From Streptomyces sp. NBC_00457 (lineage in GTDB: Bacteria > Actinomycetota > Actinomycetes > Streptomycetales > Streptomycetaceae): 64,000 bases of DNA. Where the stretch lies: positions 2,108,001 to 2,172,000 of the forward strand of contig NZ_CP107905.1 of assembly GCF_036014015.1 (NCBI RefSeq), read 5' to 3'. A model generated the notes under the pieces. That model was not told the DNA's origin and did not search any database. It saw only the letters and a program-made list of their open reading frames with translations. The position numbers and the translations under genes were made by a program. Positions within the stretch are counted from its first letter, which is position 1; every line of letters begins with the position of its first letter. Shown one piece after another: positions 1-64,000 of the stretch.

Positions 1-535
1 TGGAGATCGGCAGTCCGCCGGCGATGAGGACGAGGATGTAGCCGATGCGGGTGTTGGCGAGCCCGAGCTCGATCAGCAGCTTGTACTGGGCGATGAACGA
101 GGCCGGCATCGGGATGATCATGATGACGAGGATGAAGCCCACGACGGCACCCCGACCGGGGAACTCGATGCGCGCCAGGGCGTACCCGGCCAGGCTCGCG
201 ATGACCAGGATCCCGAGGACCGCGGCCCCGGTGTACAGAAGGCTGTTGGGCAGGTACTGGCTGAAGCCTCCCTCGTTCCAGGCGGTGGCGAAGTTGCCCC
301 ATTCGAAGGGGTCGGGGATGGGGTCGGTTCCCTTGTACAGCTGCTCGGCGCTCTGCAGGGATCCGCTCAGCACCCACAGGATCGGCACCAGCGCTTCCAG
401 CGCTCCGGCGATCAGCAGGGCGTACAGGGCTACCCGTGGTCCGCGCAGACGCTTTCGCCGGCCGCGTGGACCGCCCTGCCGCGTCGGTGTCGGCGCCGTC
501 TTCGGCTTCGGTGCCGGGTCGAGAAGCGTGTTCAC
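1..535 (-). CDS. Carbohydrate ABC transporter permease, MalG type (3' end outside window)
   Basis: This is the second membrane subunit of a CUT1-family sugar importer, cut by the window edge so that only about 178 N-terminal residues are present. The GTG start at 535 follows an AAGG-type ribosome site and lies 2 nt beyond the stop codon of the upstream permease (stop at 538-540), so the two are translationally coupled. A basic, proline-rich cytoplasmic tail is followed by a hydrophobic segment (ALYALLIAGALEALVPIL) and then two or three more membrane helices; the EAA loop that would contact the ATPase is not reached. Together with the next two genes it forms a binding protein-permease-permease operon. 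No ATPase gene is seen; in streptomycetes such importers usually share the MsiK ATPase. Substrate is not visible from sequence, but the neighbouring rhamnosidase suggests a rhamnose-containing oligosaccharide (inference). Confidence 0.9.
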   Translation of the reverse strand, partial: MNTLLDPAPKPKTAPTPTRQGGPRGRRKRLRGPRVALYALLIAGALEALVPILWVLSGSLQSAEQLYKGTDPIPDPFEWGNFATAWNEGGFSQYLPNSLLYTGAAVLGILVIASLAGYALARIEFPGRGAVVGFILVIMIIPMPASFIAQYKLLIELGLANTRIGYILVLIAGGLPIS

Positions 536-537
536 GG

Positions 538-1443
538 TCACCTTCCCTTCTCCGTCCGGGAGTTGGTGGATCCGCCGAGCCTGCGGGAGACCCACAGCTG
601 GACGCAGGCGAGGGCGACCAGGCACGCCCCGAAGATGACCGACATCGCGGCCGCGCGACCGTACTCGTTGAACTGGAAGGCCTGTTGGTAGATGTGCAGG
701 GTGGGGACCGAGGTGTGGCCGGCGGGGCCGCCGTTGGTCAGGACCTGGACGGTGCCGAAGATCTGCAGGCCGCTCAGCAGGGTCAGCACGCTGACGATGC
801 CGGTGACATGGGACATCCCGGGCCAGGTGACATAGCGGAACTGCGCCCAGGAGCGCGCCCCGTCCAGCGACGCGGCCTCGTACAGCTCGCCCGGTACGTC
901 CTGGCGGCCGGCGAGGAAGAGGATGAAACCGAACCCCCAGTGGTACCAGACGAACACGGCGGCAACGGCGATCACGGCTGTCTTGGGATCACCCAGCCAG
1001 TTGTGCGTCAGGCCGTCCAGGCCGAGCGTCTTCAGCGCCTGATTGACGATCCCGATCTTGGGGTCGAGGAACCACGAGAACATGACGCCCACCACCACCG
1101 TGGAGAACACCCCGGGCAGGTAGTAGACGGTGCGGAAGAACGCCGATCCGCGGCGGGCGTGGTGCACGGCCAGCGCCATGACCATGGACACCGCGTTGGC
1201 GACGACCAGACCGACGGCGCCGAAGACGACGGCGTTCTTCATCGAGCCCCAGAACTCGGCGTCGTCCATCACCCAGCGGAAGTTGTCGAGCCCCACGAAC
1301 GGCGTGTCCGGGCTCACGCCGTCCCAGGACTGGAAGCTCAGCAGAATGCCCTGGACGAAGGGGATCACCGTGAACACGGCGATCATCGCCAGCGCCGGCG
1401 CCAGGAAGACACCGGCGGCCAGCATCCGATTGCGGTGCCTCAC
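538..1443 (-). CDS. Carbohydrate ABC transporter permease, MalF/UgpA type
   Basis: First membrane subunit of the sugar importer, 301 residues, the usual size for CUT1 permeases. The GTG start at 1443 overlaps the stop codon of the binding-protein gene by one base (TAGTG), which is why I chose it over longer upstream readings. After a short basic N-terminus (RHRNRM) there are about six hydrophobic helices, beginning with LAAGVFLAPALAMIAVFTVI. Near residue 185 lies the EAA loop (YEAASLDGARSWAQFRYVTW), the site where the ABC ATPase docks. Middle gene of the three-gene minus-strand operon. Confidence 0.93.
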   Translation of the reverse strand: MRHRNRMLAAGVFLAPALAMIAVFTVIPFVQGILLSFQSWDGVSPDTPFVGLDNFRWVMDDAEFWGSMKNAVVFGAVGLVVANAVSMVMALAVHHARRGSAFFRTVYYLPGVFSTVVVGVMFSWFLDPKIGIVNQALKTLGLDGLTHNWLGDPKTAVIAVAAVFVWYHWGFGFILFLAGRQDVPGELYEAASLDGARSWAQFRYVTWPGMSHVTGIVSVLTLLSGLQIFGTVQVLTNGGPAGHTSVPTLHIYQQAFQFNEYGRAAAMSVIFGACLVALACVQLWVSRRLGGSTNSRTEKGR

Positions 1444-2774
1444 TACGCCCTCCGCTGCGCCGTGTCGAGGTCGCCGAGGACCTCGTCCACCGAGCGCTCC
1501 TTGAGCACGATGGCCTCGGCGCCCTTCTGCAGGGCGGTGATGACCTGCTGGTTCATCTGGTTGGCCACGAGCTGGACGTCGGAGATCTTCGCGGCGATGC
1601 CGGTCAGCTGCCGCGGAATGTTCTCCGTGGGCACGGCCTGCGCGGAGGGGATCAGCGGAACCTCCTTGGCGAAGGCCGTCTGCTGGGCCGGATCGGTCAG
1701 CCACCGCACGAACTTCAGTGCCTCGTCGGCGTTCTTGCTCCTGGGGTTGACCGCGGCGCCCTTCGCGGTACCGCCCACCATGCGCGGTGTCTGGGTGCCG
1801 TCATCGGCCTTGGGGACCGGGAAGGAGCGGAAGTCCGTGAAGTCCGGGGCGGTCGCGCGAGCCACCCCGACGGCCGAGGTGCCGTCGTAGATGGCCGCGA
1901 CGCTCCGGGTGTTGAAGAAGGCCTTCTCCACGTTCGGGTTGTCGCTGTTGCCGGACGGAAGTGAGCCTGTGGAGATCACGCCGGCGTCCCGCAGGTCGAC
2001 CAGGAGCTGGAAGGTCTTGCGCCAGCCCTCGCTCTTCCAGCCGGCCTTGCCGGTGAAGGTGGCGTTCAGCTCCTCGTCGGTGAAGTAGTTGGAGGCATAC
2101 GACTGGATCAGCTGGTTCGACAGGCTGGCCGCGAACCAGATGGGGTCCTTCCCGGACTTCTTGATCTTCCTCAGCTGCTCGATGAACTCGCTCATGGTGG
2201 CGGGCGGCCGGTCCGGGTCCAGCCCGGCGGCCTTGAACATCGCGGCGTTGACGAAGAGCCCCATGGCCGGGCTCTCCCAGTGGGCGCTGTAGATGCCCGG
2301 CTTCACGCCCTGCGAGTTGTCCGCCTCGAACGTCGACGCCTTGATCGTGGCGGGCCGGAAGGTGTCGCCCCACGCGCCCTTCAGCCGGTCGGTCAGGTCC
2401 ATGGCCCAACCCGCCTTGTAGTAGGGCGCCATGGAGAAGGAGTCCATCGCCGAGTAGATGTCGGGCATGTTGCGGGACTGGGAGCTCGACTGAAGCTTGG
2501 TCAGGAAGTCGGCGGGGCCGACGTCGTCGATCTTGATCTTCACGCCGGTCTGCTGCGTGTACTTCCGCGCCAGCTGTCCGAGCGCTGCCGCCTGGCCGCG
2601 GGACTGGTTCATGAACACGATCTCGGAGCTGCTTCCCGTACTGCCCCCGCCCGACCCGCAGGCGGCCAGCGTGGTGGCGGCGAGCCCGCCGCCGACGGCG
2701 CCGAGGAAACCGCGCCGGGACAGGAATGTGGCGGCGGCCGGCGAAGCCGCCTCCGCCGTGTGGTCTCGCCTCAT
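1443..2774 (-). CDS. Extracellular sugar-binding lipoprotein (ABC importer)
   Basis: Solute-binding protein of the importer, 443 residues, the normal length for this family. The N-terminus carries a twin-arginine motif (SRRGFLG) followed by a hydrophobic stretch and a lipobox ending LAAC near residue 39, so it should be exported by Tat and lipid-anchored outside the membrane. The mature part begins with the Gly/Ser-rich linker common in actinomycete binding proteins. The ATG at 2774 is preceded by a GGAGG-type site (CATGGAGGAGGACTCGCG). First gene of the operon and divergent from the LacI-type regulator at 3053, so it is probably under that regulator's control. Ligand unknown; a rhamnoside is suggested only by the neighbouring glycosidase. 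Confidence 0.92.
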   Translation of the reverse strand: MRRDHTAEAASPAAATFLSRRGFLGAVGGGLAATTLAACGSGGGSTGSSSEIVFMNQSRGQAAALGQLARKYTQQTGVKIKIDDVGPADFLTKLQSSSQSRNMPDIYSAMDSFSMAPYYKAGWAMDLTDRLKGAWGDTFRPATIKASTFEADNSQGVKPGIYSAHWESPAMGLFVNAAMFKAAGLDPDRPPATMSEFIEQLRKIKKSGKDPIWFAASLSNQLIQSYASNYFTDEELNATFTGKAGWKSEGWRKTFQLLVDLRDAGVISTGSLPSGNSDNPNVEKAFFNTRSVAAIYDGTSAVGVARATAPDFTDFRSFPVPKADDGTQTPRMVGGTAKGAAVNPRSKNADEALKFVRWLTDPAQQTAFAKEVPLIPSAQAVPTENIPRQLTGIAAKISDVQLVANQMNQQVITALQKGAEAIVLKERSVDEVLGDLDTAQRRA

Positions 2775-2980
2775 CGCGAGTCCTCCTCCATGGGTCGGTG
2801 ACGCCGCAACTCGGTGACAATGCTGTGCGGGCTGCCGAAAATTTATGACCTATTCGAGCGAAACTGATTTCCCCCGAGTTCCGTTGACCGTGAACGCTAG
2901 GTAGGGCAGTGACCCTCGTCAACCCTCTTGCCTGCCCTTGTTTCCGCTGTTTTTCTGCGTGGACACGGAACGACAGGCAT

Positions 2981-2994
2981 CGAAAAATATTTCG
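2981..2994. promoter_or_regulatory. Candidate LacI-type operator between divergent importer and regulator genes
   Basis: CGAAAAATATTTCG is an inverted repeat (CGAAA-4-TTTCG) in the 278-bp region between the importer operon and the LacI-family gene. LacI-family regulators bind such palindromes, usually with a central CG. A related half-site (CCGAAAATTTATG) lies near 2837 on the importer side. Assignment is inference from position and symmetry. Confidence 0.4.
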
Positions 2995-3052
2995 GTGATA
3001 CTGTGCTGCCTGTACGGAACGCTACGTCCGGCACGGTCACAAAGGGGCAGCC

Positions 3053-4129
3053 ATGGCATCCACATCGAGCCGCGTGACACTGGCGCAGATCGCCGAGTCC
3101 GCCGGCGTCTCGGTGGCCACCGTCTCCAAGGTCATCAACGGGCGCCCCGACGTGGCGCAGCAGACGCGCGACCTGGTGCTGGATCTGATGCGCCAGTACA
3201 ACTACGGCGGGAACCGGGACGATCTGCGCGCGTACCCCACCGTGGAACTGTTCTTCGGGTTCGCGCGGCTGAGCATCTACCACACGGAGATCATCCAGAG
3301 CGTGGTGGACGCGGGGGCCCGTGAGGGCATCGGCGTGGTGGTCAGCAGACGCGGTGACCACGACCCCGCGGCCGACCCCGCCGCCTGGGCCCGCGGCCTG
3401 GCCGCCGCCGGCCGGCGCGCGGTCATTGCGGTCACGGCGAACACTCTGTCGCCCCCGATCCTCGAAGCCCTGAACCGGGTCCGGCTGCCGGTGGTGCTGC
3501 TCGACCCGGAGTCATTGCCCGACGGCTCGATCGTCAGCGTCGGCGCCACCAACTTCGCCGGCGGCCACGCCGCCGCCACGCATCTGCTGGCCCTCGGCCA
3601 CCGCCGTATCGCCTACCTCGGCGGCACGGAGCACGCGTGGTCCAACCAGGCCCGGCTGCACGGGTTCCGCAGCTCGATGGAAGCGGTCGGCGTGCCGGTG
3701 CTGGGCGAACTGATCCGCCATGCCGGCACGTTCCACGCCGCCGAGGGCATCGAGCACGGCGGGCGGCTGCTGGCCGTGGATCCCGCGCCCACCGCGGTGT
3801 TCGCCGCCTCCGACGAACTGGCCGCCGGGGTCATCGAAGCAGCCCGGCGGCGCGGTCTGCGCGTACCGGACGACCTCAGCGTCGTCGGCTTCGACAACAC
3901 CCCGCTGGCTCAGGTGATCTCGCCCCCGCTGACCACGATCCACGGTCCCGTGCCCGAGATGGGGACCGTGGCCCTGCGCACCGCCCTTCGCCTGGCCGCC
4001 GCAGAGGAGATCGACTCCCACCATGTCGAGCTGGCCACCAGGCTGGTCGTCCGCGACTCGACCCGAGCCCTCCCCTCCGTGACCGACCCCGACGACCCGG
4101 GGCCGACCCCGGGCGATGCCACGTCCTGA
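3053..4129 (+). CDS. LacI-family transcriptional regulator
   Basis: DNA-binding repressor of 358 residues. Residues 8-55 form the LacI helix-turn-helix and hinge (TLAQIAESAGVSVATVSKV, then INGRPDV), followed by a periplasmic-binding-protein-like sensor domain (for example ALGHRRIAYLGG and the DDLSVVGFDNTPLAQ segment near the C-terminus). The ATG follows AAAGGGGCAGCC, a good ribosome site. It is divergent from the sugar importer and is followed after 41 bp by the rhamnosidase, so it most likely represses both until a sugar ligand binds. The ligand is not known. Confidence 0.93.
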   Translation: MASTSSRVTLAQIAESAGVSVATVSKVINGRPDVAQQTRDLVLDLMRQYNYGGNRDDLRAYPTVELFFGFARLSIYHTEIIQSVVDAGAREGIGVVVSRRGDHDPAADPAAWARGLAAAGRRAVIAVTANTLSPPILEALNRVRLPVVLLDPESLPDGSIVSVGATNFAGGHAAATHLLALGHRRIAYLGGTEHAWSNQARLHGFRSSMEAVGVPVLGELIRHAGTFHAAEGIEHGGRLLAVDPAPTAVFAASDELAAGVIEAARRRGLRVPDDLSVVGFDNTPLAQVISPPLTTIHGPVPEMGTVALRTALRLAAAEEIDSHHVELATRLVVRDSTRALPSVTDPDDPGPTPGDATS

Positions 4130-4170
4130 ACCGCTCGGCCACCCACCCGGAAATGGAGGCGATGGCACCG

Positions 4171-6840
4171 ATGCCCACTCCCGCTCCGTACGACCTCACG
4201 ATCGACTTCGGCGGCGACCTGTTCCCGGTCTCCGGGAGCCGCCCGCGCCTGTCGTGGAAGCCCGCCGAGGGCCTACCGCCCCACGCCGCCCACGAGCTGG
4301 AGATACACGTCGAGGACCGCCCCGCACTGACGGTGCCCGTCGACGGCCACCTCCACATCGACTGGCCGGCCCCGCCGCTGAGCAGCGGCGAACACGTCCG
4401 CTGGCGCGTCCGGTCCCGTACCGAAGCACAGGCCTCCCCATGGAGCACCTGGCACGACTTCGAGGCCGGGCTGCTCGACGAGGACTGGACGGCACACTGG
4501 ATCACCCCCGCCGACGATCCGCAGAACGCGCGCCTTGCCCCCGGCACCCGCCCCGCATACGCCCTGCGCGCCACCTTCACGACCACCGGCACGGTCCGCG
4601 CCCGCCTGTACTCGACGGCCCTCGGTGTGTACGAGGCGTTCGTCAACGGCGAGCGCGCGGGCACCGTCGAACTCGCGCCCGGCTCCACGTCGTACGACCA
4701 CACCCTCTACGCCCAGGCCGCCGACGTCACCGCCTCCGTGCGCCCCGGCACCAACACCGTCGAGATCGTGCTGTCCGACGGCTGGTACCGCGGCCAGGTC
4801 GGTGCCTTCCGCAAACCGGCCGGCTGGGGTGAACTCCTCGCCGTCCGGCTGGAGTTGCACCTCGAACACGCCGACGGGACGCGTCAGGTCGTACGCACCG
4901 ACGAGCACTGGACCTCCGCCCCGAGCCCCGTCACCCGGGCCGACCTGATGGACGGCCAGATCACCGACTTCCTCGCTCCGACCGGGCCCGAACGGCCCGT
5001 CCTCGTCGACGCGGTCACCGCGCCCCCGATCGACTGGTCTCCGGCCCCGCCCGTGCGCCGCGTCGAGGACCGCCCCGTCACGTCGCTCACCCGGCTGGCC
5101 GGCGGCGCATGGATCGCCGACTTCGGCCAGAACGCCTCCGGCTGGACCGCCCTGACCGACCTCGGCCCGGCGGGAACCCGCACGGCGATCGACTACGGCG
5201 AGCACCTCGACCCCGCCACCGGAGACCTGACCACCACCCACCTCGACATCCAACGCCCGGGCGACCCGGTGACCGTCTTCGTGCAGCACGACGAGGCCGT
5301 CTCCTCCGGAGCCGCCGGCGAGGTCTTCGAGCCCCGCCACACCGTGCACGGATTCCGGTACGCCCGCCTGGAGCGCGGCGACGTCCCGCTCGACGCGTCG
5401 AGCCTCACCATGTGCGTGGTCCACACCGACCTGCGCTCCACCGGCACCTTCGCCTGCTCCCACCCGGACCTCAACCACCTGTATGAGGTCGCCCGTTGGA
5501 GCTTCCGCGGCAACGCCGTCGACGTGCCCACCGACTGCCCCACCCGTGAACGCATCGGCTGGACCGGCGACTACCAGGTCTTCGCGCCCAGCGCCGTGCG
5601 TCTGTACGACGTGTACGGCTTCAGCCGCAAATGGCTGCGCTCGGTCCGCGACGACCAGCTCGACGACGGCCGGATCGCCAACTTCTCGCCCGACGGACGG
5701 CGCATCAAGCTCGGCACCGACCGGCGACTGGACATGATGACGGGCTCGGCCGGCTGGGGCGACGCCATCGTGCTGGTGCCCTGGCTGCTGTACGAGACGT
5801 ACGGCGACCGCCGGCTGCTCGCCGAGAACTGGGACGCGATGGTCCGCTGGGTCGAGTGGGCGCTGCTCACGGCCCGCACCGCCCGTCACCCCTCCCGGGT
5901 GGCCCGCTCCGCCGAGCCGCTGCCGCACGAGGAGTTCATCTGGGACGGCTCGTTCCATTGGGGTGAGTGGTGTGAGCCCAAGCCCCGCGCCGCGGACGGC
6001 TCACCGATCGAACCGGTGGAGGACGGCCCGGACGGCTGGATGAGCACCGACAAGGGCGAGGTGGGCACCGCATTCCTGTACCGCTCGACCTCAGGCCTCG
6101 CCACCATCGCCCGTGTCCTGGGCCACGATGCCGACGCCGCCCGCTACACCCGGCTGGCGCAGCGGATCAAGGACGCCTGGCGCACGGAGTTCCTCGACGA
6201 CACCGGCCGCACCACCGTCGACACCCAGGCGAGCTACGTCCGCGCCCTCGCCCTCGGACTGGCCCCCGAGAAGCTGCGAGACGCGGTCGCCGCGCGCCTG
6301 GCCGAACTGATCCGCGCGGCCGGGACGCACCTGGGCACCGGCTTCCTCTCCACCCCCGACCTGCTGCCCGTCCTCGCCGACACCGGCCATGTCGACCTCG
6401 CCTACCAGGTGCTCCTCCAGCGCACCTCGCCGTCCTGGCTCGGCATGCTCGACCGCGGCGCCACCACGGTCTGGGAGGACTGGGACGGCGTCGACGAGAA
6501 CGGCGACGCGCACGAGTCGCTCAACCACTACAGCAAGGGCGCCGTCATCCACTTCCTGCACACCCACACCCTCGGACTACGACAGGCCGAGGGCTCGGTG
6601 GCCTGGGAACGGTTCGTCGTCGCGCCCGTACCCCACGCGTCGGTCACCTGGGCACGCGGCACCTTCGACAGCCCGCGCGGCATGATCGCGGTCGAATGGC
6701 GCACGGAGGACGACGAACTGCACATCACCGTCGATGTCCCGCCCACAGCCGTCGCTACGGTTGTCTTTCCCGACGGCGAGGAACTGCCACTTGGCCCGGG
6801 CAGGTTCGCGTCGCGCCGTTCTCTGGCTCGCGGCAGGTAG
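4171..6840 (+). CDS. Alpha-L-rhamnosidase, glycoside hydrolase family 78
   Basis: Predicted to release terminal alpha-L-rhamnose from oligosaccharides or glycosides. About 890 residues without a signal peptide, so it likely acts on imported sugar inside the cell. Order of domains: N-terminal beta-sandwich domains (to about residue 400), the alpha/alpha barrel, and a C-terminal beta domain. The GH78 signature DCPTRERIGWTGD near residue 453 carries the proposed catalytic acid Glu, and GATTVWEDWDG near residue 765 carries the second conserved Glu. I placed the start at ATG 4171 because GGAGG at 4155-4159 is 11 nt upstream; in-frame ATGs at 4153 and 4162 are alternatives with poorer spacing. It follows the LacI regulator by 41 bp and faces away from the importer, which suggests a regulated rhamnoside uptake and cleavage unit. 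Confidence 0.9.
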   Translation: MPTPAPYDLTIDFGGDLFPVSGSRPRLSWKPAEGLPPHAAHELEIHVEDRPALTVPVDGHLHIDWPAPPLSSGEHVRWRVRSRTEAQASPWSTWHDFEAGLLDEDWTAHWITPADDPQNARLAPGTRPAYALRATFTTTGTVRARLYSTALGVYEAFVNGERAGTVELAPGSTSYDHTLYAQAADVTASVRPGTNTVEIVLSDGWYRGQVGAFRKPAGWGELLAVRLELHLEHADGTRQVVRTDEHWTSAPSPVTRADLMDGQITDFLAPTGPERPVLVDAVTAPPIDWSPAPPVRRVEDRPVTSLTRLAGGAWIADFGQNASGWTALTDLGPAGTRTAIDYGEHLDPATGDLTTTHLDIQRPGDPVTVFVQHDEAVSSGAAGEVFEPRHTVHGFRYARLERGDVPLDASSLTMCVVHTDLRSTGTFACSHPDLNHLYEVARWSFRGNAVDVPTDCPTRERIGWTGDYQVFAPSAVRLYDVYGFSRKWLRSVRDDQLDDGRIANFSPDGRRIKLGTDRRLDMMTGSAGWGDAIVLVPWLLYETYGDRRLLAENWDAMVRWVEWALLTARTARHPSRVARSAEPLPHEEFIWDGSFHWGEWCEPKPRAADGSPIEPVEDGPDGWMSTDKGEVGTAFLYRSTSGLATIARVLGHDADAARYTRLAQRIKDAWRTEFLDDTGRTTVDTQASYVRALALGLAPEKLRDAVAARLAELIRAAGTHLGTGFLSTPDLLPVLADTGHVDLAYQVLLQRTSPSWLGMLDRGATTVWEDWDGVDENGDAHESLNHYSKGAVIHFLHTHTLGLRQAEGSVAWERFVVAPVPHASVTWARGTFDSPRGMIAVEWRTEDDELHITVDVPPTAVATVVFPDGEELPLGPGRFASRRSLARGR

Positions 6841-7162
6841 CGGGTGAGATCCCAGACCGCCCGTCGACAGCGCCTTCGGCCCTCGGCCTGCTACAGCCAG
6901 CGGCCGTCCTCGGCGTTCAGGACGAACAGCTTGCGCTTCGCGTAGCCGGGCAGGGCAGACCCGCGGCCGACGAGACCGGTTTCGCCGCCGGCGTAGCTCG
7001 TTTCATGTTGCCTAGTTCGTCAGCTCTGTCGTGTGGTCGGCCCTTGGCGAGCCCGTGGACACTCCCGATGAGCCATACGGCCGCCCGGACCGGCCATCAC
7101 GATGACAGGCCGGACCGGGGACCCCTCCCGAGCGATATCTCAGAGCACGTTCCGCACGCCCA
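6841..7162. other. 322-bp intergenic region with a possible gene remnant
   Basis: Between the rhamnosidase and the convergent AraC gene I see no intact gene. On the minus strand an open frame of about 42 codons (roughly 7017 to 6890) ends in a protein-like tail (GYAKRKLFVLNAEDGRWL then stop); it has no start context and may be the 3' end of a deleted gene. At 7009-7019 the plus strand reads TTGCCTAGTTC, related to the element upstream of the XRE genes at 58529. Confidence 0.3.
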
Positions 7163-7930
7163 CTACCCGTTCTGCCCCGGCGTCCGCGCCGCGTCCGCCG
7201 CGCGGCCCGGTGTGTGGCCGAAGGCGCGGCGGAAGACGTCGATGAACGCGCTCGCCGAGGACCAGCCGCACCGGTGCGCCACCACCGTCACCGGCGTGTC
7301 CTCGGCGAGCAGCACCAGGGCGTGGGAGAGCCGCAGTTGGGTGCGCCACTGCGGGAACGTCATGCCGAGGTCGGCCTTGAACAGGCGGGACAGCGTGCGA
7401 TCGCTGGCGCCGACCTGTCTGCCCAGGGCCGCCAGGGTGCGGTTGTCGGCCGGGTCGGCGTGCAGGATGTCGCACAGCGCCCTGAGTTGCGGCGCGGTCG
7501 GCGTGGGGACGTGCAGCAGCTGCTGGGGGGAGATCCGCAGCTGGTCGCAGAGCACGGCGCGCAGGGGCCGGTGTTCGGGACTGTCGTCCGCCGGGTCGCG
7601 GGTACAGGCGAGGATCAGCTCCCGCAGCAGCGGGCTGACGGCCAGGACGGTGGGCTCGTCCAGGCCGAGCGGATTGGTGTCCGCGGGCAGGCCGACCAGG
7701 TGCAGTTCGAGCTCGCCGCGCGCCTGGTGGGAGTGCACGGTGCCGGCCGGCACCCAGATGGCCCGGGTGGCCGGCGCGATCCAGGCGCCCGCGTCGGTGG
7801 TGACGGCGAGCACGCCCCGGCTCGCGTAGACGATCTGGTGGTCGTCGTGCCGGTGGGCGTCGATGGCGGTGCCGGGGGCCAGCCAGCGGGTACTGGTCGG
7901 CGCCAACGACTCATGGCGGATATCCATCAT
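7163..7930 (-). CDS. AraC-family transcriptional regulator
   Basis: A 255-residue regulator with an N-terminal cupin sensor (metal-site-like APGTAIDAHRHDDHQIVYA near residues 20-38) and a C-terminal pair of helix-turn-helices (RTLAALGRQVGASDRTLSRL, then VAHRCGWSSASAFIDVFRRA and FGHTPG), the AraC/XylS signature. The ATG at 7930 is chosen because homology-like sequence starts there; an adjacent ATG at 7927 is possible and no clear ribosome site is visible. It is divergent from the MFS exporter 54 bp away and probably controls it. Confidence 0.88.
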   Translation of the reverse strand: MMDIRHESLAPTSTRWLAPGTAIDAHRHDDHQIVYASRGVLAVTTDAGAWIAPATRAIWVPAGTVHSHQARGELELHLVGLPADTNPLGLDEPTVLAVSPLLRELILACTRDPADDSPEHRPLRAVLCDQLRISPQQLLHVPTPTAPQLRALCDILHADPADNRTLAALGRQVGASDRTLSRLFKADLGMTFPQWRTQLRLSHALVLLAEDTPVTVVAHRCGWSSASAFIDVFRRAFGHTPGRAADAARTPGQNG

Positions 7931-7984
7931 CGATCGGCAGATTATCGGAAGTGCGACAGGGTGACCACGGACGACGATGGCGCC

Positions 7985-9199
7985 ATGCCAAGGAACAAGT
8001 CGATCGTCCTGCTGTCGGTCGGACATGCCTGCGTGGACGTCTACCAGGGCGCCGTGGCGGCCCTGGTGCCGTTCTTCGTCGCCGAGCGTGCCTACACCTA
8101 CGCTGCGGCCTCGGGCATCGTCCTCGCCGCCAGCCTGCTCTCTTCGGTGGCGCAGCCCTTATTCGGCGCGCTCACCGACCGGCACCCCATTCCCTGGCTG
8201 CTCCCGGTGAGCACGGTGCTCGGCGGGCTCGGTGTGGCCCTGAGCGGCATCAGCGGCTCGTACGCGCTCACGCTGCTGTTCGTGGCGCTGTCCGGCATCG
8301 GGGTCGCCGCGTACCACCCGGAGTCGGCTCGGGTCGCGCGGGTCGCCGGCAAGGGCAGCCACAGCTCCATGGGGTGGTTCTCGCTGGGCGGCAATGTCGG
8401 CTTCGCGGTGGCGCCGCTCCTGGTCACCGTCGTGATCGCCACCGGCGGACTGCGGTTCTCCCCGCTGCTGATCCTGCCCGCGCTGGCCGGCAGCGTGCTC
8501 ACGCTGCCGGTGCTGCGGGCGCTGGAGAATGCGCCGCGCGCAGAGGACGGCCGGGGGGCCGCACGGGGGCGGGACGACTGGTTCTCGTTCGTGCGGCTGT
8601 CGCTGGCGGTGGTGTGCCGGTCGATCGCCTTCGTGGGGCTGAGCACCTTCATCGCCTTCCACGCCCGGGAGCAGACGGGCGGCGGTACGGCGGCGGGGAC
8701 GGCCGCGCTGTTCGTGCTGTACCTCGGCGGCGCCGTCGGCACGGTCGTCGGCAGCAATCTGGCCCACCGCTGGGACCGGGTCACGGTGGTGAGCATGTCG
8801 TACCTGATCACGGTCGGTGCCGTCGCCGGTGTCGTGTTCGTGCCCGGCCCGGCGATCTACCTGTTCGTGATGCTGACCTCGATCGGCCTGTACGTCCCCT
8901 TCTCGCTCCAGGTCACACTCGCCCAGGACTACCTGCCCACGCGCGTCGGCACGGCCAGCGGGATCACGCTCGGCCTCATGGTCAGCGTCGGTGGCCTCAC
9001 CAGCCCCCTCATCGGCAGCATCGCCGACGCCACCTCACTGCGCACGGCCCTGGCGCCCCTGATCCTGATGCCCGCCCTGAGCTGGCTCCTGTTCCGCACC
9101 CTGCCGGAACCGGCCGTGCCCGAGCCCCTGTTGGGCGACGGGGGCAAGGACGCCCCGCAGGACACCCGGAGCACCACCACCGAGCACAGCCGCCTCTGA
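7985..9199 (+). CDS. MFS transporter, fosmidomycin-resistance (Fsr)-like
   Basis: A 404-residue inner-membrane exporter with 12 hydrophobic helices. It opens with HACVDVYQGAVAALVPFF, a segment typical of the fosmidomycin-resistance branch of the major facilitator superfamily, and has the loop motif GALTDRHPIPWLLP between helices 2 and 3. A Gly/Arg-rich cytoplasmic loop near residue 195 separates the two halves. The ATG at 7985 gives the normal start of helix 1; an upstream in-frame GTG exists but adds only hydrophilic residues. Divergent from the AraC regulator. Natural substrate unknown. Confidence 0.88.
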   Translation: MPRNKSIVLLSVGHACVDVYQGAVAALVPFFVAERAYTYAAASGIVLAASLLSSVAQPLFGALTDRHPIPWLLPVSTVLGGLGVALSGISGSYALTLLFVALSGIGVAAYHPESARVARVAGKGSHSSMGWFSLGGNVGFAVAPLLVTVVIATGGLRFSPLLILPALAGSVLTLPVLRALENAPRAEDGRGAARGRDDWFSFVRLSLAVVCRSIAFVGLSTFIAFHAREQTGGGTAAGTAALFVLYLGGAVGTVVGSNLAHRWDRVTVVSMSYLITVGAVAGVVFVPGPAIYLFVMLTSIGLYVPFSLQVTLAQDYLPTRVGTASGITLGLMVSVGGLTSPLIGSIADATSLRTALAPLILMPALSWLLFRTLPEPAVPEPLLGDGGKDAPQDTRSTTTEHSRL

Positions 9200-9240
9200 C
9201 CGGCGCAACGTCCGTACGGCAGCCTGCGCACCGATGCACA

Positions 9241-9270
9241 GAACCCCGGCCCCAACCGGGACCGGGGTTC
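9241..9270. terminator. Hairpin terminator next to the tRNA fragment
   Basis: GAACCCCGG (9241-9249) pairs perfectly with CCGGGGTTC (9262-9270), with further CCC/GGG pairing inside. It lies 42 bp after the MFS stop and directly beyond the 3' end of the minus-strand tRNA fragment, so it could end transcription from either side. No T-run follows, which is usual in streptomycetes. Confidence 0.6.
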
Positions 9271-9284
9271 AAATGACCCTACTT

Positions 9285-9309
9285 TGGTGTCCGAGGGGGG
9301 ACTTGAACC
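9285..9309 (-). other. tRNA 3'-end fragment, candidate att site of an integrated element
   Basis: Read on the minus strand, 9309 to 9285 gives the T-loop (GGTTCAAGT), the T-stem 3' strand (CCCCC), a seven-base acceptor strand (CTCGGAC), a discriminator A and an encoded CCA: the 3' third of a tRNA, probably tRNA-Leu. Sequence upstream on that strand no longer pairs with the T-stem, so tRNA homology ends abruptly at 9309. This is the signature of one end of an element integrated by a tyrosine integrase into a tRNA 3' end. The intact tRNA, on the minus strand at the other end, is not in this window. Confidence 0.6.
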
Positions 9310-9408
9310 GAAACCCCAACCGGTCGTGCTGCGCGCCGACCTGGAGATTCAGGCGGCCCCGCGCGCTGGCCGACGGCGGTGCGAGCCTGCTGCGTCGGAT
9401 GGTGCGCC

Positions 9409-10203
9409 GTGACGGCGGCCCCGACGAGAGCGCGCCTCGAAGCTCATCCGAACGGGCTGTTGGAGCAGGGCCGCACCTTGCACGCAGTGACGGTGATCAT
9501 GGCCACCGTCGTCGGCCTGACCTTCCTCTTCGGCTTCGGCAACGTGTGGACCCTGGCTCTGCGCCTCGGCGTGCCGGCCTGGGTGGCACCCCTGGTGGCC
9601 CCGGCGGTGGACCTGTCGGTACTCGGTCTGCTCCTGGGCGTCCGCTATCTCGCGCTGCACGGGGCGACCTCGGAGCAGTTGCGCCCCGGCCGGCGACTGC
9701 TGGTCTTCTCCAGTGTGATGACTCTGGCCCTGAACATCACCGACCCGTTGCTTGCGGGTCAGTTCGGCAAGGCCGCATTTGACGCGGTGGGACCTCTGCT
9801 TCTTATCGGCTGGGCGGAGGTCGGTCCCGGTCTTCTGCAGGCCATCAGCGGCATCCAGGGCCGGAACGACGAACATCCGACAGGGGCCGCGGCTGGACCG
9901 CACGCCGCCGGTCCGACGCCGGATGCAGATGCGGGGATGGGGTCTGCGTACGACGACCTCCTGGAGCGTGCCAGACAGGAGGACGCCGATCACTGGGAGC
10001 TGCACCAGCGGCCGATCTCCGCCGAGACGCTGCGCAAGCGGCTCCGTATCGGTGCCGCCAGATCCAGGATGCTGGTGGCCGCGATCCGCGGGAACAGTAG
10101 CCAAGCACTCGCCATCGAGGCGGGCCGAATCCAGCGGTCAGGCCGAGCCGAGAATGTGATGCACTCCAGGAAGGAGCAGCGCATCCGAGGTTCAAACCCG
10201 TAG
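9409..10203 (+). CDS. DUF2637 membrane protein of an actinomycete integrative element
   Basis: A 264-residue protein with about four hydrophobic helices in the first 150 residues (for example VTVIMATVVGLTFLFGFGNV and VPAWVAPLVAPAVDLSVLGL), then a Pro/Ala linker and a C-terminal helical segment ending in a helix-turn-helix-like stretch (SAETLRKRLRIGAARSRMLV). This layout matches the DUF2637 family found next to replication and transfer genes of actinomycete integrative and conjugative elements. The GTG at 9409 is the best start by homology but has a weak ribosome site. It sits 100 bp inside the tRNA-derived boundary. No replication initiator, FtsK-like Tra protein or excisionase is seen beside it, so the element is probably decayed. 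Confidence 0.65.
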   Translation: MTAAPTRARLEAHPNGLLEQGRTLHAVTVIMATVVGLTFLFGFGNVWTLALRLGVPAWVAPLVAPAVDLSVLGLLLGVRYLALHGATSEQLRPGRRLLVFSSVMTLALNITDPLLAGQFGKAAFDAVGPLLLIGWAEVGPGLLQAISGIQGRNDEHPTGAAAGPHAAGPTPDADAGMGSAYDDLLERARQEDADHWELHQRPISAETLRKRLRIGAARSRMLVAAIRGNSSQALAIEAGRIQRSGRAENVMHSRKEQRIRGSNP

Positions 10204-10843
10204 ACCGGATTGGCCTTACTCATGATCGCGGTGACCGCCTCACGCTGAACACGGGCCCCGTCGGGACCACGTAGCCCTCGGCTCAGGGCAGGTTTGAACC
10301 CCGGGCGGGGGACCCAGGACATGGGAACAAGAAAGGGCGCCAGGCGAACGGGCGGAATTGGCAGGTCGCGTCCCGCGAGGTGGTGTAGCCGATCAACGGA
10401 TCGGAACTCGCAGGTCACGCCGGGTACTTCGACCGGCTGAGGCACTCCCGGCACTTGACCGGGCCACTTCGCGTGCCGCGCCAACGGAGAGATCATCGCG
10501 AGCCAGGTACCGGAAGGCGAAGCGCATGATCGCTTACACCACCTCGCGGGACGCGACCAATTGGCAATTGAGGCGACCGTCCACTTGAAGCCGTAGGTGG
10601 CCGAGTTCGGCTCCTGGACAGGCGCCACATCATCGCCCTTCAAGCCCGGCATCGGCCCTAGGCTGAGATCTTTGGCATCCGCACCGGCACGGCTGCCCAC
10701 GGTGCCGCGGAATCAGCCCGGGCGTTCTGGGCCCAGCTGATCCGCGTCGCCCTCTCGCGCATTCCATGGCGCCGGACGTAGGCCCATCCATCCAAGGAAC
10801 ATGGAGGCGGAGGGCAGCAGCCGCGGTTCGCCGACGACTGCTC
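10204..10843. other. 640-bp region without an identifiable gene
   Basis: I find no convincing coding sequence. Short frames on both strands have no start context or family motif. GGTTCAAACC at about 10190 and GGTTTGAACC at about 10290 form an inverted pair resembling tRNA T-loops. The stretch is probably decayed element sequence between the DUF2637 gene and the pPIWI-RE operon. Confidence 0.4.
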
Positions 10844-13789
10844 CTACAGTCGCGCGGCTCGAGTCGTCGCCTGGTCGAACAGCGACAACTGCTCCTGTTC
10901 GTCCTGCGGTTCCGGTTCCCTTGCCAGCCCCGGGGCCGCGCCTGCGTCTGGGTCGGTATCGGCCGCAGAGTCCGCCGAGGGGGGCTCGTCCCCTTCCGCA
11001 CGCGTCGGTAGGACGTACTCCTGCGCGAGGCCGGCGAGATGCAGCGGCAGCGGCAAGCTCAGTGCGTCCGGCAGATCGGGGGCCTGGCGGAGCTGATGCG
11101 CTGCGAGCGCCACCGCCTCGGGGGAGTCACCGTCCTCCGGGTGGCAGCCGAGGACCGTGAACTCGACGAGTCCTGGGTTCCATGCGGCCTTGTCGGTGTC
11201 GACGGTCAGCTTCCCCTTGGTGTTCACCCGGGGGGCGAGCTTGTCGGCGGCCACCGACAGTTTGAAAGTCCGCGCTTTCGGTGTGGTGGACCAGAAGACA
11301 CGGGCCGTCTCCGGGCCGGTATTCGGGTTCGTCCACAGATGGGCCGCGAGGCCGTTCGCCCCATCCGGGTTCACTCCCCACCACTGTGCCGTTTCCCGCC
11401 CGCGTGACGTGCGTACCCGCACCAGGCGCAGGTCCGGATCGAGACGGCGTGCGGGCGCGTGACCGTCACGGAACTTGTCGGCCACCACCTTGCCGTCCTG
11501 CAGCCACGTCCAGTGCGAGCGCATGTTCTGCCCGTGGGCCAGCAGCATCGTCGGCGTACCGCGCAGCGAGCGGCGCACTCGCTGGATCCACTCCTCGGCG
11601 GCCCGGCGCTGCTCGGCCATGTCCGCCCACCACGACGGGCGCGAGACGGGATCGTCGCCGCCGCGCGGAGCGGGCAACGTGCCCGTGGCCGGTACTTCCG
11701 CGCGCTTGGTCAGCCGCAGCAGCATCACCGGATATGGCACCCAGGCCCGCACCTCGTCATCCCAGCCCTCCACCCGCGCCAGGCCCTGTCCGGACACCTC
11801 CGGCGTTACGAGCACCGCGACTGGCACGTGCCCGGCCCAGCGCGTACGGCTGCGACGGTTCTTGCGGACCATCCACACGGCCGCGTACCGCATGCCCGAG
11901 GGAAGCCGCTCACCGAGACTGTGCTCGGGGTGGATCCGTACGCCGAGCTGGCGCAGACCGTCGTCCCAGGCCTTGGCCGCGCGGAAGTCCTTGTTCTTCT
12001 CGCTGTTGTAGCCCTTGGCCCTTTTCGGTACGGCCATGAACTGGGTGAGGACACCGGCGTCCGCGCAACCGAGCCGAAGAGCGAACTTGGCGTCGTGGTC
12101 TGAGGAGGTGAAGTCCTTGGCCCGGTCGATCTCCACCAGGGCGAGGGACGGAACGAGGGAGGGCATGTCCTCTGCGACGAAAGCCGTCATTTCCCGGCGC
12201 CGGACACCGAGCGCGGTGGTAACCGCCTCGCGCGAGTGCCGGGGTCCCCCGGGCAGCGTCAGGTCGTGGCCCAGCGAGCGGGTGAGCTTGCGGCAGCGCA
12301 GCCGTACCGTCAGCTCCGGAGTCTGCCACTCCAGCACGACCGTGCCGTCGAAGGCGTCAGCGTCCTCCGGCGCACCTCCGTCCCCCTTTAGGTCCAGATG
12401 GGCCATCAGGGCCGCCACCGCGGTGTCGCGCATCTCCGGCGTCTGCCAGAACAACCTAGTTTCCAGGAGCGGCAGTTCACCAGGGTCCGCGTCTGGGGCC
12501 AGGCAGCGCAGCGCGAAGGCGGCACCCTGTCGGCGGGCCTCCGTCCGCTGCCGTTCCTCCACGGCCTTCTTCGCCGCCTCGGACGGCTCACGGCGCGGGT
12601 TGGCGGGAGTGCTCCCCGACAGACGAGTGCGCACCAGCGCGGGCGCCGGACGCAGCTGCTCCGGCAGTGCCTCCTCGGCCCACTTGACGATCCTCGAACG
12701 CTGGTCGGGCATCAGGCCGGTACCCACCTCGTGCGACCCCATCGCGGTGCTGTGCACGACGGCGGCCCGCATCCCGTCCTCCAGCCACTCGGTCGGGGCG
12801 GTGAGAACGGACTCGGCGTCGGGGAACGATTCGGTCAGCGACATGCTCCGCAGCATCCCGGCGGGGCCGCCGCCCACCCAGTCGTGGCCGCCCTTGTTCC
12901 ACCCGAGGCGGGCGAGCGCGAACCGGTCGCTCGCCGGGGCTCCGGGCAGCCAGGGCACCCGGGGGCGCAGCAGCACCGTGGTCCTGCGGCCGTACGGCAG
13001 ATACAGCCGACCGGACTTGACGCCGACGCGGGTGGCGTACCGCCGGATGTGGGTGTGCAGGTGAAAGCGGGGCAGCGGGTCGAACGGCACCGTCTGAAGG
13101 GTGATGTTCAGGACGACGGAGAACCACTCCGTGCCCCGGCTCCCTTCGTGCTTCAGCGCCTGCGACACCAGCTCGGCGCCCTGGTCGCGGGGCCCGCGCG
13201 GCATGGCGCGGAAGCGCAGCCGCCCCGCGCCGAAGTCGTAGGGCTCCAGTTCGTCGAGGAGTCGCCGGGCCAGCCAGTCCGTCGTCAGCTGGAACTGGCG
13301 GGGATCGGGGGCCGCCGTGCCGCCGGGGGTGGTCGGGCAGCGCAGCAGCTCCACCTCCACGCCCCCCTGCCACTCAGGAGGGTCTTCGAAGAGGGCATCC
13401 CTGGTCTCGTTCAGCAGCGACCGGTACTCGCGCTCCGGACGCAGATCCTTCAGCCAGGCTCCCACGAGAGCCCGGAAAGCCGCGGCGGGCAGCGGATCGG
13501 GGATGTCCTCTGGGGCGTACAGCCAGAAGTCCGGGCCCTCGTCCCGGTACCGGGACGGGCGCGGGCGCGGGCGCACCAGTACGTCGGGCGCGAGTGCCTG
13601 GATCACCTGATCCATGCGGAAGGTGGGAACCGTCTCCAGCGGTTTGTCGCAGCCCGCGCTGCACAGCGCGAGCAGCGGGGCGCGCCATTGCTCGGGAAAG
13701 GGCAGGGCCCGGTACCGCCCCATCACCGAGGCATCGCGGGAGACGGGCAGCGAGGATGCGGTCCGGATGGAGTCGTAGCGCTGAGCCAT
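10844..13789 (-). CDS. pPIWI-RE family protein (RNase H-fold PIWI module)
   Basis: A 981-residue member of the prokaryotic PIWI-RE family, predicted from comparative genomics to act in defence against invading nucleic acid with a DinG helicase and a REase. The order fits the family: an N-terminal pPIWI_RE_X region (about residues 15-380), a MID-like region, then the RNase H-fold PIWI module from about residue 545, opening with SLALVEIDRAKDF. The conserved Arg/Glu that give the family its name are probably in VRVRTSRGRETAQWW near residue 800; I cannot fix them without an alignment. A Pro/Asp-rich tail ends in EQEQLSLFDQATTRAARL. Last gene of the four-gene operon, 18 bp after the helicase. The 3' neighbour is empty sequence, so the operon ends here. 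Assignment rests strongly on the neighbours. Confidence 0.85.
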   Translation of the reverse strand: MAQRYDSIRTASSLPVSRDASVMGRYRALPFPEQWRAPLLALCSAGCDKPLETVPTFRMDQVIQALAPDVLVRPRPRPSRYRDEGPDFWLYAPEDIPDPLPAAAFRALVGAWLKDLRPEREYRSLLNETRDALFEDPPEWQGGVEVELLRCPTTPGGTAAPDPRQFQLTTDWLARRLLDELEPYDFGAGRLRFRAMPRGPRDQGAELVSQALKHEGSRGTEWFSVVLNITLQTVPFDPLPRFHLHTHIRRYATRVGVKSGRLYLPYGRRTTVLLRPRVPWLPGAPASDRFALARLGWNKGGHDWVGGGPAGMLRSMSLTESFPDAESVLTAPTEWLEDGMRAAVVHSTAMGSHEVGTGLMPDQRSRIVKWAEEALPEQLRPAPALVRTRLSGSTPANPRREPSEAAKKAVEERQRTEARRQGAAFALRCLAPDADPGELPLLETRLFWQTPEMRDTAVAALMAHLDLKGDGGAPEDADAFDGTVVLEWQTPELTVRLRCRKLTRSLGHDLTLPGGPRHSREAVTTALGVRRREMTAFVAEDMPSLVPSLALVEIDRAKDFTSSDHDAKFALRLGCADAGVLTQFMAVPKRAKGYNSEKNKDFRAAKAWDDGLRQLGVRIHPEHSLGERLPSGMRYAAVWMVRKNRRSRTRWAGHVPVAVLVTPEVSGQGLARVEGWDDEVRAWVPYPVMLLRLTKRAEVPATGTLPAPRGGDDPVSRPSWWADMAEQRRAAEEWIQRVRRSLRGTPTMLLAHGQNMRSHWTWLQDGKVVADKFRDGHAPARRLDPDLRLVRVRTSRGRETAQWWGVNPDGANGLAAHLWTNPNTGPETARVFWSTTPKARTFKLSVAADKLAPRVNTKGKLTVDTDKAAWNPGLVEFTVLGCHPEDGDSPEAVALAAHQLRQAPDLPDALSLPLPLHLAGLAQEYVLPTRAEGDEPPSADSAADTDPDAGAAPGLAREPEPQDEQEQLSLFDQATTRAARL

Positions 13790-13807
13790 GAGGGTGTCCC
13801 TTTTCGT

Positions 13808-16800
13808 TCAGGAGGTGTGGTGGGTGATGTCACGCAGCGCCTTGTAGAGGGGCGCGTACAGGAGACGGGCGACTTCGGGATCGCCGGGATCGGTGCGGTC
13901 GGGCGGCACGGTGCCTTCCTCGAAGTACGGGGCGAGGACGTCCCGCAGGCCGGTCAGCAGCCCGTCCTCCTGCGGGAGCGGGGACGCCGCCGCTCCAGGG
14001 GAGAGCAGCCTGGCGGTGTGCGGAGCGAAACGGGCGTCGACGAAGACCACTCGGGCCGGCACACCACCGCGTACCAGTCGGCCGATGACCTGCCAGATCG
14101 TCACCAACTGGTCCCAGGTGAACGACCGCTTCTCGTGGTCGGACAGCCGCGAGTAGATGTAGCGGCGGGACAGCAGCCTGCGCCACTCGCCGCGCGCCAC
14201 ATGACGGAACGCGAGTCCCGCCTCGTCGAGGCTGCTGGCGCCGACCGCCAGCTTGCCGAAAGTGCCCTGTGGCAGGCCGGGTTCATCGCGGGCGAAACGG
14301 GTGGCCCAGTCGTTGATCGCGAACACGGCGAGGGCCAGATCGTCCGGACGTGGATGCGGCCGGGCCAGGAAGAGGGCCGCGCCGAAGGCCGCGTTGCGCT
14401 GGGCGTTGAGGATGTTGTGGCCGCGCTCGACCGCCATGAGCGGGGCGACGAGGAGTTCCGCGCTGCGGTCCTCGGCGAAGGAGGCCAGGTCACCACGGCG
14501 CAGCGCGGTGGGGCGGTCGGAGCCGGAGGGCGTCGGCCCCGACCCGCGTACCGCCTGATCCAGATCAGCGTCGTCGGCGGCCAGCACCCGGACGCGACTG
14601 TGCCAGCGTTCGATGCCGTGCAGGACCTCTGCGACGTTGTTGGCCTCCTTATAACTGCCGACCAGCAGAATCGCCCGCCTACGACGGTCGTCGGCGATCT
14701 TCGCCAGCTCCTGCTCCAGGGGGCTCGGGGCACCGCCGCGGCCCGGGGAACCGAGCCTGCTCGCCAGCGCCCGCGCCGCGGCCGGCCGGACCTTCGGCTC
14801 GGTGCCCGACAGACTCATCGGGCGGCCCTCGTCGTCATACAGGAAATGTGTGGTGAAGACCGACTCGCTCACGGCCTCCAGCGCGCGCGGAGACGGCTTG
14901 AGCACGGCGCCGACCGGCGCGAGCACATGGGCACGGGTGGAGGCCCCGGCCCAGCTCGTTCCGGACATGAGCACCACATGTGGGCCTCGGCGCGAGGCAC
15001 CCGGGTCAGCTCCCACCTCGTGCAGCGAGAGCAGCAGTTCACGGCCGACGCCCGCGCAGCGGAAGAAACGCAGGGTGCCGCTGTGCCGTCCGTCGATGTC
15101 CCGTTCCCGGTCGTCGGGCAGGTACTGGAAGCCGAGGACGTTGCCCATCGGGGCCTCCGGGACCAGCGGAGCATAGTCAAGGGGAGGGCGGCGGGAGAGC
15201 TCGTTGCCCGTCGAGTCCAGGTGCAGGGCGGCCTCCACCTGCGGCCACAGGAAGACCAGTCGGTCCAGACGGTGGTTCAGGGCGCTGAGCAGCAGCATGA
15301 ACTCCAGGCGCCGGGCTGTGAGATCGAGCCACATCTCGTCCTTCGCCCTCGCGGCCGCCGGGCTGTCGGCGAGCAGCGGGCGCAGTACGGTGAGGACGCG
15401 GACGCGGGTGTCCGACGAGGACAGCGTGGCCAGCAGATCCTGGGCCAGCCGCACCAGATCGTCCGTCGTGTTCCTGTAGGGCCCCAGGCCGCCCAGCGGG
15501 TCGTCGCGGAACCTGTCGAAGAGGCCCGTCAGTTCCGTACGCCGGGCGTCGGAACTGGGGCCCGATGGCTCCGGCTCCGGAGCGTCGTCCTCGTACGCCT
15601 CGTATAGCTCCCCCTCGTCCGCCACTCCGTCGGGCGCACCTGGGGTACGCTCCGGCGCGAACCAGTCGCTCAGCAGCTTCTCCTGCAGGGTCCAGGGGCT
15701 GAAGTACTCCATGTCGGCCCACTCGCGCAGCTCCTCGTCGGAGATCAGCAGCTTGTAGAGCCGGTCGGTGGCGGCGTGCACCACCGTGAGCGAGGCGGAC
15801 CAGCGCTCGATCTCCTGGTCCGTGAGGGGCAGTCGACCCTGCCTGGACAGTTCCTCGATCCGGTGCGTCTGCAGCTGGTCCAGCCAGGACTCGGGGCCGG
15901 GCGAGACCAGCGTCGCCGACGGGGCGAAGATCTCGTCCAGCTTCATCTGCACCGAGTCGGCCTCGTCGACGATGATGATGTCGCTGCGCAGACACGCCAG
16001 TTCAAGGTGACGCAGCCGTTCGTCGCCCAGGTGCCGCGGCACGGAGGTCTGCACCAGGCTTGCCGGGTTGGCCACCCAGATCTGCGCGTCGACGAGTTCG
16101 CGCGCCGAGCGGTGACGCGGGCAGGCGTACCACAGGGGGCATCCGTGGGGAGTGCCCTTGACCTGCGGCGGGCGCGGCTGCGCGGCTCGCTCCCGCCGGG
16201 CCGGACGACCCGGCCGGTACGGCTCGGGTAGCAGCGGAACGGTTTCTGGCTCCTCCTGCTCGGCTCGGCGCTTCTCTGGATACAGCGACGTGCAGGGCGC
16301 GTCCGCGAACCGCAGTGGCTCGGCGGCCTCGGTGCCGCGCAGCGCGTTCACCACGCACACCGTGCTCAGGTCGTCGAAGCCGGGCACGTCATGGTCGAGG
16401 AGGTTGTCCAGGCCCCGGGAGGCCAGCCTGCGATGGAGCCGCTGCACATGCGTCTCACGCGTGGTCAGCCCCAGTACGGGGGTCGCGGTGAGACCGAGGT
16501 CGCGCAGCAGCGCGCTGAGCCGCAGCTGCTCTGCCACATCCCCGACGACGATCGTCGTCCGCAACTTCGGCTCCTGACGTGCGCCCCAGACGGCGATCAG
16601 TGTCATCAACGTGGACTTGCCCGCGCCGACCATGCCCGCGAGGTGCAGCAGGCCATCCAGTCGCAGGTCGCCGTCCTCGGAGAAACCGAGCCGGTCGGCG
16701 TCGCGCGGCGCGATGTGGAGTTCGGACAGCCGGTCCTCCCAGTGCCCTGGGCTCTCGACGTTTTCCTGCCGCTCCATCCGATCCATCCAGCGTGCGGTTT

Positions 16801-17422
16801 CGACGAGGTCCGCCCGCGTTAGGATGATCGGCTCGCCGCGTCCCGGACACCCGGCCTCCGGAGCGTGTCCCGGCACCGGATTGGGCTGCAGATGCTCCGG
16901 CAGCATGACCGAGGTGGGCCGTCGCCGGTCGACGAAGGTGGCCCGGCCGACGGGTGCGATCGGCAAGGCCTTGCGGGCCAGTGGGGGAAGCGCGGCGAGC
17001 GCGGCGTCATAGACCGCGATCCGGTCGGAGGCGATTGTGGGTTCGCTGCGCCGCGCGGGGCCGTCGTCGGCCGGGACGTCATAGGCGCGCAGCCGCTCGG
17101 GCAGGGCGGCGTACGTCTCCAGGGCCTGCTGCCAGGTGCGGCCCCGGCGCAGCGTCCACAGCAGATGGCGGCCGGCGGTGAGCATCACCTCGTGCTCCGG
17201 GGTCACCGCAATGCCGCGTGCCCGTGCGAAGGGATAGCCGCCGAACAGGACGTACGCGCCCCGGGCGGGCTCCAGAGGGGAGAGGCGTTCCAGCAGTCGT
17301 AGGGCCAGTTCTACTTGGCACAGCAGACCGGGTTTCGCTCCGGACAGTTCGGCGGGCACCTCGCTCCACAGTCGGGAGAGCTCTTGGCTGACAGGCTTGT
17401 GCCAGCCGTCGCGGTCACGCAT
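13808..17422 (-). CDS. DinG/XPD-like helicase of the pPIWI-RE module
   Basis: A 1204-residue superfamily 2 helicase. An N-terminal pPIWI_RE_Z-like region (about 1-230) precedes Walker A (GMVGAGKST, near residue 260) and Walker B (IIIVDEADS, near 484). Between them, cysteines in APCTSLYPEK, HGCPLW and YACPRH resemble the Fe-S cluster ligands of DinG/XPD helicases. The second RecA-like domain includes ILLVGSYKEANNVAEVLHG and, near the C-terminus, TIWQVIGRLVRGG, the motif VI position. It is expected to unwind DNA or an R-loop for the PIWI protein. The ATG at 17422 follows AGGAGG and overlaps the REase gene by 8 bp, so the two are translationally coupled. Confidence 0.88.
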   Translation of the reverse strand: MRDRDGWHKPVSQELSRLWSEVPAELSGAKPGLLCQVELALRLLERLSPLEPARGAYVLFGGYPFARARGIAVTPEHEVMLTAGRHLLWTLRRGRTWQQALETYAALPERLRAYDVPADDGPARRSEPTIASDRIAVYDAALAALPPLARKALPIAPVGRATFVDRRRPTSVMLPEHLQPNPVPGHAPEAGCPGRGEPIILTRADLVETARWMDRMERQENVESPGHWEDRLSELHIAPRDADRLGFSEDGDLRLDGLLHLAGMVGAGKSTLMTLIAVWGARQEPKLRTTIVVGDVAEQLRLSALLRDLGLTATPVLGLTTRETHVQRLHRRLASRGLDNLLDHDVPGFDDLSTVCVVNALRGTEAAEPLRFADAPCTSLYPEKRRAEQEEPETVPLLPEPYRPGRPARRERAAQPRPPQVKGTPHGCPLWYACPRHRSARELVDAQIWVANPASLVQTSVPRHLGDERLRHLELACLRSDIIIVDEADSVQMKLDEIFAPSATLVSPGPESWLDQLQTHRIEELSRQGRLPLTDQEIERWSASLTVVHAATDRLYKLLISDEELREWADMEYFSPWTLQEKLLSDWFAPERTPGAPDGVADEGELYEAYEDDAPEPEPSGPSSDARRTELTGLFDRFRDDPLGGLGPYRNTTDDLVRLAQDLLATLSSSDTRVRVLTVLRPLLADSPAAARAKDEMWLDLTARRLEFMLLLSALNHRLDRLVFLWPQVEAALHLDSTGNELSRRPPLDYAPLVPEAPMGNVLGFQYLPDDRERDIDGRHSGTLRFFRCAGVGRELLLSLHEVGADPGASRRGPHVVLMSGTSWAGASTRAHVLAPVGAVLKPSPRALEAVSESVFTTHFLYDDEGRPMSLSGTEPKVRPAAARALASRLGSPGRGGAPSPLEQELAKIADDRRRRAILLVGSYKEANNVAEVLHGIERWHSRVRVLAADDADLDQAVRGSGPTPSGSDRPTALRRGDLASFAEDRSAELLVAPLMAVERGHNILNAQRNAAFGAALFLARPHPRPDDLALAVFAINDWATRFARDEPGLPQGTFGKLAVGASSLDEAGLAFRHVARGEWRRLLSRRYIYSRLSDHEKRSFTWDQLVTIWQVIGRLVRGGVPARVVFVDARFAPHTARLLSPGAAASPLPQEDGLLTGLRDVLAPYFEEGTVPPDRTDPGDPEVARLLYAPLYKALRDITHHTS

Positions 17423-18596
17423 CGTGGTCCTCCTGCGCGCGGCCGGTCCCGGTCCGCTTCATACGGGTCCGGGCTCGGGCGATCAGTTCGGTGTCGGTGA
17501 TCAGCGGCAGATCCCTGGCTGCTGTCGGCCGGTTGCGTTCGTACGAGGCGACATAGCCGGGCCGGTCGTCGGCCCGTGCCTGGGGAACCACCCAGAACGC
17601 CTCGTCGTACCGGGGCTCAAGCGGCACGGGTCGCGCGGCCCGGCCGAGGAAGGCCGGATGGGCCCAGTCCTTCACATCGACCGCCCACACCCAGCCGTCG
17701 GGGAAGGTGATGTGCACGTCGTACGCGTCGTACGCCGGCCACATCCGCACGCGCAGCCCGAGAGCCCGGAGCCGCGCCTCCAGTTCAGCTTCGGCCCGCC
17801 CCGGGCCGGTCACGAACTGGCGCAGCGGCCGCTCCAGCTGGAGCAGTCCGCCGGCCTCCTCCTGCTGGATACGGCGTCCCACCGGGGGCGGCCCGAGACG
17901 GCGGCAGCGGTCGCGCTCGCACCACCAGCCGCCGCCGTGCAGCAGTGGGGTCAGCAGGATCAGGCAGCGGCCGCAGACCGTGTAGGCGTCGCCCCGCAGG
18001 TAGCTGTCGGGTACGGGTTGGTAGATGCGGCGCAGCAGTTCCTTGACCGGGTCGAGGACGTGATCCACCGACACCGCGAACTCTTCGGCGGCGGTGAGCA
18101 CCGGCCGCGTGACGAGCAGCCGCCGAAACTCGGTGTACGCGTCCTCCTCCCCGTACTCGCGGCACAGTCGCAGCGCGGCCCGGATGATCTCCCGGTCGCG
18201 CAGGACGAGGGCACTGTCCCTGGTCTGTTCCGCCCATTCGTGGCACAGCTCGGTGGGCCGCGAGGAGTCCGGGTCCAGCAGCAGGTCACCGGGGCCCACT
18301 GCGTCGGGCGGGAGATCGACCGGCCAGTCGGCCACCGGGCGTTCCCGGCACCACGACAGCAGGTCGGGGAGGCTTGCCGGGGGCTCGGCTCGCCGTTCCA
18401 GGCAGGCGAGGACCGTCCGGTCCAGGGCACGCTGAACCTCGGCCGGGTAGGGCAATGTGAAGGAGTCCAGTCCGGTCTCGGCGTCCAGCATGGTGAGTGC
18501 CGAGGCCAGCGTCCGCATCAGCGGGATGCCATTGTGGGCGGACCAGTCGGCGGCGTGGGCGGGCAGGCCGTCCTCGTCGGCGGGCGCCGTGCTCAC
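17415..18596 (-). CDS. REase-fold protein of the pPIWI-RE module (pPIWI_RE_Y)
   Basis: A 393-residue protein matching the third partner of pPIWI-RE islands. A helical N-terminal half is followed by a zinc-knuckle pattern (VCGRC, then WWCERDRC near residues 215-240) and a C-terminal PD-(D/E)XK nuclease core: a Glu-rich helix (RAEAELEARLRALGL), AYDAYDVHITF, and the catalytic strand WVWAVDVKDW near residue 305. It probably supplies the cutting activity of the module. The GTG start at 18596 overlaps the upstream gene by 4 bp (GTGA), and its 3' end overlaps the helicase gene by 8 bp, so all three are co-translated. Confidence 0.85.
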   Translation of the reverse strand: MSTAPADEDGLPAHAADWSAHNGIPLMRTLASALTMLDAETGLDSFTLPYPAEVQRALDRTVLACLERRAEPPASLPDLLSWCRERPVADWPVDLPPDAVGPGDLLLDPDSSRPTELCHEWAEQTRDSALVLRDREIIRAALRLCREYGEEDAYTEFRRLLVTRPVLTAAEEFAVSVDHVLDPVKELLRRIYQPVPDSYLRGDAYTVCGRCLILLTPLLHGGGWWCERDRCRRLGPPPVGRRIQQEEAGGLLQLERPLRQFVTGPGRAEAELEARLRALGLRVRMWPAYDAYDVHITFPDGWVWAVDVKDWAHPAFLGRAARPVPLEPRYDEAFWVVPQARADDRPGYVASYERNRPTAARDLPLITDTELIARARTRMKRTGTGRAQEDHDA

Positions 18597-20227
18597 CGGG
18601 CCTCCAAGTGGGACCGGCCGACGGCACAGTGACTGAGTACCTCGCAGCCCGCGCAGTGACCCCCTGGCTTCGGGGCGTACGTCTCGTCGATGGCCCAGGG
18701 CCCCGCCAGCTCCGCGATGATGCGGCGGGCCTCGGCCTGGGTCTCCGGGTCGCCCGGGTCGATCTCCTCGCAGCCCGAGCTCCCTTCGTACAGGATCTCC
18801 AGTTCGATCAGCGATCGCCGCGGATCGCCGCCGGGCACGCCCGCTGCCATCAGCAGGACCGCGAAGGGCAGCTGCGGGTAGGTCTCCATCAGCTCCCGCC
18901 CCTCCCAGGGACGCCGGGCGGCCGTCTTCGTCTCGTGCCAGATCCAGCCGCCGGAACGGGTGTAGAGGAGGTCAGGGTCGGCGATGAGGAGCACATCGAG
19001 CTCGGGGTCGTACGCGGTCAGGCGCGGCTGTACCCGTACCTGCTCTTCGGGCCGGAGTCCGTCGAGGGGGCAGTCGAGCAGGTGGTGGGCGAGCATGGCG
19101 AGGGCGGGGGGCTGTTCGGCCTCGGAAAGCCCCGGGAGGGCGGCGGGAACAACGGCGCCACGGCAGCTCCCCTGCCGGTGCTGCTCGTTGAGCCAGTCGT
19201 CGACTGCCCGTCCCCTTCGGACGGGTTCGCTCTCGGGCTCGCCCGACCGGAGGTGAAGTACTCGGGTGAGGTGGAACTGCGCGGGACAGCGGGAGTGCAC
19301 TCGCAGATCGGTGGCCGACACCGACCGGCGCTTGCGGGGCCGGCGCGGACCGGGTACGCCAAGCAGGCCGTACACCCGGGACGGTTGTTCACAGCTCGTC
19401 AGTCCTTCGCACCGCTCGCACCCGGAACCGGGGTTGAGCCGGTCCCCCTCGGCCACGCGGGCCAGTACGGGCTTGGCGTGCAGGGCGAAATCATGGGCCG
19501 TCCGGTCGCTGTCCCAGTCCGCGAGTACGGTGTGCCGGCCGTCTCCGCAGCTGACGCCGATCACCCTGATCTGCCGTGGAGGGACGGTGTTGCCCCCCAC
19601 GGGGCGGTGGATGTCCCCGAAGGCGGCCCTCGTGGGGACCCCGGTGGCGGTGACGGCGGCAGCTTCGGCGACCTCCGCGAGCGGGCGGTCCTCCTTGACC
19701 GCGTTCACGGACAGGAGCCACAGCTCGCGCTCCGAGCCGTCGGCGGACGCGTACCGCCGCCCCCAGGCGGTGCGTTCGTACCGCACTGCCCCTCGCTCGT
19801 CCGGCGCACCGTCCGGCGACTGGGCGATCGCGGTCCACTGCACGCGCACGGGGGTCGTCGTGGGGCGCCCGAGGGCTCGGCGGTCACTTTCGGCCGCCTC
19901 GCGAGCGGCCAGGTAGTTGCGCACCGCCATTTCGGCCCAACTGGCGTGACCCGGATGGCATTTCGTGCTGCCATGGAGCCGCCGCGACGCGACTTGCGGA
20001 TCCATTCCTTCGTACTCGATGAGGTCCAGGGTGCGCATGACCGGCCCGAGCGCGAAGTCCTCGAGGGGCTTGCCGCGCGGTCGTTCCGGTGTCTGCGCCA
20101 CGAGCGGCCTGGCCCGCAGGGCGTTGCCACGGGGGCAGTCCTGCGGATCCTCGCGCAGCAGCGGCAGCGAAGTCCGGATGAGCCGGGTGTCGCCGTCGGT
20201 GCCGGGCGGAGGCTGATGAAACGTCAC
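18593..20227 (-). CDS. Cas4/RecB-like PD-(D/E)XK nuclease with Fe-S cysteines, fourth gene of the pPIWI-RE operon
   Basis: A 544-residue protein that opens the operon. The C-terminal half has the RecB/AddB/Cas4 layout: a leading Cys motif (SATDLRVHSRCPAQFHL), catalytic strands LLIADPDLLYT and WIWHETKTA near residues 414-430, and a closing cysteine set HCAGCEVLSHC near the C-terminus, which together would bind a 4Fe-4S cluster. A further cluster, CERCEGLTSC, lies near residue 270 at the end of the N-terminal half, which I do not recognise. The GTG at 20227 is chosen because GGGAGG lies just upstream; an ATG at 20284 is possible but lacks a ribosome site and would run into the regulatory motif at 20287. 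It overlaps the next gene by 4 bp. The published core of this system has three genes, so this looks like an added nuclease. Confidence 0.75.
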   Translation of the reverse strand: MTFHQPPPGTDGDTRLIRTSLPLLREDPQDCPRGNALRARPLVAQTPERPRGKPLEDFALGPVMRTLDLIEYEGMDPQVASRRLHGSTKCHPGHASWAEMAVRNYLAAREAAESDRRALGRPTTTPVRVQWTAIAQSPDGAPDERGAVRYERTAWGRRYASADGSERELWLLSVNAVKEDRPLAEVAEAAAVTATGVPTRAAFGDIHRPVGGNTVPPRQIRVIGVSCGDGRHTVLADWDSDRTAHDFALHAKPVLARVAEGDRLNPGSGCERCEGLTSCEQPSRVYGLLGVPGPRRPRKRRSVSATDLRVHSRCPAQFHLTRVLHLRSGEPESEPVRRGRAVDDWLNEQHRQGSCRGAVVPAALPGLSEAEQPPALAMLAHHLLDCPLDGLRPEEQVRVQPRLTAYDPELDVLLIADPDLLYTRSGGWIWHETKTAARRPWEGRELMETYPQLPFAVLLMAAGVPGGDPRRSLIELEILYEGSSGCEEIDPGDPETQAEARRIIAELAGPWAIDETYAPKPGGHCAGCEVLSHCAVGRSHLEAR

Positions 20228-20286
20228 GCTGCCTCCCTCGCGGCGGAGCTGGAGAAGGGAATCCATAACTTCAGGGAAGCGCATGC

Positions 20287-20302
20287 TTGTGAACTAAGTC
20301 AA
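20287..20302 (+). promoter_or_regulatory. Shared island motif, copy 1
   Basis: TTGTGAACTAAGTCAA, one of four near-identical 16-mers in the window. It lies in the 148-bp divergent region between the pPIWI-RE operon and the kinase at 20376. The half GCTTGTGAAC (20285-20294) recurs at 20320-20329, 35 bp on. A TATCGT -10-like box lies about 30 bp downstream of the motif toward the kinase. A common DNA-binding protein is inferred, not shown. Confidence 0.55.
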
Positions 20303-20375
20303 GCGATGTTTCGAGGTTGGCTTGTGAACCGCTATCGTGTGCGTGGCATGGTGCTGCGGTGAACCGGGGGTACGA

Positions 20376-21869
20376 GTGGAAACCGGGGAAGTCCTCGACG
20401 GACGCTTCCGGATCGAGGAAGCGCTCGATCAGGGCGGCATGGGCAGCATCTGGACGGCGACGGAGACCGCCACCGGACGGCTGGTCGCAGTCAAGGCGTT
20501 GCGCCTCGACGCCTACACCCAGGGCCGGTTCAGCGCAGCTGAACGGACCCGGCGCCGAGTGGAACTGATGAAGAGGTTCGAGCGTGAGGGGGCGATCCTC
20601 GAAGAGCTGGACCATCCCGCCATCCCGCGTCTGCTGCACCGCGGATACCACCACGAGGAGCCGTACCTCGTCATGGAGTACGTCGACGGGGTCAGCCTGC
20701 GTGAACTCCTCGACCTGCGCCGTCCATTCCCCTTCGGCGCGGCCGTCGCGATCGCCGTCCAGACCGCCGAGGCACTCGGCCACGCCCATGCGAACGGCGT
20801 GGTGCACCGGGACCTGAAGCCCGGCAACGTGGTGATCGCCGCTGCGGACGGGTTGGTGAAGCTGCTCGACTTCGGCATCGCCTACCTGACCGACCCCGAC
20901 GCCACGCGCTACACCGCGCTGGGCGCCACTCCGGGCAGCGCCGGTTACATGGCGCCGGAGCAACTCCGTGGCCAGCAGGACATCTCCGCCGCGGTGGACC
21001 TCTACGCGTTCGGCTGCGTGCTGTTCGAGCTGCTCACGGGCGAGAAGCCGTTCGAGGACAAGCCGGACCGGAACAAGGACACGCAGCACCTCGAAGATCT
21101 TCCTCCCCGGCTCCGCGATATCAACATCGGAATTCCGGAGGATCTCGACGACCTCGTGTGGGATCTGCTCGGCAAGACGCCCGCCGACCGCCCGGCGGCG
21201 GTCGGCGAAGTTCTTGCTGTGCTCGTCGGGCACCTGCCCGCCCCTGGCGATCCCGGCCCCAACCCCGAGTTGCATCCGGACCCCACAGCCCGATACCGGC
21301 TGCGCGGGGGACCGCCCGTTCAGGAAGCCGGCAGCGTTCGCCCGAGAAGCCCCCGGCGCGGCCGCCGTCGCCGCGATTCCTGGCCGGGGCGGGGGGAATT
21401 CGCTGACCGGATCGCCCTGGCCAGGGCCGAACTCAACTCGATCGGACCCGGTGCCGAGTGTGAGCAGCTCGCCTCGGTACTCGCTCGCGCCGTGTCCGCG
21501 TGGGGGCCCGGGGAACCCGCTGTCGTGGACGCGCGGCTGGTGTGCGCGGACGCGGCGCGCCTCGACGGCGACACCGGGCGAGCGAGGGGCCTGTACGAGG
21601 AGGTGGCGGCGGCGCTCGGCGACTGCGCGGATCCTCGCCTCCGAGCACTGATGCTGGAGGCCCGGGTCGGCCTTGCCGAATGCAAGGTGCCCGAAGGCGA
21701 TCTGCGGGGCGCACTCGGTGACTGGCAAGAGGCAGTCTCGGAGACGCTGCGGCTCGCCTCCCCGCCCGCCCGCCTGGTCGCCCGGTGCCGTGAGGTCGCG
21801 CTGGAACTGGGCGAGCGGGGCTTCGGGGCCGAGGTCTCCTCCCCCGTCGACCGTCTGGCTGCCCTGTAG
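20376..21869 (+). CDS. Soluble Ser/Thr protein kinase with C-terminal helical repeats
   Basis: Hanks-type kinase of 497 residues. The kinase domain (about 1-280) has the Gly-rich loop (LDQGGMGSIW), the ATP Lys (VAVKAL), the catalytic loop HRDLKPGN near residue 145, DFG (LLDFGIAYL) and the APE segment (GYMAPEQLRG), so it should be active. A Pro/Arg-rich linker follows, then a helical TPR-like region (about 350-490). There is no membrane helix and there are no PASTA repeats, unlike housekeeping PknB-type kinases. The GTG at 20376 has GGGGG 5 nt upstream. It is divergent from the pPIWI-RE operon and convergent, 39 bp apart, with the methylase gene. Kinase substrate unknown. Confidence 0.88.
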   Translation: METGEVLDGRFRIEEALDQGGMGSIWTATETATGRLVAVKALRLDAYTQGRFSAAERTRRRVELMKRFEREGAILEELDHPAIPRLLHRGYHHEEPYLVMEYVDGVSLRELLDLRRPFPFGAAVAIAVQTAEALGHAHANGVVHRDLKPGNVVIAAADGLVKLLDFGIAYLTDPDATRYTALGATPGSAGYMAPEQLRGQQDISAAVDLYAFGCVLFELLTGEKPFEDKPDRNKDTQHLEDLPPRLRDINIGIPEDLDDLVWDLLGKTPADRPAAVGEVLAVLVGHLPAPGDPGPNPELHPDPTARYRLRGGPPVQEAGSVRPRSPRRGRRRRDSWPGRGEFADRIALARAELNSIGPGAECEQLASVLARAVSAWGPGEPAVVDARLVCADAARLDGDTGRARGLYEEVAAALGDCADPRLRALMLEARVGLAECKVPEGDLRGALGDWQEAVSETLRLASPPARLVARCREVALELGERGFGAEVSSPVDRLAAL

Positions 21870-21908
21870 GCGTTCCGGCAGCGACTGGTGCGCGACTGGT
21901 CACGAAGA

Positions 21909-23915
21909 CTAAGCGCGCGGCAACTGGCCCTGGGCCAGCAGATCACCGAGCGACCGGACGAGTTCGCCGCCCACCCGACGGAGCCCCTGGAGCTCCCTTT
22001 CGAACGTCGTGATCCTGCGGTAGATCTCGCCGTACCGCCGTTGCTCCTCGAGGGAGAACCGGGGCACTCGCAGCCGCCGTACATCGACACGGGATGTCGT
22101 GGATGCATGCGTGCCCGCCCGGCGGGCGTTGTCGGGTGCCCGCAGACAGCCTGCCAGGAACCAGGGATCGAGGACCGGGGGATCCACACGCAGCGCACAG
22201 AGCTGCGGCCCGAGAACCGACGGCGCTTCGGTGTCCACATGGACGTCGAAATCGCGGGCCAGCATGGACACGACGACATCTTGTGATGCCGTGACGGTCA
22301 GGGTGCCGGCTTTCTCCCCCTGGGCCGCCGCTCCCGCTGGGAGCCAGAGCTCTGGGCCCCCAGGCAGGCGGAGACCGGTCAGCACCCGCACGCCGTCCGC
22401 CGGGCGCGCGCCCCGCTCCACTTCGGCTTCGGGCAGCGCTTGCCCACCCTGAATCTCCAGCGCTCCGGCGCGTTCAAGATCGGCAACGGTGATGAGCGGG
22501 GCGGCGCCACCCTCCTCGACGGGCTCCATGGCCGCCAGAATGCTCGCCGCATCGCGGAGCTCGCTCGTGTGGGCATCGAACCGGGCCCACGACCGCCGCA
22601 GTCCGACCAGGTCGGCGGTAGGACCGCGCGGAATGTGCCGGGCCGGTGTGAGGTCCACCTCCTCGTCCAGCAGGTCGATGACCGGAACCGTTACGTTTCC
22701 CGGCCCGCCTACCCCCTGGAGGGCCTTCACGACCTGCTCCGTGATCCGGGCCCAGTCGACGCCGCCGCCCACGGTGTCCACCAGGGTGATCTCGGCTGGG
22801 GAGGTCTCCGGCTCCTTACCGACTCCACCTGCCCGCAGCACCCACAGGTGAAGGCCGACCCCGTGCGGAGGCGCGGCGCCGGGCGGCAGGGCGATCACGG
22901 TCCGCAGCACACCCGCGCGCAGCAGACCCGCTCGGATACGCCGGCCGGCCCGCCGGGCCGCGACCGCGGGCGGCAGGACCATCACCCCGACTCCGCCCCG
23001 AGCCAGAGCTGCGGCGATGTGTTGGACCCAGGCCAGCTCCGACTCCGTGCGGGGCGGCTGACCAAATGCCCAGCGTGCGTCCGTCGCGAGCTCCGCATGC
23101 CCCCAGTCACGTTCGTTCGAGGGCGGGTTGCACAGGACCACATCGGCCCGTACATCCGCGTGGGCATCGGCGCGCAGGGTGTCGGCGGCCGTGACCATGA
23201 CCTTCGGTGGGGCTGCCCCCGTGTAGCCGGCGACGGCCAACTGGGCTCGCGTCAAAGACGCGAGTACCGGGTCCCTGTCCTGCCCCCGCAGTTCGGCCAG
23301 TGCTGAGCCGCCCCATCGCCGTCCCGCCGACAGCAGCAGCGTCCCGGCGCCGCAGGCAGGATCGAGAACCGTACGGACCGCGCCATCATGGACGACCGAC
23401 GCGATCTCCGCCATGAGCTCGGCGAGGGGATCCGGAGTGACGGCGATCTGCCGCACGTGGGTGCGCAGCCACCGCTCCAGCAGGAACCCGAAGGTCTCCG
23501 CCGGGCCCTTGGCCACGGCCAGTTGCAGGGTCCGCTTCAAAAGATCGGACTGCCGCTCGTCGAGCATTCCCGATGCGCCCTCCGCCGGTTCCTCGGAGTC
23601 CTCGGGTTCTCCGCAGAGCCGCAGGCCCACCTGCGCGACGAGAAGGCCCATCGCGTCTCGGTCCCCCAGAGCCTCGTATTCCGGCCAGAGCCGCTCCAAG
23701 GGCTCAACGGCGGTCTTGATCTTGCCCTCCCTGTGCAGCCAGGCCTCGATCTCGGCGAGTGAGAACAGCGGGCTCGCGTCGGTGCCACCGATCGGTGCTG
23801 GGAAGGTCTCGTGGCGTCGCCGCCAATTGCTGACGGCGGCACGTCCCACGCCCGCGATCCGCGCGACCTCTGCGAGAGGCACGGACACTGTGGGTGACTC
23901 TGCGGAATCGGGCAT
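21909..23915 (-). CDS. HTH-fused N6-adenine DNA methylase with specificity-like C-terminus
   Basis: A 668-residue protein related to type I HsdM subunits. Residues 1-70 hold a helix-turn-helix (VARIAGVGRAAVSNWRRRHE). The central domain has SAM-binding motif I (LDPACGAGTLLLSAG) and motif IV as NPPS (VVLCNPPSNERD) where NPPY or NPPF is usual, followed by a helical scaffold. The last 200 residues resemble a target-recognition half with a closing coiled coil (YRRITTFERELQGLRRVG). One polypeptide may thus recognise and methylate DNA. No HsdR partner is adjacent; the GmrSD-type nuclease starts 206 bp away on the other strand. The ATG at 23915 is preceded by CCGGAGAG. Divergent from that nuclease, with motif copy 2 between them. 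Confidence 0.8.
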   Translation of the reverse strand: MPDSAESPTVSVPLAEVARIAGVGRAAVSNWRRRHETFPAPIGGTDASPLFSLAEIEAWLHREGKIKTAVEPLERLWPEYEALGDRDAMGLLVAQVGLRLCGEPEDSEEPAEGASGMLDERQSDLLKRTLQLAVAKGPAETFGFLLERWLRTHVRQIAVTPDPLAELMAEIASVVHDGAVRTVLDPACGAGTLLLSAGRRWGGSALAELRGQDRDPVLASLTRAQLAVAGYTGAAPPKVMVTAADTLRADAHADVRADVVLCNPPSNERDWGHAELATDARWAFGQPPRTESELAWVQHIAAALARGGVGVMVLPPAVAARRAGRRIRAGLLRAGVLRTVIALPPGAAPPHGVGLHLWVLRAGGVGKEPETSPAEITLVDTVGGGVDWARITEQVVKALQGVGGPGNVTVPVIDLLDEEVDLTPARHIPRGPTADLVGLRRSWARFDAHTSELRDAASILAAMEPVEEGGAAPLITVADLERAGALEIQGGQALPEAEVERGARPADGVRVLTGLRLPGGPELWLPAGAAAQGEKAGTLTVTASQDVVVSMLARDFDVHVDTEAPSVLGPQLCALRVDPPVLDPWFLAGCLRAPDNARRAGTHASTTSRVDVRRLRVPRFSLEEQRRYGEIYRRITTFERELQGLRRVGGELVRSLGDLLAQGQLPRA

Positions 23916-24006
23916 CGGACTCTCCGGATGTGGCACAGACCTGGGCTGTGCATGACGGTGCGGCGGCCTACGCTACCGGCATACCGCGCACACGGACGTG
24001 TGTTGC

Positions 24007-24022
24007 TTGACTTAGTTTATAA
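24007..24022 (-). promoter_or_regulatory. Shared island motif, copy 2
   Basis: On the minus strand it reads TTATAAACTAAGTCAA, the same element as copies at 20287, 48735 and 50656 (two differences from copy 1). It lies between the divergent methylase and GmrSD-type genes and points toward the methylase, with a TAGCGT -10-like box about 35 bp downstream. It overlaps the perfect palindrome GTTTATAAAC (24015-24024). Confidence 0.55.
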
Positions 24023-24121
24023 ACGCATCGTCCGGCGTCGAGTTCTTTCGGTCGCTCCCTTCCTGCAGCCCCGATGGTGAAAGATGGGGAGGCGATCGAG
24101 ACAGCTTGGGGAGAGGCGCGC

Positions 24122-26704
24122 GTGCACGCTCAGGAGACCACGTTCAAAGAGCTCGTCCAGGGTGAGAAGCAGTACCAGGTGCCGCTCTACCAGCGCACCT
24201 ACAGCTGGCAGCGGGAGCAGCTGCAGCAACTCTGGGACGACGTGCAGGAGCTGGTCGAGGAGCAGTTGGAAGGGCGGGCCCCCGCAGCGCACTTCCTCGG
24301 CTCCGTGGTGCTGGCGCCGGGCCGGATCACCGCGGGCGGCATGCAGCGCTGGCTCGTCGTCGACGGCCAGCAGCGGCTCACCACTCTCATGCTCGCCTTC
24401 ACCGCGCTGCGCGACCGCCATCGCGAACGCGGCGCCGAACAGAAAGCCGACCGAATCCATGACCTCGTGCTCGTCAACAAGTACCGGAGCGGAGACGACC
24501 ACTACCGGCTCCTGCCGACGCAGGCGGACCGGGACGCCTTCACCGCCTGTGTCGAGAGCTCACCCAAGGCCGGCGGCCCCGGCAATGTGGGCGCCGCCTA
24601 CCGGTTCTTCCTCGCCGCGCTGACCGAGGGCGAGGAGAGCGACGGCGAGGCGTGGACGGACGCGGTGGAGACCGTACTGAGCGGTCTGCTGTCGATCGTC
24701 GAGATCACCGCGACCGAGGGCGACAACGTCTACCGGATCTTCGAGTCCATCAACAACACCGGTGTCGGACTCAGCCAGAGCGACCTGCTGCGCAACTACC
24801 TCTTCATGTGCCTGCCGACCCGCGGCGAGTCGGTCTACCGCAACCGCTGGCTGCCCATGCAGGAACTGCTCGGCCCGGCCAGCCTCGAACTCCTGGTCTG
24901 GCTCGACCTGGTCGTGGCAGGCAACAGCCGGGCCAAGCAGAGCGAGATCTACCGCGACCAGAAGAAGCGTCTGGAACCCCTGAGCACGGATGAAGCGGCA
25001 CTCGAAGCCGAGATCGAGTCCCTCGCCCGGCGGGCCGAACGCCTGATGCGGATTCTGGAACCCGCGCGGGAGTCCGATCCTGAACTGCGCGAGGTCTTGG
25101 AAAGACTGTCCCGTTGGGGCGGTCAGACCCACTACCCGCTGGCGCTCCAGCTGCTCGACCGGGTGGACGGCGGACAGGCCACGCCCCATCAGGCCGCCCG
25201 GGCACTGGCGTACGCCGAGAGCTACATGGTTCGCCGTCTCCTCGCGGGCTACTCCACCACGGGCAGCAACCGGGTCTTCATGGAGATGCCCAAGGAGCTG
25301 GAGAAGGACGAGGACCCGGCGGAGGCCGTAAGCCGCCTCCTGTCGAAGAACAAGGCGGGCGCACGCGTCTGGCCCGATGACGACGCCGTCCGCGAAGCGA
25401 TCCGCACCCGGCCCTTTTACAAGGCGGGCCGCAGCAATCAGCGGTATCAGGTGCTGCGCAGGCTTGAGGAGAGCTACGGGGCGAGCGAGCCGGTCGACTA
25501 CGCCAAGGCTCGTCTCACCGTCGAGCACGTACTGCCGCAGAGCCCCGCACACCAGTGGCTGGACCTGCTCGCCGAGGAGACCGAGGACGGACAGGGCCCG
25601 GACGAGCTCCATGCCCTGCTCGTCCACACACTGGGCAATCTGACCCTCTCCGCCGACAACGCGAAGCTCTCGAACCATCCGTTCCGCCGCAAGCAGGAGA
25701 TCCTGGACTCCAGCGCCTTGCGCATGAACCAGGAGATCGCCGGACGAGAGCGGTGGGGTAGGGCGGAGATCCTCGACCGCGCCGCCGACCTGGCCGACCG
25801 GGCAGTGCGGCTGTGGCCCGGCCCCGTCGCCGGTACGGTCCCCGAGGACGACGAGTGGTCCGGCTGGAAGGAGCTGCGGGACGCGCTCCTTGCCATGCCG
25901 GCCGGGACGTGGACGACGTACGGCGATGTCGCGGCGCTCATCGGCACCCATGCCGTCCCGGTCGGTCAGCACCTGGCGTCCAAGGCCGGCCTGCACGGCG
26001 CCTACCGGGTGCTGACGGCGGACGGCCGTGTCTCGGCGGGCTTCCGGTGGCCCGGCGGCCAGGAGTCCGGGGATGCGCAAACTCGCCTGGAGGCGGAGGG
26101 CGTTCCCTTCGACGATGCCGGCCGGGCCCGCCGCTCCCATCGGCTGACGACGGCTGACCTGGCGGCTCTGCTGGGCAAGGACATCTCCGAGGAGGCCGTG
26201 CCGTCCCCGCAGACCGAGGATGAGCAGCAGGCGGCGGCCGACCGGTTCGAAGCGCAACTGCGTGACAACCAGACCGAGGAGACCGCCGAAGGTGTTCTGG
26301 ACGCGCTCCGCTTCTGGGAACAGCAGGGCGGCCACTTTGCCTACGGCCGGGCGAGCGAGACCAGCTGCTTTCCCATGGCGCGGTTCGGCGGCACGCTCGA
26401 CACCCGTGCACTGTGGCCGCTGGCGATCTACCCGGTCTCCGGCACGGTTGAAGTCGTCTTCCAGTACCTGAAGCGGCGCCCCCCGTTCGACGATGAGCCG
26501 CTGCGGCGCGAGTTGATGACCCGGCTGAACGGGATCGCGGGCATCGACCTGGCCGAGGCCAAACTGGACCTGCGCCCCTCCTTTCCGGTGGAGGTCTTCG
26601 CCGGGCACAGTGAGGAGATCTGCGCGGTGCTGGAGTGGTTCGCGCACACGGTCGCCCTCGCGGAGGCCCGCCGCATGCTGGACGAGGACCCCGGCACTTT
26701 CTGA
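24122..26704 (+). CDS. GmrSD-type (DUF262/DUF1524) restriction enzyme fused to an alkyltransferase-like domain
   Basis: An 860-residue predicted nuclease. The DUF262 (GmrS-like) nucleotide-binding domain holds the VVDGQQRLTTL signature at about residue 80. The DUF1524 (GmrD-like) HNH nuclease follows, with VEHVLPQ near residue 465 and the distal LGNLTLSADNAKLSN near 505. GmrSD enzymes cut phage DNA with modified bases. After that comes an extra domain (about 580-665) with the MPAGTWTTYGDVAALIG and GAYRVL segments of O6-alkylguanine transferases, but with the PCHR active-site Cys missing, as in alkyltransferase-like (ATL) proteins that only bind altered bases. A final DUF-like domain closes the protein. 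The GTG at 24122 is chosen for the GGGGAGAGG just upstream; the ATG at 24074 has none. Confidence 0.85.
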   Translation: MHAQETTFKELVQGEKQYQVPLYQRTYSWQREQLQQLWDDVQELVEEQLEGRAPAAHFLGSVVLAPGRITAGGMQRWLVVDGQQRLTTLMLAFTALRDRHRERGAEQKADRIHDLVLVNKYRSGDDHYRLLPTQADRDAFTACVESSPKAGGPGNVGAAYRFFLAALTEGEESDGEAWTDAVETVLSGLLSIVEITATEGDNVYRIFESINNTGVGLSQSDLLRNYLFMCLPTRGESVYRNRWLPMQELLGPASLELLVWLDLVVAGNSRAKQSEIYRDQKKRLEPLSTDEAALEAEIESLARRAERLMRILEPARESDPELREVLERLSRWGGQTHYPLALQLLDRVDGGQATPHQAARALAYAESYMVRRLLAGYSTTGSNRVFMEMPKELEKDEDPAEAVSRLLSKNKAGARVWPDDDAVREAIRTRPFYKAGRSNQRYQVLRRLEESYGASEPVDYAKARLTVEHVLPQSPAHQWLDLLAEETEDGQGPDELHALLVHTLGNLTLSADNAKLSNHPFRRKQEILDSSALRMNQEIAGRERWGRAEILDRAADLADRAVRLWPGPVAGTVPEDDEWSGWKELRDALLAMPAGTWTTYGDVAALIGTHAVPVGQHLASKAGLHGAYRVLTADGRVSAGFRWPGGQESGDAQTRLEAEGVPFDDAGRARRSHRLTTADLAALLGKDISEEAVPSPQTEDEQQAAADRFEAQLRDNQTEETAEGVLDALRFWEQQGGHFAYGRASETSCFPMARFGGTLDTRALWPLAIYPVSGTVEVVFQYLKRRPPFDDEPLRRELMTRLNGIAGIDLAEAKLDLRPSFPVEVFAGHSEEICAVLEWFAHTVALAEARRMLDEDPGTF

Positions 26705-26723
26705 CACTCCGCATTCGTCGCGT

Positions 26724-26759
26724 GCGTGGGGCTCAGGGGACGCCCGCGGGGCCCCACGC
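26724..26759. terminator. Bidirectional terminator hairpin
   Basis: GCGTGGGGC (26724-26732) pairs without mismatch with GCCCCACGC (26751-26759). It lies in the 76-bp gap between two convergent genes and can stop transcription from both. Confidence 0.75.
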
Positions 26760-26780
26760 AGGTCAGACTCGCTCGCGGCG

Positions 26781-28931
26781 CTACGGGCGCGGGCCGGTGA
26801 CCGGTGCCAGGAACGGACTCGGCTCGCCGTGCCAGGACACCCGCAGCGCCTCCCGCGCCCGCGTGCATGCCACGAACAGCAGGCTCAACTCGCTGTTCAG
26901 GTCCTCCTGGTGCTGCTGCGCGTCGACCTCCACCGCAGTGACCGCGGCCTTCATCGGCACCGTGCCGTCGTTCACCCCGGCCACCGCCACGCACCGGAAC
27001 TCCAGCCCCTTCATCCGGTGCATGGTCCCGATCCGCACCCCTGGGCCGCCGCGCCCGGCGCCCAGCACGCGCGCCGCGATCCCGGCCCGTTCCAGGGCCC
27101 CCGCGATGTCCCGGCCGAACTGGACGAACCGCACCGCTATACCGATGTGTTCCGCCTCCACCCCCGAGGCGATCCACTTCTCCACCCGGGACACCAGTGC
27201 CGCGGTCTCCTCGGTCTTGGCCGCGTGCGCGGACGTCTCGGGCCGTTCGCCGTGCATCGTGGAGCGGTAACCGGCCAGTGATTCCTTCGCCCCGTCCATG
27301 TCGTCCGGCTCCTCACCCGTCAGCAGCGAGGCGGACCAGGCGAGGATCTCCTGCGTGGTGCGGTAGTTGACCCGCAGCCGGTGCGAACGCCCCACCACCT
27401 GGATGCCGAGCGAGCGCAGCGAGACCCGGTTGCCGTAGATGCGCTGATAGGTGTCCCCAGCGAGGAACAGGTCGTCGGAGCCGGGTGACACCAGGGACCG
27501 GAGAAAGCGCCACTGCGCCGGGTGCAGGTCCTGCGCCTCGTCGACCACCACATGCCGGAACGGCCGCTCCTCGCGCCCGTCCATGACCCGCGCCGCCTCC
27601 GCACACACCTGGAGGAACGTCCACTCACCTGCCTGCCGCAGCTGCTCCTCGAACGCGGCGACCGCCCGCCACACCTGGAGCCGCTTCAGCGGCCCCAGCG
27701 CGCTGCCCCGGCCGGTCCGCGGCGCCTTCAGGTATTCCTCCGGTGTGGTGAGGGCCTGGGCGAGGACGACGTGCCGCCACTCCTGGTCCAGGAACACATC
27801 CGTGAAGTCGGCCTCCACCCTGCGGGCGATCCGCGCCCATCGGGCCGTGATCTCCTTCTGGTCGAAGACCAGCTTCAGCGGGGCGCCGCCACGCTCAGCC
27901 CGCACTGTCTCGTTGGCCAGCGCGTCGACGTTCACCACCCGGATCTTCGCGCGCACCGCCGGGTCCGTGACCAGCAGTGCCAGGCAGCGCTCCAGCTCCG
28001 CGGCGAGGTCCTTGGTGTACGTGGTGAGCAGCACGCACCCTTCGCGTGCGTTGGCGGGCAGCCGCCGCGCCAGGTGGTACGCCCGGTGCAGGGCGACCAC
28101 CGTCTTGCCGGTGCCCGGCCCGCCTGTGACACGAGCGGGCCCGGCATAGCTCTCCTGATACGCGACCCGGTACTGGCTCGGGTGCAGGAAGACCCGCCAG
28201 GCGTCGAAGGGCCGCTCCAGGATCTCCTGCAGCTCCTCGGTCCCGGAAACCAGGGCGACTCGGCCGCGCGAACGGGCCATGGCGGTGGCAAGCTCGTCCT
28301 CCTCGGAGGAGTCGGCCGACCGCGGTGCGGCCCGGGTGTACGCCTGGACGATCTCCCGGTCGATCTCGGCCGGTTCCATCCCGGTGGCGAGCCCCAGGAG
28401 CACGTCGTACTGCTGCTCGGGCAGCACCTTGTGCAAGGCCTCCAGATGAGTCTCGTCCGGGACGAGACGGATGATCGGCAGGATCTCCTCGTCCACTCCC
28501 AGGCTGCGCAGCACCTTGTCCGGGTACTCCGAGGCGGGGAAGAGCCGGGAGGGCTCCTCGGCCGCCCGCGCCCGGAGCCCGGCCGTGGCCCGCTCCAGGC
28601 CGACGTCGTTGCGGATCTCGATGCCCTGCGTCGCTCCGTTCACCGAGGCCCGGTGCTTGGCGGCCCAGTCGTTGGCCTTGTCGTGGGGGAGCACCTTGAG
28701 CAGCAGGTAGCTGTCCCCCGACTCCGCCTTGAGGACGACACCTCGCCAGAAGTCGTTGATCCGGATGGTCCGCAGCCGCGGATCCTTCTGGTGCGTGAGC
28801 TTCTCCAGGTGCAGCCCGGTATGTGTGGCCGTCGCGAACTTCTCGAACACCTCGAAGACGCGTTTCTGGACGGGCTTCTCCAGTGCCGCGAACTCCATCA
28901 GGAAGTCCCGGTGCATACCCAGCGTCGCCAT
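26781..28931 (-). CDS. UvrD-type helicase with N-terminal RelE-like domain
   Basis: A 716-residue fusion. Residues 1-95 resemble the RelE/ParE toxin fold (for example DPRLRTIRINDFWRGVVL and DSYLLLKVLPHDKANDWA), although I cannot confirm mRNA-cutting residues. The rest is a superfamily 1 helicase: Walker A GGPGTGKTV (near 268), Walker B VVVDEAQDLHP (near 465), GDTYQRIYG, the YRTT motif and the C-terminal VACTRARE. Its 3' end is convergent with the GmrSD-type gene, and its 5' end is 72 bp from the divergent kinase at 29004. Its position among restriction genes suggests a defence or DNA-processing role, but proteins of this layout also occur elsewhere in actinomycetes. Confidence 0.82.
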   Translation of the reverse strand: MATLGMHRDFLMEFAALEKPVQKRVFEVFEKFATATHTGLHLEKLTHQKDPRLRTIRINDFWRGVVLKAESGDSYLLLKVLPHDKANDWAAKHRASVNGATQGIEIRNDVGLERATAGLRARAAEEPSRLFPASEYPDKVLRSLGVDEEILPIIRLVPDETHLEALHKVLPEQQYDVLLGLATGMEPAEIDREIVQAYTRAAPRSADSSEEDELATAMARSRGRVALVSGTEELQEILERPFDAWRVFLHPSQYRVAYQESYAGPARVTGGPGTGKTVVALHRAYHLARRLPANAREGCVLLTTYTKDLAAELERCLALLVTDPAVRAKIRVVNVDALANETVRAERGGAPLKLVFDQKEITARWARIARRVEADFTDVFLDQEWRHVVLAQALTTPEEYLKAPRTGRGSALGPLKRLQVWRAVAAFEEQLRQAGEWTFLQVCAEAARVMDGREERPFRHVVVDEAQDLHPAQWRFLRSLVSPGSDDLFLAGDTYQRIYGNRVSLRSLGIQVVGRSHRLRVNYRTTQEILAWSASLLTGEEPDDMDGAKESLAGYRSTMHGERPETSAHAAKTEETAALVSRVEKWIASGVEAEHIGIAVRFVQFGRDIAGALERAGIAARVLGAGRGGPGVRIGTMHRMKGLEFRCVAVAGVNDGTVPMKAAVTAVEVDAQQHQEDLNSELSLLFVACTRAREALRVSWHGEPSPFLAPVTGPRP

Positions 28932-29003
28932 CCCCGTCCCCCTCCGGCTGACCCTCCCAGGACTACGATCACTCTACTGACCGTCACCGGCCGGGGAGAG
29001 AGC

Positions 29004-29942
29004 GTGCACGACATCCGTCGGGGAGCCGTGCTCGGCGACCGCTACGAACTGCAACAGCCGCTCGGCCGGGGCAGTATGGGGCAGGTCTGGCGCGGACGCG
29101 ACCTGCATCTGGGGCGTCCGGTCGCTGTCAAGACGGTCGCCGCGGAACTCCTCTCGGAGGCCGAGGACCGCGAACGCGCGCGGCGGCGCTTCGTACGGGA
29201 GGCGAAGGCCGCGGCGACGCTCGACAGCGCCAACATCGCCACCGTCTACGACGCATCCGTCACCGGCGACACGCATTGGCTCGTGATGCAGCTCGTCGAC
29301 GGGGCGACGCTCGGCACGGTCCTCGACGAGCGGGAACGACTCGACGTGGCCTCCGCCGCGGCCGTCGCCGCCCAGATCTGCTCCGGCCTCGCCGCCGCGC
29401 ACGCCGCCGGTCTCGTCCACCGCGACCTGAAGCCCGAGAACGTAATGGTCCGCCGCGACGGCGTGGTGAAGATCCTTGACTTCGGTCTGGTAAAGCTGAT
29501 GGCGGACGACGGTCCGAGGCTGACCGCCACCGGTGAGCAGCCCGGCAACCTCCTCTACGCATCGCCCGAGCTGCTGTCCGGGGTCCCGGACCTCGACGGA
29601 CGCAGTGACCTGTACAGCGTCGGCTGCCTGCTGCACCACATGCTCGCCGGAGCCCCGCCCTTCCCCCGCGACCGCCCGATGGCCGTCCTGCGCGGGCACC
29701 TGCACGACGTACCGCCGGGCCTCGCCGAAGCAGGCGTGCCGGTACCGGACGCTCTCCAGGACTTGGTCCTCGCTCTGCTGGCCAAGGACCGTGAGGACCG
29801 GCCCGCCTCGGCCGCCGAGGTGTACGGCGCGCTCGGGCCGTGGCTGCCCGCCGCCCGGCCGGGACCCGGCACCCTGCGCGGTTTCGGCCCCGAGGACCCG
29901 CGCCGTCCGTTCGTGCTCCCGCAGGGCCCGTACCCGGTGTGA
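29004..29942 (+). CDS. Soluble Ser/Thr protein kinase (kinase domain only)
   Basis: A 312-residue Hanks-type kinase with little beyond the catalytic domain. Visible: Gly loop (LGRGSMGQVW), ATP Lys (VAVKTV), HRDLKPEN near residue 140, ILDFGLVKL, and an activation segment ending LLYASPELLSG in which Ala-Ser-Pro-Glu stands for APE. No membrane helix. The GTG at 29004 follows GGGGAGAG. It is divergent from the RelE/UvrD gene and is followed after 38 bp by a second kinase gene, probably in the same transcript. Target unknown. Confidence 0.87.
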   Translation: MHDIRRGAVLGDRYELQQPLGRGSMGQVWRGRDLHLGRPVAVKTVAAELLSEAEDRERARRRFVREAKAAATLDSANIATVYDASVTGDTHWLVMQLVDGATLGTVLDERERLDVASAAAVAAQICSGLAAAHAAGLVHRDLKPENVMVRRDGVVKILDFGLVKLMADDGPRLTATGEQPGNLLYASPELLSGVPDLDGRSDLYSVGCLLHHMLAGAPPFPRDRPMAVLRGHLHDVPPGLAEAGVPVPDALQDLVLALLAKDREDRPASAAEVYGALGPWLPAARPGPGTLRGFGPEDPRRPFVLPQGPYPV

Positions 29943-29980
29943 CGGCCCGGTCACCGGCGGGGTGAGAATATGCCGCACGG

Positions 29981-31564
29981 GTGACCGCGCAAGCCGAGCA
30001 GGGGGCCGAGTACGGCGTGACACGACGGATCAAGGACCATTACGAGGTGACGGACCGCCTCGGCCGCGGCGGCATGGGCGAGGTGTGGGTGGCCCGGGAC
30101 CTACGGCTGGACCGACCCGTGGCGGTCAAGTTCTTGTCGGCGGGCGGTCGCGGCTCCGATCTCGACCGCATGGAGCAGCGGTTTATGCGTGAGGCCCGGC
30201 TCACCGCCCGGATCGGGCACCGGAATGTGCCGGTTGTCCACGAGTGGGGCCGGCTCGACGTGGACGACGGTGACGGGCTCTACCTCGTCATGGAACTCGT
30301 GCACGGCGACACTCTCTCCCGGCTCCTCAAACAGAACGGCCCCTTTTCCGTTCACCTCGCCGCCGGGGTCGCCGTACAGACGGCCGACGCCCTGGCCCAC
30401 GCCCACCGCATCGGCGTCGTGCACCGGGACCTGAAGCCGTCCAATTTGATGCTCACGCCGGACGGCACGGTGAAGGTGCTCGACTTCGGCATCGCGGCGG
30501 TCATGGAGCCCGATCCCGACGAGCCCCGGCTCACCCGTACCCAGGAAGTGCTCGGCACGCCGGGGTTCATCTCGCCGGAGCAGGCGGACGGTGGGCCCGC
30601 GACGGAGCGGAGCGACCTGTACTCCCTGGGCTGTGTGCTGTACGAGATCCTGGCGGGCCGGCCGCCCTTCACTGCGGGGACGGCCGTGGCGCTCCTCTAC
30701 CGGCACGCGTACGAGGAGCCGCCCCCACTAGGGGATCTCAGGAACGACGTACCCGCGGACTTCACCTCCCTCGTCATGCGTCTGCTGGCCAAGTCCCCCG
30801 ACGACAGACCCACGGCGGAGGAGGTCCACGGCACGACGCGTACCTGGCTCACCCAGCCGCCCGACCGGGCCGCCCCCCGGCAACCGTCCGCTGGATCCGG
30901 CGCCGTGAGGTCCGCTTCCGCTTACGTGTCCTCTTCCGCCTCCACCGGCCCTGCCCCGTCCCGGCGGCCGGTTCCCGTCCCCCGCCCGGCACCCTCCGGA
31001 CCCTCGGCCGCGCCCGCCGCCGTGCCCCAGGATGTCCTGGACCAGGCCGCCCGTGGCGACTACGTGGGGGCCGCCGCCGCGCTGGAGCGGCGACTGCGCG
31101 AGGCAGGCCGTCCGCTCGACGACACCGAGTCCGTGCCGACGCGGCTCACCCTGTGCGATCTCCTGCTGAAGGCCGAGGAGTTCAACCGTGCCTACGACGG
31201 CTACTTCGCACTCGGCGGCGCGCTCCGCCGCCGCCGACCGGCGACCGACCGGGATGTGCTGGCCTGCCGGGCCGGCGCGGCCACGTGTCTGGCCGAGCTG
31301 GGGCGCACCAACGAGGCGCTGCACGAGTTCGAGGGCCTCCTGCCCGTGCAACAGCATGTTTTCGGCGTCGCTGACAGAAGCGTGTTCGACACCAGGTTCC
31401 GGATCGGCTCGCTCGTGGCTCGGACGGGGAAGCTGCGCGAGGCACGTGACCAGCTCACCGCCCTGGGGCAGGAGCAGCAGCGAATTCTCCCGGTCAACGA
31501 CGAACGGCACGCGCGGACGGATAGCCTGATTGCCCGCCTTGACCGAATGCTGGCAAAATCTTGA
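29981..31564 (+). CDS. Soluble Ser/Thr protein kinase with Pro-rich linker and C-terminal TPR-like region
   Basis: A 527-residue Hanks-type kinase. Gly loop (LGRGGMGEVW), Lys (VAVKFL), HRDLKPSN near residue 148, VLDFGIAAV and GTPGFISPEQADG mark an intact catalytic domain (about 20-285). A Ser/Pro/Ala linker (about 290-345) leads to a helical, TPR-like C-terminal domain (about 350-525), the same plan as the kinase at 20376. The GTG at 29981 is taken as start; GTG 30017 with GGGGG upstream is a fair alternative. It is 126 bp before drmD, so it may influence or sense the DISARM locus (inference). Confidence 0.85.
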   Translation: MTAQAEQGAEYGVTRRIKDHYEVTDRLGRGGMGEVWVARDLRLDRPVAVKFLSAGGRGSDLDRMEQRFMREARLTARIGHRNVPVVHEWGRLDVDDGDGLYLVMELVHGDTLSRLLKQNGPFSVHLAAGVAVQTADALAHAHRIGVVHRDLKPSNLMLTPDGTVKVLDFGIAAVMEPDPDEPRLTRTQEVLGTPGFISPEQADGGPATERSDLYSLGCVLYEILAGRPPFTAGTAVALLYRHAYEEPPPLGDLRNDVPADFTSLVMRLLAKSPDDRPTAEEVHGTTRTWLTQPPDRAAPRQPSAGSGAVRSASAYVSSSASTGPAPSRRPVPVPRPAPSGPSAAPAAVPQDVLDQAARGDYVGAAAALERRLREAGRPLDDTESVPTRLTLCDLLLKAEEFNRAYDGYFALGGALRRRRPATDRDVLACRAGAATCLAELGRTNEALHEFEGLLPVQQHVFGVADRSVFDTRFRIGSLVARTGKLREARDQLTALGQEQQRILPVNDERHARTDSLIARLDRMLAKS

Positions 31565-31573
31565 AGGGTGTGC

Positions 31574-31588
31574 GTGAACTCTGTTCAC
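31574..31588. promoter_or_regulatory. Perfect palindrome upstream of drmD, candidate operator
   Basis: GTGAACTCTGTTCAC is a perfect inverted repeat (GTGAAC-3-GTTCAC) 10 bp after the kinase stop and about 100 bp before drmD. Its half-site GTGAAC also occurs in the shared 16-bp island motif. A TTGACA at 31628 and TAGGGT at 31646 lie downstream, but with only 12 bp between them, so I do not call a promoter. Confidence 0.5.
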
Positions 31589-31690
31589 AGTGTCTCTGCT
31601 GGTGTTAGCTTACTGCCGGGGACGGGGTTGACACCCCATATTGCGTAGGGTTCAGGCCGTATGCCAGGCCACAGGGGAGGCGGATCACCG

Positions 31691-34600
31691 ATGATGCAGA
31701 CAGCTCACCGGGAGCGGAGCGCGACAACTCCGGAGGAGCGACTGCCCGGAGACGGTGAGCTCGTCGAAGTGCGAGGCCAGAGCTGGGTCGTCGCCCGCGT
31801 GGAGCCCGCCCCGCCCACCAGCGGTCGCGCCGCCACGCTCGTCCACCTCCAATCCGTCGCCGACGGCCGGTTCGGCGACACCCTCTCTGTCATATGGGAG
31901 GTCGAGCCCGGCAGGCGCATCCTCGACCGCGGCTCCCTGCCCGACGCGTCGACCGGCCAGTACGACCCGCCGTCCCGCCTCGCCGCGTTCCTCGACGCCG
32001 TCCGCTGGTCGGCCGTCGCCTCCGCCGACGTCAAGACCCTCCAAGCGCCGTTCCGCTCCGGTGTCGCCGTCGAGCCCTACCAGCTCGAACCCGTCTCGCG
32101 AGCCGTCGGCGCCCCCCGCGTCAACCTCCTGCTCGCCGACGACGTGGGCCTCGGCAAGACCATTGAGGCCGGTCTCGTGGTCCAGGAGCTACTGCTGCGC
32201 GGCCGGGCCCGCCGCGTCATGGTGATCTGCCCGGCGGGCCTCACTTTGAAGTGGCGTGACGAGCTCGCTGAGAAGTTCGGCCTGGACTTCACCATCGTCG
32301 ATGCCGAGCACTGCGCCCGGCTGCGCCGCACCCACGGCACCGCGGCCAACCCGTTCCGCGTACACCCGCTCACCATCGTCTCCCTGCCGTGGCTGCGTGG
32401 CACCAAGGCGCAGCGCCTCCTCGACGAGGTCGTCCCGCCCCGCCAGGAGACCAAGGACGACGGCACCGAGCGCCGCTTCTTCGACCTGCTCGTCCTCGAC
32501 GAGGCCCACCATGTGGCCCCGGCCGCGCCCAAGCAGGTGTACGCCGTCGATTCCCAGCAGACCAAGCTGATCCGGCGCCTCGTCCCGCACTTCGAGCACC
32601 GGCTCTTCCTCTCCGCCACCCCGCACAACGGCTACCCCGAGTCATACACCGCGCTGCTGGAGCTCATCGACAACCAGAAGTTCGCCCGCGGCGTGGACCC
32701 CGATGAGCAGGCCCGCAAGGAGACCGTCGTCCGCCGCCTGAAGTCCACCATTACCAACCTCGACGGCTCCCCCCGCTTCCGCACCCGCCGAGACCCCCGC
32801 GAACTTCCCGTGGAGTACACCGATCCCGAGCGCGAGATCCACGGTGTGCTGAGCAGCTTCTCCGACCTGCGCCGCAAGCGGATGACCCCGAAGGCCCGCG
32901 GTGGCCGCCGCGCCGCTGACCTCGTCACCCTCCTGCTGAAGAAGCGACTGTTCTCCTCCCCGGCCGCCTTCCTGCACACCGTCCAGGTCTACCTCTCCCA
33001 CCTGGACGACACCCGGACCCGTTCCCGCTCGGCCGCCGCCGAAGTCCCAGAGTGGCTGGAGGACTTCCCCGACCTCGTCGCCGAACTCGACGACCTGGGA
33101 CTGGTGGAGGCCGAGGACGACGCCCTCACCCGTTCCACCAGCCTCACCCCGCAGGAGGACGGCGAGGAGCTAACCCTGCTCCAGCAGATGGAGCGCTGGG
33201 CGCTGACCCACGAGGCCGCCGCCGACTCCAAGGCCGACGTGCTCATCAGGGAACTGAAGGCAATCTGCCGCCCCGACGGCCAGTTCTGGACCAACGAACG
33301 CGTCATCATCTTCACCGAGTACCGCGACACCCAGAAGTGGCTGTTCAACCTGCTCCAGCAGGAGGAACTCACCGACGGCGGCCGCGTCGCCATCCTGCAC
33401 GGTGGCCTCAACACCGACGACCGCGAGCAGATCCGCCTCGGCTTCCAGGCTCACCCCGCCAGCGACGAGGGCAAGGTCCGCATCCTGCTGGCCACCGACG
33501 CCGCCAGCGAGGGCATCGACCTCCAGAACCACTGCCACCGCCTGTTCAACTACGACATCCCCTTCAACCCCAACAAGCTGGAACAGCGCATCGGCCGCAT
33601 CGACCGCTGGGGCCAGAAGAAGGACCCGGAGATCACCCACTTTATTGGCGCCGGCTGGGAGAAGGCCGCGGCTGGCTCCTACGAGGCCGACCTGGAGTTC
33701 CTCTCCCGCATCGCCCGCAAAATCGCCCGCACCGAAGCCGACCTGGGCTCCGTCAACGCCGTCATCGCCGACGCTGTTCAGCGCCGCATGACCGGCGACA
33801 CCACCCCCGTTGACATCGACAACGCCAAGCCGAAGCAGATCGCCGGCCGCCGCACCGGCGGCACCGTGGCCTCCGAGCAGAACGTCACGGCCCAGGCCAA
33901 GCGCCTCGCAGAGCAGTACCAGGAGACCGTCGACACCCTCGGCCTCACCCCCGCCAACATCAAACGGGTCGTCGACACCGCGCTCGCCCTGGACCACCAG
34001 CAGCCCCTCACCCCGTACTACAGCGAGGACTTGGAAGGGCTGTGGACGGTCCCGCCGCTCTCCGGCACCTGGGAACGCGCCACCCGCGGCCTCGCCCACA
34101 AGCTCCGCCCCGCCGAGCAGCGCCCCGTCACCTTCGACCCGGGGGTTGCCGCGCTCGGTCGCGACGACGTGGTCCTCACCCACCTCAAGCACCCGCTCGT
34201 CGCCCTCTCCACTCGCCTGCTCACCGCCGCCGTGTGGAACGCCGACACCGTCGGCCTGCACCGCGTCACCGCCGTCGTCACCGACGACCCCGCCGTGGAG
34301 ACCGCTCTCGTCTCCGCCTACGCCCGGTACGTCCTCGTCGGCGCCGACGGCACCCGCTTGCACGAGGAGATCCTGTACGCGGGCGGCTGGTTCGGCGACA
34401 CGGGCCGCTTCCGCCGCTGGGAGTCCGTACGCACTCAGGGCGCCGTCCTCGCCCGCGCCCTCACCGACGGCGCCGGGGCCGCTCCCGACCTGCGACACGC
34501 CTTCACCGAGGCCTGGCCCCGGCTGGAGAAGCCCCTCTACGACTCCCTTGCCGCCCGCGCCCGCGAACGCGGCGCCTCCCTCGAATCGGCGCTGGCCGCC

Positions 34601-34912
34601 CGCCGAACCGAGGAGGAGAACCGCATCCAGGCCACCCTGGACCGCTTCGAGGCCACCCTGCGCGCCAAGCTCAAGGAGGAGGGCGACGAAGCCAACGAGC
34701 AGATCGCCCTCTTCGGCACCCGCGAGGTGACCACTGCCGAACAGCGCCAGTACCGCGAGGACCGCGACCGCTGGCAGGCCCGCATCGAAGGCCTCGCCAC
34801 CGAACGCGAGCGCGAACTCGCTGCCATCGCGGCCCGTTACCACGAGCCGCGCTCCCACCTCTTCCCTGTCGCCGTCGTCCTCGTGATCCCTGCAAAGGAA
34901 GCCAGCCGATGA
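31691..34912 (+). CDS. drmD: DISARM SNF2-like helicase DrmD
   Basis: A 1073-residue SNF2-family ATPase, the hallmark of class 1 DISARM, an anti-phage system that restricts incoming DNA lacking host methylation. Visible: Walker A DDVGLGKTIEAG near residue 150, DEAH box VLDEAHHVAP near 270, SATPHNGY, and in the C-terminal RecA domain YDIPFNPNKLEQRIGRIDRW near 625 (motif VI). A charged helical C-terminal region follows. The ATG at 31691 is preceded by GGGGAGGCGG; an ATG at 31661 has no ribosome site. It overlaps drmMI by 4 bp (ATGA), so the two are co-translated. Confidence 0.92.
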   Translation: MMQTAHRERSATTPEERLPGDGELVEVRGQSWVVARVEPAPPTSGRAATLVHLQSVADGRFGDTLSVIWEVEPGRRILDRGSLPDASTGQYDPPSRLAAFLDAVRWSAVASADVKTLQAPFRSGVAVEPYQLEPVSRAVGAPRVNLLLADDVGLGKTIEAGLVVQELLLRGRARRVMVICPAGLTLKWRDELAEKFGLDFTIVDAEHCARLRRTHGTAANPFRVHPLTIVSLPWLRGTKAQRLLDEVVPPRQETKDDGTERRFFDLLVLDEAHHVAPAAPKQVYAVDSQQTKLIRRLVPHFEHRLFLSATPHNGYPESYTALLELIDNQKFARGVDPDEQARKETVVRRLKSTITNLDGSPRFRTRRDPRELPVEYTDPEREIHGVLSSFSDLRRKRMTPKARGGRRAADLVTLLLKKRLFSSPAAFLHTVQVYLSHLDDTRTRSRSAAAEVPEWLEDFPDLVAELDDLGLVEAEDDALTRSTSLTPQEDGEELTLLQQMERWALTHEAAADSKADVLIRELKAICRPDGQFWTNERVIIFTEYRDTQKWLFNLLQQEELTDGGRVAILHGGLNTDDREQIRLGFQAHPASDEGKVRILLATDAASEGIDLQNHCHRLFNYDIPFNPNKLEQRIGRIDRWGQKKDPEITHFIGAGWEKAAAGSYEADLEFLSRIARKIARTEADLGSVNAVIADAVQRRMTGDTTPVDIDNAKPKQIAGRRTGGTVASEQNVTAQAKRLAEQYQETVDTLGLTPANIKRVVDTALALDHQQPLTPYYSEDLEGLWTVPPLSGTWERATRGLAHKLRPAEQRPVTFDPGVAALGRDDVVLTHLKHPLVALSTRLLTAAVWNADTVGLHRVTAVVTDDPAVETALVSAYARYVLVGADGTRLHEEILYAGGWFGDTGRFRRWESVRTQGAVLARALTDGAGAAPDLRHAFTEAWPRLEKPLYDSLAARARERGASLESALAARRTEEENRIQATLDRFEATLRAKLKEEGDEANEQIALFGTREVTTAEQRQYREDRDRWQARIEGLATERERELAAIAARYHEPRSHLFPVAVVLVIPAKEASR

Positions 34913-37900
34913 GCCGCCCTGCCGCCTCTACCTTCCGTGGCTCCTCCCGTGGAGTCGCCGCCGCCAGGGCCAAGGCCATGGACGGCCGGGGCCAGCACCA
35001 GGAATGGCTCGACCTCACCGAGGTCTCCGGCCCCTTCCTGACGATGCCCGTGCTGCTTCAGGCCTGGCCCCAGCTCGACGCCCTCGACAAGGACCAGCGC
35101 ACCCGACTGCGCGCCCGCCACGCCGACTGGCAGGCCGACACCACCGCCGGCCGCGACGAGTGGACCGCCTACATCCTGCGCTCCCTGCTGGAGTGGGGCG
35201 ATGCGCTTGTTCTGCGCGAGGGCCAGGACGACGACCTCGCCCTGGACCGCCTCACTCTCGACGTCCCCGAGCACAACGCCCGTGTCCGCGCCGACTTCGC
35301 GCTCACCGAGCCCGGTGCGGAACTCGCCGCCGAACCGGACACGGGGTCTGCTGCCAAGCGCGTACGCATGCTGGGCATGACCATCCCCAGCGGCACCGCC
35401 CCAACGGCCCGCCCGAGCTGGGGCGACGACTGGGCGGCTGGTCCCGCCGACCGCCTCGCCCGACTCCTGCGCCACCACGACGTACCCCTCGGCCTGGTCA
35501 CCGACGGCCGCTGGTGGTGCCTGGTCTGGGCCCCGGTCGGCGGCGTCACGACCACGGCCGTCTTCGACGCCATCGGCTGGAACGAGGCCGCCGAACGCAC
35601 GGTCGTCCGCGCCTTCGTCTCCCTGCTGCGCCGCCGTCGCTTCTTCGAGTACGACGAGTCCGAGACTCTGGTCGGCCTGCTGAGGAAGAGCCTCGACGCG
35701 GGCGACGAGGTCACCGAGGCCCTCGGCATCCAGGTCCGCCAGGCCGTCGAGCAACTGGTGGACGCCATCAGCCGCGCCGACGCCAGCGCCATGGAACGCG
35801 GTGCCCCCGGCCTGCGCGCGAGCGGCGTCGAGGCGAGCGAGGTCTACCGGGGCGCGGTCGCGGTCATGATGCGCGTCGTCTTCCTCCTCTTCGCCGAGGA
35901 ACGCGGACTGCTGCCCGCCGACAACGAGGTCTACGCCCGCTCTTACTCCGCCCGCTTCCTGCGCGCCGAGCTGAAGTCCCGCGCCGACGCCGAGGGCGAG
36001 GCCTCCCTGGAGTACACGACCGCCGCCTGGCACCGCCTGATCGCGCTGTTCCACGCAGTGCACGGCGGAGTGCTGCACCCTGAGCTCGAACTCCCGGCGT
36101 ACGACGGCTCCATCTTCGATCCGGACAAGTACCCCTGGCTGGAGAACAGCTTCCCCCTTCTCCCCATCGACGACCGCACGGTGCTGCACATGCTCCAGTC
36201 CGTGCAGGAGGTCCGTGTCGGCACGGGCAGGCAGAGGGAGACCCGCACGCTCAGCTTCCGCGCGCTGGGCGTGGAGGAGATCGGCTACGTGTACGAGGGC
36301 CTGCTCTCGTACGACGCTCGGCGCGCCGTCGAGACGATGGTCGGCCTCATCGGCCCCGACGGCGTGGAACACGAGGTACCGCTGAGGGAGTTGGAGTCCC
36401 TGGCGGCGACGTCGAGGGACGTGAAGACCCTCGCGAAGAAGATCTACGAGACGTGGAAGGACCCCAAGCCGCCGGCGAGCGCGGTGCGGCTGGAGAAGCT
36501 GCTGGCCCCGGCGAAGGCGGAGGCCGCGACGGAGGCGAAGCGTCTGCTGCTCGCAGCCTGCCGCGACGCGGCCCTGACGGAACGTCTGCTGCCTTTCTTC
36601 GGTGTGATTCGGAGGGACCTGCGGGACCTGCCGGTGGTCATCCCGGCGGGCGCGCTGTTCGTGACGGAGTCCTCGCTGCGGAAGAACACGGGTACGCATT
36701 ACACCCCGCGCCGGTTGGCGGAGGAGGTCGTGCTGCACGCGCTGGAGCCGCTGGTGTACGAGCCGGGGCCGCTCCAGACGGCGGACAGGGATGCCTGGGT
36801 GCCGAAGACAGCTGAGCGGATCCGTGAGCTGAAGGTCGCGGACATCGCGATGGGCTCGGCGGCGTTCCTGGTGGCCGCTTGCCGGTACTTGGGGGATCGG
36901 CTGATCGAGGCGTGGGAGCGGGAGGGCCGCGAGGAGGCGGTCAAGTACCGGGCGGGGCGCGCTGTTGACGCGGTCACGGCAGCGGACGCGGAGTCCGACC
37001 CGGTAGTGATCGAGGCCCGGCGCCAGGTGATCGAGCACTGCCTGTACGGGGTGGACATCAACCCGATGGCCGTGGAGATGGCCAAACTGTCGCTGTGGCT
37101 GGTCTCCATGGACCCGACCCGCCCGTTCACCTTCCTGGACGACCGGTTGGTGGCGGGGGACTCGCTGCTGGGTGTGCACAACATGGAGCAGATCAGAGCG
37201 GAACACCTGGAACCGAGCGAGAAGCGCAGCCTCCTTACCAAGCACGCCGACGAGCGCGCGGAAGCACTGAGGAAGAAGGCCAAGGAACTCAAGGACCTTC
37301 GCTTGGCGATCACTTCGGTCAAGGGTGTGGACCTGGTCGCGCTGCAGCGTAAACGGGAGAAGCTCTCCGAGGTGAACCGTCACTCCGCACGGCTACGGCT
37401 TGTCGGCGACCTTCTTGCCGGTGCGGCACTGGCTACCTGTGCCTCGGGACGCATCGAGTGGTACGCGGAGGACGGCGGCAAGCGCATCAAGGATCTCTTC
37501 CCGCAGGCTGAGCTCATCGTGGAACGGATCATCGATGAGGAGGTTTCGGAAGACGCGGATGAAGTGCGGGAAGCCCATGACACCGCTGAAGAGTGGCTTT
37601 CCTCCGAAGCCCCGAGCGGAGGGCTGGCCCGACGACCTCTGCACTGGCCCCTGACCTTCCCTGAGGTCTTCACGGAACATGGAGGCTTCGACGCGATCAT
37701 CGGCAACCCGCCGTTCCTCGGCGGCCAGAAACTGACGGGCGCTCTGGGCGAGGCGTACCGCGAGTACATGGTCGACTACCTCGCTGACAAGAAGCGTGGT
37801 AGCGCCGACTTGGTGGCCTACTTCGAACTCCGCGCTCACCAGCTCCTCAACAAACATGGCCAGACGGGACTCATCGCCACCAACACTCTGGCTCAAGGCG

Positions 37901-39090
37901 ACACCCGTGAGGTCGGCCTGGACCAGTTGGAGGAGAAGAGGAAGGTCAGCATCCGGCGGGCGGTGAAGAGCGCACCCTGGCCTTCAAAGTCGGCGGCCTT
38001 GGAGTACTGCGCCGTCTGGACTTCGGTGCCGCCGCTCGCGAACGAGGCGGACAGAGTGCTGGACGGTGAGAAGGTTCGGGGCATCACGACGTCGCTGGAT
38101 CCGCAGTCACGGGTGAAGGGGCGGCCGTATCGACTGGTATCTGGGGACACTCCGGGGCGACCAGGCGCCTATATCGGCTCCTACGTCCTGGGCAAGGGAT
38201 TCATCCTGTCGCCCCAGCAAGCCGAGGAACTCATCCACCGGGATCCACGCAACCGCGACGTCCTCTTCCGCTACCTCAACGGCGAAGACCTCAACTCCCG
38301 TCCGGACTGCTCGGCCAGCCGTTGGGTGATCAACTTCCACGACTGGCCCGAGGAACAGGCACGCGAGTATCCCGACGTCTTCGCCATCGTGGAACGCGAC
38401 GTGAAACCCGAACGACTGAAGATCACGCACAGCAAGAACGCGCGCGAGAAGTGGTGGCTCTACGAGCGCAGCAGGCCAGACCTGTACTCAAAGATCCGAA
38501 AGCTAGACCGTGTCTTGGTGGTAGCGCTCGTGTCGCGAACCGTGATGCCGGTTCCGGTACCGACAGGACAGGTCTTCTCGCACATGCTCGGGGTGTTCAC
38601 AACCGCGGACTCTTCCCACTTGGCGTTGCTTAACAGCGGCATTCACTACTCGTGGGCGATCACACGCGGATCCAGCCTCAAGGGAGACCTCCGATACACG
38701 CCGTCAGACATCTACGAGACAATGCCGCAGCCAGCTAGCAGTACCTCCATGATCGCTGCAGGTGCTGAACTTGATCGGACCCGGCGCTCCATCATGGCTC
38801 AACGAAGTGTGGGGCTGACCAAGCTCTACAACCTTCTCCATGATCCCGCTTCAAAGGATGAGGAAATCGAAGCTCTGCGACAATGTCACCGAGCCGTGGA
38901 TAACGTGATCTCAGAGGCCTACGGGTGGACCGACCTGAGCTTGGAGCATGGCTTCCATGAGACTCGCCAAGGCGTGCGCTACACGTTTCCGATGCGTACT
39001 CGTACCGAGATCTTGGACCGACTTCTGGAGCTCAACCATGAGAGGCATTTTCAGTCACCCACAGAAGATGGCGAGGGACTACTTTTCTGA
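34909..39090 (+). CDS. drmMI: DISARM N6-adenine DNA methyltransferase DrmMI, with apparently invertible C-terminus
   Basis: A 1393-residue class 1 DISARM methylase that marks host DNA. Motif I is DIAMGSAAFLVAA near residue 648, and motif IV is FDAIIGNPPFLGG near 930, preceded by the TGTHYTPRRLAEEVV segment usual in PglX and Eco57I-type enzymes. The region after about 1000, ending in a conserved DLRYTPSDIYETMPQP, should be the target-recognition part. Residues 1093-1163 are encoded by a 212-bp segment repeated exactly, inverted, at 39772-39983. Past it the protein has a 230-residue tail whose alternative lies on the other strand. Without the drmD neighbour it could be called PglX-like; the DISARM context decides. 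Confidence 0.9.
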   Translation: MSRPAASTFRGSSRGVAAARAKAMDGRGQHQEWLDLTEVSGPFLTMPVLLQAWPQLDALDKDQRTRLRARHADWQADTTAGRDEWTAYILRSLLEWGDALVLREGQDDDLALDRLTLDVPEHNARVRADFALTEPGAELAAEPDTGSAAKRVRMLGMTIPSGTAPTARPSWGDDWAAGPADRLARLLRHHDVPLGLVTDGRWWCLVWAPVGGVTTTAVFDAIGWNEAAERTVVRAFVSLLRRRRFFEYDESETLVGLLRKSLDAGDEVTEALGIQVRQAVEQLVDAISRADASAMERGAPGLRASGVEASEVYRGAVAVMMRVVFLLFAEERGLLPADNEVYARSYSARFLRAELKSRADAEGEASLEYTTAAWHRLIALFHAVHGGVLHPELELPAYDGSIFDPDKYPWLENSFPLLPIDDRTVLHMLQSVQEVRVGTGRQRETRTLSFRALGVEEIGYVYEGLLSYDARRAVETMVGLIGPDGVEHEVPLRELESLAATSRDVKTLAKKIYETWKDPKPPASAVRLEKLLAPAKAEAATEAKRLLLAACRDAALTERLLPFFGVIRRDLRDLPVVIPAGALFVTESSLRKNTGTHYTPRRLAEEVVLHALEPLVYEPGPLQTADRDAWVPKTAERIRELKVADIAMGSAAFLVAACRYLGDRLIEAWEREGREEAVKYRAGRAVDAVTAADAESDPVVIEARRQVIEHCLYGVDINPMAVEMAKLSLWLVSMDPTRPFTFLDDRLVAGDSLLGVHNMEQIRAEHLEPSEKRSLLTKHADERAEALRKKAKELKDLRLAITSVKGVDLVALQRKREKLSEVNRHSARLRLVGDLLAGAALATCASGRIEWYAEDGGKRIKDLFPQAELIVERIIDEEVSEDADEVREAHDTAEEWLSSEAPSGGLARRPLHWPLTFPEVFTEHGGFDAIIGNPPFLGGQKLTGALGEAYREYMVDYLADKKRGSADLVAYFELRAHQLLNKHGQTGLIATNTLAQGDTREVGLDQLEEKRKVSIRRAVKSAPWPSKSAALEYCAVWTSVPPLANEADRVLDGEKVRGITTSLDPQSRVKGRPYRLVSGDTPGRPGAYIGSYVLGKGFILSPQQAEELIHRDPRNRDVLFRYLNGEDLNSRPDCSASRWVINFHDWPEEQAREYPDVFAIVERDVKPERLKITHSKNAREKWWLYERSRPDLYSKIRKLDRVLVVALVSRTVMPVPVPTGQVFSHMLGVFTTADSSHLALLNSGIHYSWAITRGSSLKGDLRYTPSDIYETMPQPASSTSMIAAGAELDRTRRSIMAQRSVGLTKLYNLLHDPASKDEEIEALRQCHRAVDNVISEAYGWTDLSLEHGFHETRQGVRYTFPMRTRTEILDRLLELNHERHFQSPTEDGEGLLF
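38186..38397 (+). repeat. 212-bp perfect inverted repeat, arm in expressed drmMI
   Basis: Read base by base, this segment equals the reverse complement of 39772-39983 with no mismatch. It begins and ends within drmMI and its last base closes codon 1163. One mismatch at 38398 is followed by 13 further identical bases. An outlying shared 11-mer (CGACTGGTATC at 38131) shows that older homology extends upstream. Confidence 0.97.
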
Positions 39091-39093
39091 CCT

Positions 39094-40044
39094 TCAAAAG
39101 AGAACGGAGTCAGCTTTCCCTGTGTGCTGGGCGTAGTTCAGTTCGAGTAGGCGATCGATGACTTCGGTCTGGATCACCTGCGACAGGCTGAACCGCATTC
39201 CTTGTCGAGTCGTTGTGAAGCCGTGGTACAGGTTCAGGTCTTGCCAGCTGTAGGCATCCACCACGGCGTGGTCGACCTCTACATGTGCGGCGCGCAGAGC
39301 CTGAATGTCTCCGTCGATCACGCTTGGGTCGTGGACGAGGTTGTACAGCCTAGTCAGGCCAACCTTACGCTGACTCATGATTGAGCGCCTGATCCGATCG
39401 AGTTCGGCGCCCGTGGTGACCATGGCGGTGGTGCGCGATGGCTGGGGCAATGTCTCGTAGATATCCGACGGAGTGTAGCGGAGGTCTCCCTTGAGGCTAG
39501 ACCCCCGTGCGATTGCCCACGTGTAGTGGATGCCGCTGTTGAGCCAAGTAAGGTCCTCAAGGCGGTCGGAGGCGAACACTACAGTCTGTTCGCTCGTGAC
39601 CTGACCAGTGGGCACGAAGACTGGTAGCCCCGTCTTGCTCACGCGTGCTACCACCAAAATGCGTTCCAGCCCGGCGATGGATGCGTAGAGCCTTGGGGCG
39701 CGCTCTGCGAACTGCCACCACCGTTCTCGGCGTACCTTGCGGTTGTTCTTCATCCGCTCGGGTTTCACGTTGCGTTCCACGATGGCGAAGACGTCGGGAT
39801 ACTCGCGTGCCTGTTCCTCGGGCCAGTCGTGGAAGTTGATCACCCAACGGCTGGCCGAGCAGTCCGGACGGGAGTTGAGGTCTTCGCCGTTGAGGTAGCG
39901 GAAGAGGACGTCGCGGTTGCGTGGATCCCGGTGGATGAGTTCCTCGGCTTGCTGGGGCGACAGGATGAATCCCTTGCCCAGGATGATCGATCCTTGGAAG
40001 GACTGTCCGGCATTGGATACCAGTCGGTGCTGAAATATCTCATT
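39094..40044 (-). pseudogene. Silent alternative 3' end of drmMI (inverted cassette)
   Basis: An open frame of 316 codons, closed upstream by a stop at 40045-40047 and without ATG, ribosome site or promoter, so it is not expected to be made on its own. It begins with the family segment HRLVSNAGQSFQGSIILGKG, enters the 212-bp arm, and ends in a 225-residue tail clearly related to but different from the expressed one (shared blocks such as ARGSSLKGDLRYTPSDIYET; many differences between). Its stop is 3 nt from the drmMI stop, tail to tail. The reading frame across the arm matches drmMI, so inversion would give an intact 1388-residue DrmMI variant. I read it as a storage cassette rather than decay: there are no internal stops or frameshifts. 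Confidence 0.85.
39772..39983 (-). repeat. 212-bp perfect inverted repeat, arm in silent cassette
   Basis: Reverse complement of 38186-38397 with no mismatch. The arms enclose 1374 bp (38398-39771) that hold only the two alternative drmMI tails. The perfect identity of the arms against the marked divergence of the tails implies recent exchange between them. Confidence 0.97.
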
Positions 40045-40070
40045 TTAAGACATTGTTGAATGTTTTATGG
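40043..40070. other. AT-rich imperfect dyad, candidate recombinase site
   Basis: TTTTAAGACAT (40043-40053), a 6-bp centre TGTTGA, and ATGTTTTATGG (40060-40070) form an 11-6-11 imperfect dyad (7 of 11 pairs), the geometry of XerC/D core sites. It sits at the outer end of the silent cassette, just before the recombinase gene, in unusually AT-rich sequence. It could equally be a promoter for the recombinase. Confidence 0.3.
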
Positions 40071-40123
40071 CCATGTGAGGGTGATCCCGGTTTGGCTGCT
40101 CTGATAGTGCACACGTTCCCCTC

Positions 40124-40969
40124 ATGGTCCTCGATGCCTTCATTGCTGCACAGCATGTGGACGGATACTCGATCAACACCATCCGTGCCAGAGCCCGCTG
40201 TATTCGCGCCATCGCCAAGGCGGCCCTCGTTCGAGTTGAGGACTTGACCGTCGGTCATGTGATGGCCTACTTCGCGGCGCGCTCGCTCAAGCCGTGGTCC
40301 CGGCGGACTTATCTCAATCACCTGCAGGCTTTTGGTAGATGGAGAGGCGTAGACCTTGTCACCGGTATTCGAAAGCCGCCGGCACCGCGTTCAACGCCGA
40401 ACCCTCTGCCGGAGGGGGACCTGTCCCGCATTACTTCAGTCGCGCGCGGCCATCATCGCGCGTGGGTGCTTCTGGGGGCCTTCTGTGGTCTGCGAGCGCA
40501 TGAGACAGCCAAGCTCAGACGTGAGGACATATCGGTCCTCCAGGATGGCGAGGTAGTCCTGAGGGTGCAAGGTAAAGGCGGACGTATCGATGTCGTCCCG
40601 GTCCCTCCTGTTGTTACTCAAAAGCTGGACCTCACGGCCGAGGGCCGTCTGTGGGGCGGAGTCACCCCTGAGCGCGTATCGCGCACGGTCGCTGCCATCG
40701 CGGCCAAGGAGGGCATCCGTATGCGCTACCACCAGCTGAGGCACCGCTTCGGGACGGCCGTCTATCGCGCCTCCGGCCGCGACCTCCTGCTCACCCAGCG
40801 CCTGATGAGGCATGCTTCACCGGCGACGACCGCAGGGTATGCGGCAGTGGCCGACGATCAAATCCACAAGGTGGTTGGGTTGTTGCCGGGCGCAGACCCC
40901 AACCGCAAGAGCCGCGATGGTAAGCGAGGGGTGACAGGCTGTCAACAGTGTCGCGCCCGCATCGCCTGA
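40124..40969 (+). CDS. Tyrosine recombinase (XerC/D size), candidate drmMI invertase
   Basis: A 281-residue recombinase. An N-terminal core-binding domain (about 1-95) precedes the catalytic domain, where all residues of the active site are visible: Arg in GAFCGLRAHETAKL, Lys in VQGKGG, His-x-x-Arg in YHQLRHRFGT, His in LMRHASPATT and Tyr in TAGYAAV. An in-frame stop at 40082 leaves ATG 40124 as the only good start; no ribosome site is visible, so it may be leaderless. It is much shorter than typical actinomycete element integrases and lies 79 bp past the silent drmMI cassette, so DNA inversion there is the likeliest job. Integration of the whole island is an alternative. Confidence 0.88.
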   Translation: MVLDAFIAAQHVDGYSINTIRARARCIRAIAKAALVRVEDLTVGHVMAYFAARSLKPWSRRTYLNHLQAFGRWRGVDLVTGIRKPPAPRSTPNPLPEGDLSRITSVARGHHRAWVLLGAFCGLRAHETAKLRREDISVLQDGEVVLRVQGKGGRIDVVPVPPVVTQKLDLTAEGRLWGGVTPERVSRTVAAIAAKEGIRMRYHQLRHRFGTAVYRASGRDLLLTQRLMRHASPATTAGYAAVADDQIHKVVGLLPGADPNRKSRDGKRGVTGCQQCRARIA

Positions 40970-41101
40970 TCCCGCACAACTGCATCTTGCAGGGTGCACG
41001 GTTAATCCTCTGTCGATGCTGACACCCAGCCTCATGCCCAGGGCGGATGGTGGCGGGACGGGGGGCGTGAGCCGGAAGATTTCAAGTCTCGTGCCTCAGC
41101 G

Positions 41102-41535
41102 TGCACACCCCAGCCCCAGCCCAGGCTGCCGGCCCTGTCGTTCCGCGAGCAGCTCACTTCGACCCGGCGAGGGGCCCGGCTCGCCCGGCTGCTCGTCGTG
41201 CAGCAGCTCGGCGACTGGGGATTCCCCGAGGCGGCCGTACGGCGTCCGCCGTGGCGGCCGTCGCCGCCAACGCCGTCACGCACGGACGGTCGCCCGGACA
41301 GGACTTCGCGCTGCGCCTGACACTGGCGCCGGAGTCGGTGCGCGTCGAGGTTACCGACACCCGGCCGGACAGGCTCCCGCTGGCACCCGGGAAACTGCCC
41401 GAACTGCCAGTGCCGGAGGCGGGGCGCGGCCTGCTCCTCGTCGAAGCCCTCGCCGACCGGTGGGTCATGGGATCGCGGAACCCCTGCACCAACACGCTGT
41501 GGGCCGAGGTCGATCGGGCACCCAGTCGCCGCTGA
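41102..41535 (+). pseudogene. Frameshifted anti-sigma-factor-like ATP-binding protein (HATPase_c)
   Basis: Both parts of a small RsbW-like ATPase are present but in different frames. The first part (frame of 41102) reads LSFREQLTSTRRGARLARLL and QQLGDWGFPEAA; the second (frame of 41101) continues AVAAVAANAVTHGRSPGQDF, VRVEVTDTRPDRLP and GRGLLLVEALADRWVMG, with the ATP-site Asn in AANAVTHG. The frame changes near 41235. Unless this is a sequencing error, the gene is inactive. A second, shorter decayed copy lies at 47500-47772, on the far side of the lipase-caspase module. Confidence 0.65.
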
Positions 41536-41672
41536 CAGTTTCGATGCGGCCTTCCCGCAAGGGTAACTACCGTCCATGAGCTCGACATTGGGTAACACGC
41601 CTTGGTGTCGCCACGACCACAGTCCCCGGCTTTCTCGCCCTCAGTGCGAGACATGCCGGATATCGTTCCCGC

Positions 41673-43202
41673 ATGACGTATGGGGGGACCGAGCAAACCG
41701 ACGTGTCGTTTGGCGCAGGCGTGGCGCCCTGGACGCCGGCACCGCCCGTGATCCGGGATGCCACGCATGATGCGGTGATCGTGGTGCCGGGGATCATGGG
41801 CAGCGCTCTGCGCGACACCACGACCGGGCGGTTGGTGTGGGGGCTGCGTGATCTTCGGTGGGTGGGCGCGGCCTGGCGCCACGAGGACGGGATGCACCCG
41901 CTGCACCTGGACGACGACGAACGATCCGGCCGGTACGGCCGGATCGAAGCCACTGAATTGCTACGCGCTCCGGTTTGGGCGCCGTTCCTGAAGGGCCTCG
42001 AATACTACGACGATCTTCTTGACGCCGTCCGTTCGGTCACCCGTCCCAGGGCTGTACTCGAGTTCCCGTACGACTGGAGACTCCCCGTCTCTGTCAACGG
42101 AGCGCGGCTGGCAGAAGCCGCTCACGAACACCTGGCGCAGTGGCGCTCCAGCGAGGAGCATGCTCGGGCACGTCTCTCGCATCCGGATGAGCGTGAGGCC
42201 CGTCTGGTGTTCGTCGCCCATTCCATGGGCGGACTGGTCACCCAGGCCGCCTTCGCCCACGCCGCCTCCCAGGGCAGCGACCTGACCCCCGAGACCAGGG
42301 CCGTGGTCACCCTCGGCACCCCGTTCCTGGGTTCGGTCATGGCGGCCGTCATCCTCAATGGTGACCACTCCGGCCGGCTGCCCGCCCGGCTGCGGCGCCG
42401 AATGCAGGCCCTGTGCGCGACACTGCCCGGTGTACACGACCTGCTGCCGGACTACCGCTGCGTCGACGCGGGTCTCGATGTCCACCGGCTCACCCCGGCC
42501 GACGTGGCAGCCCTGGGAGGAGATGCCGAACTCGCCCGCGAGGCGCAGGAGTTCCAGCAGCACCTGCGGGAGAAGGGACCTGCGCTGCCGGGGCACCGCG
42601 CTGTCGTCGGCGTCGCGCAGCCGACCGTGCAGAGTCTGCGTCTCGACAGTGGTGTGGTGCACGAGCAGTACCTCTCGTTCGAGCGCAACGGTGACGGGGA
42701 CCTGGCCCGTGACCGCAACGGCATCCCGCTTCGCAGGGACCGGGCCGGGGACGGCACGGTCTACCGGGACGCCGCTTCCTTCGGCCCGACCATGGGCGTG
42801 ACCCCACTCCCGCTGCAGCACGGTGCACTGGCAAAGGACAGCGTCGCCATCGCCTATGTCCGTGCGGTGCTCACCGAGCACGATCAGGACCTCGGCCCCG
42901 CGTTGGGTGAAGGGGACATCGGTCTGGACGTCCCGGACTGCGTTGAGGCGGGTCGGCCCTGGCTGCTGCGCCTGAGGCCCGGACCGGGTTCCGTCCTGGA
43001 CACGTATGCCGGGATCACCTGCACTGTGCAGGACGCTGAGACCGGCCTGCGTGTTGCCACCGGTCGGCTCGGCTGGCACGACGGTGAGATCGGTGCCTCG
43101 ATCACCCTTCCCGGGCCGGGCCTCTACCGGGTCAGGGCCGATACCGGCGGCAACGCCCCCGTCACCCAACTTGTCCTGGCGCTCGACTCCGACGACGACT
43201 GA
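41673..43202 (+). CDS. LCAT-like alpha/beta-hydrolase (lipase/acyltransferase)
   Basis: A 509-residue cytoplasmic hydrolase. It opens with VIVVPGIMGSALRD, the oxyanion-hole segment of lecithin:cholesterol acyltransferase relatives, and has the nucleophile elbow AHSMGG with Ser at residue 184, preceded by FPYDWRLP. The last 110 residues form a separate beta-rich domain (PDCVEAGRPWLLRLRPGPGS onward). There is no signal peptide, unlike most bacterial lipases, so it would act from inside. It lies 12 bp before the caspase-STAND gene and is surely co-transcribed with it. I infer a membrane-attacking effector controlled by that partner; a metabolic lipase is less likely in this context. ATG 41673 is the only start before the conserved part. 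Confidence 0.78.
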   Translation: MTYGGTEQTDVSFGAGVAPWTPAPPVIRDATHDAVIVVPGIMGSALRDTTTGRLVWGLRDLRWVGAAWRHEDGMHPLHLDDDERSGRYGRIEATELLRAPVWAPFLKGLEYYDDLLDAVRSVTRPRAVLEFPYDWRLPVSVNGARLAEAAHEHLAQWRSSEEHARARLSHPDEREARLVFVAHSMGGLVTQAAFAHAASQGSDLTPETRAVVTLGTPFLGSVMAAVILNGDHSGRLPARLRRRMQALCATLPGVHDLLPDYRCVDAGLDVHRLTPADVAALGGDAELAREAQEFQQHLREKGPALPGHRAVVGVAQPTVQSLRLDSGVVHEQYLSFERNGDGDLARDRNGIPLRRDRAGDGTVYRDAASFGPTMGVTPLPLQHGALAKDSVAIAYVRAVLTEHDQDLGPALGEGDIGLDVPDCVEAGRPWLLRLRPGPGSVLDTYAGITCTVQDAETGLRVATGRLGWHDGEIGASITLPGPGLYRVRADTGGNAPVTQLVLALDSDDD

Positions 43203-43214
43203 GCGCAGTGCGTC

Positions 43215-46200
43215 ATGACCATCTCCGACAGCACTGACGGAAGACCTCTGCAGTTCTTCCCCATCGGCATCGGTGTCTATCTCCACCTCCCCGGGCTGGA
43301 GACGGATCCCGAGATCGAAGGCATCGAGGCGTTGCTGAAGCCGTTCGGTTCCCAGACCGAACCCTGGCCGGTTTCCCCCGAGGACCGCGGGGTCGAAGCC
43401 GTCACCACGCGCCTGACGACGTGGTCCGCTCCCCGAGACATCGGCGACACCGTCCTCTACTGGGTCGGTCACGGCTTCAGTGACGGAGGGCCCACCTCGT
43501 TGCTGGCACACGCCCACAGTCCCAAGCTTGTCGCCCCAGACGGCATCGACCCACCCACTCTGCTGCGGCACCTCAAGGCCAGGCAGGGCAGGAACGGCGC
43601 CGGCTGGGCCATCGTCATCATCGACGCCTGCACCTCCGGGCGCTTCGTCGAACTGCTGACCGGGGACGCCTACCGGGATGGGGACGTCCACAACTTTCTG
43701 CTGGTGGCGACGTCCAAGGACGGGAGTACCACGCTCGGTGCGTTCCGCAGAGCGCTGACCACCGTCCTCACGGTGACCTTCCGTGCACAGCAGACCATCG
43801 ACCTGCACGACCTCGCCACGGAACTGAACCGCAACCTCCAAGGTTGCCCTGTCACGCCGAAGACGGATACAGGGCGTGCCGTGCTGCGGCGCACGCGGTC
43901 GACCATCGCGGCGCATACTCAGGCACCGCTGGATGTGGTCGCCGAGATCGATGCCGTCATCGCGTCCCTGACCGACGACGAACGGCGTCACTTCGTCCCC
44001 AAGGCCAGTGGTGCCGAACTCGGCGAGCAGACCTGGTACTTCCAGGGGCGCGTCGAGGAACGTCATGAGATCCTCTGCTGGCTCGACCGTGCCGCACCGG
44101 GCATGCTCGTTGTCACCGGAGCGGCAGGATCGGGAAAGTCCGCCTTGCTCGGGCATGTCCTGGTGCACTCCCGGCGTGAGCTCTCCGACATCCTCATCCG
44201 CCACCGGCAGCTCGACCCCCTTCCCCTTGGCAGCCCCCGCCCCTATGAAGCCTTCGATCTGGTCCTCCACCTGACTGGGGCGACACCCAGGGAGGTTGTG
44301 CTGCGGGTCGCCGCGGCGGCCGGGTTCCCCACCCCTCCCGAGGGGCCGATCGCCGAACAGTGCACGTGGCTGATCCAGCAGTTCCGCAGGACGGACGACC
44401 CCGTTGCGGAACAGGTTCCTGAGGCCGACGATCCCGCTTTCACCGTCCTGGCGGACGCACTCGACGAGGCCCGCCTGCCTCTGACGATCGCCGAGCGGAT
44501 ACTGAGCCCTCTGGCGGATCTCCCCGGTGTTCGGGTCGTCGTCGGCACGCGCGGCTCCACACTCGAAGGCCCCGACCTGCCGAAGCCGGCGGACCGGGAC
44601 CTCACTGACGCTCTGGGCGTCGGCCGGGAGCGGAACCGGAAGGTCGTTCACGTTGACCGTGACGAGGAGGCCATGACCAGCTACATCCAGCGACGCCTGG
44701 AGGTAGCGCGCAGCAGGGGTGAACTCCAGGTGGAGCCCGCACAGATCGACCACCTGGCGAAAGCACTCGGGTGCCTTGAGCGGGAGTTCCTTTACGCACG
44801 CCTGGCGGTGCACGAGATCATCGCGACTCCGGGACTCGCCGACGACCCGGGGCCGCTGCTTGAGGACGACCACCGTCGGCTCTTCGCCCGCGCCGTCGAC
44901 CGGCTGGCCGAGAAGGCTCCTGTCAACCAGGCCCTGCTGGAGGCGCTGGCCCTGGCACAGGGACACGGCCTGCCCCTGACCGGGGGTGTGTGGGCCGACG
45001 TCGCCACAGCACTCGCCGACAGCCCCGACATGAAGGTCACCGACGCTGATATCGAAGAATTGACATGGACGGCGGCCCCCTACCTGCTGCTTGACACGGA
45101 ATCCGGGCAGAGCGTGTACCGACTGGCCCACCGGACCTTCTCCGAGCACTTCACCCGGACGGTTCCGCCCTCCGCGCACGACGACCGGCACCGCCGTATC
45201 ACCGAGCACCTGGCGGCACCCCCGACCGGTACGCGGCCGGAGCAGCGCCCCAACCCCTATGTCGTGCAACACCTGCCCACCCATGCCGGTCTCGCCGGGC
45301 CCGACGGATGGCAAGCCCTGGCGGACCGTCCCCAACTGCTCGACCGGCTGAACCCCTCGGCGGTCGTCGCCAGCGTCATGCTCAGAGCCCTTGGTCGATT
45401 CCAGCTGCCTCCGGCGGTGGCGGGAGTCCTGTTCGCCCGAGAGCAGCTCACCAAAGCGGACCTCCGGGATCGGCGAGGACTGCGCGAGCTGGCGAGCCTT
45501 CGCTGCACGCCGGAGACCGTCGTACAGCGCTTCGGCAGGAGATCTTCCGACCCTGATGCGGCCTGGTCCGTGGCCTGGGGCCAACTGAAGCGCCATGCAC
45601 CCCACTTGCGTCTCACCGGTCACACCGGCTCGGTACAGACCCTTGTGGCGTTCACGGACGCCTCACAGCGGGTGCTCCTGGCTTCGGGCAGTGACGACGG
45701 GGCGGTGCTGATTTGGGATCCGGTGAGGGGGGAGACCGTGGGGGACGCGGTGACGCCGCACGACGGCGCCGTCCAGTCGATCGCGGAGTTCGCGGGCCCG
45801 AGGGGGCGGACTCTGCTGGCCACCGGGGGCGCGGACGGCACGGTACGCATCTGGGACCCTGTCAGGGGAGAGACAGTGGGGGAGCCACTGACCGGCCACG
45901 ACGACTGGGTTCACTGCGTGGCGGCGTTCGAAGACGCCGAGGGGCAAACGCTGCTGGCCACGGGAGGCGGAGACGGGACGCTACGCGTCTGGGAGCCGCT
46001 GACCGGCAAGGAACTGGCGGTGGGAGGCCTGGACGAGTATGCGATGGACCTGGACCTGCACACCGACCAGGAGACCGAACGGCTCGTGGAGACCGGCCAC
46101 GACGGCGACGTCTACTCGGTGGCGGCGTTCGCTGGCCTGGACGGCCAAGATAGGCATGTGCGCCTGGCCACCGCGGGCAACGACGGCACGATACGGATCT

Positions 46201-47474
46201 GGGACCCGGCCACCGGGAAGGAGACCACCGATCCCCTCACCGGTCACGAGGGAGCCGTCTTCTCCGTCGCGGTGTTCAAGGGGCGGGAAGGGCAGGTGCT
46301 GCTGTCATCGGGCGGTGAGGACGGGACGATACGGATCTGGAACCCGGACACCGGCAGACAGACCAGGGCACCTCTCACCGGCCACGGCAAGCCGGTCCGC
46401 GCGGTGGGAACGCTGGTCGAGAAGACCGAGGCCGGTGAACGGACCTTGCTCGTCAGCGCCGGCGAAGACAACAGCGTACGACTGTGGGATCCGGTCGGCG
46501 GCGAGCCGGTGACAGCGCCTCTGACAGGCCACGAGAACTGGGTGAGGACTGTGTCGCCGGTGCCGCCTCTGTCTGGCACACACCCACTGCTGGCCACCGG
46601 CGGTGATGACCACACGCTACGGATCTGGGCACCGCACGACGGCCGAACGGCAGGCGTGCCCTTCGACGACGCCGTGACGACCACGCGGACGCTGACATCC
46701 TTCAGCGGCGAGGACGAACAGACCCTGATCGCCGCCGTGGACGGCGAAGCGAAGCTGCGCGTGTTCGACCCGGCCGAGGGCGAGCAGGTCGACGGGCTGG
46801 AGACCGAACATGACGGCGACGTCCTCACGGTGACCACGGTCCGAGTCGTCCAGGACGATGACGAAAGGCTCGTCTTCGCCACGGGTGGTGAGGACGGGGT
46901 CGTGCGGTTGTGGGATCCGGGCACCGGCGAGATGACCGGTGAGGTGGTGACGGATCACGCCCATGGGGTGCGGGCTCTGTCAGCGTTCGCCGGGTTCGGT
47001 GGGCGGTCATTCCTGGCCACGGGTGGTGAGGACGGCGTGGTGCGGTTGTGGGATCCGGGCACCGGTGAGAAGGCCGGTGAGGTGGTGACGGATCACGCCG
47101 GTGGAGTGCGGGCCCTGTCCGCGTTCGTCGACTTTGGCGGCCAGTCCCTCCTGGCCACGGGTGGTGAGGACGGGGTCGTGCGGTTGTGGAACCTCATGAC
47201 CGGCCAGGCCGTAGGGGAGCCGTTCGCCCATCCAGGCGTGACCGCCGTGGAGTCGTACCCGATCCCGGGCCGCGAAACCATGCTGGTCACGGGTGACGAC
47301 GACGGAACCGTCCGCTTCTGGAACTGCGAGACGGGAACCGAGACGCTGAGGATCCCCCTGGGCCTTTGCGTGAACGACGTCGCCTGCGTTGACGGAGACC
47401 TGGCCCTGGCCACAGCGGAAGGCCTCGTGCAGGTGAGCCTCGAAGCGGCGTCCAACCCAGCCGGCAAGTTCTGA
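43215..47474 (+). CDS. Caspase-like protease / STAND ATPase / WD40 sensor protein
   Basis: A 1419-residue NLR-like protein. Residues 1-190 are a peptidase C14 (caspase-like) domain with catalytic His86 (YWVGHGFSD) and Cys139 (VIIDACTSGRF). A linker leads to a STAND/NACHT-type ATPase with Walker A GAAGSGKS at 302-309 and a Walker B-like TVLADALDEARLP near 415, then winged-helix and helical parts to about 790. From 795 to the end there are about 13 WD40 blades (LLATGGADGTVRIWDP type), enough for two propellers. Such proteins sense a trigger with the repeats, oligomerise and switch on the protease. It starts 12 bp after the lipase gene. No signal peptide or membrane helix. Paralogues occur in developmental or defence contexts; defence is favoured here by the location. 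Confidence 0.85.
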   Translation: MTISDSTDGRPLQFFPIGIGVYLHLPGLETDPEIEGIEALLKPFGSQTEPWPVSPEDRGVEAVTTRLTTWSAPRDIGDTVLYWVGHGFSDGGPTSLLAHAHSPKLVAPDGIDPPTLLRHLKARQGRNGAGWAIVIIDACTSGRFVELLTGDAYRDGDVHNFLLVATSKDGSTTLGAFRRALTTVLTVTFRAQQTIDLHDLATELNRNLQGCPVTPKTDTGRAVLRRTRSTIAAHTQAPLDVVAEIDAVIASLTDDERRHFVPKASGAELGEQTWYFQGRVEERHEILCWLDRAAPGMLVVTGAAGSGKSALLGHVLVHSRRELSDILIRHRQLDPLPLGSPRPYEAFDLVLHLTGATPREVVLRVAAAAGFPTPPEGPIAEQCTWLIQQFRRTDDPVAEQVPEADDPAFTVLADALDEARLPLTIAERILSPLADLPGVRVVVGTRGSTLEGPDLPKPADRDLTDALGVGRERNRKVVHVDRDEEAMTSYIQRRLEVARSRGELQVEPAQIDHLAKALGCLEREFLYARLAVHEIIATPGLADDPGPLLEDDHRRLFARAVDRLAEKAPVNQALLEALALAQGHGLPLTGGVWADVATALADSPDMKVTDADIEELTWTAAPYLLLDTESGQSVYRLAHRTFSEHFTRTVPPSAHDDRHRRITEHLAAPPTGTRPEQRPNPYVVQHLPTHAGLAGPDGWQALADRPQLLDRLNPSAVVASVMLRALGRFQLPPAVAGVLFAREQLTKADLRDRRGLRELASLRCTPETVVQRFGRRSSDPDAAWSVAWGQLKRHAPHLRLTGHTGSVQTLVAFTDASQRVLLASGSDDGAVLIWDPVRGETVGDAVTPHDGAVQSIAEFAGPRGRTLLATGGADGTVRIWDPVRGETVGEPLTGHDDWVHCVAAFEDAEGQTLLATGGGDGTLRVWEPLTGKELAVGGLDEYAMDLDLHTDQETERLVETGHDGDVYSVAAFAGLDGQDRHVRLATAGNDGTIRIWDPATGKETTDPLTGHEGAVFSVAVFKGREGQVLLSSGGEDGTIRIWNPDTGRQTRAPLTGHGKPVRAVGTLVEKTEAGERTLLVSAGEDNSVRLWDPVGGEPVTAPLTGHENWVRTVSPVPPLSGTHPLLATGGDDHTLRIWAPHDGRTAGVPFDDAVTTTRTLTSFSGEDEQTLIAAVDGEAKLRVFDPAEGEQVDGLETEHDGDVLTVTTVRVVQDDDERLVFATGGEDGVVRLWDPGTGEMTGEVVTDHAHGVRALSAFAGFGGRSFLATGGEDGVVRLWDPGTGEKAGEVVTDHAGGVRALSAFVDFGGQSLLATGGEDGVVRLWNLMTGQAVGEPFAHPGVTAVESYPIPGRETMLVTGDDDGTVRFWNCETGTETLRIPLGLCVNDVACVDGDLALATAEGLVQVSLEAASNPAGKF
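46878..47200 (+). repeat. Near-identical tandem WD40-blade DNA repeats, 138-bp period
   Basis: The segment beginning GCCACGGGTGGTGAGGACGG starts at 46878, 47016 and 47154, exactly 138 bp (46 codons, one blade) apart. The first two units agree over nearly their whole length; the third agrees for its first 40 bp before diverging. Other blades in the gene are far more diverged, so these arose by recent duplication. Confidence 0.9.
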
Positions 47475-47499
47475 GGTGCACTTGCCGCCCACCCTGGAC

Positions 47500-47772
47500 A
47501 CTTTCACGCACGACCGTTACGCCGGGGCGGGACTTCGTGCTGTGCCTGACGCTGACCCCTCCCCCGTCCGTATCAAGGTCACCGACACCCGGACGGACAG
47601 GCTCCCACCAAGCCCCGCCGAACTCTGCGCGCCCTCATCGCAGGACGCGACGACCGGCCGTGGTCTGCTCTTCGTCGCGGCCTTTGCGGACCGGTGGGGC
47701 TGCGGCCCTCAGGATTCGTACGTCAAGACGGTCTGGGCGGAGGTCGATCGGAGCCTTGCCTGTCAGCTCTGA
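47500..47772 (+). pseudogene. 5'-truncated, frameshifted copy of the HATPase gene
   Basis: The DNA resembles the 3' two-thirds of the gene at 41102-41535: matching blocks around TTCACGCACGACCG, GGGACTTCGTGCTGTGCCTG and GTCACCGACACCCGGACGGA, ending in a TVWAEVDR-type C-terminus. The 5' third is absent and the frame changes near 47570. It begins just after the caspase-STAND gene and its last bases overlap the end of the minus-strand gene at 47763. The two decayed copies bracket the lipase-caspase module. Confidence 0.6.
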
Positions 47773-48629
47773 TGACCGTCGAGCCCCCAGTCGAAACGCC
47801 AGTGCTCGAACGGCGAATGCTCATGCCGGAAGTTGTCGAGCATGTCCCAGAGTTCGCGTTCCGGGCCCGCCGCAGGCATGAGGTCCTCTGGGCCCACGAC
47901 CTCGACCATCGTCAGTTCGCCCGTGGCGTACCGCCTGACGACCGAGGTCGCCCGTGGCGACGGATGGAGCAGGCTCAGGGTGCTCTGGAGCCTCTCCGCC
48001 GCCCTACGGGCCGGAGCCCGGAAACGCCTTCCAGGCACCGACGCCCCGTCACCATCCTTCGAATCTTCCTCATCTTCGTCCCCGTACCCGTAGCCGAACA
48101 CCACGTGATCGGGCGCGACCAGCGAGGCATGGCTGTACGCCGAACCATTCGCGTCGTCTGCGCCCGCGGCGTCATAGCTGACCCGCATGATCTCCGTGAG
48201 GTCGGCCAGCGCCCTCCAGAGACTCTCGATGTCGGCCGGGTACCGGAACAGCGAGCCCGTGAAGTACAGGTGGGCCTCGTGGCAGCCCCGCAGGGTGAGG
48301 GCGTGCAAGAGCTCATCGGCCGTCATCCGCTCCTGGGCGCAGATGGTGTGCAGGGTGGCTTCCGCGCCCCGGCGATCCCGCACGGGGTACACCAGAGCGG
48401 CCACCGGGTCCTCGTGTTCGGCACAGTACGTTTCGCGGCCGTAGCCGTCGAAGTCGTCGCACACGTAGCAGAGGTTGTCCTTGTTGCCGCCCCGGACGGT
48501 CCACACCGAGCCGCTGTTCTCGTCGGTCGGCCGTGTCCACCCCTGCCGTTCCAGCCACGCGATGACGTCCCGCCCTGGGACCGCCATAAACTGCTTCGCC
48601 TGATCCTTGTCCTCACCCATGCCCGGCAC
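47763..48629 (-). CDS. Hypothetical protein, 288 residues
   Basis: I do not recognise this protein. It has an N-terminal segment (GRDVIAWLERQGW) that recurs in the broken gene at 48783-48884, a Cys-containing stretch (DNLCYVCDDFDGYGRETYC) that might bind metal, an acidic loop (GDEDEEDSKDGDG) near residue 185, and no signal peptide or membrane helix. The GTG at 48629 has GGAGGAA just upstream. It lies inside the DISARM locus on the opposite strand to the drm genes and is downstream of motif copy 3 read in reverse. A partner of the neighbouring module cannot be excluded. Confidence 0.65.
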   Translation of the reverse strand: MPGMGEDKDQAKQFMAVPGRDVIAWLERQGWTRPTDENSGSVWTVRGGNKDNLCYVCDDFDGYGRETYCAEHEDPVAALVYPVRDRRGAEATLHTICAQERMTADELLHALTLRGCHEAHLYFTGSLFRYPADIESLWRALADLTEIMRVSYDAAGADDANGSAYSHASLVAPDHVVFGYGYGDEDEEDSKDGDGASVPGRRFRAPARRAAERLQSTLSLLHPSPRATSVVRRYATGELTMVEVVGPEDLMPAAGPERELWDMLDNFRHEHSPFEHWRFDWGLDGHQS

Positions 48630-48734
48630 AACTTCCTCCGCTCGATCGTGTGTCGAGGTGCACTCTCAATGCCGCCTCGGCACACGGGAGTTGGGCCCCC
48701 AGGGTCGACGCGTTACGCACCAGGCTGGACCATT

Positions 48735-48750
48735 GTGTGAACTGAGTCAA
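48735..48750 (+). promoter_or_regulatory. Shared island motif, copy 3
   Basis: GTGTGAACTGAGTCAA differs from copy 4 at one position. It lies between the minus-strand gene starting at 48629 and the gene at 49053, just beyond the 3' end of a broken gene. As it is over 300 bp from 49053, the nearer target is the minus-strand gene about 105 bp away. Confidence 0.5.
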
Positions 48751-48782
48751 CTGATGCAAGGTGTTCGGCAGGCGAAAGGAGG

Positions 48783-48884
48783 GGCTAGTCGGCCGTGTCC
48801 AACCTGCCGTTCCAGGAAGCCCGCGATGTCCTCTCCCGGACTCGTCATGAACTTTCCCGCCTGATCCTCGATGGTGACCGGCAT
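48783..48884 (-). pseudogene. Broken N-terminal paralogue of the 48629 gene
   Basis: ATG 48884 follows a strong GGAGGA site and encodes QAGKFMTSPGEDIAGFLERQ, close to QAKQFMAVPGRDVIAWLERQ at the start of the downstream gene. DNA match continues (CTGGAACGGCAGG, TGGACACGGCCGAC), but a one-base deletion shifts the frame and a TAG follows at about 48785. Only about 35 codons remain, so this is the relic of a tandem duplicate. Confidence 0.7.
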
Positions 48885-49052
48885 GGCTTCCTCCGGCCCT
48901 TGTACTGTTCGAGTCGTCCCGATCAACGCTGCGCGTACGCACGGGAGTTGTAGGGATTCGCGCGCCGGGTTGCTGGAAAGCACACCAACCGAGCCGATGC
49001 TGCGGCGATCCGCGCGCAACCCATGACCGATGGCACCAGCGGGGGAGAAGAC

Positions 49053-50636
49053 ATGTCCCGGTTCCGCAACTTACGCAGAGCCTGGTTCGACGAGATCGCG
49101 GAAGAGCTCGCATGGCTCCTGGAGGATCTGTCGCCCGCCGTGGCGGACGCTGTCCCGAAAGACCTGGGGCCGCGAGATCTCGTCTCCGCGACCGTGCTCG
49201 CCCGCGTGGCGCAGGCGGACATGGAGTGCCAGGAGATCGCCTTCGTCGCCGGTGACCTGGTGCGCCTGGCGGGAGTGCACGGGGTGCGCGCGCCCGAGCG
49301 GGTGGAAGAGGTCGAGGAACTGTGGACCGCCCTGCGTGAGCCGACCGTGCCGCTCCTGCGCTCGTGGTGGCGGGAGCCGCTCGGTGAAGGGCTTCTCACC
49401 CACTGGGCGGAGATCCGGGCCGAGGAGGTGGGCTGGACGCGCGTCCATCAGGAGCTGCGGGAGCGCTGGTCGCTGGACAGCGACGGCATCTGGCGGCGCG
49501 GTCTGATGCCCGCCGGGGGGCCGGACGGCGACTGGCGCGGCTTCTTCGATCATCTGGAGGCCGTCACCTCGGGTCAGGAAGCAGCGTACGCGCGGATGCT
49601 CGTCACCCGGTGGCCTTCGCTGGCAGAGGAGATCGAGGCGTTCGCCTCCGAGAAGGCCGACGAGCTCGCCGCCGTACCCCATCTCGACCTGGTCCACCGG
49701 GAGCGGGCGCTCGCGGACGCGCTGACCGCGGTCGCCGCAGGGAACCTGGAGCAAGGCGGCGGTGAACTCCCGGCCGACCTGCGTGCCGTCCTGCGGTCCA
49801 TCCGGGACACCGGAAAGTCGTACCTGGCATGGCTCGACGGGGAGTACACCGAACGGCTGACTCCACTGGAGCGGGCGCACCTCGCCCTCGGTGCGGCGGA
49901 TGCGGCGCGCTGCGAGGCATATATGCGGCAGTACGCGGACATCTGGTGCGCCCCGGAGTCCGGGACGCTGCCGACCCCCGTCTTCACCGAGGAGGACTAC
50001 GCCCCGCTGAAGCCGGCCGAGCGCCCTCGGGCTGTCGCCCCGGATTGGATGGCGATGGTGGCCAAGGTGTACTCGGAGAACGCCCAGTTCGGCTGGACCG
50101 GCACGGTCGGGTCCCAGCCCTGGTGGCTCTATGCCGCCGAAAGTGGCATCGAGTCGGCCACCGCCATGAGGTTCAAGCATGACGGGCAGGTCCGGATCGG
50201 GCACCGGACGCTCGACGATCCGCACGACATGCTCGTCGGCCTTCCGCCGGGCGACCCCCACGCCCAGAACCTGATCATGCGGTTCCGGTACGACGTCGAG
50301 GACCCGCACGAGATGTGCGAGTTGTTGGTGCTGGCGCGGGCCGGGAGGGTCCGGCTCGGGTTCCTGGTGCGGGACGCGGGCGGCGGGTTCCGGGTGTTGC
50401 GGGTCGTTAGCGTGCCCATGCCCCCGGCTCTGCGCGAGGCCATGCGCGGCAAGGCGCTGCGGGCGCTGGACGCGATGACCGGGGCCGACCCGCGTGAACT
50501 CGCGGTCCTCATCGCGCCGGAGGCGGGCGGGCCGGTAGTCGGGGAGCGGGGGAAGTCGCCGGCCGAGGACGTGGGCGACGCATGGGGAGACGCCGTCGAC
50601 GGTGGGCTGTTCCCCAGGGGAGACACCCTGTTCTGA
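49053..50636 (+). CDS. Hypothetical protein, 527 residues
   Basis: I do not recognise a family. The sequence is hydrophilic and mostly helical, rich in Trp/Glu/Leu (for example WFDEIAEELAWLLEDL, LRSWWREPLGEGLLTHWAEI). Near residue 340 a more globular part begins (DWMAMVAKVYSENAQFGWTG), continuing to FRYDVEDPHEMCELLVLARA. No signal peptide, membrane helix or nucleotide-binding motif. ATG 49053 has GGGGGAGAAG 2-11 nt upstream; an ATG at 49023 lacks one. It ends 126 bp before drmA in the same orientation, so it may be a DISARM-linked accessory gene or simply part of the inserted material. Confidence 0.7.
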   Translation: MSRFRNLRRAWFDEIAEELAWLLEDLSPAVADAVPKDLGPRDLVSATVLARVAQADMECQEIAFVAGDLVRLAGVHGVRAPERVEEVEELWTALREPTVPLLRSWWREPLGEGLLTHWAEIRAEEVGWTRVHQELRERWSLDSDGIWRRGLMPAGGPDGDWRGFFDHLEAVTSGQEAAYARMLVTRWPSLAEEIEAFASEKADELAAVPHLDLVHRERALADALTAVAAGNLEQGGGELPADLRAVLRSIRDTGKSYLAWLDGEYTERLTPLERAHLALGAADAARCEAYMRQYADIWCAPESGTLPTPVFTEEDYAPLKPAERPRAVAPDWMAMVAKVYSENAQFGWTGTVGSQPWWLYAAESGIESATAMRFKHDGQVRIGHRTLDDPHDMLVGLPPGDPHAQNLIMRFRYDVEDPHEMCELLVLARAGRVRLGFLVRDAGGGFRVLRVVSVPMPPALREAMRGKALRALDAMTGADPRELAVLIAPEAGGPVVGERGKSPAEDVGDAWGDAVDGGLFPRGDTLF

Positions 50637-50655
50637 GGGCCCCTCCCTGAATCAG

Positions 50656-50671
50656 TTGTGAACTGAGTCAA
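50656..50671 (+). promoter_or_regulatory. Shared island motif, copy 4, upstream of drmA
   Basis: TTGTGAACTGAGTCAA differs from copy 1 (20287) at a single base. It lies 92 bp before drmA, and a TAGCCT -10-like box at 50716 follows 44 bp downstream. This suggests that drmABC has its own regulated promoter, separate from drmD-drmMI. Confidence 0.6.
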
Positions 50672-50762
50672 TAAACGTCATGCTTCAACTCGGTGTCGCT
50701 CCGCACTGCGCGCGGTAGCCTCACCCAGTTGGCTCAGTCATGCCAGAAAGGGCCCGATCACC

Positions 50763-53700
50763 ATGCCGTCCCAGCCCCCCGCCGTACCCGGCGTGCCGCA
50801 TCCGCTGAACGAGGTGCCGCAGACTTTCCGCCCCGGCGACTCGTACGACGTACGCGACGGGCTGGTGAAGTACATCCGGCGGGACCTCCTCGGCCCCTGG
50901 GACGGGGAGACCGAGGAACTGCCGCACCGGTCGGCGGGGCCGCGCGACCGCTACCTTGTGGGCATGCTCGGCCCCCGCCCGGACGGCGGTGACAACGCCC
51001 GGCAGATGGCCCGCAGCGCCGCGCAGACCGGCGACGACGAACCCGGCAGCGACGACGGGCAGGGCGCCGAGGGCGGCGAACTGCCCGAGCGACTCACGCC
51101 GCAGGCCGCCGGCCGTATCTGGGCCTCCTCCATGGGGCTGTCCTTCGTGGTTCCGGCGTCGATCGGCACGCTCAGCGTCACCGCCGGCTGGGGGCGGTAC
51201 TCGCTGACCGACAGGCTCATCGACACCAGCCCGAATCCGGTGCGCGTGTGGGGCCGCGAGCCCGTGAAGCACACTCCCATCGACATCGAGGTCACCCGGG
51301 CCGGCGACCAGCGCCGCGTCCTGGAGGGGGACGACAGCCACGGCATCCACCTCGACGTGCAGGTCCGTGAACGCCCGGCCAGGGCGGCGGGCGAGGACCT
51401 GCGTGTCGTGGAGGTCGCCCTCGTCAACAGGCTCCCAGAAAGCACCACCGACCGCAGGGACACCCAGTGGCTGTTCCAGACCGGCCTTGAGGTCACCGCG
51501 TTTCCTGACGACCGGGCGGCCGTCTTCCTGCCCATTGACGACCCGCTGGACCCCAGGTCCGCTGGCGCCTCAGAGGAGGCGGAGGAGCGGCGGCTGCGGC
51601 TGCTCTACCGTGACAGCCTCCGCTACGCCGTCGGCCGCAACGTCGCCGTCACCGCCGCCGTACGCCACGATGAGCGGCGGGCCCACCGGCTGGTCACCAC
51701 CTGGCTTCCCGAGTACGACGTGCGGGCCACCACCGCTCCCAAGGTCGCCGAGCAGCCGCTGTTGGCCGGACTGGAACTCGGTATGGACGAACTGGCCGCC
51801 CTCGCCGTGCCCGGCCGCCGCGCGGAACTGAGTACCGCCCTGGCTCCGCTCGCAGACGGCTACAACACCTGGCTCCAAACACAGCGCGAGAAGGCGGTAA
51901 CCCTCCCCGAGGACCTGCGCAAAGCCGCCGAGGCAGCCATCGACCAGGCCGAGGAGGTGTGTCACCGCATCGCCTTCGGCATCGACGTCCTGTCCACCGA
52001 CGACGACGCGCTCGAAGCGTTCCGGTTCGCCAACCGCGCCATGGCCCTCCAGCGGCGCAACACCGCCATCGCCGCTCGGCGCGCCGGGCACGAGGACGAT
52101 CCCGCCTCCTACCGGCGGGCCCACCAGGAAGTGGACGAGAAGGGCAAGGAAGCGGCCGCCTGGCGGCCCTTCCAGCTCGCCTTCGTCCTTCTTAACCTCG
52201 CCTCGCTGAGCGCGCCCGGCCACCCGCACCGCGGCACCGGGCGCGAAGCCCTCGTCGACCTGCTGTTCTTCCCCACCGGTGGCGGCAAGACCGAGGCCTA
52301 CCTGGGCCTCGCCGCGTACACCTTCGCCCTGCGCAGGCTCCAGGGCATCGTGGGCAGCGCAGCCGAGGCCCGCGACGGCAGCGCGGGAGTCGCCGTCCTC
52401 ATGCGCTACACCCTGCGACTGCTGACGGCCCAGCAGTTCCAGCGGGCCGCCGCCCTGGTCAGCGCCTGCGAAGTGCTGCGCCGCGAGGAGTACGCGCGCG
52501 ACCGGCGCTGGGGCGCCACCCCGTTCCGTATCGGACTGTGGGTGGGAACCTCGGTATCGCCCAACTGGTTCGGTGAGGCCCAGGAGCAGATCGCGGGGGC
52601 CCGAGAGAGCGCCAGCGACAAGCACGCGCGGGTCATCCAGGTCCTCAGCTGCCCCTGGTGCGGGCAGGGCCTGACCGCCCACTCCAACATGGACTACGAC
52701 CCCGACCGGCGCCGCGTGCTGCTGTACTGCCCGCGCGGTGAGGGCGAGGACCGCTGCCCCTTCTCCCGGCTCGGCTCACCCGACGAGGGCATCCCCGTGC
52801 TCACCGTCGACGAGGAGATCTACCGCCTCGCACCCGCCATGGTCATCGCCACCGTCGACAAGTTCGCCCAGCTGCCGTGGAACGGCTACGCCGGGCTGCT
52901 GTTCGGCCGGGTCACCGAGTGGTGCCCGCGCCACGGCTACCGCCACGACGACCTCGACGAGCGCACCGGCTGCCGCAGCCGCCACACCCGCAAGGGGACG
53001 CTGGACGCGGTGACCGCCCAGCCCGTCACCCGGCTGCGGCCCCCGGACCTGATCATCCAGGACGAGCTGCACCTGATCTCCGGCGCGCTCGGCACCACCG
53101 TCGGACTCTTCGAAGCCGCCATCGACCAGCTGTGCAGCTGGTCGTACACCGACGGCGGCGGCGTACGACACGAGGTCGGCCCGAAGATCGTCGCGTCCAC
53201 GGCGACCACCAAGCGCGCCGCCGAGCAGGTGCGTGGCGTCTTCGCCCGTAAGGTCGCCGTCTTCCCGCCGCAGGTCCTCGATGTCGGCGACACCTTCTTC
53301 TCCCGGCAGGTGGAGCTCGCCCGGGACAACCCCGGCCGCCGTTACCTCGGCGTGTGCGCGCACGGCACCCGGTTGAAAGCCGCCGAGATCCGGGTCGCCG
53401 AGATCCTGCTGCTCGCCGGACAGGAGCAGTTCGACACGTACGGGGCCGCCGCTGACCCGTACATGACGCTCGTCGGCTACTTCAACGCCACCCGCGAACT
53501 CGCCGGCATGCGCCGCTACCTCGACGATGACATCGCCACCCGCGTCCGCGCCAACGGCGGCCGTAAGGGGCACGACACGATCGCGGACCGCATTCCCACC
53601 AAGTCCGGGATGCTCACTATCCAGGAACTGACCTCCCGCATCTCCTCGGCGGACATCAGCGCCACCCTCAAGCGGCTGGAGTCCCCCTTCGAACCGGAAC

Positions 53701-54638
53701 GGGACACTTCGAAGCGTCGCAAGGCCTTTGCCGCCGAGTACGTGGCGGCCCGGCGGGACAAGCGCGAGCCGCGGGCCCGTATGACGCCCGTGCAGGAGCG
53801 GGCGGTGGACGTCGTACTGGCCACTTCCATGCTCCAAGTCGGCGTCGACGTCTCCCGGTTCGGCCTGATGCTCGTAGTCGGCCAGCCCAAGAACACCGCC
53901 GAGTACATCCAGGCGTCCTCCCGCGTCGGCCGAGACGCGCGCCGCCCCGGACTGGTCGTCACCCTCTACAACTGGTCCCGCCCGCGAGACCTGGCGCACT
54001 TCGAGGACTTCGCGCACTACCACGCGACCTTCTACCGTCAGGTCGAAGCACTGTCGGTCACCCCGTTCACCCGTCGAGCACTCGACCGGGGTACGGCACC
54101 CACGTACATCGCGGCGTTGCGCCAGGCCGCGTACGAGCACTCCCGCAACACCGATGCCCAGCACGTAGATCTCTACGGTGAAGTCGCCCAGCAGGTCGAA
54201 CAGCGGCTGCTGGAACGGGCGGACCGTGTCGGCGGGCAGCGTGCTCAGGACTATCTGACCGAACGTATTGAGGCCCTGAAGGACCGCTGGGAGGAACGGC
54301 GCGAAAGCGGCGGCGTCCTGGGCTACCGCAAGGAGAAGAAGAAGGACACCCTGGTCACCGGGCTTCTTCACCGAGCCGACGGCTCACGCTGGGACGAACT
54401 CACCGTGCCCATGTCCATGCGGGAGACCGAGAACGAACTCAACCTGCTACTGCCGGGCGGCGGCAACTTCGTGGACCAGCCCACCAACGGTGGTCCCGCC
54501 TGGCACTTCGGGGCCGCCGCCGGCAAGGACGCCGAGGGCACGGGCGGGGAAGGCGGAGACGGTGGCGACGGTGGCGCGCAGGTCGACGCCGACGAGTACG
54601 GGGACGCCGCCGAGGCGGCAGGAAAGGGACGTCGATGA
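50763..54638 (+). CDS. drmA: DISARM helicase DrmA
   Basis: A 1291-residue superfamily 2 helicase of DISARM, which together with DrmB senses and restricts incoming phage DNA. Walker A is FFPTGGGKTEAYLGL near residue 502, and the Walker B position is LIIQDELHLISG near 766 (DELH instead of DEAH). A four-Cys cluster (SCPWCG, YCPRGEGEDRC near 630-660) may bind zinc. The C-terminal RecA domain has LQVGVDVSRFG and IQASSRVGRDARRPG near 1050. A Gly/Asp-rich tail ends the protein. The ATG follows AAAGGG. It overlaps drmB by 4 bp (ATGA). Confidence 0.93.
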   Translation: MPSQPPAVPGVPHPLNEVPQTFRPGDSYDVRDGLVKYIRRDLLGPWDGETEELPHRSAGPRDRYLVGMLGPRPDGGDNARQMARSAAQTGDDEPGSDDGQGAEGGELPERLTPQAAGRIWASSMGLSFVVPASIGTLSVTAGWGRYSLTDRLIDTSPNPVRVWGREPVKHTPIDIEVTRAGDQRRVLEGDDSHGIHLDVQVRERPARAAGEDLRVVEVALVNRLPESTTDRRDTQWLFQTGLEVTAFPDDRAAVFLPIDDPLDPRSAGASEEAEERRLRLLYRDSLRYAVGRNVAVTAAVRHDERRAHRLVTTWLPEYDVRATTAPKVAEQPLLAGLELGMDELAALAVPGRRAELSTALAPLADGYNTWLQTQREKAVTLPEDLRKAAEAAIDQAEEVCHRIAFGIDVLSTDDDALEAFRFANRAMALQRRNTAIAARRAGHEDDPASYRRAHQEVDEKGKEAAAWRPFQLAFVLLNLASLSAPGHPHRGTGREALVDLLFFPTGGGKTEAYLGLAAYTFALRRLQGIVGSAAEARDGSAGVAVLMRYTLRLLTAQQFQRAAALVSACEVLRREEYARDRRWGATPFRIGLWVGTSVSPNWFGEAQEQIAGARESASDKHARVIQVLSCPWCGQGLTAHSNMDYDPDRRRVLLYCPRGEGEDRCPFSRLGSPDEGIPVLTVDEEIYRLAPAMVIATVDKFAQLPWNGYAGLLFGRVTEWCPRHGYRHDDLDERTGCRSRHTRKGTLDAVTAQPVTRLRPPDLIIQDELHLISGALGTTVGLFEAAIDQLCSWSYTDGGGVRHEVGPKIVASTATTKRAAEQVRGVFARKVAVFPPQVLDVGDTFFSRQVELARDNPGRRYLGVCAHGTRLKAAEIRVAEILLLAGQEQFDTYGAAADPYMTLVGYFNATRELAGMRRYLDDDIATRVRANGGRKGHDTIADRIPTKSGMLTIQELTSRISSADISATLKRLESPFEPERDTSKRRKAFAAEYVAARRDKREPRARMTPVQERAVDVVLATSMLQVGVDVSRFGLMLVVGQPKNTAEYIQASSRVGRDARRPGLVVTLYNWSRPRDLAHFEDFAHYHATFYRQVEALSVTPFTRRALDRGTAPTYIAALRQAAYEHSRNTDAQHVDLYGEVAQQVEQRLLERADRVGGQRAQDYLTERIEALKDRWEERRESGGVLGYRKEKKKDTLVTGLLHRADGSRWDELTVPMSMRETENELNLLLPGGGNFVDQPTNGGPAWHFGAAAGKDAEGTGGEGGDGGDGGAQVDADEYGDAAEAAGKGRR

Positions 54639-56539
54639 GCGGCAACTACTACCGGCGGGTGGGCGCGGCACGCCCCAGCCACCTCATGTACACGGCTGGC
54701 GTGGGTGCGCTAGTCGACCTGCCCAACTTCTCCGTCCTCGTCAAGGGACTCGAATCCTGGAGCCACACAGGGCTCCTCCCGGACGACTACCTCATCGAGG
54801 AACCCCGACTGCGCACCGCCGTCAACCGGGCCCTCCAGCTCTACGGACGCTCCCAGATCAGCGAGCTGCGCTCCGCCCCCTGGATGGAGGGCGCGGACGG
54901 CGCCCCCAAGGACTGGGCAGCGCAGGGCATCGGAGTCCCCGTCACGCCCTTTCCTCAGTGGCTGCGATGCACCGCGTGCAACCTGCTCGCGCCCATCGAC
55001 GCGGACGCCTTCACCTTCCTCAACAACAACCCGCGCACCCCGCACGAGGCGAAGTTCGCCCACAGCGACTGCAAGTTCGGCAGGCCGCTCGCCGTAACCG
55101 CACGCTTCACCCTGGTCTGCACGAACGGACACCTCGACGAGTTCCCGTACGCGATGTTCGTGCACCGTGGCAACGTGTGCGCGAAGAGCCCCCGACCGCT
55201 GATGCGGATGAAGGACCACGGAGGCAACCAGGCGGCCAACGTCACCCTCGAATGCGTCGCCTGCGGGGAGAAGCGCAACATCCGCGATGCGATGGGCGAG
55301 CGGGGCCGCGCCGAGCTGCCCGCCTGCCGCGGCCGCCACCCGCACCTGTCCGCCTTCGAGAGTGACGGCTGCGACCGCGAGGCCACCCTGATGGTGGCGG
55401 GCGCCTCCAACCAGTGGTTCCCGATGACGCTCAGCACCCTCGCCCTGCCGCCGAGCAGGAACCAGGACCTGACTGAACTCGTCGAGGAACGCTGGGTGGA
55501 ACTGCAGAACGTCACCTCCCGTCCCGTCTACGACGCCCTGTCCGCCATGCCGCAGTTCACCTACCTCGAGGAGTACGACCCGGACGCGCTGATCGCCGCC
55601 GTCGAGGCCCGCAGACAGGGCGCGACCGGACAGCAGAACCAGGCCACCGAGGTGGCGGCGGACCTGCTCAGCCCCGAATGGGACGTCCTCGCCGCGCCGC
55701 ACGTTCCCGACCCCACCGACGACTTCGCGATGGAGAGCGTCACCGTTCCCACGACCCTTGACGGACTGTTCTCGGACGTCCGCCAGGTGCAGCGGCTTCG
55801 GGAGGCCCGCGCGCTGGTCGGATTCACCCGCCTCGACGCCCCCGACCCCGAATCCGACGAGATCGCCACCCTCGTACGGCTCTCCCGCACCTCGCAGAAT
55901 TGGGTGCCGGCCAGCGAGGTCCGCGGTGAGGGCATCTTCCTGCGGGTGCGCGAGGACCTGATGGCCGAGTGGCAGGACCGGATGCAGAAGTCACCGCAGA
56001 TGGCGGCGCACCGGGAAGCCTTCGGCCGGTTCCGCAGCAACCGGAAGTCGGACCGCATCACGGGCCCCTTCGACCCCATGCGCGGCTGGCCCGGCGAACG
56101 CTACATAGCTCTGCACACCCTGTCCCACCTGCTGATCCGCACCATCGCCCTCGAATGCGGCTACAGCTCGGCGAGCCTCGGCGAACGTATCTACGCCGGA
56201 GACGAGGAGAACACCCGTACCGGCATCCTCATCTACACCGCCGTCCCCGACTCCGAGGGCACCCTGGGCGGCCTCGTCTCGCTCACCGAGGACACCCACT
56301 TCGAACGGATCGTGCGCAGGGCCCTGGAGGACGCGGCCCGCTGCTCCTCCGACCCGCTGTGCGCCGAACGGCTGCCGAAGGACCCCGCGGACTACCTGCA
56401 CGGCGCGGCCTGCCACGTCTGCCTCTTCGTCTCCGAGACGACCTGCGAACGCGGCAACCGCTTCCTGGACCGCCGTTTCCTCGTCCCACTCGGCGACGAC
56501 ACCGACCAGGTGCTGACACCGGTGAACCTGCGGCCGTGA
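54635..56539 (+). CDS. drmB: DISARM protein DrmB (DUF1998)
   Basis: A 634-residue partner of DrmA. The N-terminal part has pairs of cysteines (LRCTACN, HSDCKFG, ECVACGEKR) suggesting zinc sites. The C-terminal DUF1998 domain begins around LHTLSHLLIRTIALECGYSS near residue 495 and ends with the Cys set CSSDPLCAERL and ACHVCLFVSETTCERGN. In the published DISARM complex DrmA and DrmB act together in loading and recognising DNA. ATG start overlaps drmA; its stop overlaps drmC by 4 bp (GTGA). Confidence 0.93.
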   Translation: MSGNYYRRVGAARPSHLMYTAGVGALVDLPNFSVLVKGLESWSHTGLLPDDYLIEEPRLRTAVNRALQLYGRSQISELRSAPWMEGADGAPKDWAAQGIGVPVTPFPQWLRCTACNLLAPIDADAFTFLNNNPRTPHEAKFAHSDCKFGRPLAVTARFTLVCTNGHLDEFPYAMFVHRGNVCAKSPRPLMRMKDHGGNQAANVTLECVACGEKRNIRDAMGERGRAELPACRGRHPHLSAFESDGCDREATLMVAGASNQWFPMTLSTLALPPSRNQDLTELVEERWVELQNVTSRPVYDALSAMPQFTYLEEYDPDALIAAVEARRQGATGQQNQATEVAADLLSPEWDVLAAPHVPDPTDDFAMESVTVPTTLDGLFSDVRQVQRLREARALVGFTRLDAPDPESDEIATLVRLSRTSQNWVPASEVRGEGIFLRVREDLMAEWQDRMQKSPQMAAHREAFGRFRSNRKSDRITGPFDPMRGWPGERYIALHTLSHLLIRTIALECGYSSASLGERIYAGDEENTRTGILIYTAVPDSEGTLGGLVSLTEDTHFERIVRRALEDAARCSSDPLCAERLPKDPADYLHGAACHVCLFVSETTCERGNRFLDRRFLVPLGDDTDQVLTPVNLRP

Positions 56540-57297
56540 GCCGCCGGGACTTCGAGGCGGCGGCAGAGCAGGCCGTCGTCCTGCTCGGGCCATCCCGGGC
56601 CAAGGACCTGGCGGGGGTGTTCACTCGCGGCCGGGGCCTGGAGCATGCACTGCTCCTGGTCCAGGCCCCGGCCGTCGGCGATGCGATCCGGGCGCTGTAC
56701 GAGGCAGTCCAGAGCAATCACGTCCCGTCGGCCGAGGCCGCCGCCTACCTTCGTGGGTTCGTGGCAGGGTGGTCCCGGCGCAGGGACGAAGCCGAAGTGC
56801 GCACGGTGTGGAGCGGACCGGCCACACCGGGCGTGCCGGTACGCGCGACCGCACGCGTCCTTACTGACGTCGTCGGCGGGGCCCGATCCGAACTCCTGGC
56901 CATGACCTACGCGGCCCGCCGCTACTCTCCGCTCATATCCGCCCTGCGCGAAGCCGTCGCACGCGGCGTCGACGTGCATGTCGTCGTCGAGACCCGGGAA
57001 GGCGCGGCCGGACTGCTCGGCGGACCCGAGCCGGCCGCGGCATTCGCCTCGGTGCCCGGCCTGAGACTCTGGCACTGGGCCCCCGCGGTACGCGAGCACG
57101 AGCATGCCCGGCAGCACGCCAAACTGGCCGTCGCTGATCGCCGCATTCTGCTGGTGGGCAGCGCGAACCTCACGGAATCCGGAGTCCGCAGGAATCTGGA
57201 AGCCGGGGTGCTCGTCACCGGCGGCACTGCTCCGCAGAGGGCCGCCGAACACATCCGGGAACTGCAGCGCCGGGGGATTCTGACTCCGCTGCCCTGA
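56536..57297 (+). CDS. drmC: DISARM phospholipase D-like protein DrmC
   Basis: A 253-residue PLD-superfamily protein with one HKD motif, HARQHAKLAVADRRILLVGS then AN, near residue 195, typical of PLD nucleases that dimerise. An N-terminal helical region precedes it. In experiments on a class 2 DISARM system drmC was dispensable for protection. GTG 56536 overlaps the drmB stop by 4 bp. Last gene of the drmABC operon; a minus-strand DUF397 gene ends 69 bp beyond. Confidence 0.92.
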   Translation: MSRRDFEAAAEQAVVLLGPSRAKDLAGVFTRGRGLEHALLLVQAPAVGDAIRALYEAVQSNHVPSAEAAAYLRGFVAGWSRRRDEAEVRTVWSGPATPGVPVRATARVLTDVVGGARSELLAMTYAARRYSPLISALREAVARGVDVHVVVETREGAAGLLGGPEPAAAFASVPGLRLWHWAPAVREHEHARQHAKLAVADRRILLVGSANLTESGVRRNLEAGVLVTGGTAPQRAAEHIRELQRRGILTPLP

Positions 57298-57365
57298 GCA
57301 ACCTTCTGGAGGACGACCGCAGGGCCCAGCCGCCTGCGCTTTGCCCTTTCACCAGCCTATTGCCC

Positions 57366-57587
57366 TCAGATCACCCCGTCCGCGATCCCCCCGACCAGCG
57401 CCCGCACCGCCGACCGCGAGAACACCAGCGGCCGAAGGCCGACATCCTTGGAGTCGCGCACAGCCATGTGGGACCCAAGGTCTGCGATCTCCACACAGTC
57501 GTTCGCACCCCCGCTGTATGAGCTCTTCCGCCACCGCGCGAGCGCGAAGTCGACGTACAGCGGAACGGTCGTGCGGGGCGTGCTCAC
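57366..57587 (-). CDS. DUF397 protein
   Basis: A 73-residue protein with the DUF397 core WRKSSYSGGANDCVEIADLG followed by VAVRDSKD-like sequence (MAVRDSKDVG) and FSRSAVRALV. DUF397 proteins pair with adjacent XRE regulators in streptomycetes and are thought to modulate them. GTG start overlaps the XRE gene stop by 4 bp. Confidence 0.93.
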   Translation of the reverse strand: MSTPRTTVPLYVDFALARWRKSSYSGGANDCVEIADLGSHMAVRDSKDVGLRPLVFSRSAVRALVGGIADGVI

Positions 57588-58465
57588 TGATCGAGCTCCT
57601 TGCTGATTCGCGTGATTCGGGTGCGGGTCTCCGACGGACCGAGGGCGCAGGCTCTCAACTGGTCGAAGATCTCTGTGTAGTTGTCGACATCGTCCGTGGC
57701 TTCGAGGTACACGGAGTTCTTGGGGTTCTCCAGCCACACCAGGTTCGGCGTGGGGTCGGAGAAAGTCAGGATGACGAACGGGCCGTACAGGCCGGGGTGC
57801 GCGCCGAGCTCGAACGTCAGGAGCTGCACCGTGATGTGCGGCTGCTCGCTCGCCTCCACCAGCTTGCGCAACTGGTCACGCATGACCTCCGCCGAGCCGA
57901 TCGTGCGGCGCAATACCGCCTCGTCGAGGATGGCCCACAGCTTGGCCGGTTGTTCGACGCCGAGACGGCTGCTCTGCCGCTCCATACGGACCTTGACCAA
58001 GGACTCCAACTCGGGCGCGGTGAGCTCCATGCGCATCTGGGAGATGACGGCACGCGCGTAGTCCTCGGTCTGGAGCAGGCCGGGGACGAGCATCGGCTGA
58101 TAGTTGGCCATCGAGACCGCGCCGGCCTCCAGCGCCAGATAGCCGTCATACCGGGTCGCGGTCAGCACCGTGGAGTACTTCCGCCACCACGGCTTCTGCT
58201 GCTCCTTGTCCGCCCGTACGAGGTCGAGTACGTCGGCACGTTGGGCCGGGTCGTCGACGCCGTAGCAGTCGAGCAGCGCCCGGACGAGGACCGGTGTCGT
58301 GCCGCGCTCGCCGGTCTCGATGCGGCTTAACGATCCCTGGTTGATCTCGATCTGCTCGGCGACTTCCGTAAGCGTCAGCCCGGCAGTGTCGCGCAACTCG
58401 CGCAAGCGCGCGGCGAGTTGGCGGCGGTACACGGACTGCGGGACCAGGCTCCTCTTCAAGGCCAT
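57584..58465 (-). CDS. XRE-family regulator paired with DUF397 (WhiJ-like type)
   Basis: A 293-residue regulator. The N-terminal helix-turn-helix spans residues 12-65 (LRELRDTAGLTLTEVAEQIE, then INQGSLSRIETGERG), followed by the DUF5753-type sensor region (for example LEAGAVSMANYQPMLVPGLL and QTEDYARAVI). Such pairs control development or secondary metabolism in streptomycetes. ATG 58465 has GGAGAG 9 nt upstream; a further ATG at 58489 is less well placed. It is the only plain DNA-binding regulator near the DISARM genes, so it is a candidate reader of the shared 16-bp motif (inference). Confidence 0.9.
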   Translation of the reverse strand: MALKRSLVPQSVYRRQLAARLRELRDTAGLTLTEVAEQIEINQGSLSRIETGERGTTPVLVRALLDCYGVDDPAQRADVLDLVRADKEQQKPWWRKYSTVLTATRYDGYLALEAGAVSMANYQPMLVPGLLQTEDYARAVISQMRMELTAPELESLVKVRMERQSSRLGVEQPAKLWAILDEAVLRRTIGSAEVMRDQLRKLVEASEQPHITVQLLTFELGAHPGLYGPFVILTFSDPTPNLVWLENPKNSVYLEATDDVDNYTEIFDQLRACALGPSETRTRITRISKELDQ

Positions 58466-58528
58466 GGCGGAAGTCTCTCCGGCGAGCACGAGCGCGACAA
58501 CCCATACGAGTCAACTTCACCAGACATA

Positions 58529-58567
58529 TTGCCTAGTTCACTGTGCCAGCGGCATTCTGCCTAGGGT
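58529..58567. promoter_or_regulatory. Divergent regulatory region with repeated TGCCTAG elements
   Basis: TTGCCTAGTTCAC (58529-58541) and CTGCCTAGGGTCAC (58558-58571) form a spaced direct repeat between the XRE gene and the TPR regulator. TTCACT (58538) and TAGGGT (58562) are spaced 18 bp and could serve as -35 and -10 of the rightward gene. The first repeat read in reverse, GTGAACTAGGCAA, resembles the shared island motif. Confidence 0.45.
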
Positions 58568-58658
58568 CACGACGCGTGTCCGCCGAACCAGACATGCGCC
58601 TCCATCGACCGCAGGACGGTGCGCCCCGCCCCGGACCGCCGCACCAGGAGGGTGTGCC

Positions 58659-59981
58659 ATGCCCCGGACGACGTTGTTCCGGCAGTTAGTTCAGCAACGA
58701 CACCTGACGACGTACGAGGCGTTCGCGGCGCAGTTCGAGCGGTCGGCCGTCAGTCTCGCGGAGCGCGACGGCGACCGGCGGCTCGCCTCGCTGCGGGTGT
58801 CCTCCCGGCAGTTCGACCGCTGGCTCGGCGGAGAACTGCAGACGCTGCCGCGACCGGACGCCTGCCGGGTGCTGGAGCACATGTTGGGCAGACCGGTCGC
58901 CGAGCTGTTCGCCGTGCCGGGTGGCCTACGGGAAGGCCCTACGAACCTGTCCGCCACCCCTACGATGCCTGGTCCCCACCTCGCTCAAGACTCCGGGGAC
59001 AACCCTCTCGAGATCGTCGCCCGCGCCCGCCAGCTCACCGCCAGCAACGCAGACGACGCCACACTCGCCTTCCTCGGCTCCTCCCTGGCGAGCATCACCA
59101 ACCGCTACGAGCAGGCCGGCCCGTACGCACTGCGCGCCGAGGCGCGAGGTCTGCGGCATCTCGCGCACACTCTCCTCGACGGCCGCCAGCCCCCGCGCGC
59201 CCGCCACGAACTCTTCCGCCTCGCCGCCCGCGCCTCTGGCCTGCTCGGCTACATGGCTGTCAACACCGGTGACTTCACGCTGGCGGAGGCGTACTGCACG
59301 GAGGCCCTGGCCCTCAGCCGCGCGATCAACGACCTGGATGCCGAGCTGTGGGCCAGTGGCACCCTGTCCTTCGGGCTCTACTACGCCGGCCGGTACGCGG
59401 ACGCCGACGCGTGCGCTGCGGCGGCGGTGGAGCGAGCCCCGCGCAGCCCCCAGTCCATCCGCCTCCTCGTCAACGGCCGGGCCCGCGCCCTCGCCAAGGC
59501 CGGAGACCGCCGCGCCGCCGAGCAGGCCGTCGGCCAGGCCCTCGCTCTCTCCGACCGGCACGACGTCCCGCCCGGACTCACCTCGTGCATCTCCTTCGAG
59601 CCGTACGGACAGGCCCGGACTCTGGCCAACGCCGTGACCGCGCACGTCTCGCTCCACGACACTGCCCGCGCGCTGCGCGACGCCGACCGGATCGACGACC
59701 TCGTCGAGCACTCCGACTCCGCGTGGAGCCGCGCGCTCGTACGCCTCGATGTCTCTGCTGCTCTGCTCAGCGAGCGCGCCCCCGACCTCGACCACGCGTT
59801 GGAGCTCGGCCGGGAGGCGCTGCGGCTGTGCGGGGATTCGCCGATCAGATCGGTCTGGCAGCGCTCCCAAGAGCTGTACGAGCAGGCCAGGTCATGGCGG
59901 AAGCACCCGGCGGTGGGCGAGTATGACGACGAGTTCCGCGCCTGGAGCTCACAGCCAGCCGTCCTGTCCTTGTCGTCGTGA
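58659..59981 (+). CDS. Transcriptional regulator with N-terminal HTH and TPR-like C-terminus
   Basis: A 440-residue protein of a type common in streptomycetes. The first 90 residues hold a divergent helix-turn-helix (LTTYEAFAAQFERSAVSLAE, then VSSRQFDRWLGGELQTLPRP) and the rest is a helical repeat region (for example YMAVNTGDFTLAEAYCTEAL). The ATG has GGAGGG 8 nt upstream. Divergent from the XRE/DUF397 pair and 59 bp before the 2H phosphoesterase. Confidence 0.8.
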   Translation: MPRTTLFRQLVQQRHLTTYEAFAAQFERSAVSLAERDGDRRLASLRVSSRQFDRWLGGELQTLPRPDACRVLEHMLGRPVAELFAVPGGLREGPTNLSATPTMPGPHLAQDSGDNPLEIVARARQLTASNADDATLAFLGSSLASITNRYEQAGPYALRAEARGLRHLAHTLLDGRQPPRARHELFRLAARASGLLGYMAVNTGDFTLAEAYCTEALALSRAINDLDAELWASGTLSFGLYYAGRYADADACAAAAVERAPRSPQSIRLLVNGRARALAKAGDRRAAEQAVGQALALSDRHDVPPGLTSCISFEPYGQARTLANAVTAHVSLHDTARALRDADRIDDLVEHSDSAWSRALVRLDVSAALLSERAPDLDHALELGREALRLCGDSPIRSVWQRSQELYEQARSWRKHPAVGEYDDEFRAWSSQPAVLSLSS

Positions 59982-60040
59982 CCTCGGACTCCAACGATTC
60001 GAGGGACTCCGGGGCGGTGTGATTCCAAAGGAGTACGCGG

Positions 60041-60745
60041 GTGCCCTTGCTTACCGCCGATCCCGCCGCGTTCCCCGCCGAGCCCCCGGCCGACCCGCGC
60101 GACCCGGATGTCATCGCGGCGCACGACTGGACGGCCTTCAGCGCGCTGGACGCGATGGTGGACCACTGGGCCCGTCCCGGCTGGAGCGACGGCAGCCGGG
60201 CGTACTACTGGATGCTCACCTTCCCCGGCCACCAGGAGCTGTCCGCGCTCGCCCTGCGCTGCCAGCAGGCCCTCGCGCCGCTCGGCCTCGACCCGGTGCC
60301 GACCGACGGGCTGCACATCACGCTCGCCCGGGTCGGGGCTCCCGACGCGGTCACCGCGGGGCAGCTGGAGAACCTCGTCCGGTCGGTGGAGCCGACACTG
60401 CCCGCCCCCTTCTCCATACGGGCCATCCCGCTGGCCGGGTCCCGCGGGGCGGTACGTCTCTCCGTCGGCCCCTGGCAGCCGCTGCTCCAACTGCACGCCG
60501 CTCTGACCGAGGCCGCCCGCACCGCAGGGCTGACGCCGAAGAAGCCGACGGCGGTCTTCCGGCCGCACCTGAGCCTGGCGTACAACAACCGCCGGCGGGC
60601 CGCCGCCCCGGTGGTCGAACCCGTCGCCCTGCTTCGGACCCTGCCGCCCGCCGAGCTCCCCGTCGCCACCGTCGAACTGGTCGAACTCCGCCGCGATGGC
60701 CGACAGTACAAGTGGGACGTACTGCACAGCCAGCCCCTCACCTAG
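60041..60745 (+). CDS. 2'-5' RNA ligase-like (2H) phosphoesterase
   Basis: A 234-residue 2H-superfamily protein with both catalytic motifs: LHITLARVG near residue 88 and FRPHLSLAY near residue 172. Such enzymes open cyclic phosphodiesters or cleave 2'-5' linkages in RNA or nucleotides. GTG 60041 has AAAGGAG 9-15 nt upstream. Its 3' end overlaps the convergent ATPase gene by 8 bp. Substrate unknown. Confidence 0.85.
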   Translation: MPLLTADPAAFPAEPPADPRDPDVIAAHDWTAFSALDAMVDHWARPGWSDGSRAYYWMLTFPGHQELSALALRCQQALAPLGLDPVPTDGLHITLARVGAPDAVTAGQLENLVRSVEPTLPAPFSIRAIPLAGSRGAVRLSVGPWQPLLQLHAALTEAARTAGLTPKKPTAVFRPHLSLAYNNRRRAAAPVVEPVALLRTLPPAELPVATVELVELRRDGRQYKWDVLHSQPLT

Positions 60746-61241
60746 CCTCGCGGCCATCCAGCTGGACGACCGCGACGACCACTTTCCCAATGGCCGTCGT
60801 CCGGGCGAACCACTCGGCCGCCAGTTCATCAACGATCCGGAGCCCCCGGCCGCCCAGTTCCTCGTACGACACGCCCTTCCGCGGACGCACGCTGTCGGCG
60901 TCCGCATCCGCGTCGTGCACCGACACGACCGCGACGTCCCGGTAGACCTCGACGCTGATGCAGTCCGGGCCGGTGACGGTGTGCCGCACCGCGTTGCCCA
61001 CCAACTCGGAGGCGATGAGCACCGCGTCGTCGACAACCGAGGCCGACGCCTGGCCATCCAGGGTCCGGCGGACCTGATCGCGTGCGTGGGGCAGCGGTTC
61101 GGCCTCCTCGGCGAGGTTCACCCAACAGCGCCGTACCGGTTCGCGCGCTACGGCGTGATCGTGATCTGTGCCTGATCCATACACCGTCTCGTCACGCTCC
61201 CGGTCGATGACTCTGGGATCGACCAGTCTCTTGGGGCGCAT
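60738..61241 (-). CDS. RsbW-like ATP-binding regulatory protein
   Basis: A small HATPase_c protein of up to 167 residues, complete in contrast to the two decayed relatives at 41 and 47.5 kb. Motifs: DDAVLIASELVGNAVRHT (ATP-site Asn) and GGRGLRIVDELAAEWF (Gly loop). These proteins act as anti-sigma or partner-switching factors. The ATG at 61241 has no clear ribosome site, and an internal GTG at 61181 is possible. Confidence 0.82.
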   Translation of the reverse strand: MRPKRLVDPRVIDRERDETVYGSGTDHDHAVAREPVRRCWVNLAEEAEPLPHARDQVRRTLDGQASASVVDDAVLIASELVGNAVRHTVTGPDCISVEVYRDVAVVSVHDADADADSVRPRKGVSYEELGGRGLRIVDELAAEWFARTTAIGKVVVAVVQLDGREAR

Positions 61242-61435
61242 GAGGCGGCGGTACGCCGCCCCTCCGCCCCTTCGTCACCACGAAACGGCGGACAAACGGC
61301 GGAGGCGCGGCGTACCGCCGCCACCCCGCCGTCACGAGGCTCTTCCTCGGGCTTCCTGCCCACCCGGTGCCCGGGCGAAGTGAAGCTCCCTCCGCCCGGG
61401 CACCGGAGCTACCCGTCGACCACTGGAGGTCCCTC

Positions 61436-62467
61436 GTGCTCGCACCGCCCGTCTACCCCGGCTTCGAGCAGGCGTACGTCGACGTCCTCGGCCACGTCGT
61501 ACGCAACCACCAGTACCGCAACGCGCCCCGAGGCAACGCCGCCCGCGAGTGCCTCGGCCTCAGCTTCCAACTCACCGACCCGCGCGAGCGGCTGCCCTAC
61601 CTGGCCGCACGCAGGGTCAACCCGATCTTCCACTTCGCCGAGGCCCTCTGGTACCTGGCAGGCCGCGACGACCTCGACATGATCGCGTACTACGCGCCGC
61701 ACATGGGATCCGACTCCCGCGACGGGACGACCATCAACGGCTCCGCGTACGGATCCCGGATCTTCAACCCCACCGGCGACGACACCGTCTCACCATTCGA
61801 CCACGTCCTGGATCTCCTGCGCACCGAGGCGGACAGCAAACGCGGCCTGCTGCCGATCTTCGAGGTGCGCGAGTTGGCCGTCACCGACAACCCCGACGTG
61901 TCGTGCGCGGTCGCGCTTCATCTCCTCGTGCGCGAACGCCGCCTGCACATGATCACGTACATGCGGGCCAACGACTGCGACCGCGGACTGCTTGCCGACG
62001 TGTTCTCGTTCACCATGATTCAGGAGTTCGCGGCCGTCCAACTCGGCCTGAAACTCGGCACGTACACGCACCACATCGGCTCGGCGCACATCGGAGACCG
62101 GGACTTCGACCGCGTACAGCGCGTCCTGGCAGAGGCGGAGGACACCCGTCGTCCCTCCTCACCGCGCTTCCCGTTCCCGCCGATGCCCGACGACACGACC
62201 GCGGCGACCATCGCCATCGTGCTCAAGCACGAGGAGGCGCTGCGCACCAACCAGGTCCAGTACCGGCCCGCGGACATCGCCGGGCTCAGCCTGCCCCCGT
62301 ACTGGCAGCAGGTCCTGCTGCTCTTCGAGGCGAAGCGGCAGCTCGTCCATTGCCCGGCCGACCCCGTAGAACCGGACGTCCTAGCCTCGCTCGACGCGGG
62401 CCCGCGCTGGCAGCTCGCCCACCGCTGGCCGTCGCGCATGCCGCGCGGCTTCGAACCGGCCCGGTGA
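61436..62467 (+). CDS. Thymidylate synthase-family enzyme
   Basis: A 343-residue ThyA-fold protein. The candidate nucleophile Cys157 lies in NPDVSCAVALHL, followed by MITYMRANDCDRGLLADVFS and GTYTHHIGSAHIGDRD, which correspond to the nucleotide- and folate-binding segments of dUMP and dCMP methyl- or hydroxymethyl-transferases. The context of Cys differs from the PCH of housekeeping ThyA, so the substrate may not be dUMP. The GTG at 61436 is chosen for GGAGG at 61425-61429; a GTG at 61367 has none. It overlaps the next gene by 4 bp (GTGA), so both are co-translated. Confidence 0.82.
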   Translation: MLAPPVYPGFEQAYVDVLGHVVRNHQYRNAPRGNAARECLGLSFQLTDPRERLPYLAARRVNPIFHFAEALWYLAGRDDLDMIAYYAPHMGSDSRDGTTINGSAYGSRIFNPTGDDTVSPFDHVLDLLRTEADSKRGLLPIFEVRELAVTDNPDVSCAVALHLLVRERRLHMITYMRANDCDRGLLADVFSFTMIQEFAAVQLGLKLGTYTHHIGSAHIGDRDFDRVQRVLAEAEDTRRPSSPRFPFPPMPDDTTAATIAIVLKHEEALRTNQVQYRPADIAGLSLPPYWQQVLLLFEAKRQLVHCPADPVEPDVLASLDAGPRWQLAHRWPSRMPRGFEPAR

Positions 62468-62988
62468 GCCGCCGTCCCGCAGCGGTCGGCGACGTTCTCA
62501 CCGGTGTCGACTGGGACCGATGGAGCGTGATCGTCCTCAAGCCCGACTGCGTGCGGCGCGGCCTCGTTGACACGGTCCTTGAGCGCATCGCGGCGGTGGT
62601 GCCCGTACTCAGCCGTCACGACCTGACCGTGTCCGCCTGGCAGATCCACGTCCACTACTGGGACCTGCTCGTCGGCGCGGACTGGTTCGACGTGGACGTT
62701 CCGGCCGTCCTCCACGAGATGTACGTCGGCCGTCAGGTCACCGTCGCCCTGGCTCATGGGCCAGTCGGAACGCCGCACCTCGTACGCGCACTGCTCGGCC
62801 ACTTCGACCCGGCCCAGGCCGCGAAGGGCACCCTCCGCGGCGACCTCGGCACCGACAGCCTCGTCACCGCCCGTGCCGAGGGCCGACTCATCGAGAACCT
62901 CATCCACTCCTCCGACGACGCGGCCGCCACCCGCCGCGACTTCGGCACCTGGTACGGCGCCCGGCGCCACCACCTGCTCGCCCCCTGA
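62464..62988 (+). CDS. Nucleoside diphosphate kinase-like protein
   Basis: A 174-residue protein with the NDPK fold: WSVIVLKPDCVRRGLVDTVL at the start, and GTLRGDLGTDSLVTARAEGR, then NLIHSSDD near residue 148, where the His is the phospho-acceptor. The middle is diverged from housekeeping NDK, which is shorter. Co-translated with the thymidylate-synthase-like enzyme, suggesting that they act in turn on the same nucleotide. Confidence 0.8.
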   Translation: MSRRPAAVGDVLTGVDWDRWSVIVLKPDCVRRGLVDTVLERIAAVVPVLSRHDLTVSAWQIHVHYWDLLVGADWFDVDVPAVLHEMYVGRQVTVALAHGPVGTPHLVRALLGHFDPAQAAKGTLRGDLGTDSLVTARAEGRLIENLIHSSDDAAATRRDFGTWYGARRHHLLAP

Positions 62989-63024
62989 ACTTCCCGAATC
63001 CTCTGAGCCTTCACGGAGGCCGTC

Positions 63025-64000
63025 ATGTCGATCCCCACATCCGCACCCACCCGCCGCCCGCTGCCCCTGCTCACCGTCGAGCAGGCAGCCGGACTGAAAC
63101 CCGAACTGACCGAGGTGATCGAGTACCGCAAGTCCGGCCTCTCCCTGAACCACGTCGTCGGCTGCCCCCTCGACTGCGGCTACTGCGTACGCCACCTCTT
63201 CGACAACTTCGAGATGAAGACGCCCCGCGCCCTGATGACCGACAAGGAGGCTGTCGCCGCACTCACCGGACACCGCTACTTCCGCCCCCACCGCACCCCG
63301 CTGCAGCTCTTCAACCGCGCCACCGACCCCATGCTCCCGGTCGTCAAGCCGCACACCTTCAACGTGCTCCGCCTCCTCGACGACCAGGGCCTGACCAACC
63401 ACGTCCTCGTCATCACCCGCTGGCGCGTGGCCGCCGAGGACTGCGCGGTCCTCAACAGCTTCCGGAACATCAAGTTGACGGTCCTGGTCACTCATTCCGG
63501 TATCGACGACCCACGCATCGAGCCGGTCGACTCGTCGATCGCCGCCGCCAGCCTCCGCACGCTGTACGCCAACGCTGAGCGCTACCGCACGGTCCTCTAC
63601 TGGCGACCGATCGTCCCCGGCCTCAACGACACCGACGCTCACCTGCAGCAGGCCCGCGAACTCTCTGAACACGCGCACGCGACCGTCTTCACCGGCCTGT
63701 TCTTCCGAGACGAGATCGCCGCGTACTACGAGGCCAACGGCCTCCCCCTCCCGTACGAGGACACAGCCCGCCGCAAGATCATGCCGGAGGACTCGGAGCG
63801 GCGAATCCTCGACCACTTCCACAACCCCACCGACGCCGAAGCCCCGTACGGCCCGCTCTTCCGCAAGACGAGCTGCGGAATCGCGTACGCCCACGGCGAG
63901 GCCGACTACAACGGCCACTACGGCATCCGCGAACTCTGCGACATCTGCCCGACGGCCCAACTCAGCCGCTGCGCCACCGCGTTCCGCAAGCCGTACGCCG
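63025..64000 (+). CDS. Radical SAM protein (3' end outside window)
   Basis: The first 325 residues of a radical SAM enzyme. The 4Fe-4S/SAM motif is CPLDCGYC (CxxxCxxC) near residue 47, in the setting LSLNHVVGCPLDCGYCVRHL. Further cysteines near the window edge (TSCGIAYAHGE, ELCDICPTAQLSRC) may bind a second cluster. ATG 63025 has GGAGG 6 nt upstream. It follows the NDPK-like gene by 36 bp in the same direction. Reaction unknown. Confidence 0.87.
   Translation, partial: MSIPTSAPTRRPLPLLTVEQAAGLKPELTEVIEYRKSGLSLNHVVGCPLDCGYCVRHLFDNFEMKTPRALMTDKEAVAALTGHRYFRPHRTPLQLFNRATDPMLPVVKPHTFNVLRLLDDQGLTNHVLVITRWRVAAEDCAVLNSFRNIKLTVLVTHSGIDDPRIEPVDSSIAAASLRTLYANAERYRTVLYWRPIVPGLNDTDAHLQQARELSEHAHATVFTGLFFRDEIAAYYEANGLPLPYEDTARRKIMPEDSERRILDHFHNPTDAEAPYGPLFRKTSCGIAYAHGEADYNGHYGIRELCDICPTAQLSRCATAFRKPYA

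Follow-up and report, generated by a model that had tools for sequence, protein, structure and literature searches.

DISARM was reportedly described by Ofir in 2018 with the gene set drmD, drmMI, drmA, drmB, and drmC, and the combination of drmD and drmMI is the signature of its class 1. Invertible forms of the BREX methyltransferase PglX exist, the phase variation of pglX in Streptomyces coelicolor is said to be of the on/off kind, and we know of no switching in MmeI. According to excerpts of the respective papers, invertible sites of Type I systems occur in 13 species (PMC5903667), phase-variable Type I hsdS genes are represented by the pneumococcal PsrA locus (PMC7096588) and by a survey of duplicated hsdS genes (PMC7394358), and phase variation is common in pglX genes (PMC11341690) and was observed for BREX PglX in S. 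coelicolor (PMC9122589). For the DISARM system of Serratia, excerpts of PMC9142583 report a fixed adenine motif, ACAC(mA)G, and, unlike the locus considered here, describe no inversion or recombinase. Our search of the open-licence literature found no report of inversion or phase variation in DISARM, and the available portions of PMC5903667, PMC12839542, and PMC12458937 hold no such passage.

Here, we describe a DISARM locus in a 64-kb stretch of Streptomyces DNA (the window) in which, with a probability of roughly 0.83, recombinase-driven inversion switches the target recognition domain, and thus the methylation specificity, of the class 1 methyltransferase DrmMI. The locus has in common with Type I hsdS loci the inverted repeats, the silent specificity parts, the recombinase that is often linked, and a predicted change of specificity rather than an on/off switch. 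However, the Type I systems use a separate HsdS subunit with two target domains, whereas here it is the C-terminal portion of the DISARM methyltransferase itself, a single chain with an MmeI-type domain, that would be switched, and the recombinase lies inside the DISARM set. PglX, likewise an adenine methyltransferase serving phage defence, is related to DrmMI, and its target domain gives a distant fold match, but it belongs to another system, and DrmMI scores only 47.7 bits against the NCBIfam PglX cut-off of 500. The Type IIL enzyme MmeI (structure 5hr4; excerpts of PMC4833311) shares with DrmMI the fold of the target domain and the contact pairs that covary, although DrmMI, unlike MmeI, is part of DISARM.

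RESULTS

A class 1 DISARM gene set with an embedded tyrosine recombinase

Profile matches to all five genes confirmed the DISARM assignment made in a preliminary description of this DNA, with both the class 1 core (drmA, drmB, and drmC) and the signature pair drmD and drmMI present, all on the (+) strand. Specifically, drmD (31661–34912) encodes an SNF2-type helicase (PADLOC DrmD, 1398 bits; NCBIfam DISARM_DrmD, 1354 bits against a cut-off of 610), and drmMI (34909–39090) encodes an adenine methyltransferase of 1393 residues in the present orientation (PADLOC DrmMI, 1742 bits; Pfam Eco57I, MmeI_Mtase, and MmeI_TRD). Farther downstream lie drmA (50763–54638; PADLOC DrmA, 998 bits), drmB with its MZB domain (54635–56539; PADLOC DrmB, 242 bits; Pfam MZB), and drmC, a PLD nuclease gene (56536–57297; PADLOC DrmC, 375 bits; PLDc_2). 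The DrmC match begins at residue 191 of a longer ORF, and the GTG at 56536 is the sole start codon between codons 176 and 215 of that ORF.

The same preliminary description had noted a complete tyrosine recombinase of 281 residues beside the drmMI 3′ end, and we recovered it at 40124–40969 on the (+) strand (Pfam Phage_integrase), with about 9.8 kb of other genes separating it from drmA. Residues R124, K151, H203, R206, H230, and Y239, which we take from their motifs to be catalytic, are 98–100% conserved across 121 aligned sequences, the query being one of them. The locus hence has the linked recombinase with intact catalytic motifs that characterizes an invertible specificity switch.

Inverted arms flank two alternative ends of drmMI

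Repeat comparison revealed an exact inverted repeat of 212 bp, with a left arm at 38186–38397 on the (+) strand, beginning at about the start of the MmeI_TRD match, and a right arm at 39772–39983 on the (−) strand. A match of this length is far beyond chance; the inverted match extends to 240 bp with 5 mismatches, and a genome search found only these two copies of the arm in the one-contig, 10.8-Mb genome. The expressed and silent tails lie tail to tail, with 3 nt between their facing stop codons. The silent drmMI 3′ cassette (39094–40044, (−) strand) encodes 316 residues plus a stop codon in a frame that is open from 39097 to 40044, and its AlphaFold2 model has a mean pLDDT of 90.6. The DrmMI homology of the silent copy begins 6 residues outside the exact arm as judged by search, or about 20 as judged by eye, and is diverged there, and the C-terminal parts of the two tails share a second inverted stretch (219 bp, 79%). 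Translated from the ATG at 34909, DrmMI has 1393 residues at present and 1388 after in-silico inversion. The repeats thus flank alternative coding ends as in an invertible switch, and because both orientations encode a full enzyme, inversion would change specificity rather than turn the enzyme on or off.

These analyses reproduced what had been claimed about the exact arms, the two protein lengths, the spacing of the stops, and the unbroken silent frame. Two further claims, that the silent tail has neither a start nor a promoter, proved less strict. In-frame GTG codons do occur at 39843 and 39780, yet they lie inside the arm and are also internal codons of drmMI. Absence of a promoter is unprovable, but a sigma-70 scan of 38000–42000 returned a single site on the (−) strand (40945–40917; 10 of 12 matches, 0.7 expected), which falls inside the gene for the recombinase, some 0.9 kb ahead of the silent frame, and the scan for promoters and terminators around the cassette gave nothing above background.

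The proposed switchable part contains an MmeI-type target recognition domain

DrmMI matched Pfam MmeI_TRD with 41.9 bits (cut-off, 27), in agreement with the fold matches, and the switched part is therefore an MmeI-type target recognition domain. Structure models predict that both tails fold like the MmeI target domain, and the expressed and silent tails carry different residues at the positions matching MmeI base contacts. Two modules can be distinguished, namely, module A (expressed, 38422–38526 on the (+) strand; silent, 39646–39747 on the (−) strand) and module B (expressed, 38527–38697 on the (+) strand; silent, 39475–39645 on the (−) strand), with the counterparts of the MmeI residues that contact base pairs 3, 4, 5, and 6 falling in module B. 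Different loci combine the two modules in a mosaic manner, and the sharp boundary between A and B, a second one within the target domain that the preliminary description does not mention, suggests a two-module shuffle. The expressed boundary carries TTGGTGGTAGC (38515–38525, (+) strand), a proposed second core that occurs once per strand in the window, its silent counterpart being at 39647–39657.

The proposed first core lies at 38371–38411 on the (+) strand, with a right copy at 39758–39798 on the (−) strand that differs by one mismatch. It is the equivalent of the 41-bp arm of another locus, G225 (see below), and the shortness of that arm suggests that it marks a crossover core. Codon-level conservation of the core is suggestive, but we give it no weight, since the recombinase loci are also mutually related, G225 was missed by the pattern, and 10 of the 28 other loci were unmatched. 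The proposed core contains no foldable hairpin beyond chance.

The arrangement recurs in all seven loci found with a close recombinase relative

The preliminary description had proposed searching other loci for inverted drmMI 3′ copies beside recombinases. All seven loci that were found with a close relative of the recombinase, from Streptomyces and one other genus, displayed the order drmD–drmMI–inverted arm or tail–recombinase–…–drmA, with the recombinase in a constant position and on a constant strand. In comparison, neither a relative nor a silent inverted tail was found downstream of drmMI in any of 26 control loci, the recombinase screen covering relatives of the present enzyme alone and the repeat screen covering inverted repeats of 35 bp or more. 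This constant neighborhood points to the recombinase as the probable actor of inversion. The same layout in independent assemblies also refutes an assembly artefact or chance duplication, which we regard as practically negligible: inverted repeats are a frequent source of misassembly, and in one locus (L037) the sequence between the arms is interrupted by an assembly gap, but the tails are diverged and three of the genomes (G000, G110, and G225) are one-contig.

A further alternative, that the drmMI 3′ end is an attachment site into which an integrative element brought a replacement gene end, appears very improbable. Gene 3′ ends are frequent targets of tyrosine integrases, and the recombinase adjoins a gene-end copy; however, integration yields direct repeats, whereas the repeats are inverted in all seven loci, and drmA follows within about 220 bp of the recombinase in L038, G110, and G461.

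Arm identity was 99.5–100% within each of six loci and 80–94% between loci, indicating that the arms exchange sequence inside each lineage, in line with the ongoing exchange proposed earlier. The arms are about 200–340 bp long in six of the seven loci, a length sufficient for RecA, so ordinary homologous recombination could also invert the segment, the recombinase being a passenger or serving another site. Gene conversion-like identity within loci would fit this explanation, as would the extra inverted stretches in the tails (359 bp at 94% in the C-terminal parts in G225, in addition to that of the window) and a pneumococcal inverting hsdS locus that, in an excerpt of PMC6620402, is independent of all known site-specific recombinases. 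We nevertheless consider it unlikely, given the fixed place and strand of the recombinase, the lack of a relative downstream of drmMI in the controls, its retained catalytic motifs, and the fact that, where the switched part begins, G225 has only a 41-bp arm. The 359-bp stretch is situated past the target domain, so exchange there would leave that domain unswapped.

Somewhat less probable still is that the silent tail is a static reserve from which target domains are slowly replaced through gene conversion or horizontal recombination, with no programmed inversion. The mosaic of modules is compatible with such a donor, and target domains are replaced between relatives lacking the recombinase too: L024 and L027 agree at 91% in the DrmMI body and at 44% in the target domain, so diversity alone is no proof of inversion. 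Yet the recombinase is linked in all seven loci, and the silent frame is open and ends in a stop in all five loci checked, with the homology in a sixth forming one unbroken stretch, placed so that inversion yields a full protein. The switch reading also draws support from two tail blocks that one genome carries as its expressed and silent copies, since sister strains whose enzyme bodies are almost identical differ in which of the two they express; P0159 (Streptomyces sp. FT1) and P0276 are known as proteins alone, and their module A is unlike both of G110's.

Carriers besides the present strain include S. physcomitrii LD120, Streptomyces sp. NBRC 110468, and S. paludis. The genus survey found recombinase relatives at ≥68% identity in 3 of 392 genomes, plus one at 37% (G002) whose locus was left out of the comparison; with P0028 as the query, 2 of 392 (G110 and G225) were found. 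The family survey returned 3 of 345 (the window's own genome, G617, and G461), while the class survey (1 of 394, the window's own genome) and the relatives of G110 (1 of 90, G110 itself) yielded no further carrier. Among plasmids, none of the 68 records matching the recombinase and none of the 433 matching DrmMI reached 60% identity. Public proteins queried with the silent tail included no identical inverted form (top identity, 67% among the best 120 of 738 matches, E-value of 1e-30 or better), although clustering at 90% could mask an inverted sister, as the two forms are an estimated 93% alike overall. The current tail reached a top identity of 64% (best 120 of 465, E-value of 1e-60 or better).

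Third-position G+C was 0.62 in tails with the recombinase (6 loci), 0.73 in tails without it (18 loci; 7 more lacked the search pattern, and 1 fragment was too short), and 0.85 in the enzyme body. We rejected low G+C as a sign of foreign tails, since the drop in both groups marks it as a general tail feature.

DISCUSSION

The invertible layout and its reading as a specificity switch, as first put forward from this DNA, find support in the seven concordant loci, the concerted arms, the MmeI-type contact residues, and the tail blocks of sister strains. We propose that the tyrosine recombinase would act on a core at the inner arm ends (about 38371–38411 and 39758–39798), that the segment between the cores would invert, and that the last ~230 residues of DrmMI, comprising the two target-domain modules and the C-terminal part, would be replaced by the silent set. 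The methylated motif would then change, and DISARM would tolerate different DNA as self. Inversion probably takes place in culture, and the two tails presumably confer different methylation motifs, which are predicted to have in common the second base and a terminal mA-G and to differ at base 3 and probably at base 1. More tentatively, with the odds slightly against it, these loci may form a DISARM subclass whose dedicated recombinase, a conserved member of the cluster, shuffles the target domain at a nested pair of sites: core 1, which precedes module A, and core 2 (CTGGTGGTAGC), which separates A from B. A single locus could then express up to four recognition combinations.

How DISARM discriminates self from non-self is an unsettled question on which a switchable locus bears. 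Excerpts of PMC9142583 indicate that methylation matters, yet DrmAB is reported there to act on DNA structure and on unmethylated DNA. If our reading is correct, the chromosomal copies of the new motif would lack methylation immediately after each flip, so that the locus would offer a natural test of whether host DNA without the modification is attacked by DISARM, and the predicted motif change would be directly readable from long-read methylation data. DISARM would then be a bet-hedging defence against phages carrying the host's modification, and the locus may represent a phasevarion in actinomycetes. Should the two-site shuffle hold, DISARM self-marking would be a programmed moving target, tolerable only to an effector that senses entering DNA and not the chromosome.

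A probably invertible 3′ end of drmMI in a class 1 DISARM cluster

The window's gene set is class 1 DISARM, comprising drmD (31661–34912; PADLOC 1,398 bits, with the NCBIfam score also above its cut-off), drmMI (34909–39090; PADLOC 1,742 bits), and drmA, drmB and drmC (50763–57297), in a genome assembled as one contig of 10.8 Mb. DrmMI is distinct from PglX of BREX, scoring 47.7 bits with the NCBIfam PglX model against a cut-off of 500. The preliminary description placed the arms of a 212-bp exact inverted repeat at 38186–38397 and 39772–39983, around two drmMI ends that point toward one another, their stops separated by 3 nt, and our analysis confirmed both points. The silent cassette is open, as had been proposed, its frame running for 316 aa, and the predicted products from the ATG at 34909 are indeed 1,393 aa at present and 1,388 aa once inverted. 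Silent frames were likewise open and stop-terminated in all five loci checked. Third-position G+C is ~0.85 in the drmMI body, against lower values of 0.62 in tails with the recombinase and 0.73 in those without it (window 38398–39771 and other loci).

The adjacent tyrosine recombinase is complete at 281 aa, again as first described. Its catalytic set, which we take from motifs to be R124, K151, H203, R206, H230 and Y239, is 98–100% conserved at each position in an alignment of 121 sequences, and among solved structures the enzyme is closest to phage integrase Gp33 (5vfz) and XerC/XerA-type enzymes. About 9.8 kb of other genes lie between the recombinase and drmA; this insert (41673–50636, + strand) encodes an LCAT-like hydrolase, a 1,419-aa WD40 protein and two ORFs without a Pfam match. 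Upstream of drmD are two ORFs with protein kinase domains (27522–31564, + strand), further defense-island genes at 21909–28931 (a Type I-kind N6 methyltransferase, a GmrSD-type restriction gene at 24074–26704 and a UvrD-type helicase), and four pPIWI-RE (Ppr) genes, PprPIWI, PprDinG, PprRE and PprPDDEXK (10844–20284, − strand).

Recurrence of the arrangement

Surveys were queried with the recombinase rather than the inverted repeat. The contig database (genome_contigs) yielded three relatives, in Streptomyces sp. NBRC 110468, S. aidingensis and S. physcomitrii, at 97, 72 and 69% identity. Among 392 genomes of the genus, three had a recombinase of at least 68% identity (the window's own, G110 and G225), and a survey of 345 genomes of the family added G461, from another genus. 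In all seven loci thus obtained, the window included, drmD and drmMI are accompanied by an inverted copy of a portion of the drmMI 3′ end. Each locus also has the recombinase, encoded on the same strand as drmMI and starting 104–155 bp past the right arm, and drmA lies farther downstream. The drmA start lies at most ~220 bp from the recombinase in S. physcomitrii, G110 and G461; in NBRC 110468, the hydrolase and WD40 genes of the window insert are also present (94–98% identity). In S. aidingensis, only the arms are visible, as a 1,205-base assembly gap (8351–9555 of the locus) spans exactly the arm-to-arm stretch; such a gap might result from the repeat itself or from a mixture of orientations. 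Among the protein database matches listed, 24 recombinase relatives had at least 60% identity and a longest contig of at least 20 kb; for at least 9 of them, Nocardiopsis among these, that contig equals in size the longest contig of a listed DrmMI, and two more are S. aidingensis and G110.

Control loci were drawn from the 32 of 295 genomes with a DrmMI match, leaving out the carriers (the window's genome and G225) and four weak or broken matches (G078, G130, G099 and G202). Among the resulting 26 genomes, with one locus each (for G110, its second drmMI, in a switch-free drmMI-drmA-drmB-drmC locus), none had a recombinase relative downstream of drmMI or a silent inverted tail; one control drmMI has an internal stop (G262), and one locus (L051) offers just ~0.7 kb of downstream sequence. 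In G122, two full drmMI genes stand face to face (4–4122, + strand; 7934–12034, − strand; 77% alike over 398 bp) in a DISARM locus where no recombinase relative was found, possibly a related two-enzyme arrangement.

Arms, candidate core and tail modules

Within a locus, arm identity over ~200 bp is 100% in five cases and 99.5% in G110, versus 80–94% between loci. The window and NBRC 110468 are 97.8% identical in the drmMI body and 94.3% in the recombinase (DNA) but only 89.6% in the arms, although the two arms inside either genome match at 100%; therefore, the arms of one genome evolve as a pair. G225 has an arm of just 41 bp where the switched part begins, with unrelated A+T-rich DNA outside on the silent side and tails that diverge immediately inside. 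Its window equivalent, 38371–38411 at the arm's inner end, is a candidate crossover core. A second inverted stretch in G225 (359 bp, 94%) lies further in, within the C-terminal parts of both tails, where exchange would leave the target domain in place.

The tails consist of module A up to a VLVVA motif, then module B and a C-terminal part, with several A/B pairings among loci and proteins. Both S. physcomitrii tails share module A and diverge after CTGGTGGTAGC, the same point at which a 34-bp exact repeat ends in G461, where the silent-side homology is a single unbroken stretch; in NBRC 110468, a 26-bp exact repeat crosses the A/B point and continues beyond. TTGGTGGTAGC, which occurs once per strand in the window, may mark a second crossover site at this boundary or merely a homology block.

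Two database proteins, P0159 (Streptomyces sp. FT1) and P0276 (unclassified Streptomyces), compared at the protein level, have bodies 99.4% identical to each other and 98.7–99.0% identical to that of G110. They share module A, which is unlike both G110 versions (53–55%), and differ in module B and the C terminus: P0159 carries the expressed block of G110 (B 57/57, C 89%) and P0276 the silent one (B 57/57, C 94%), so each G110 block is expressed in a sister strain. Horizontal exchange is a possible source of this difference, because close relatives without the recombinase also show target-domain replacement.

Proposed switching of DISARM methylation

In Type I hsdS, inversion that switches methylation specificity is well established (PMC7394358, PMC7096588, PMC5903667), and phase variation has been noted for PglX of BREX (PMC11341690, PMC9122589). 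Our search of open-licence papers found no description of such switching of methylation specificity for DISARM. Caution in naming the recombinase as the actor comes from a pneumococcal locus reported to invert without need for any known recombinase (PMC6620402). The best-supported reading is core-to-core inversion by the cluster's recombinase, which would yield two DrmMI enzymes of different specificity. Sequence comparison shows the layout, its recurrence, the paired change of the arms, the capacity of both orientations to code, the domain identity of the tails and their differing contact residues. We infer that inversion would occur in culture, with the recombinase as its agent, and would change the motif and affect phages.
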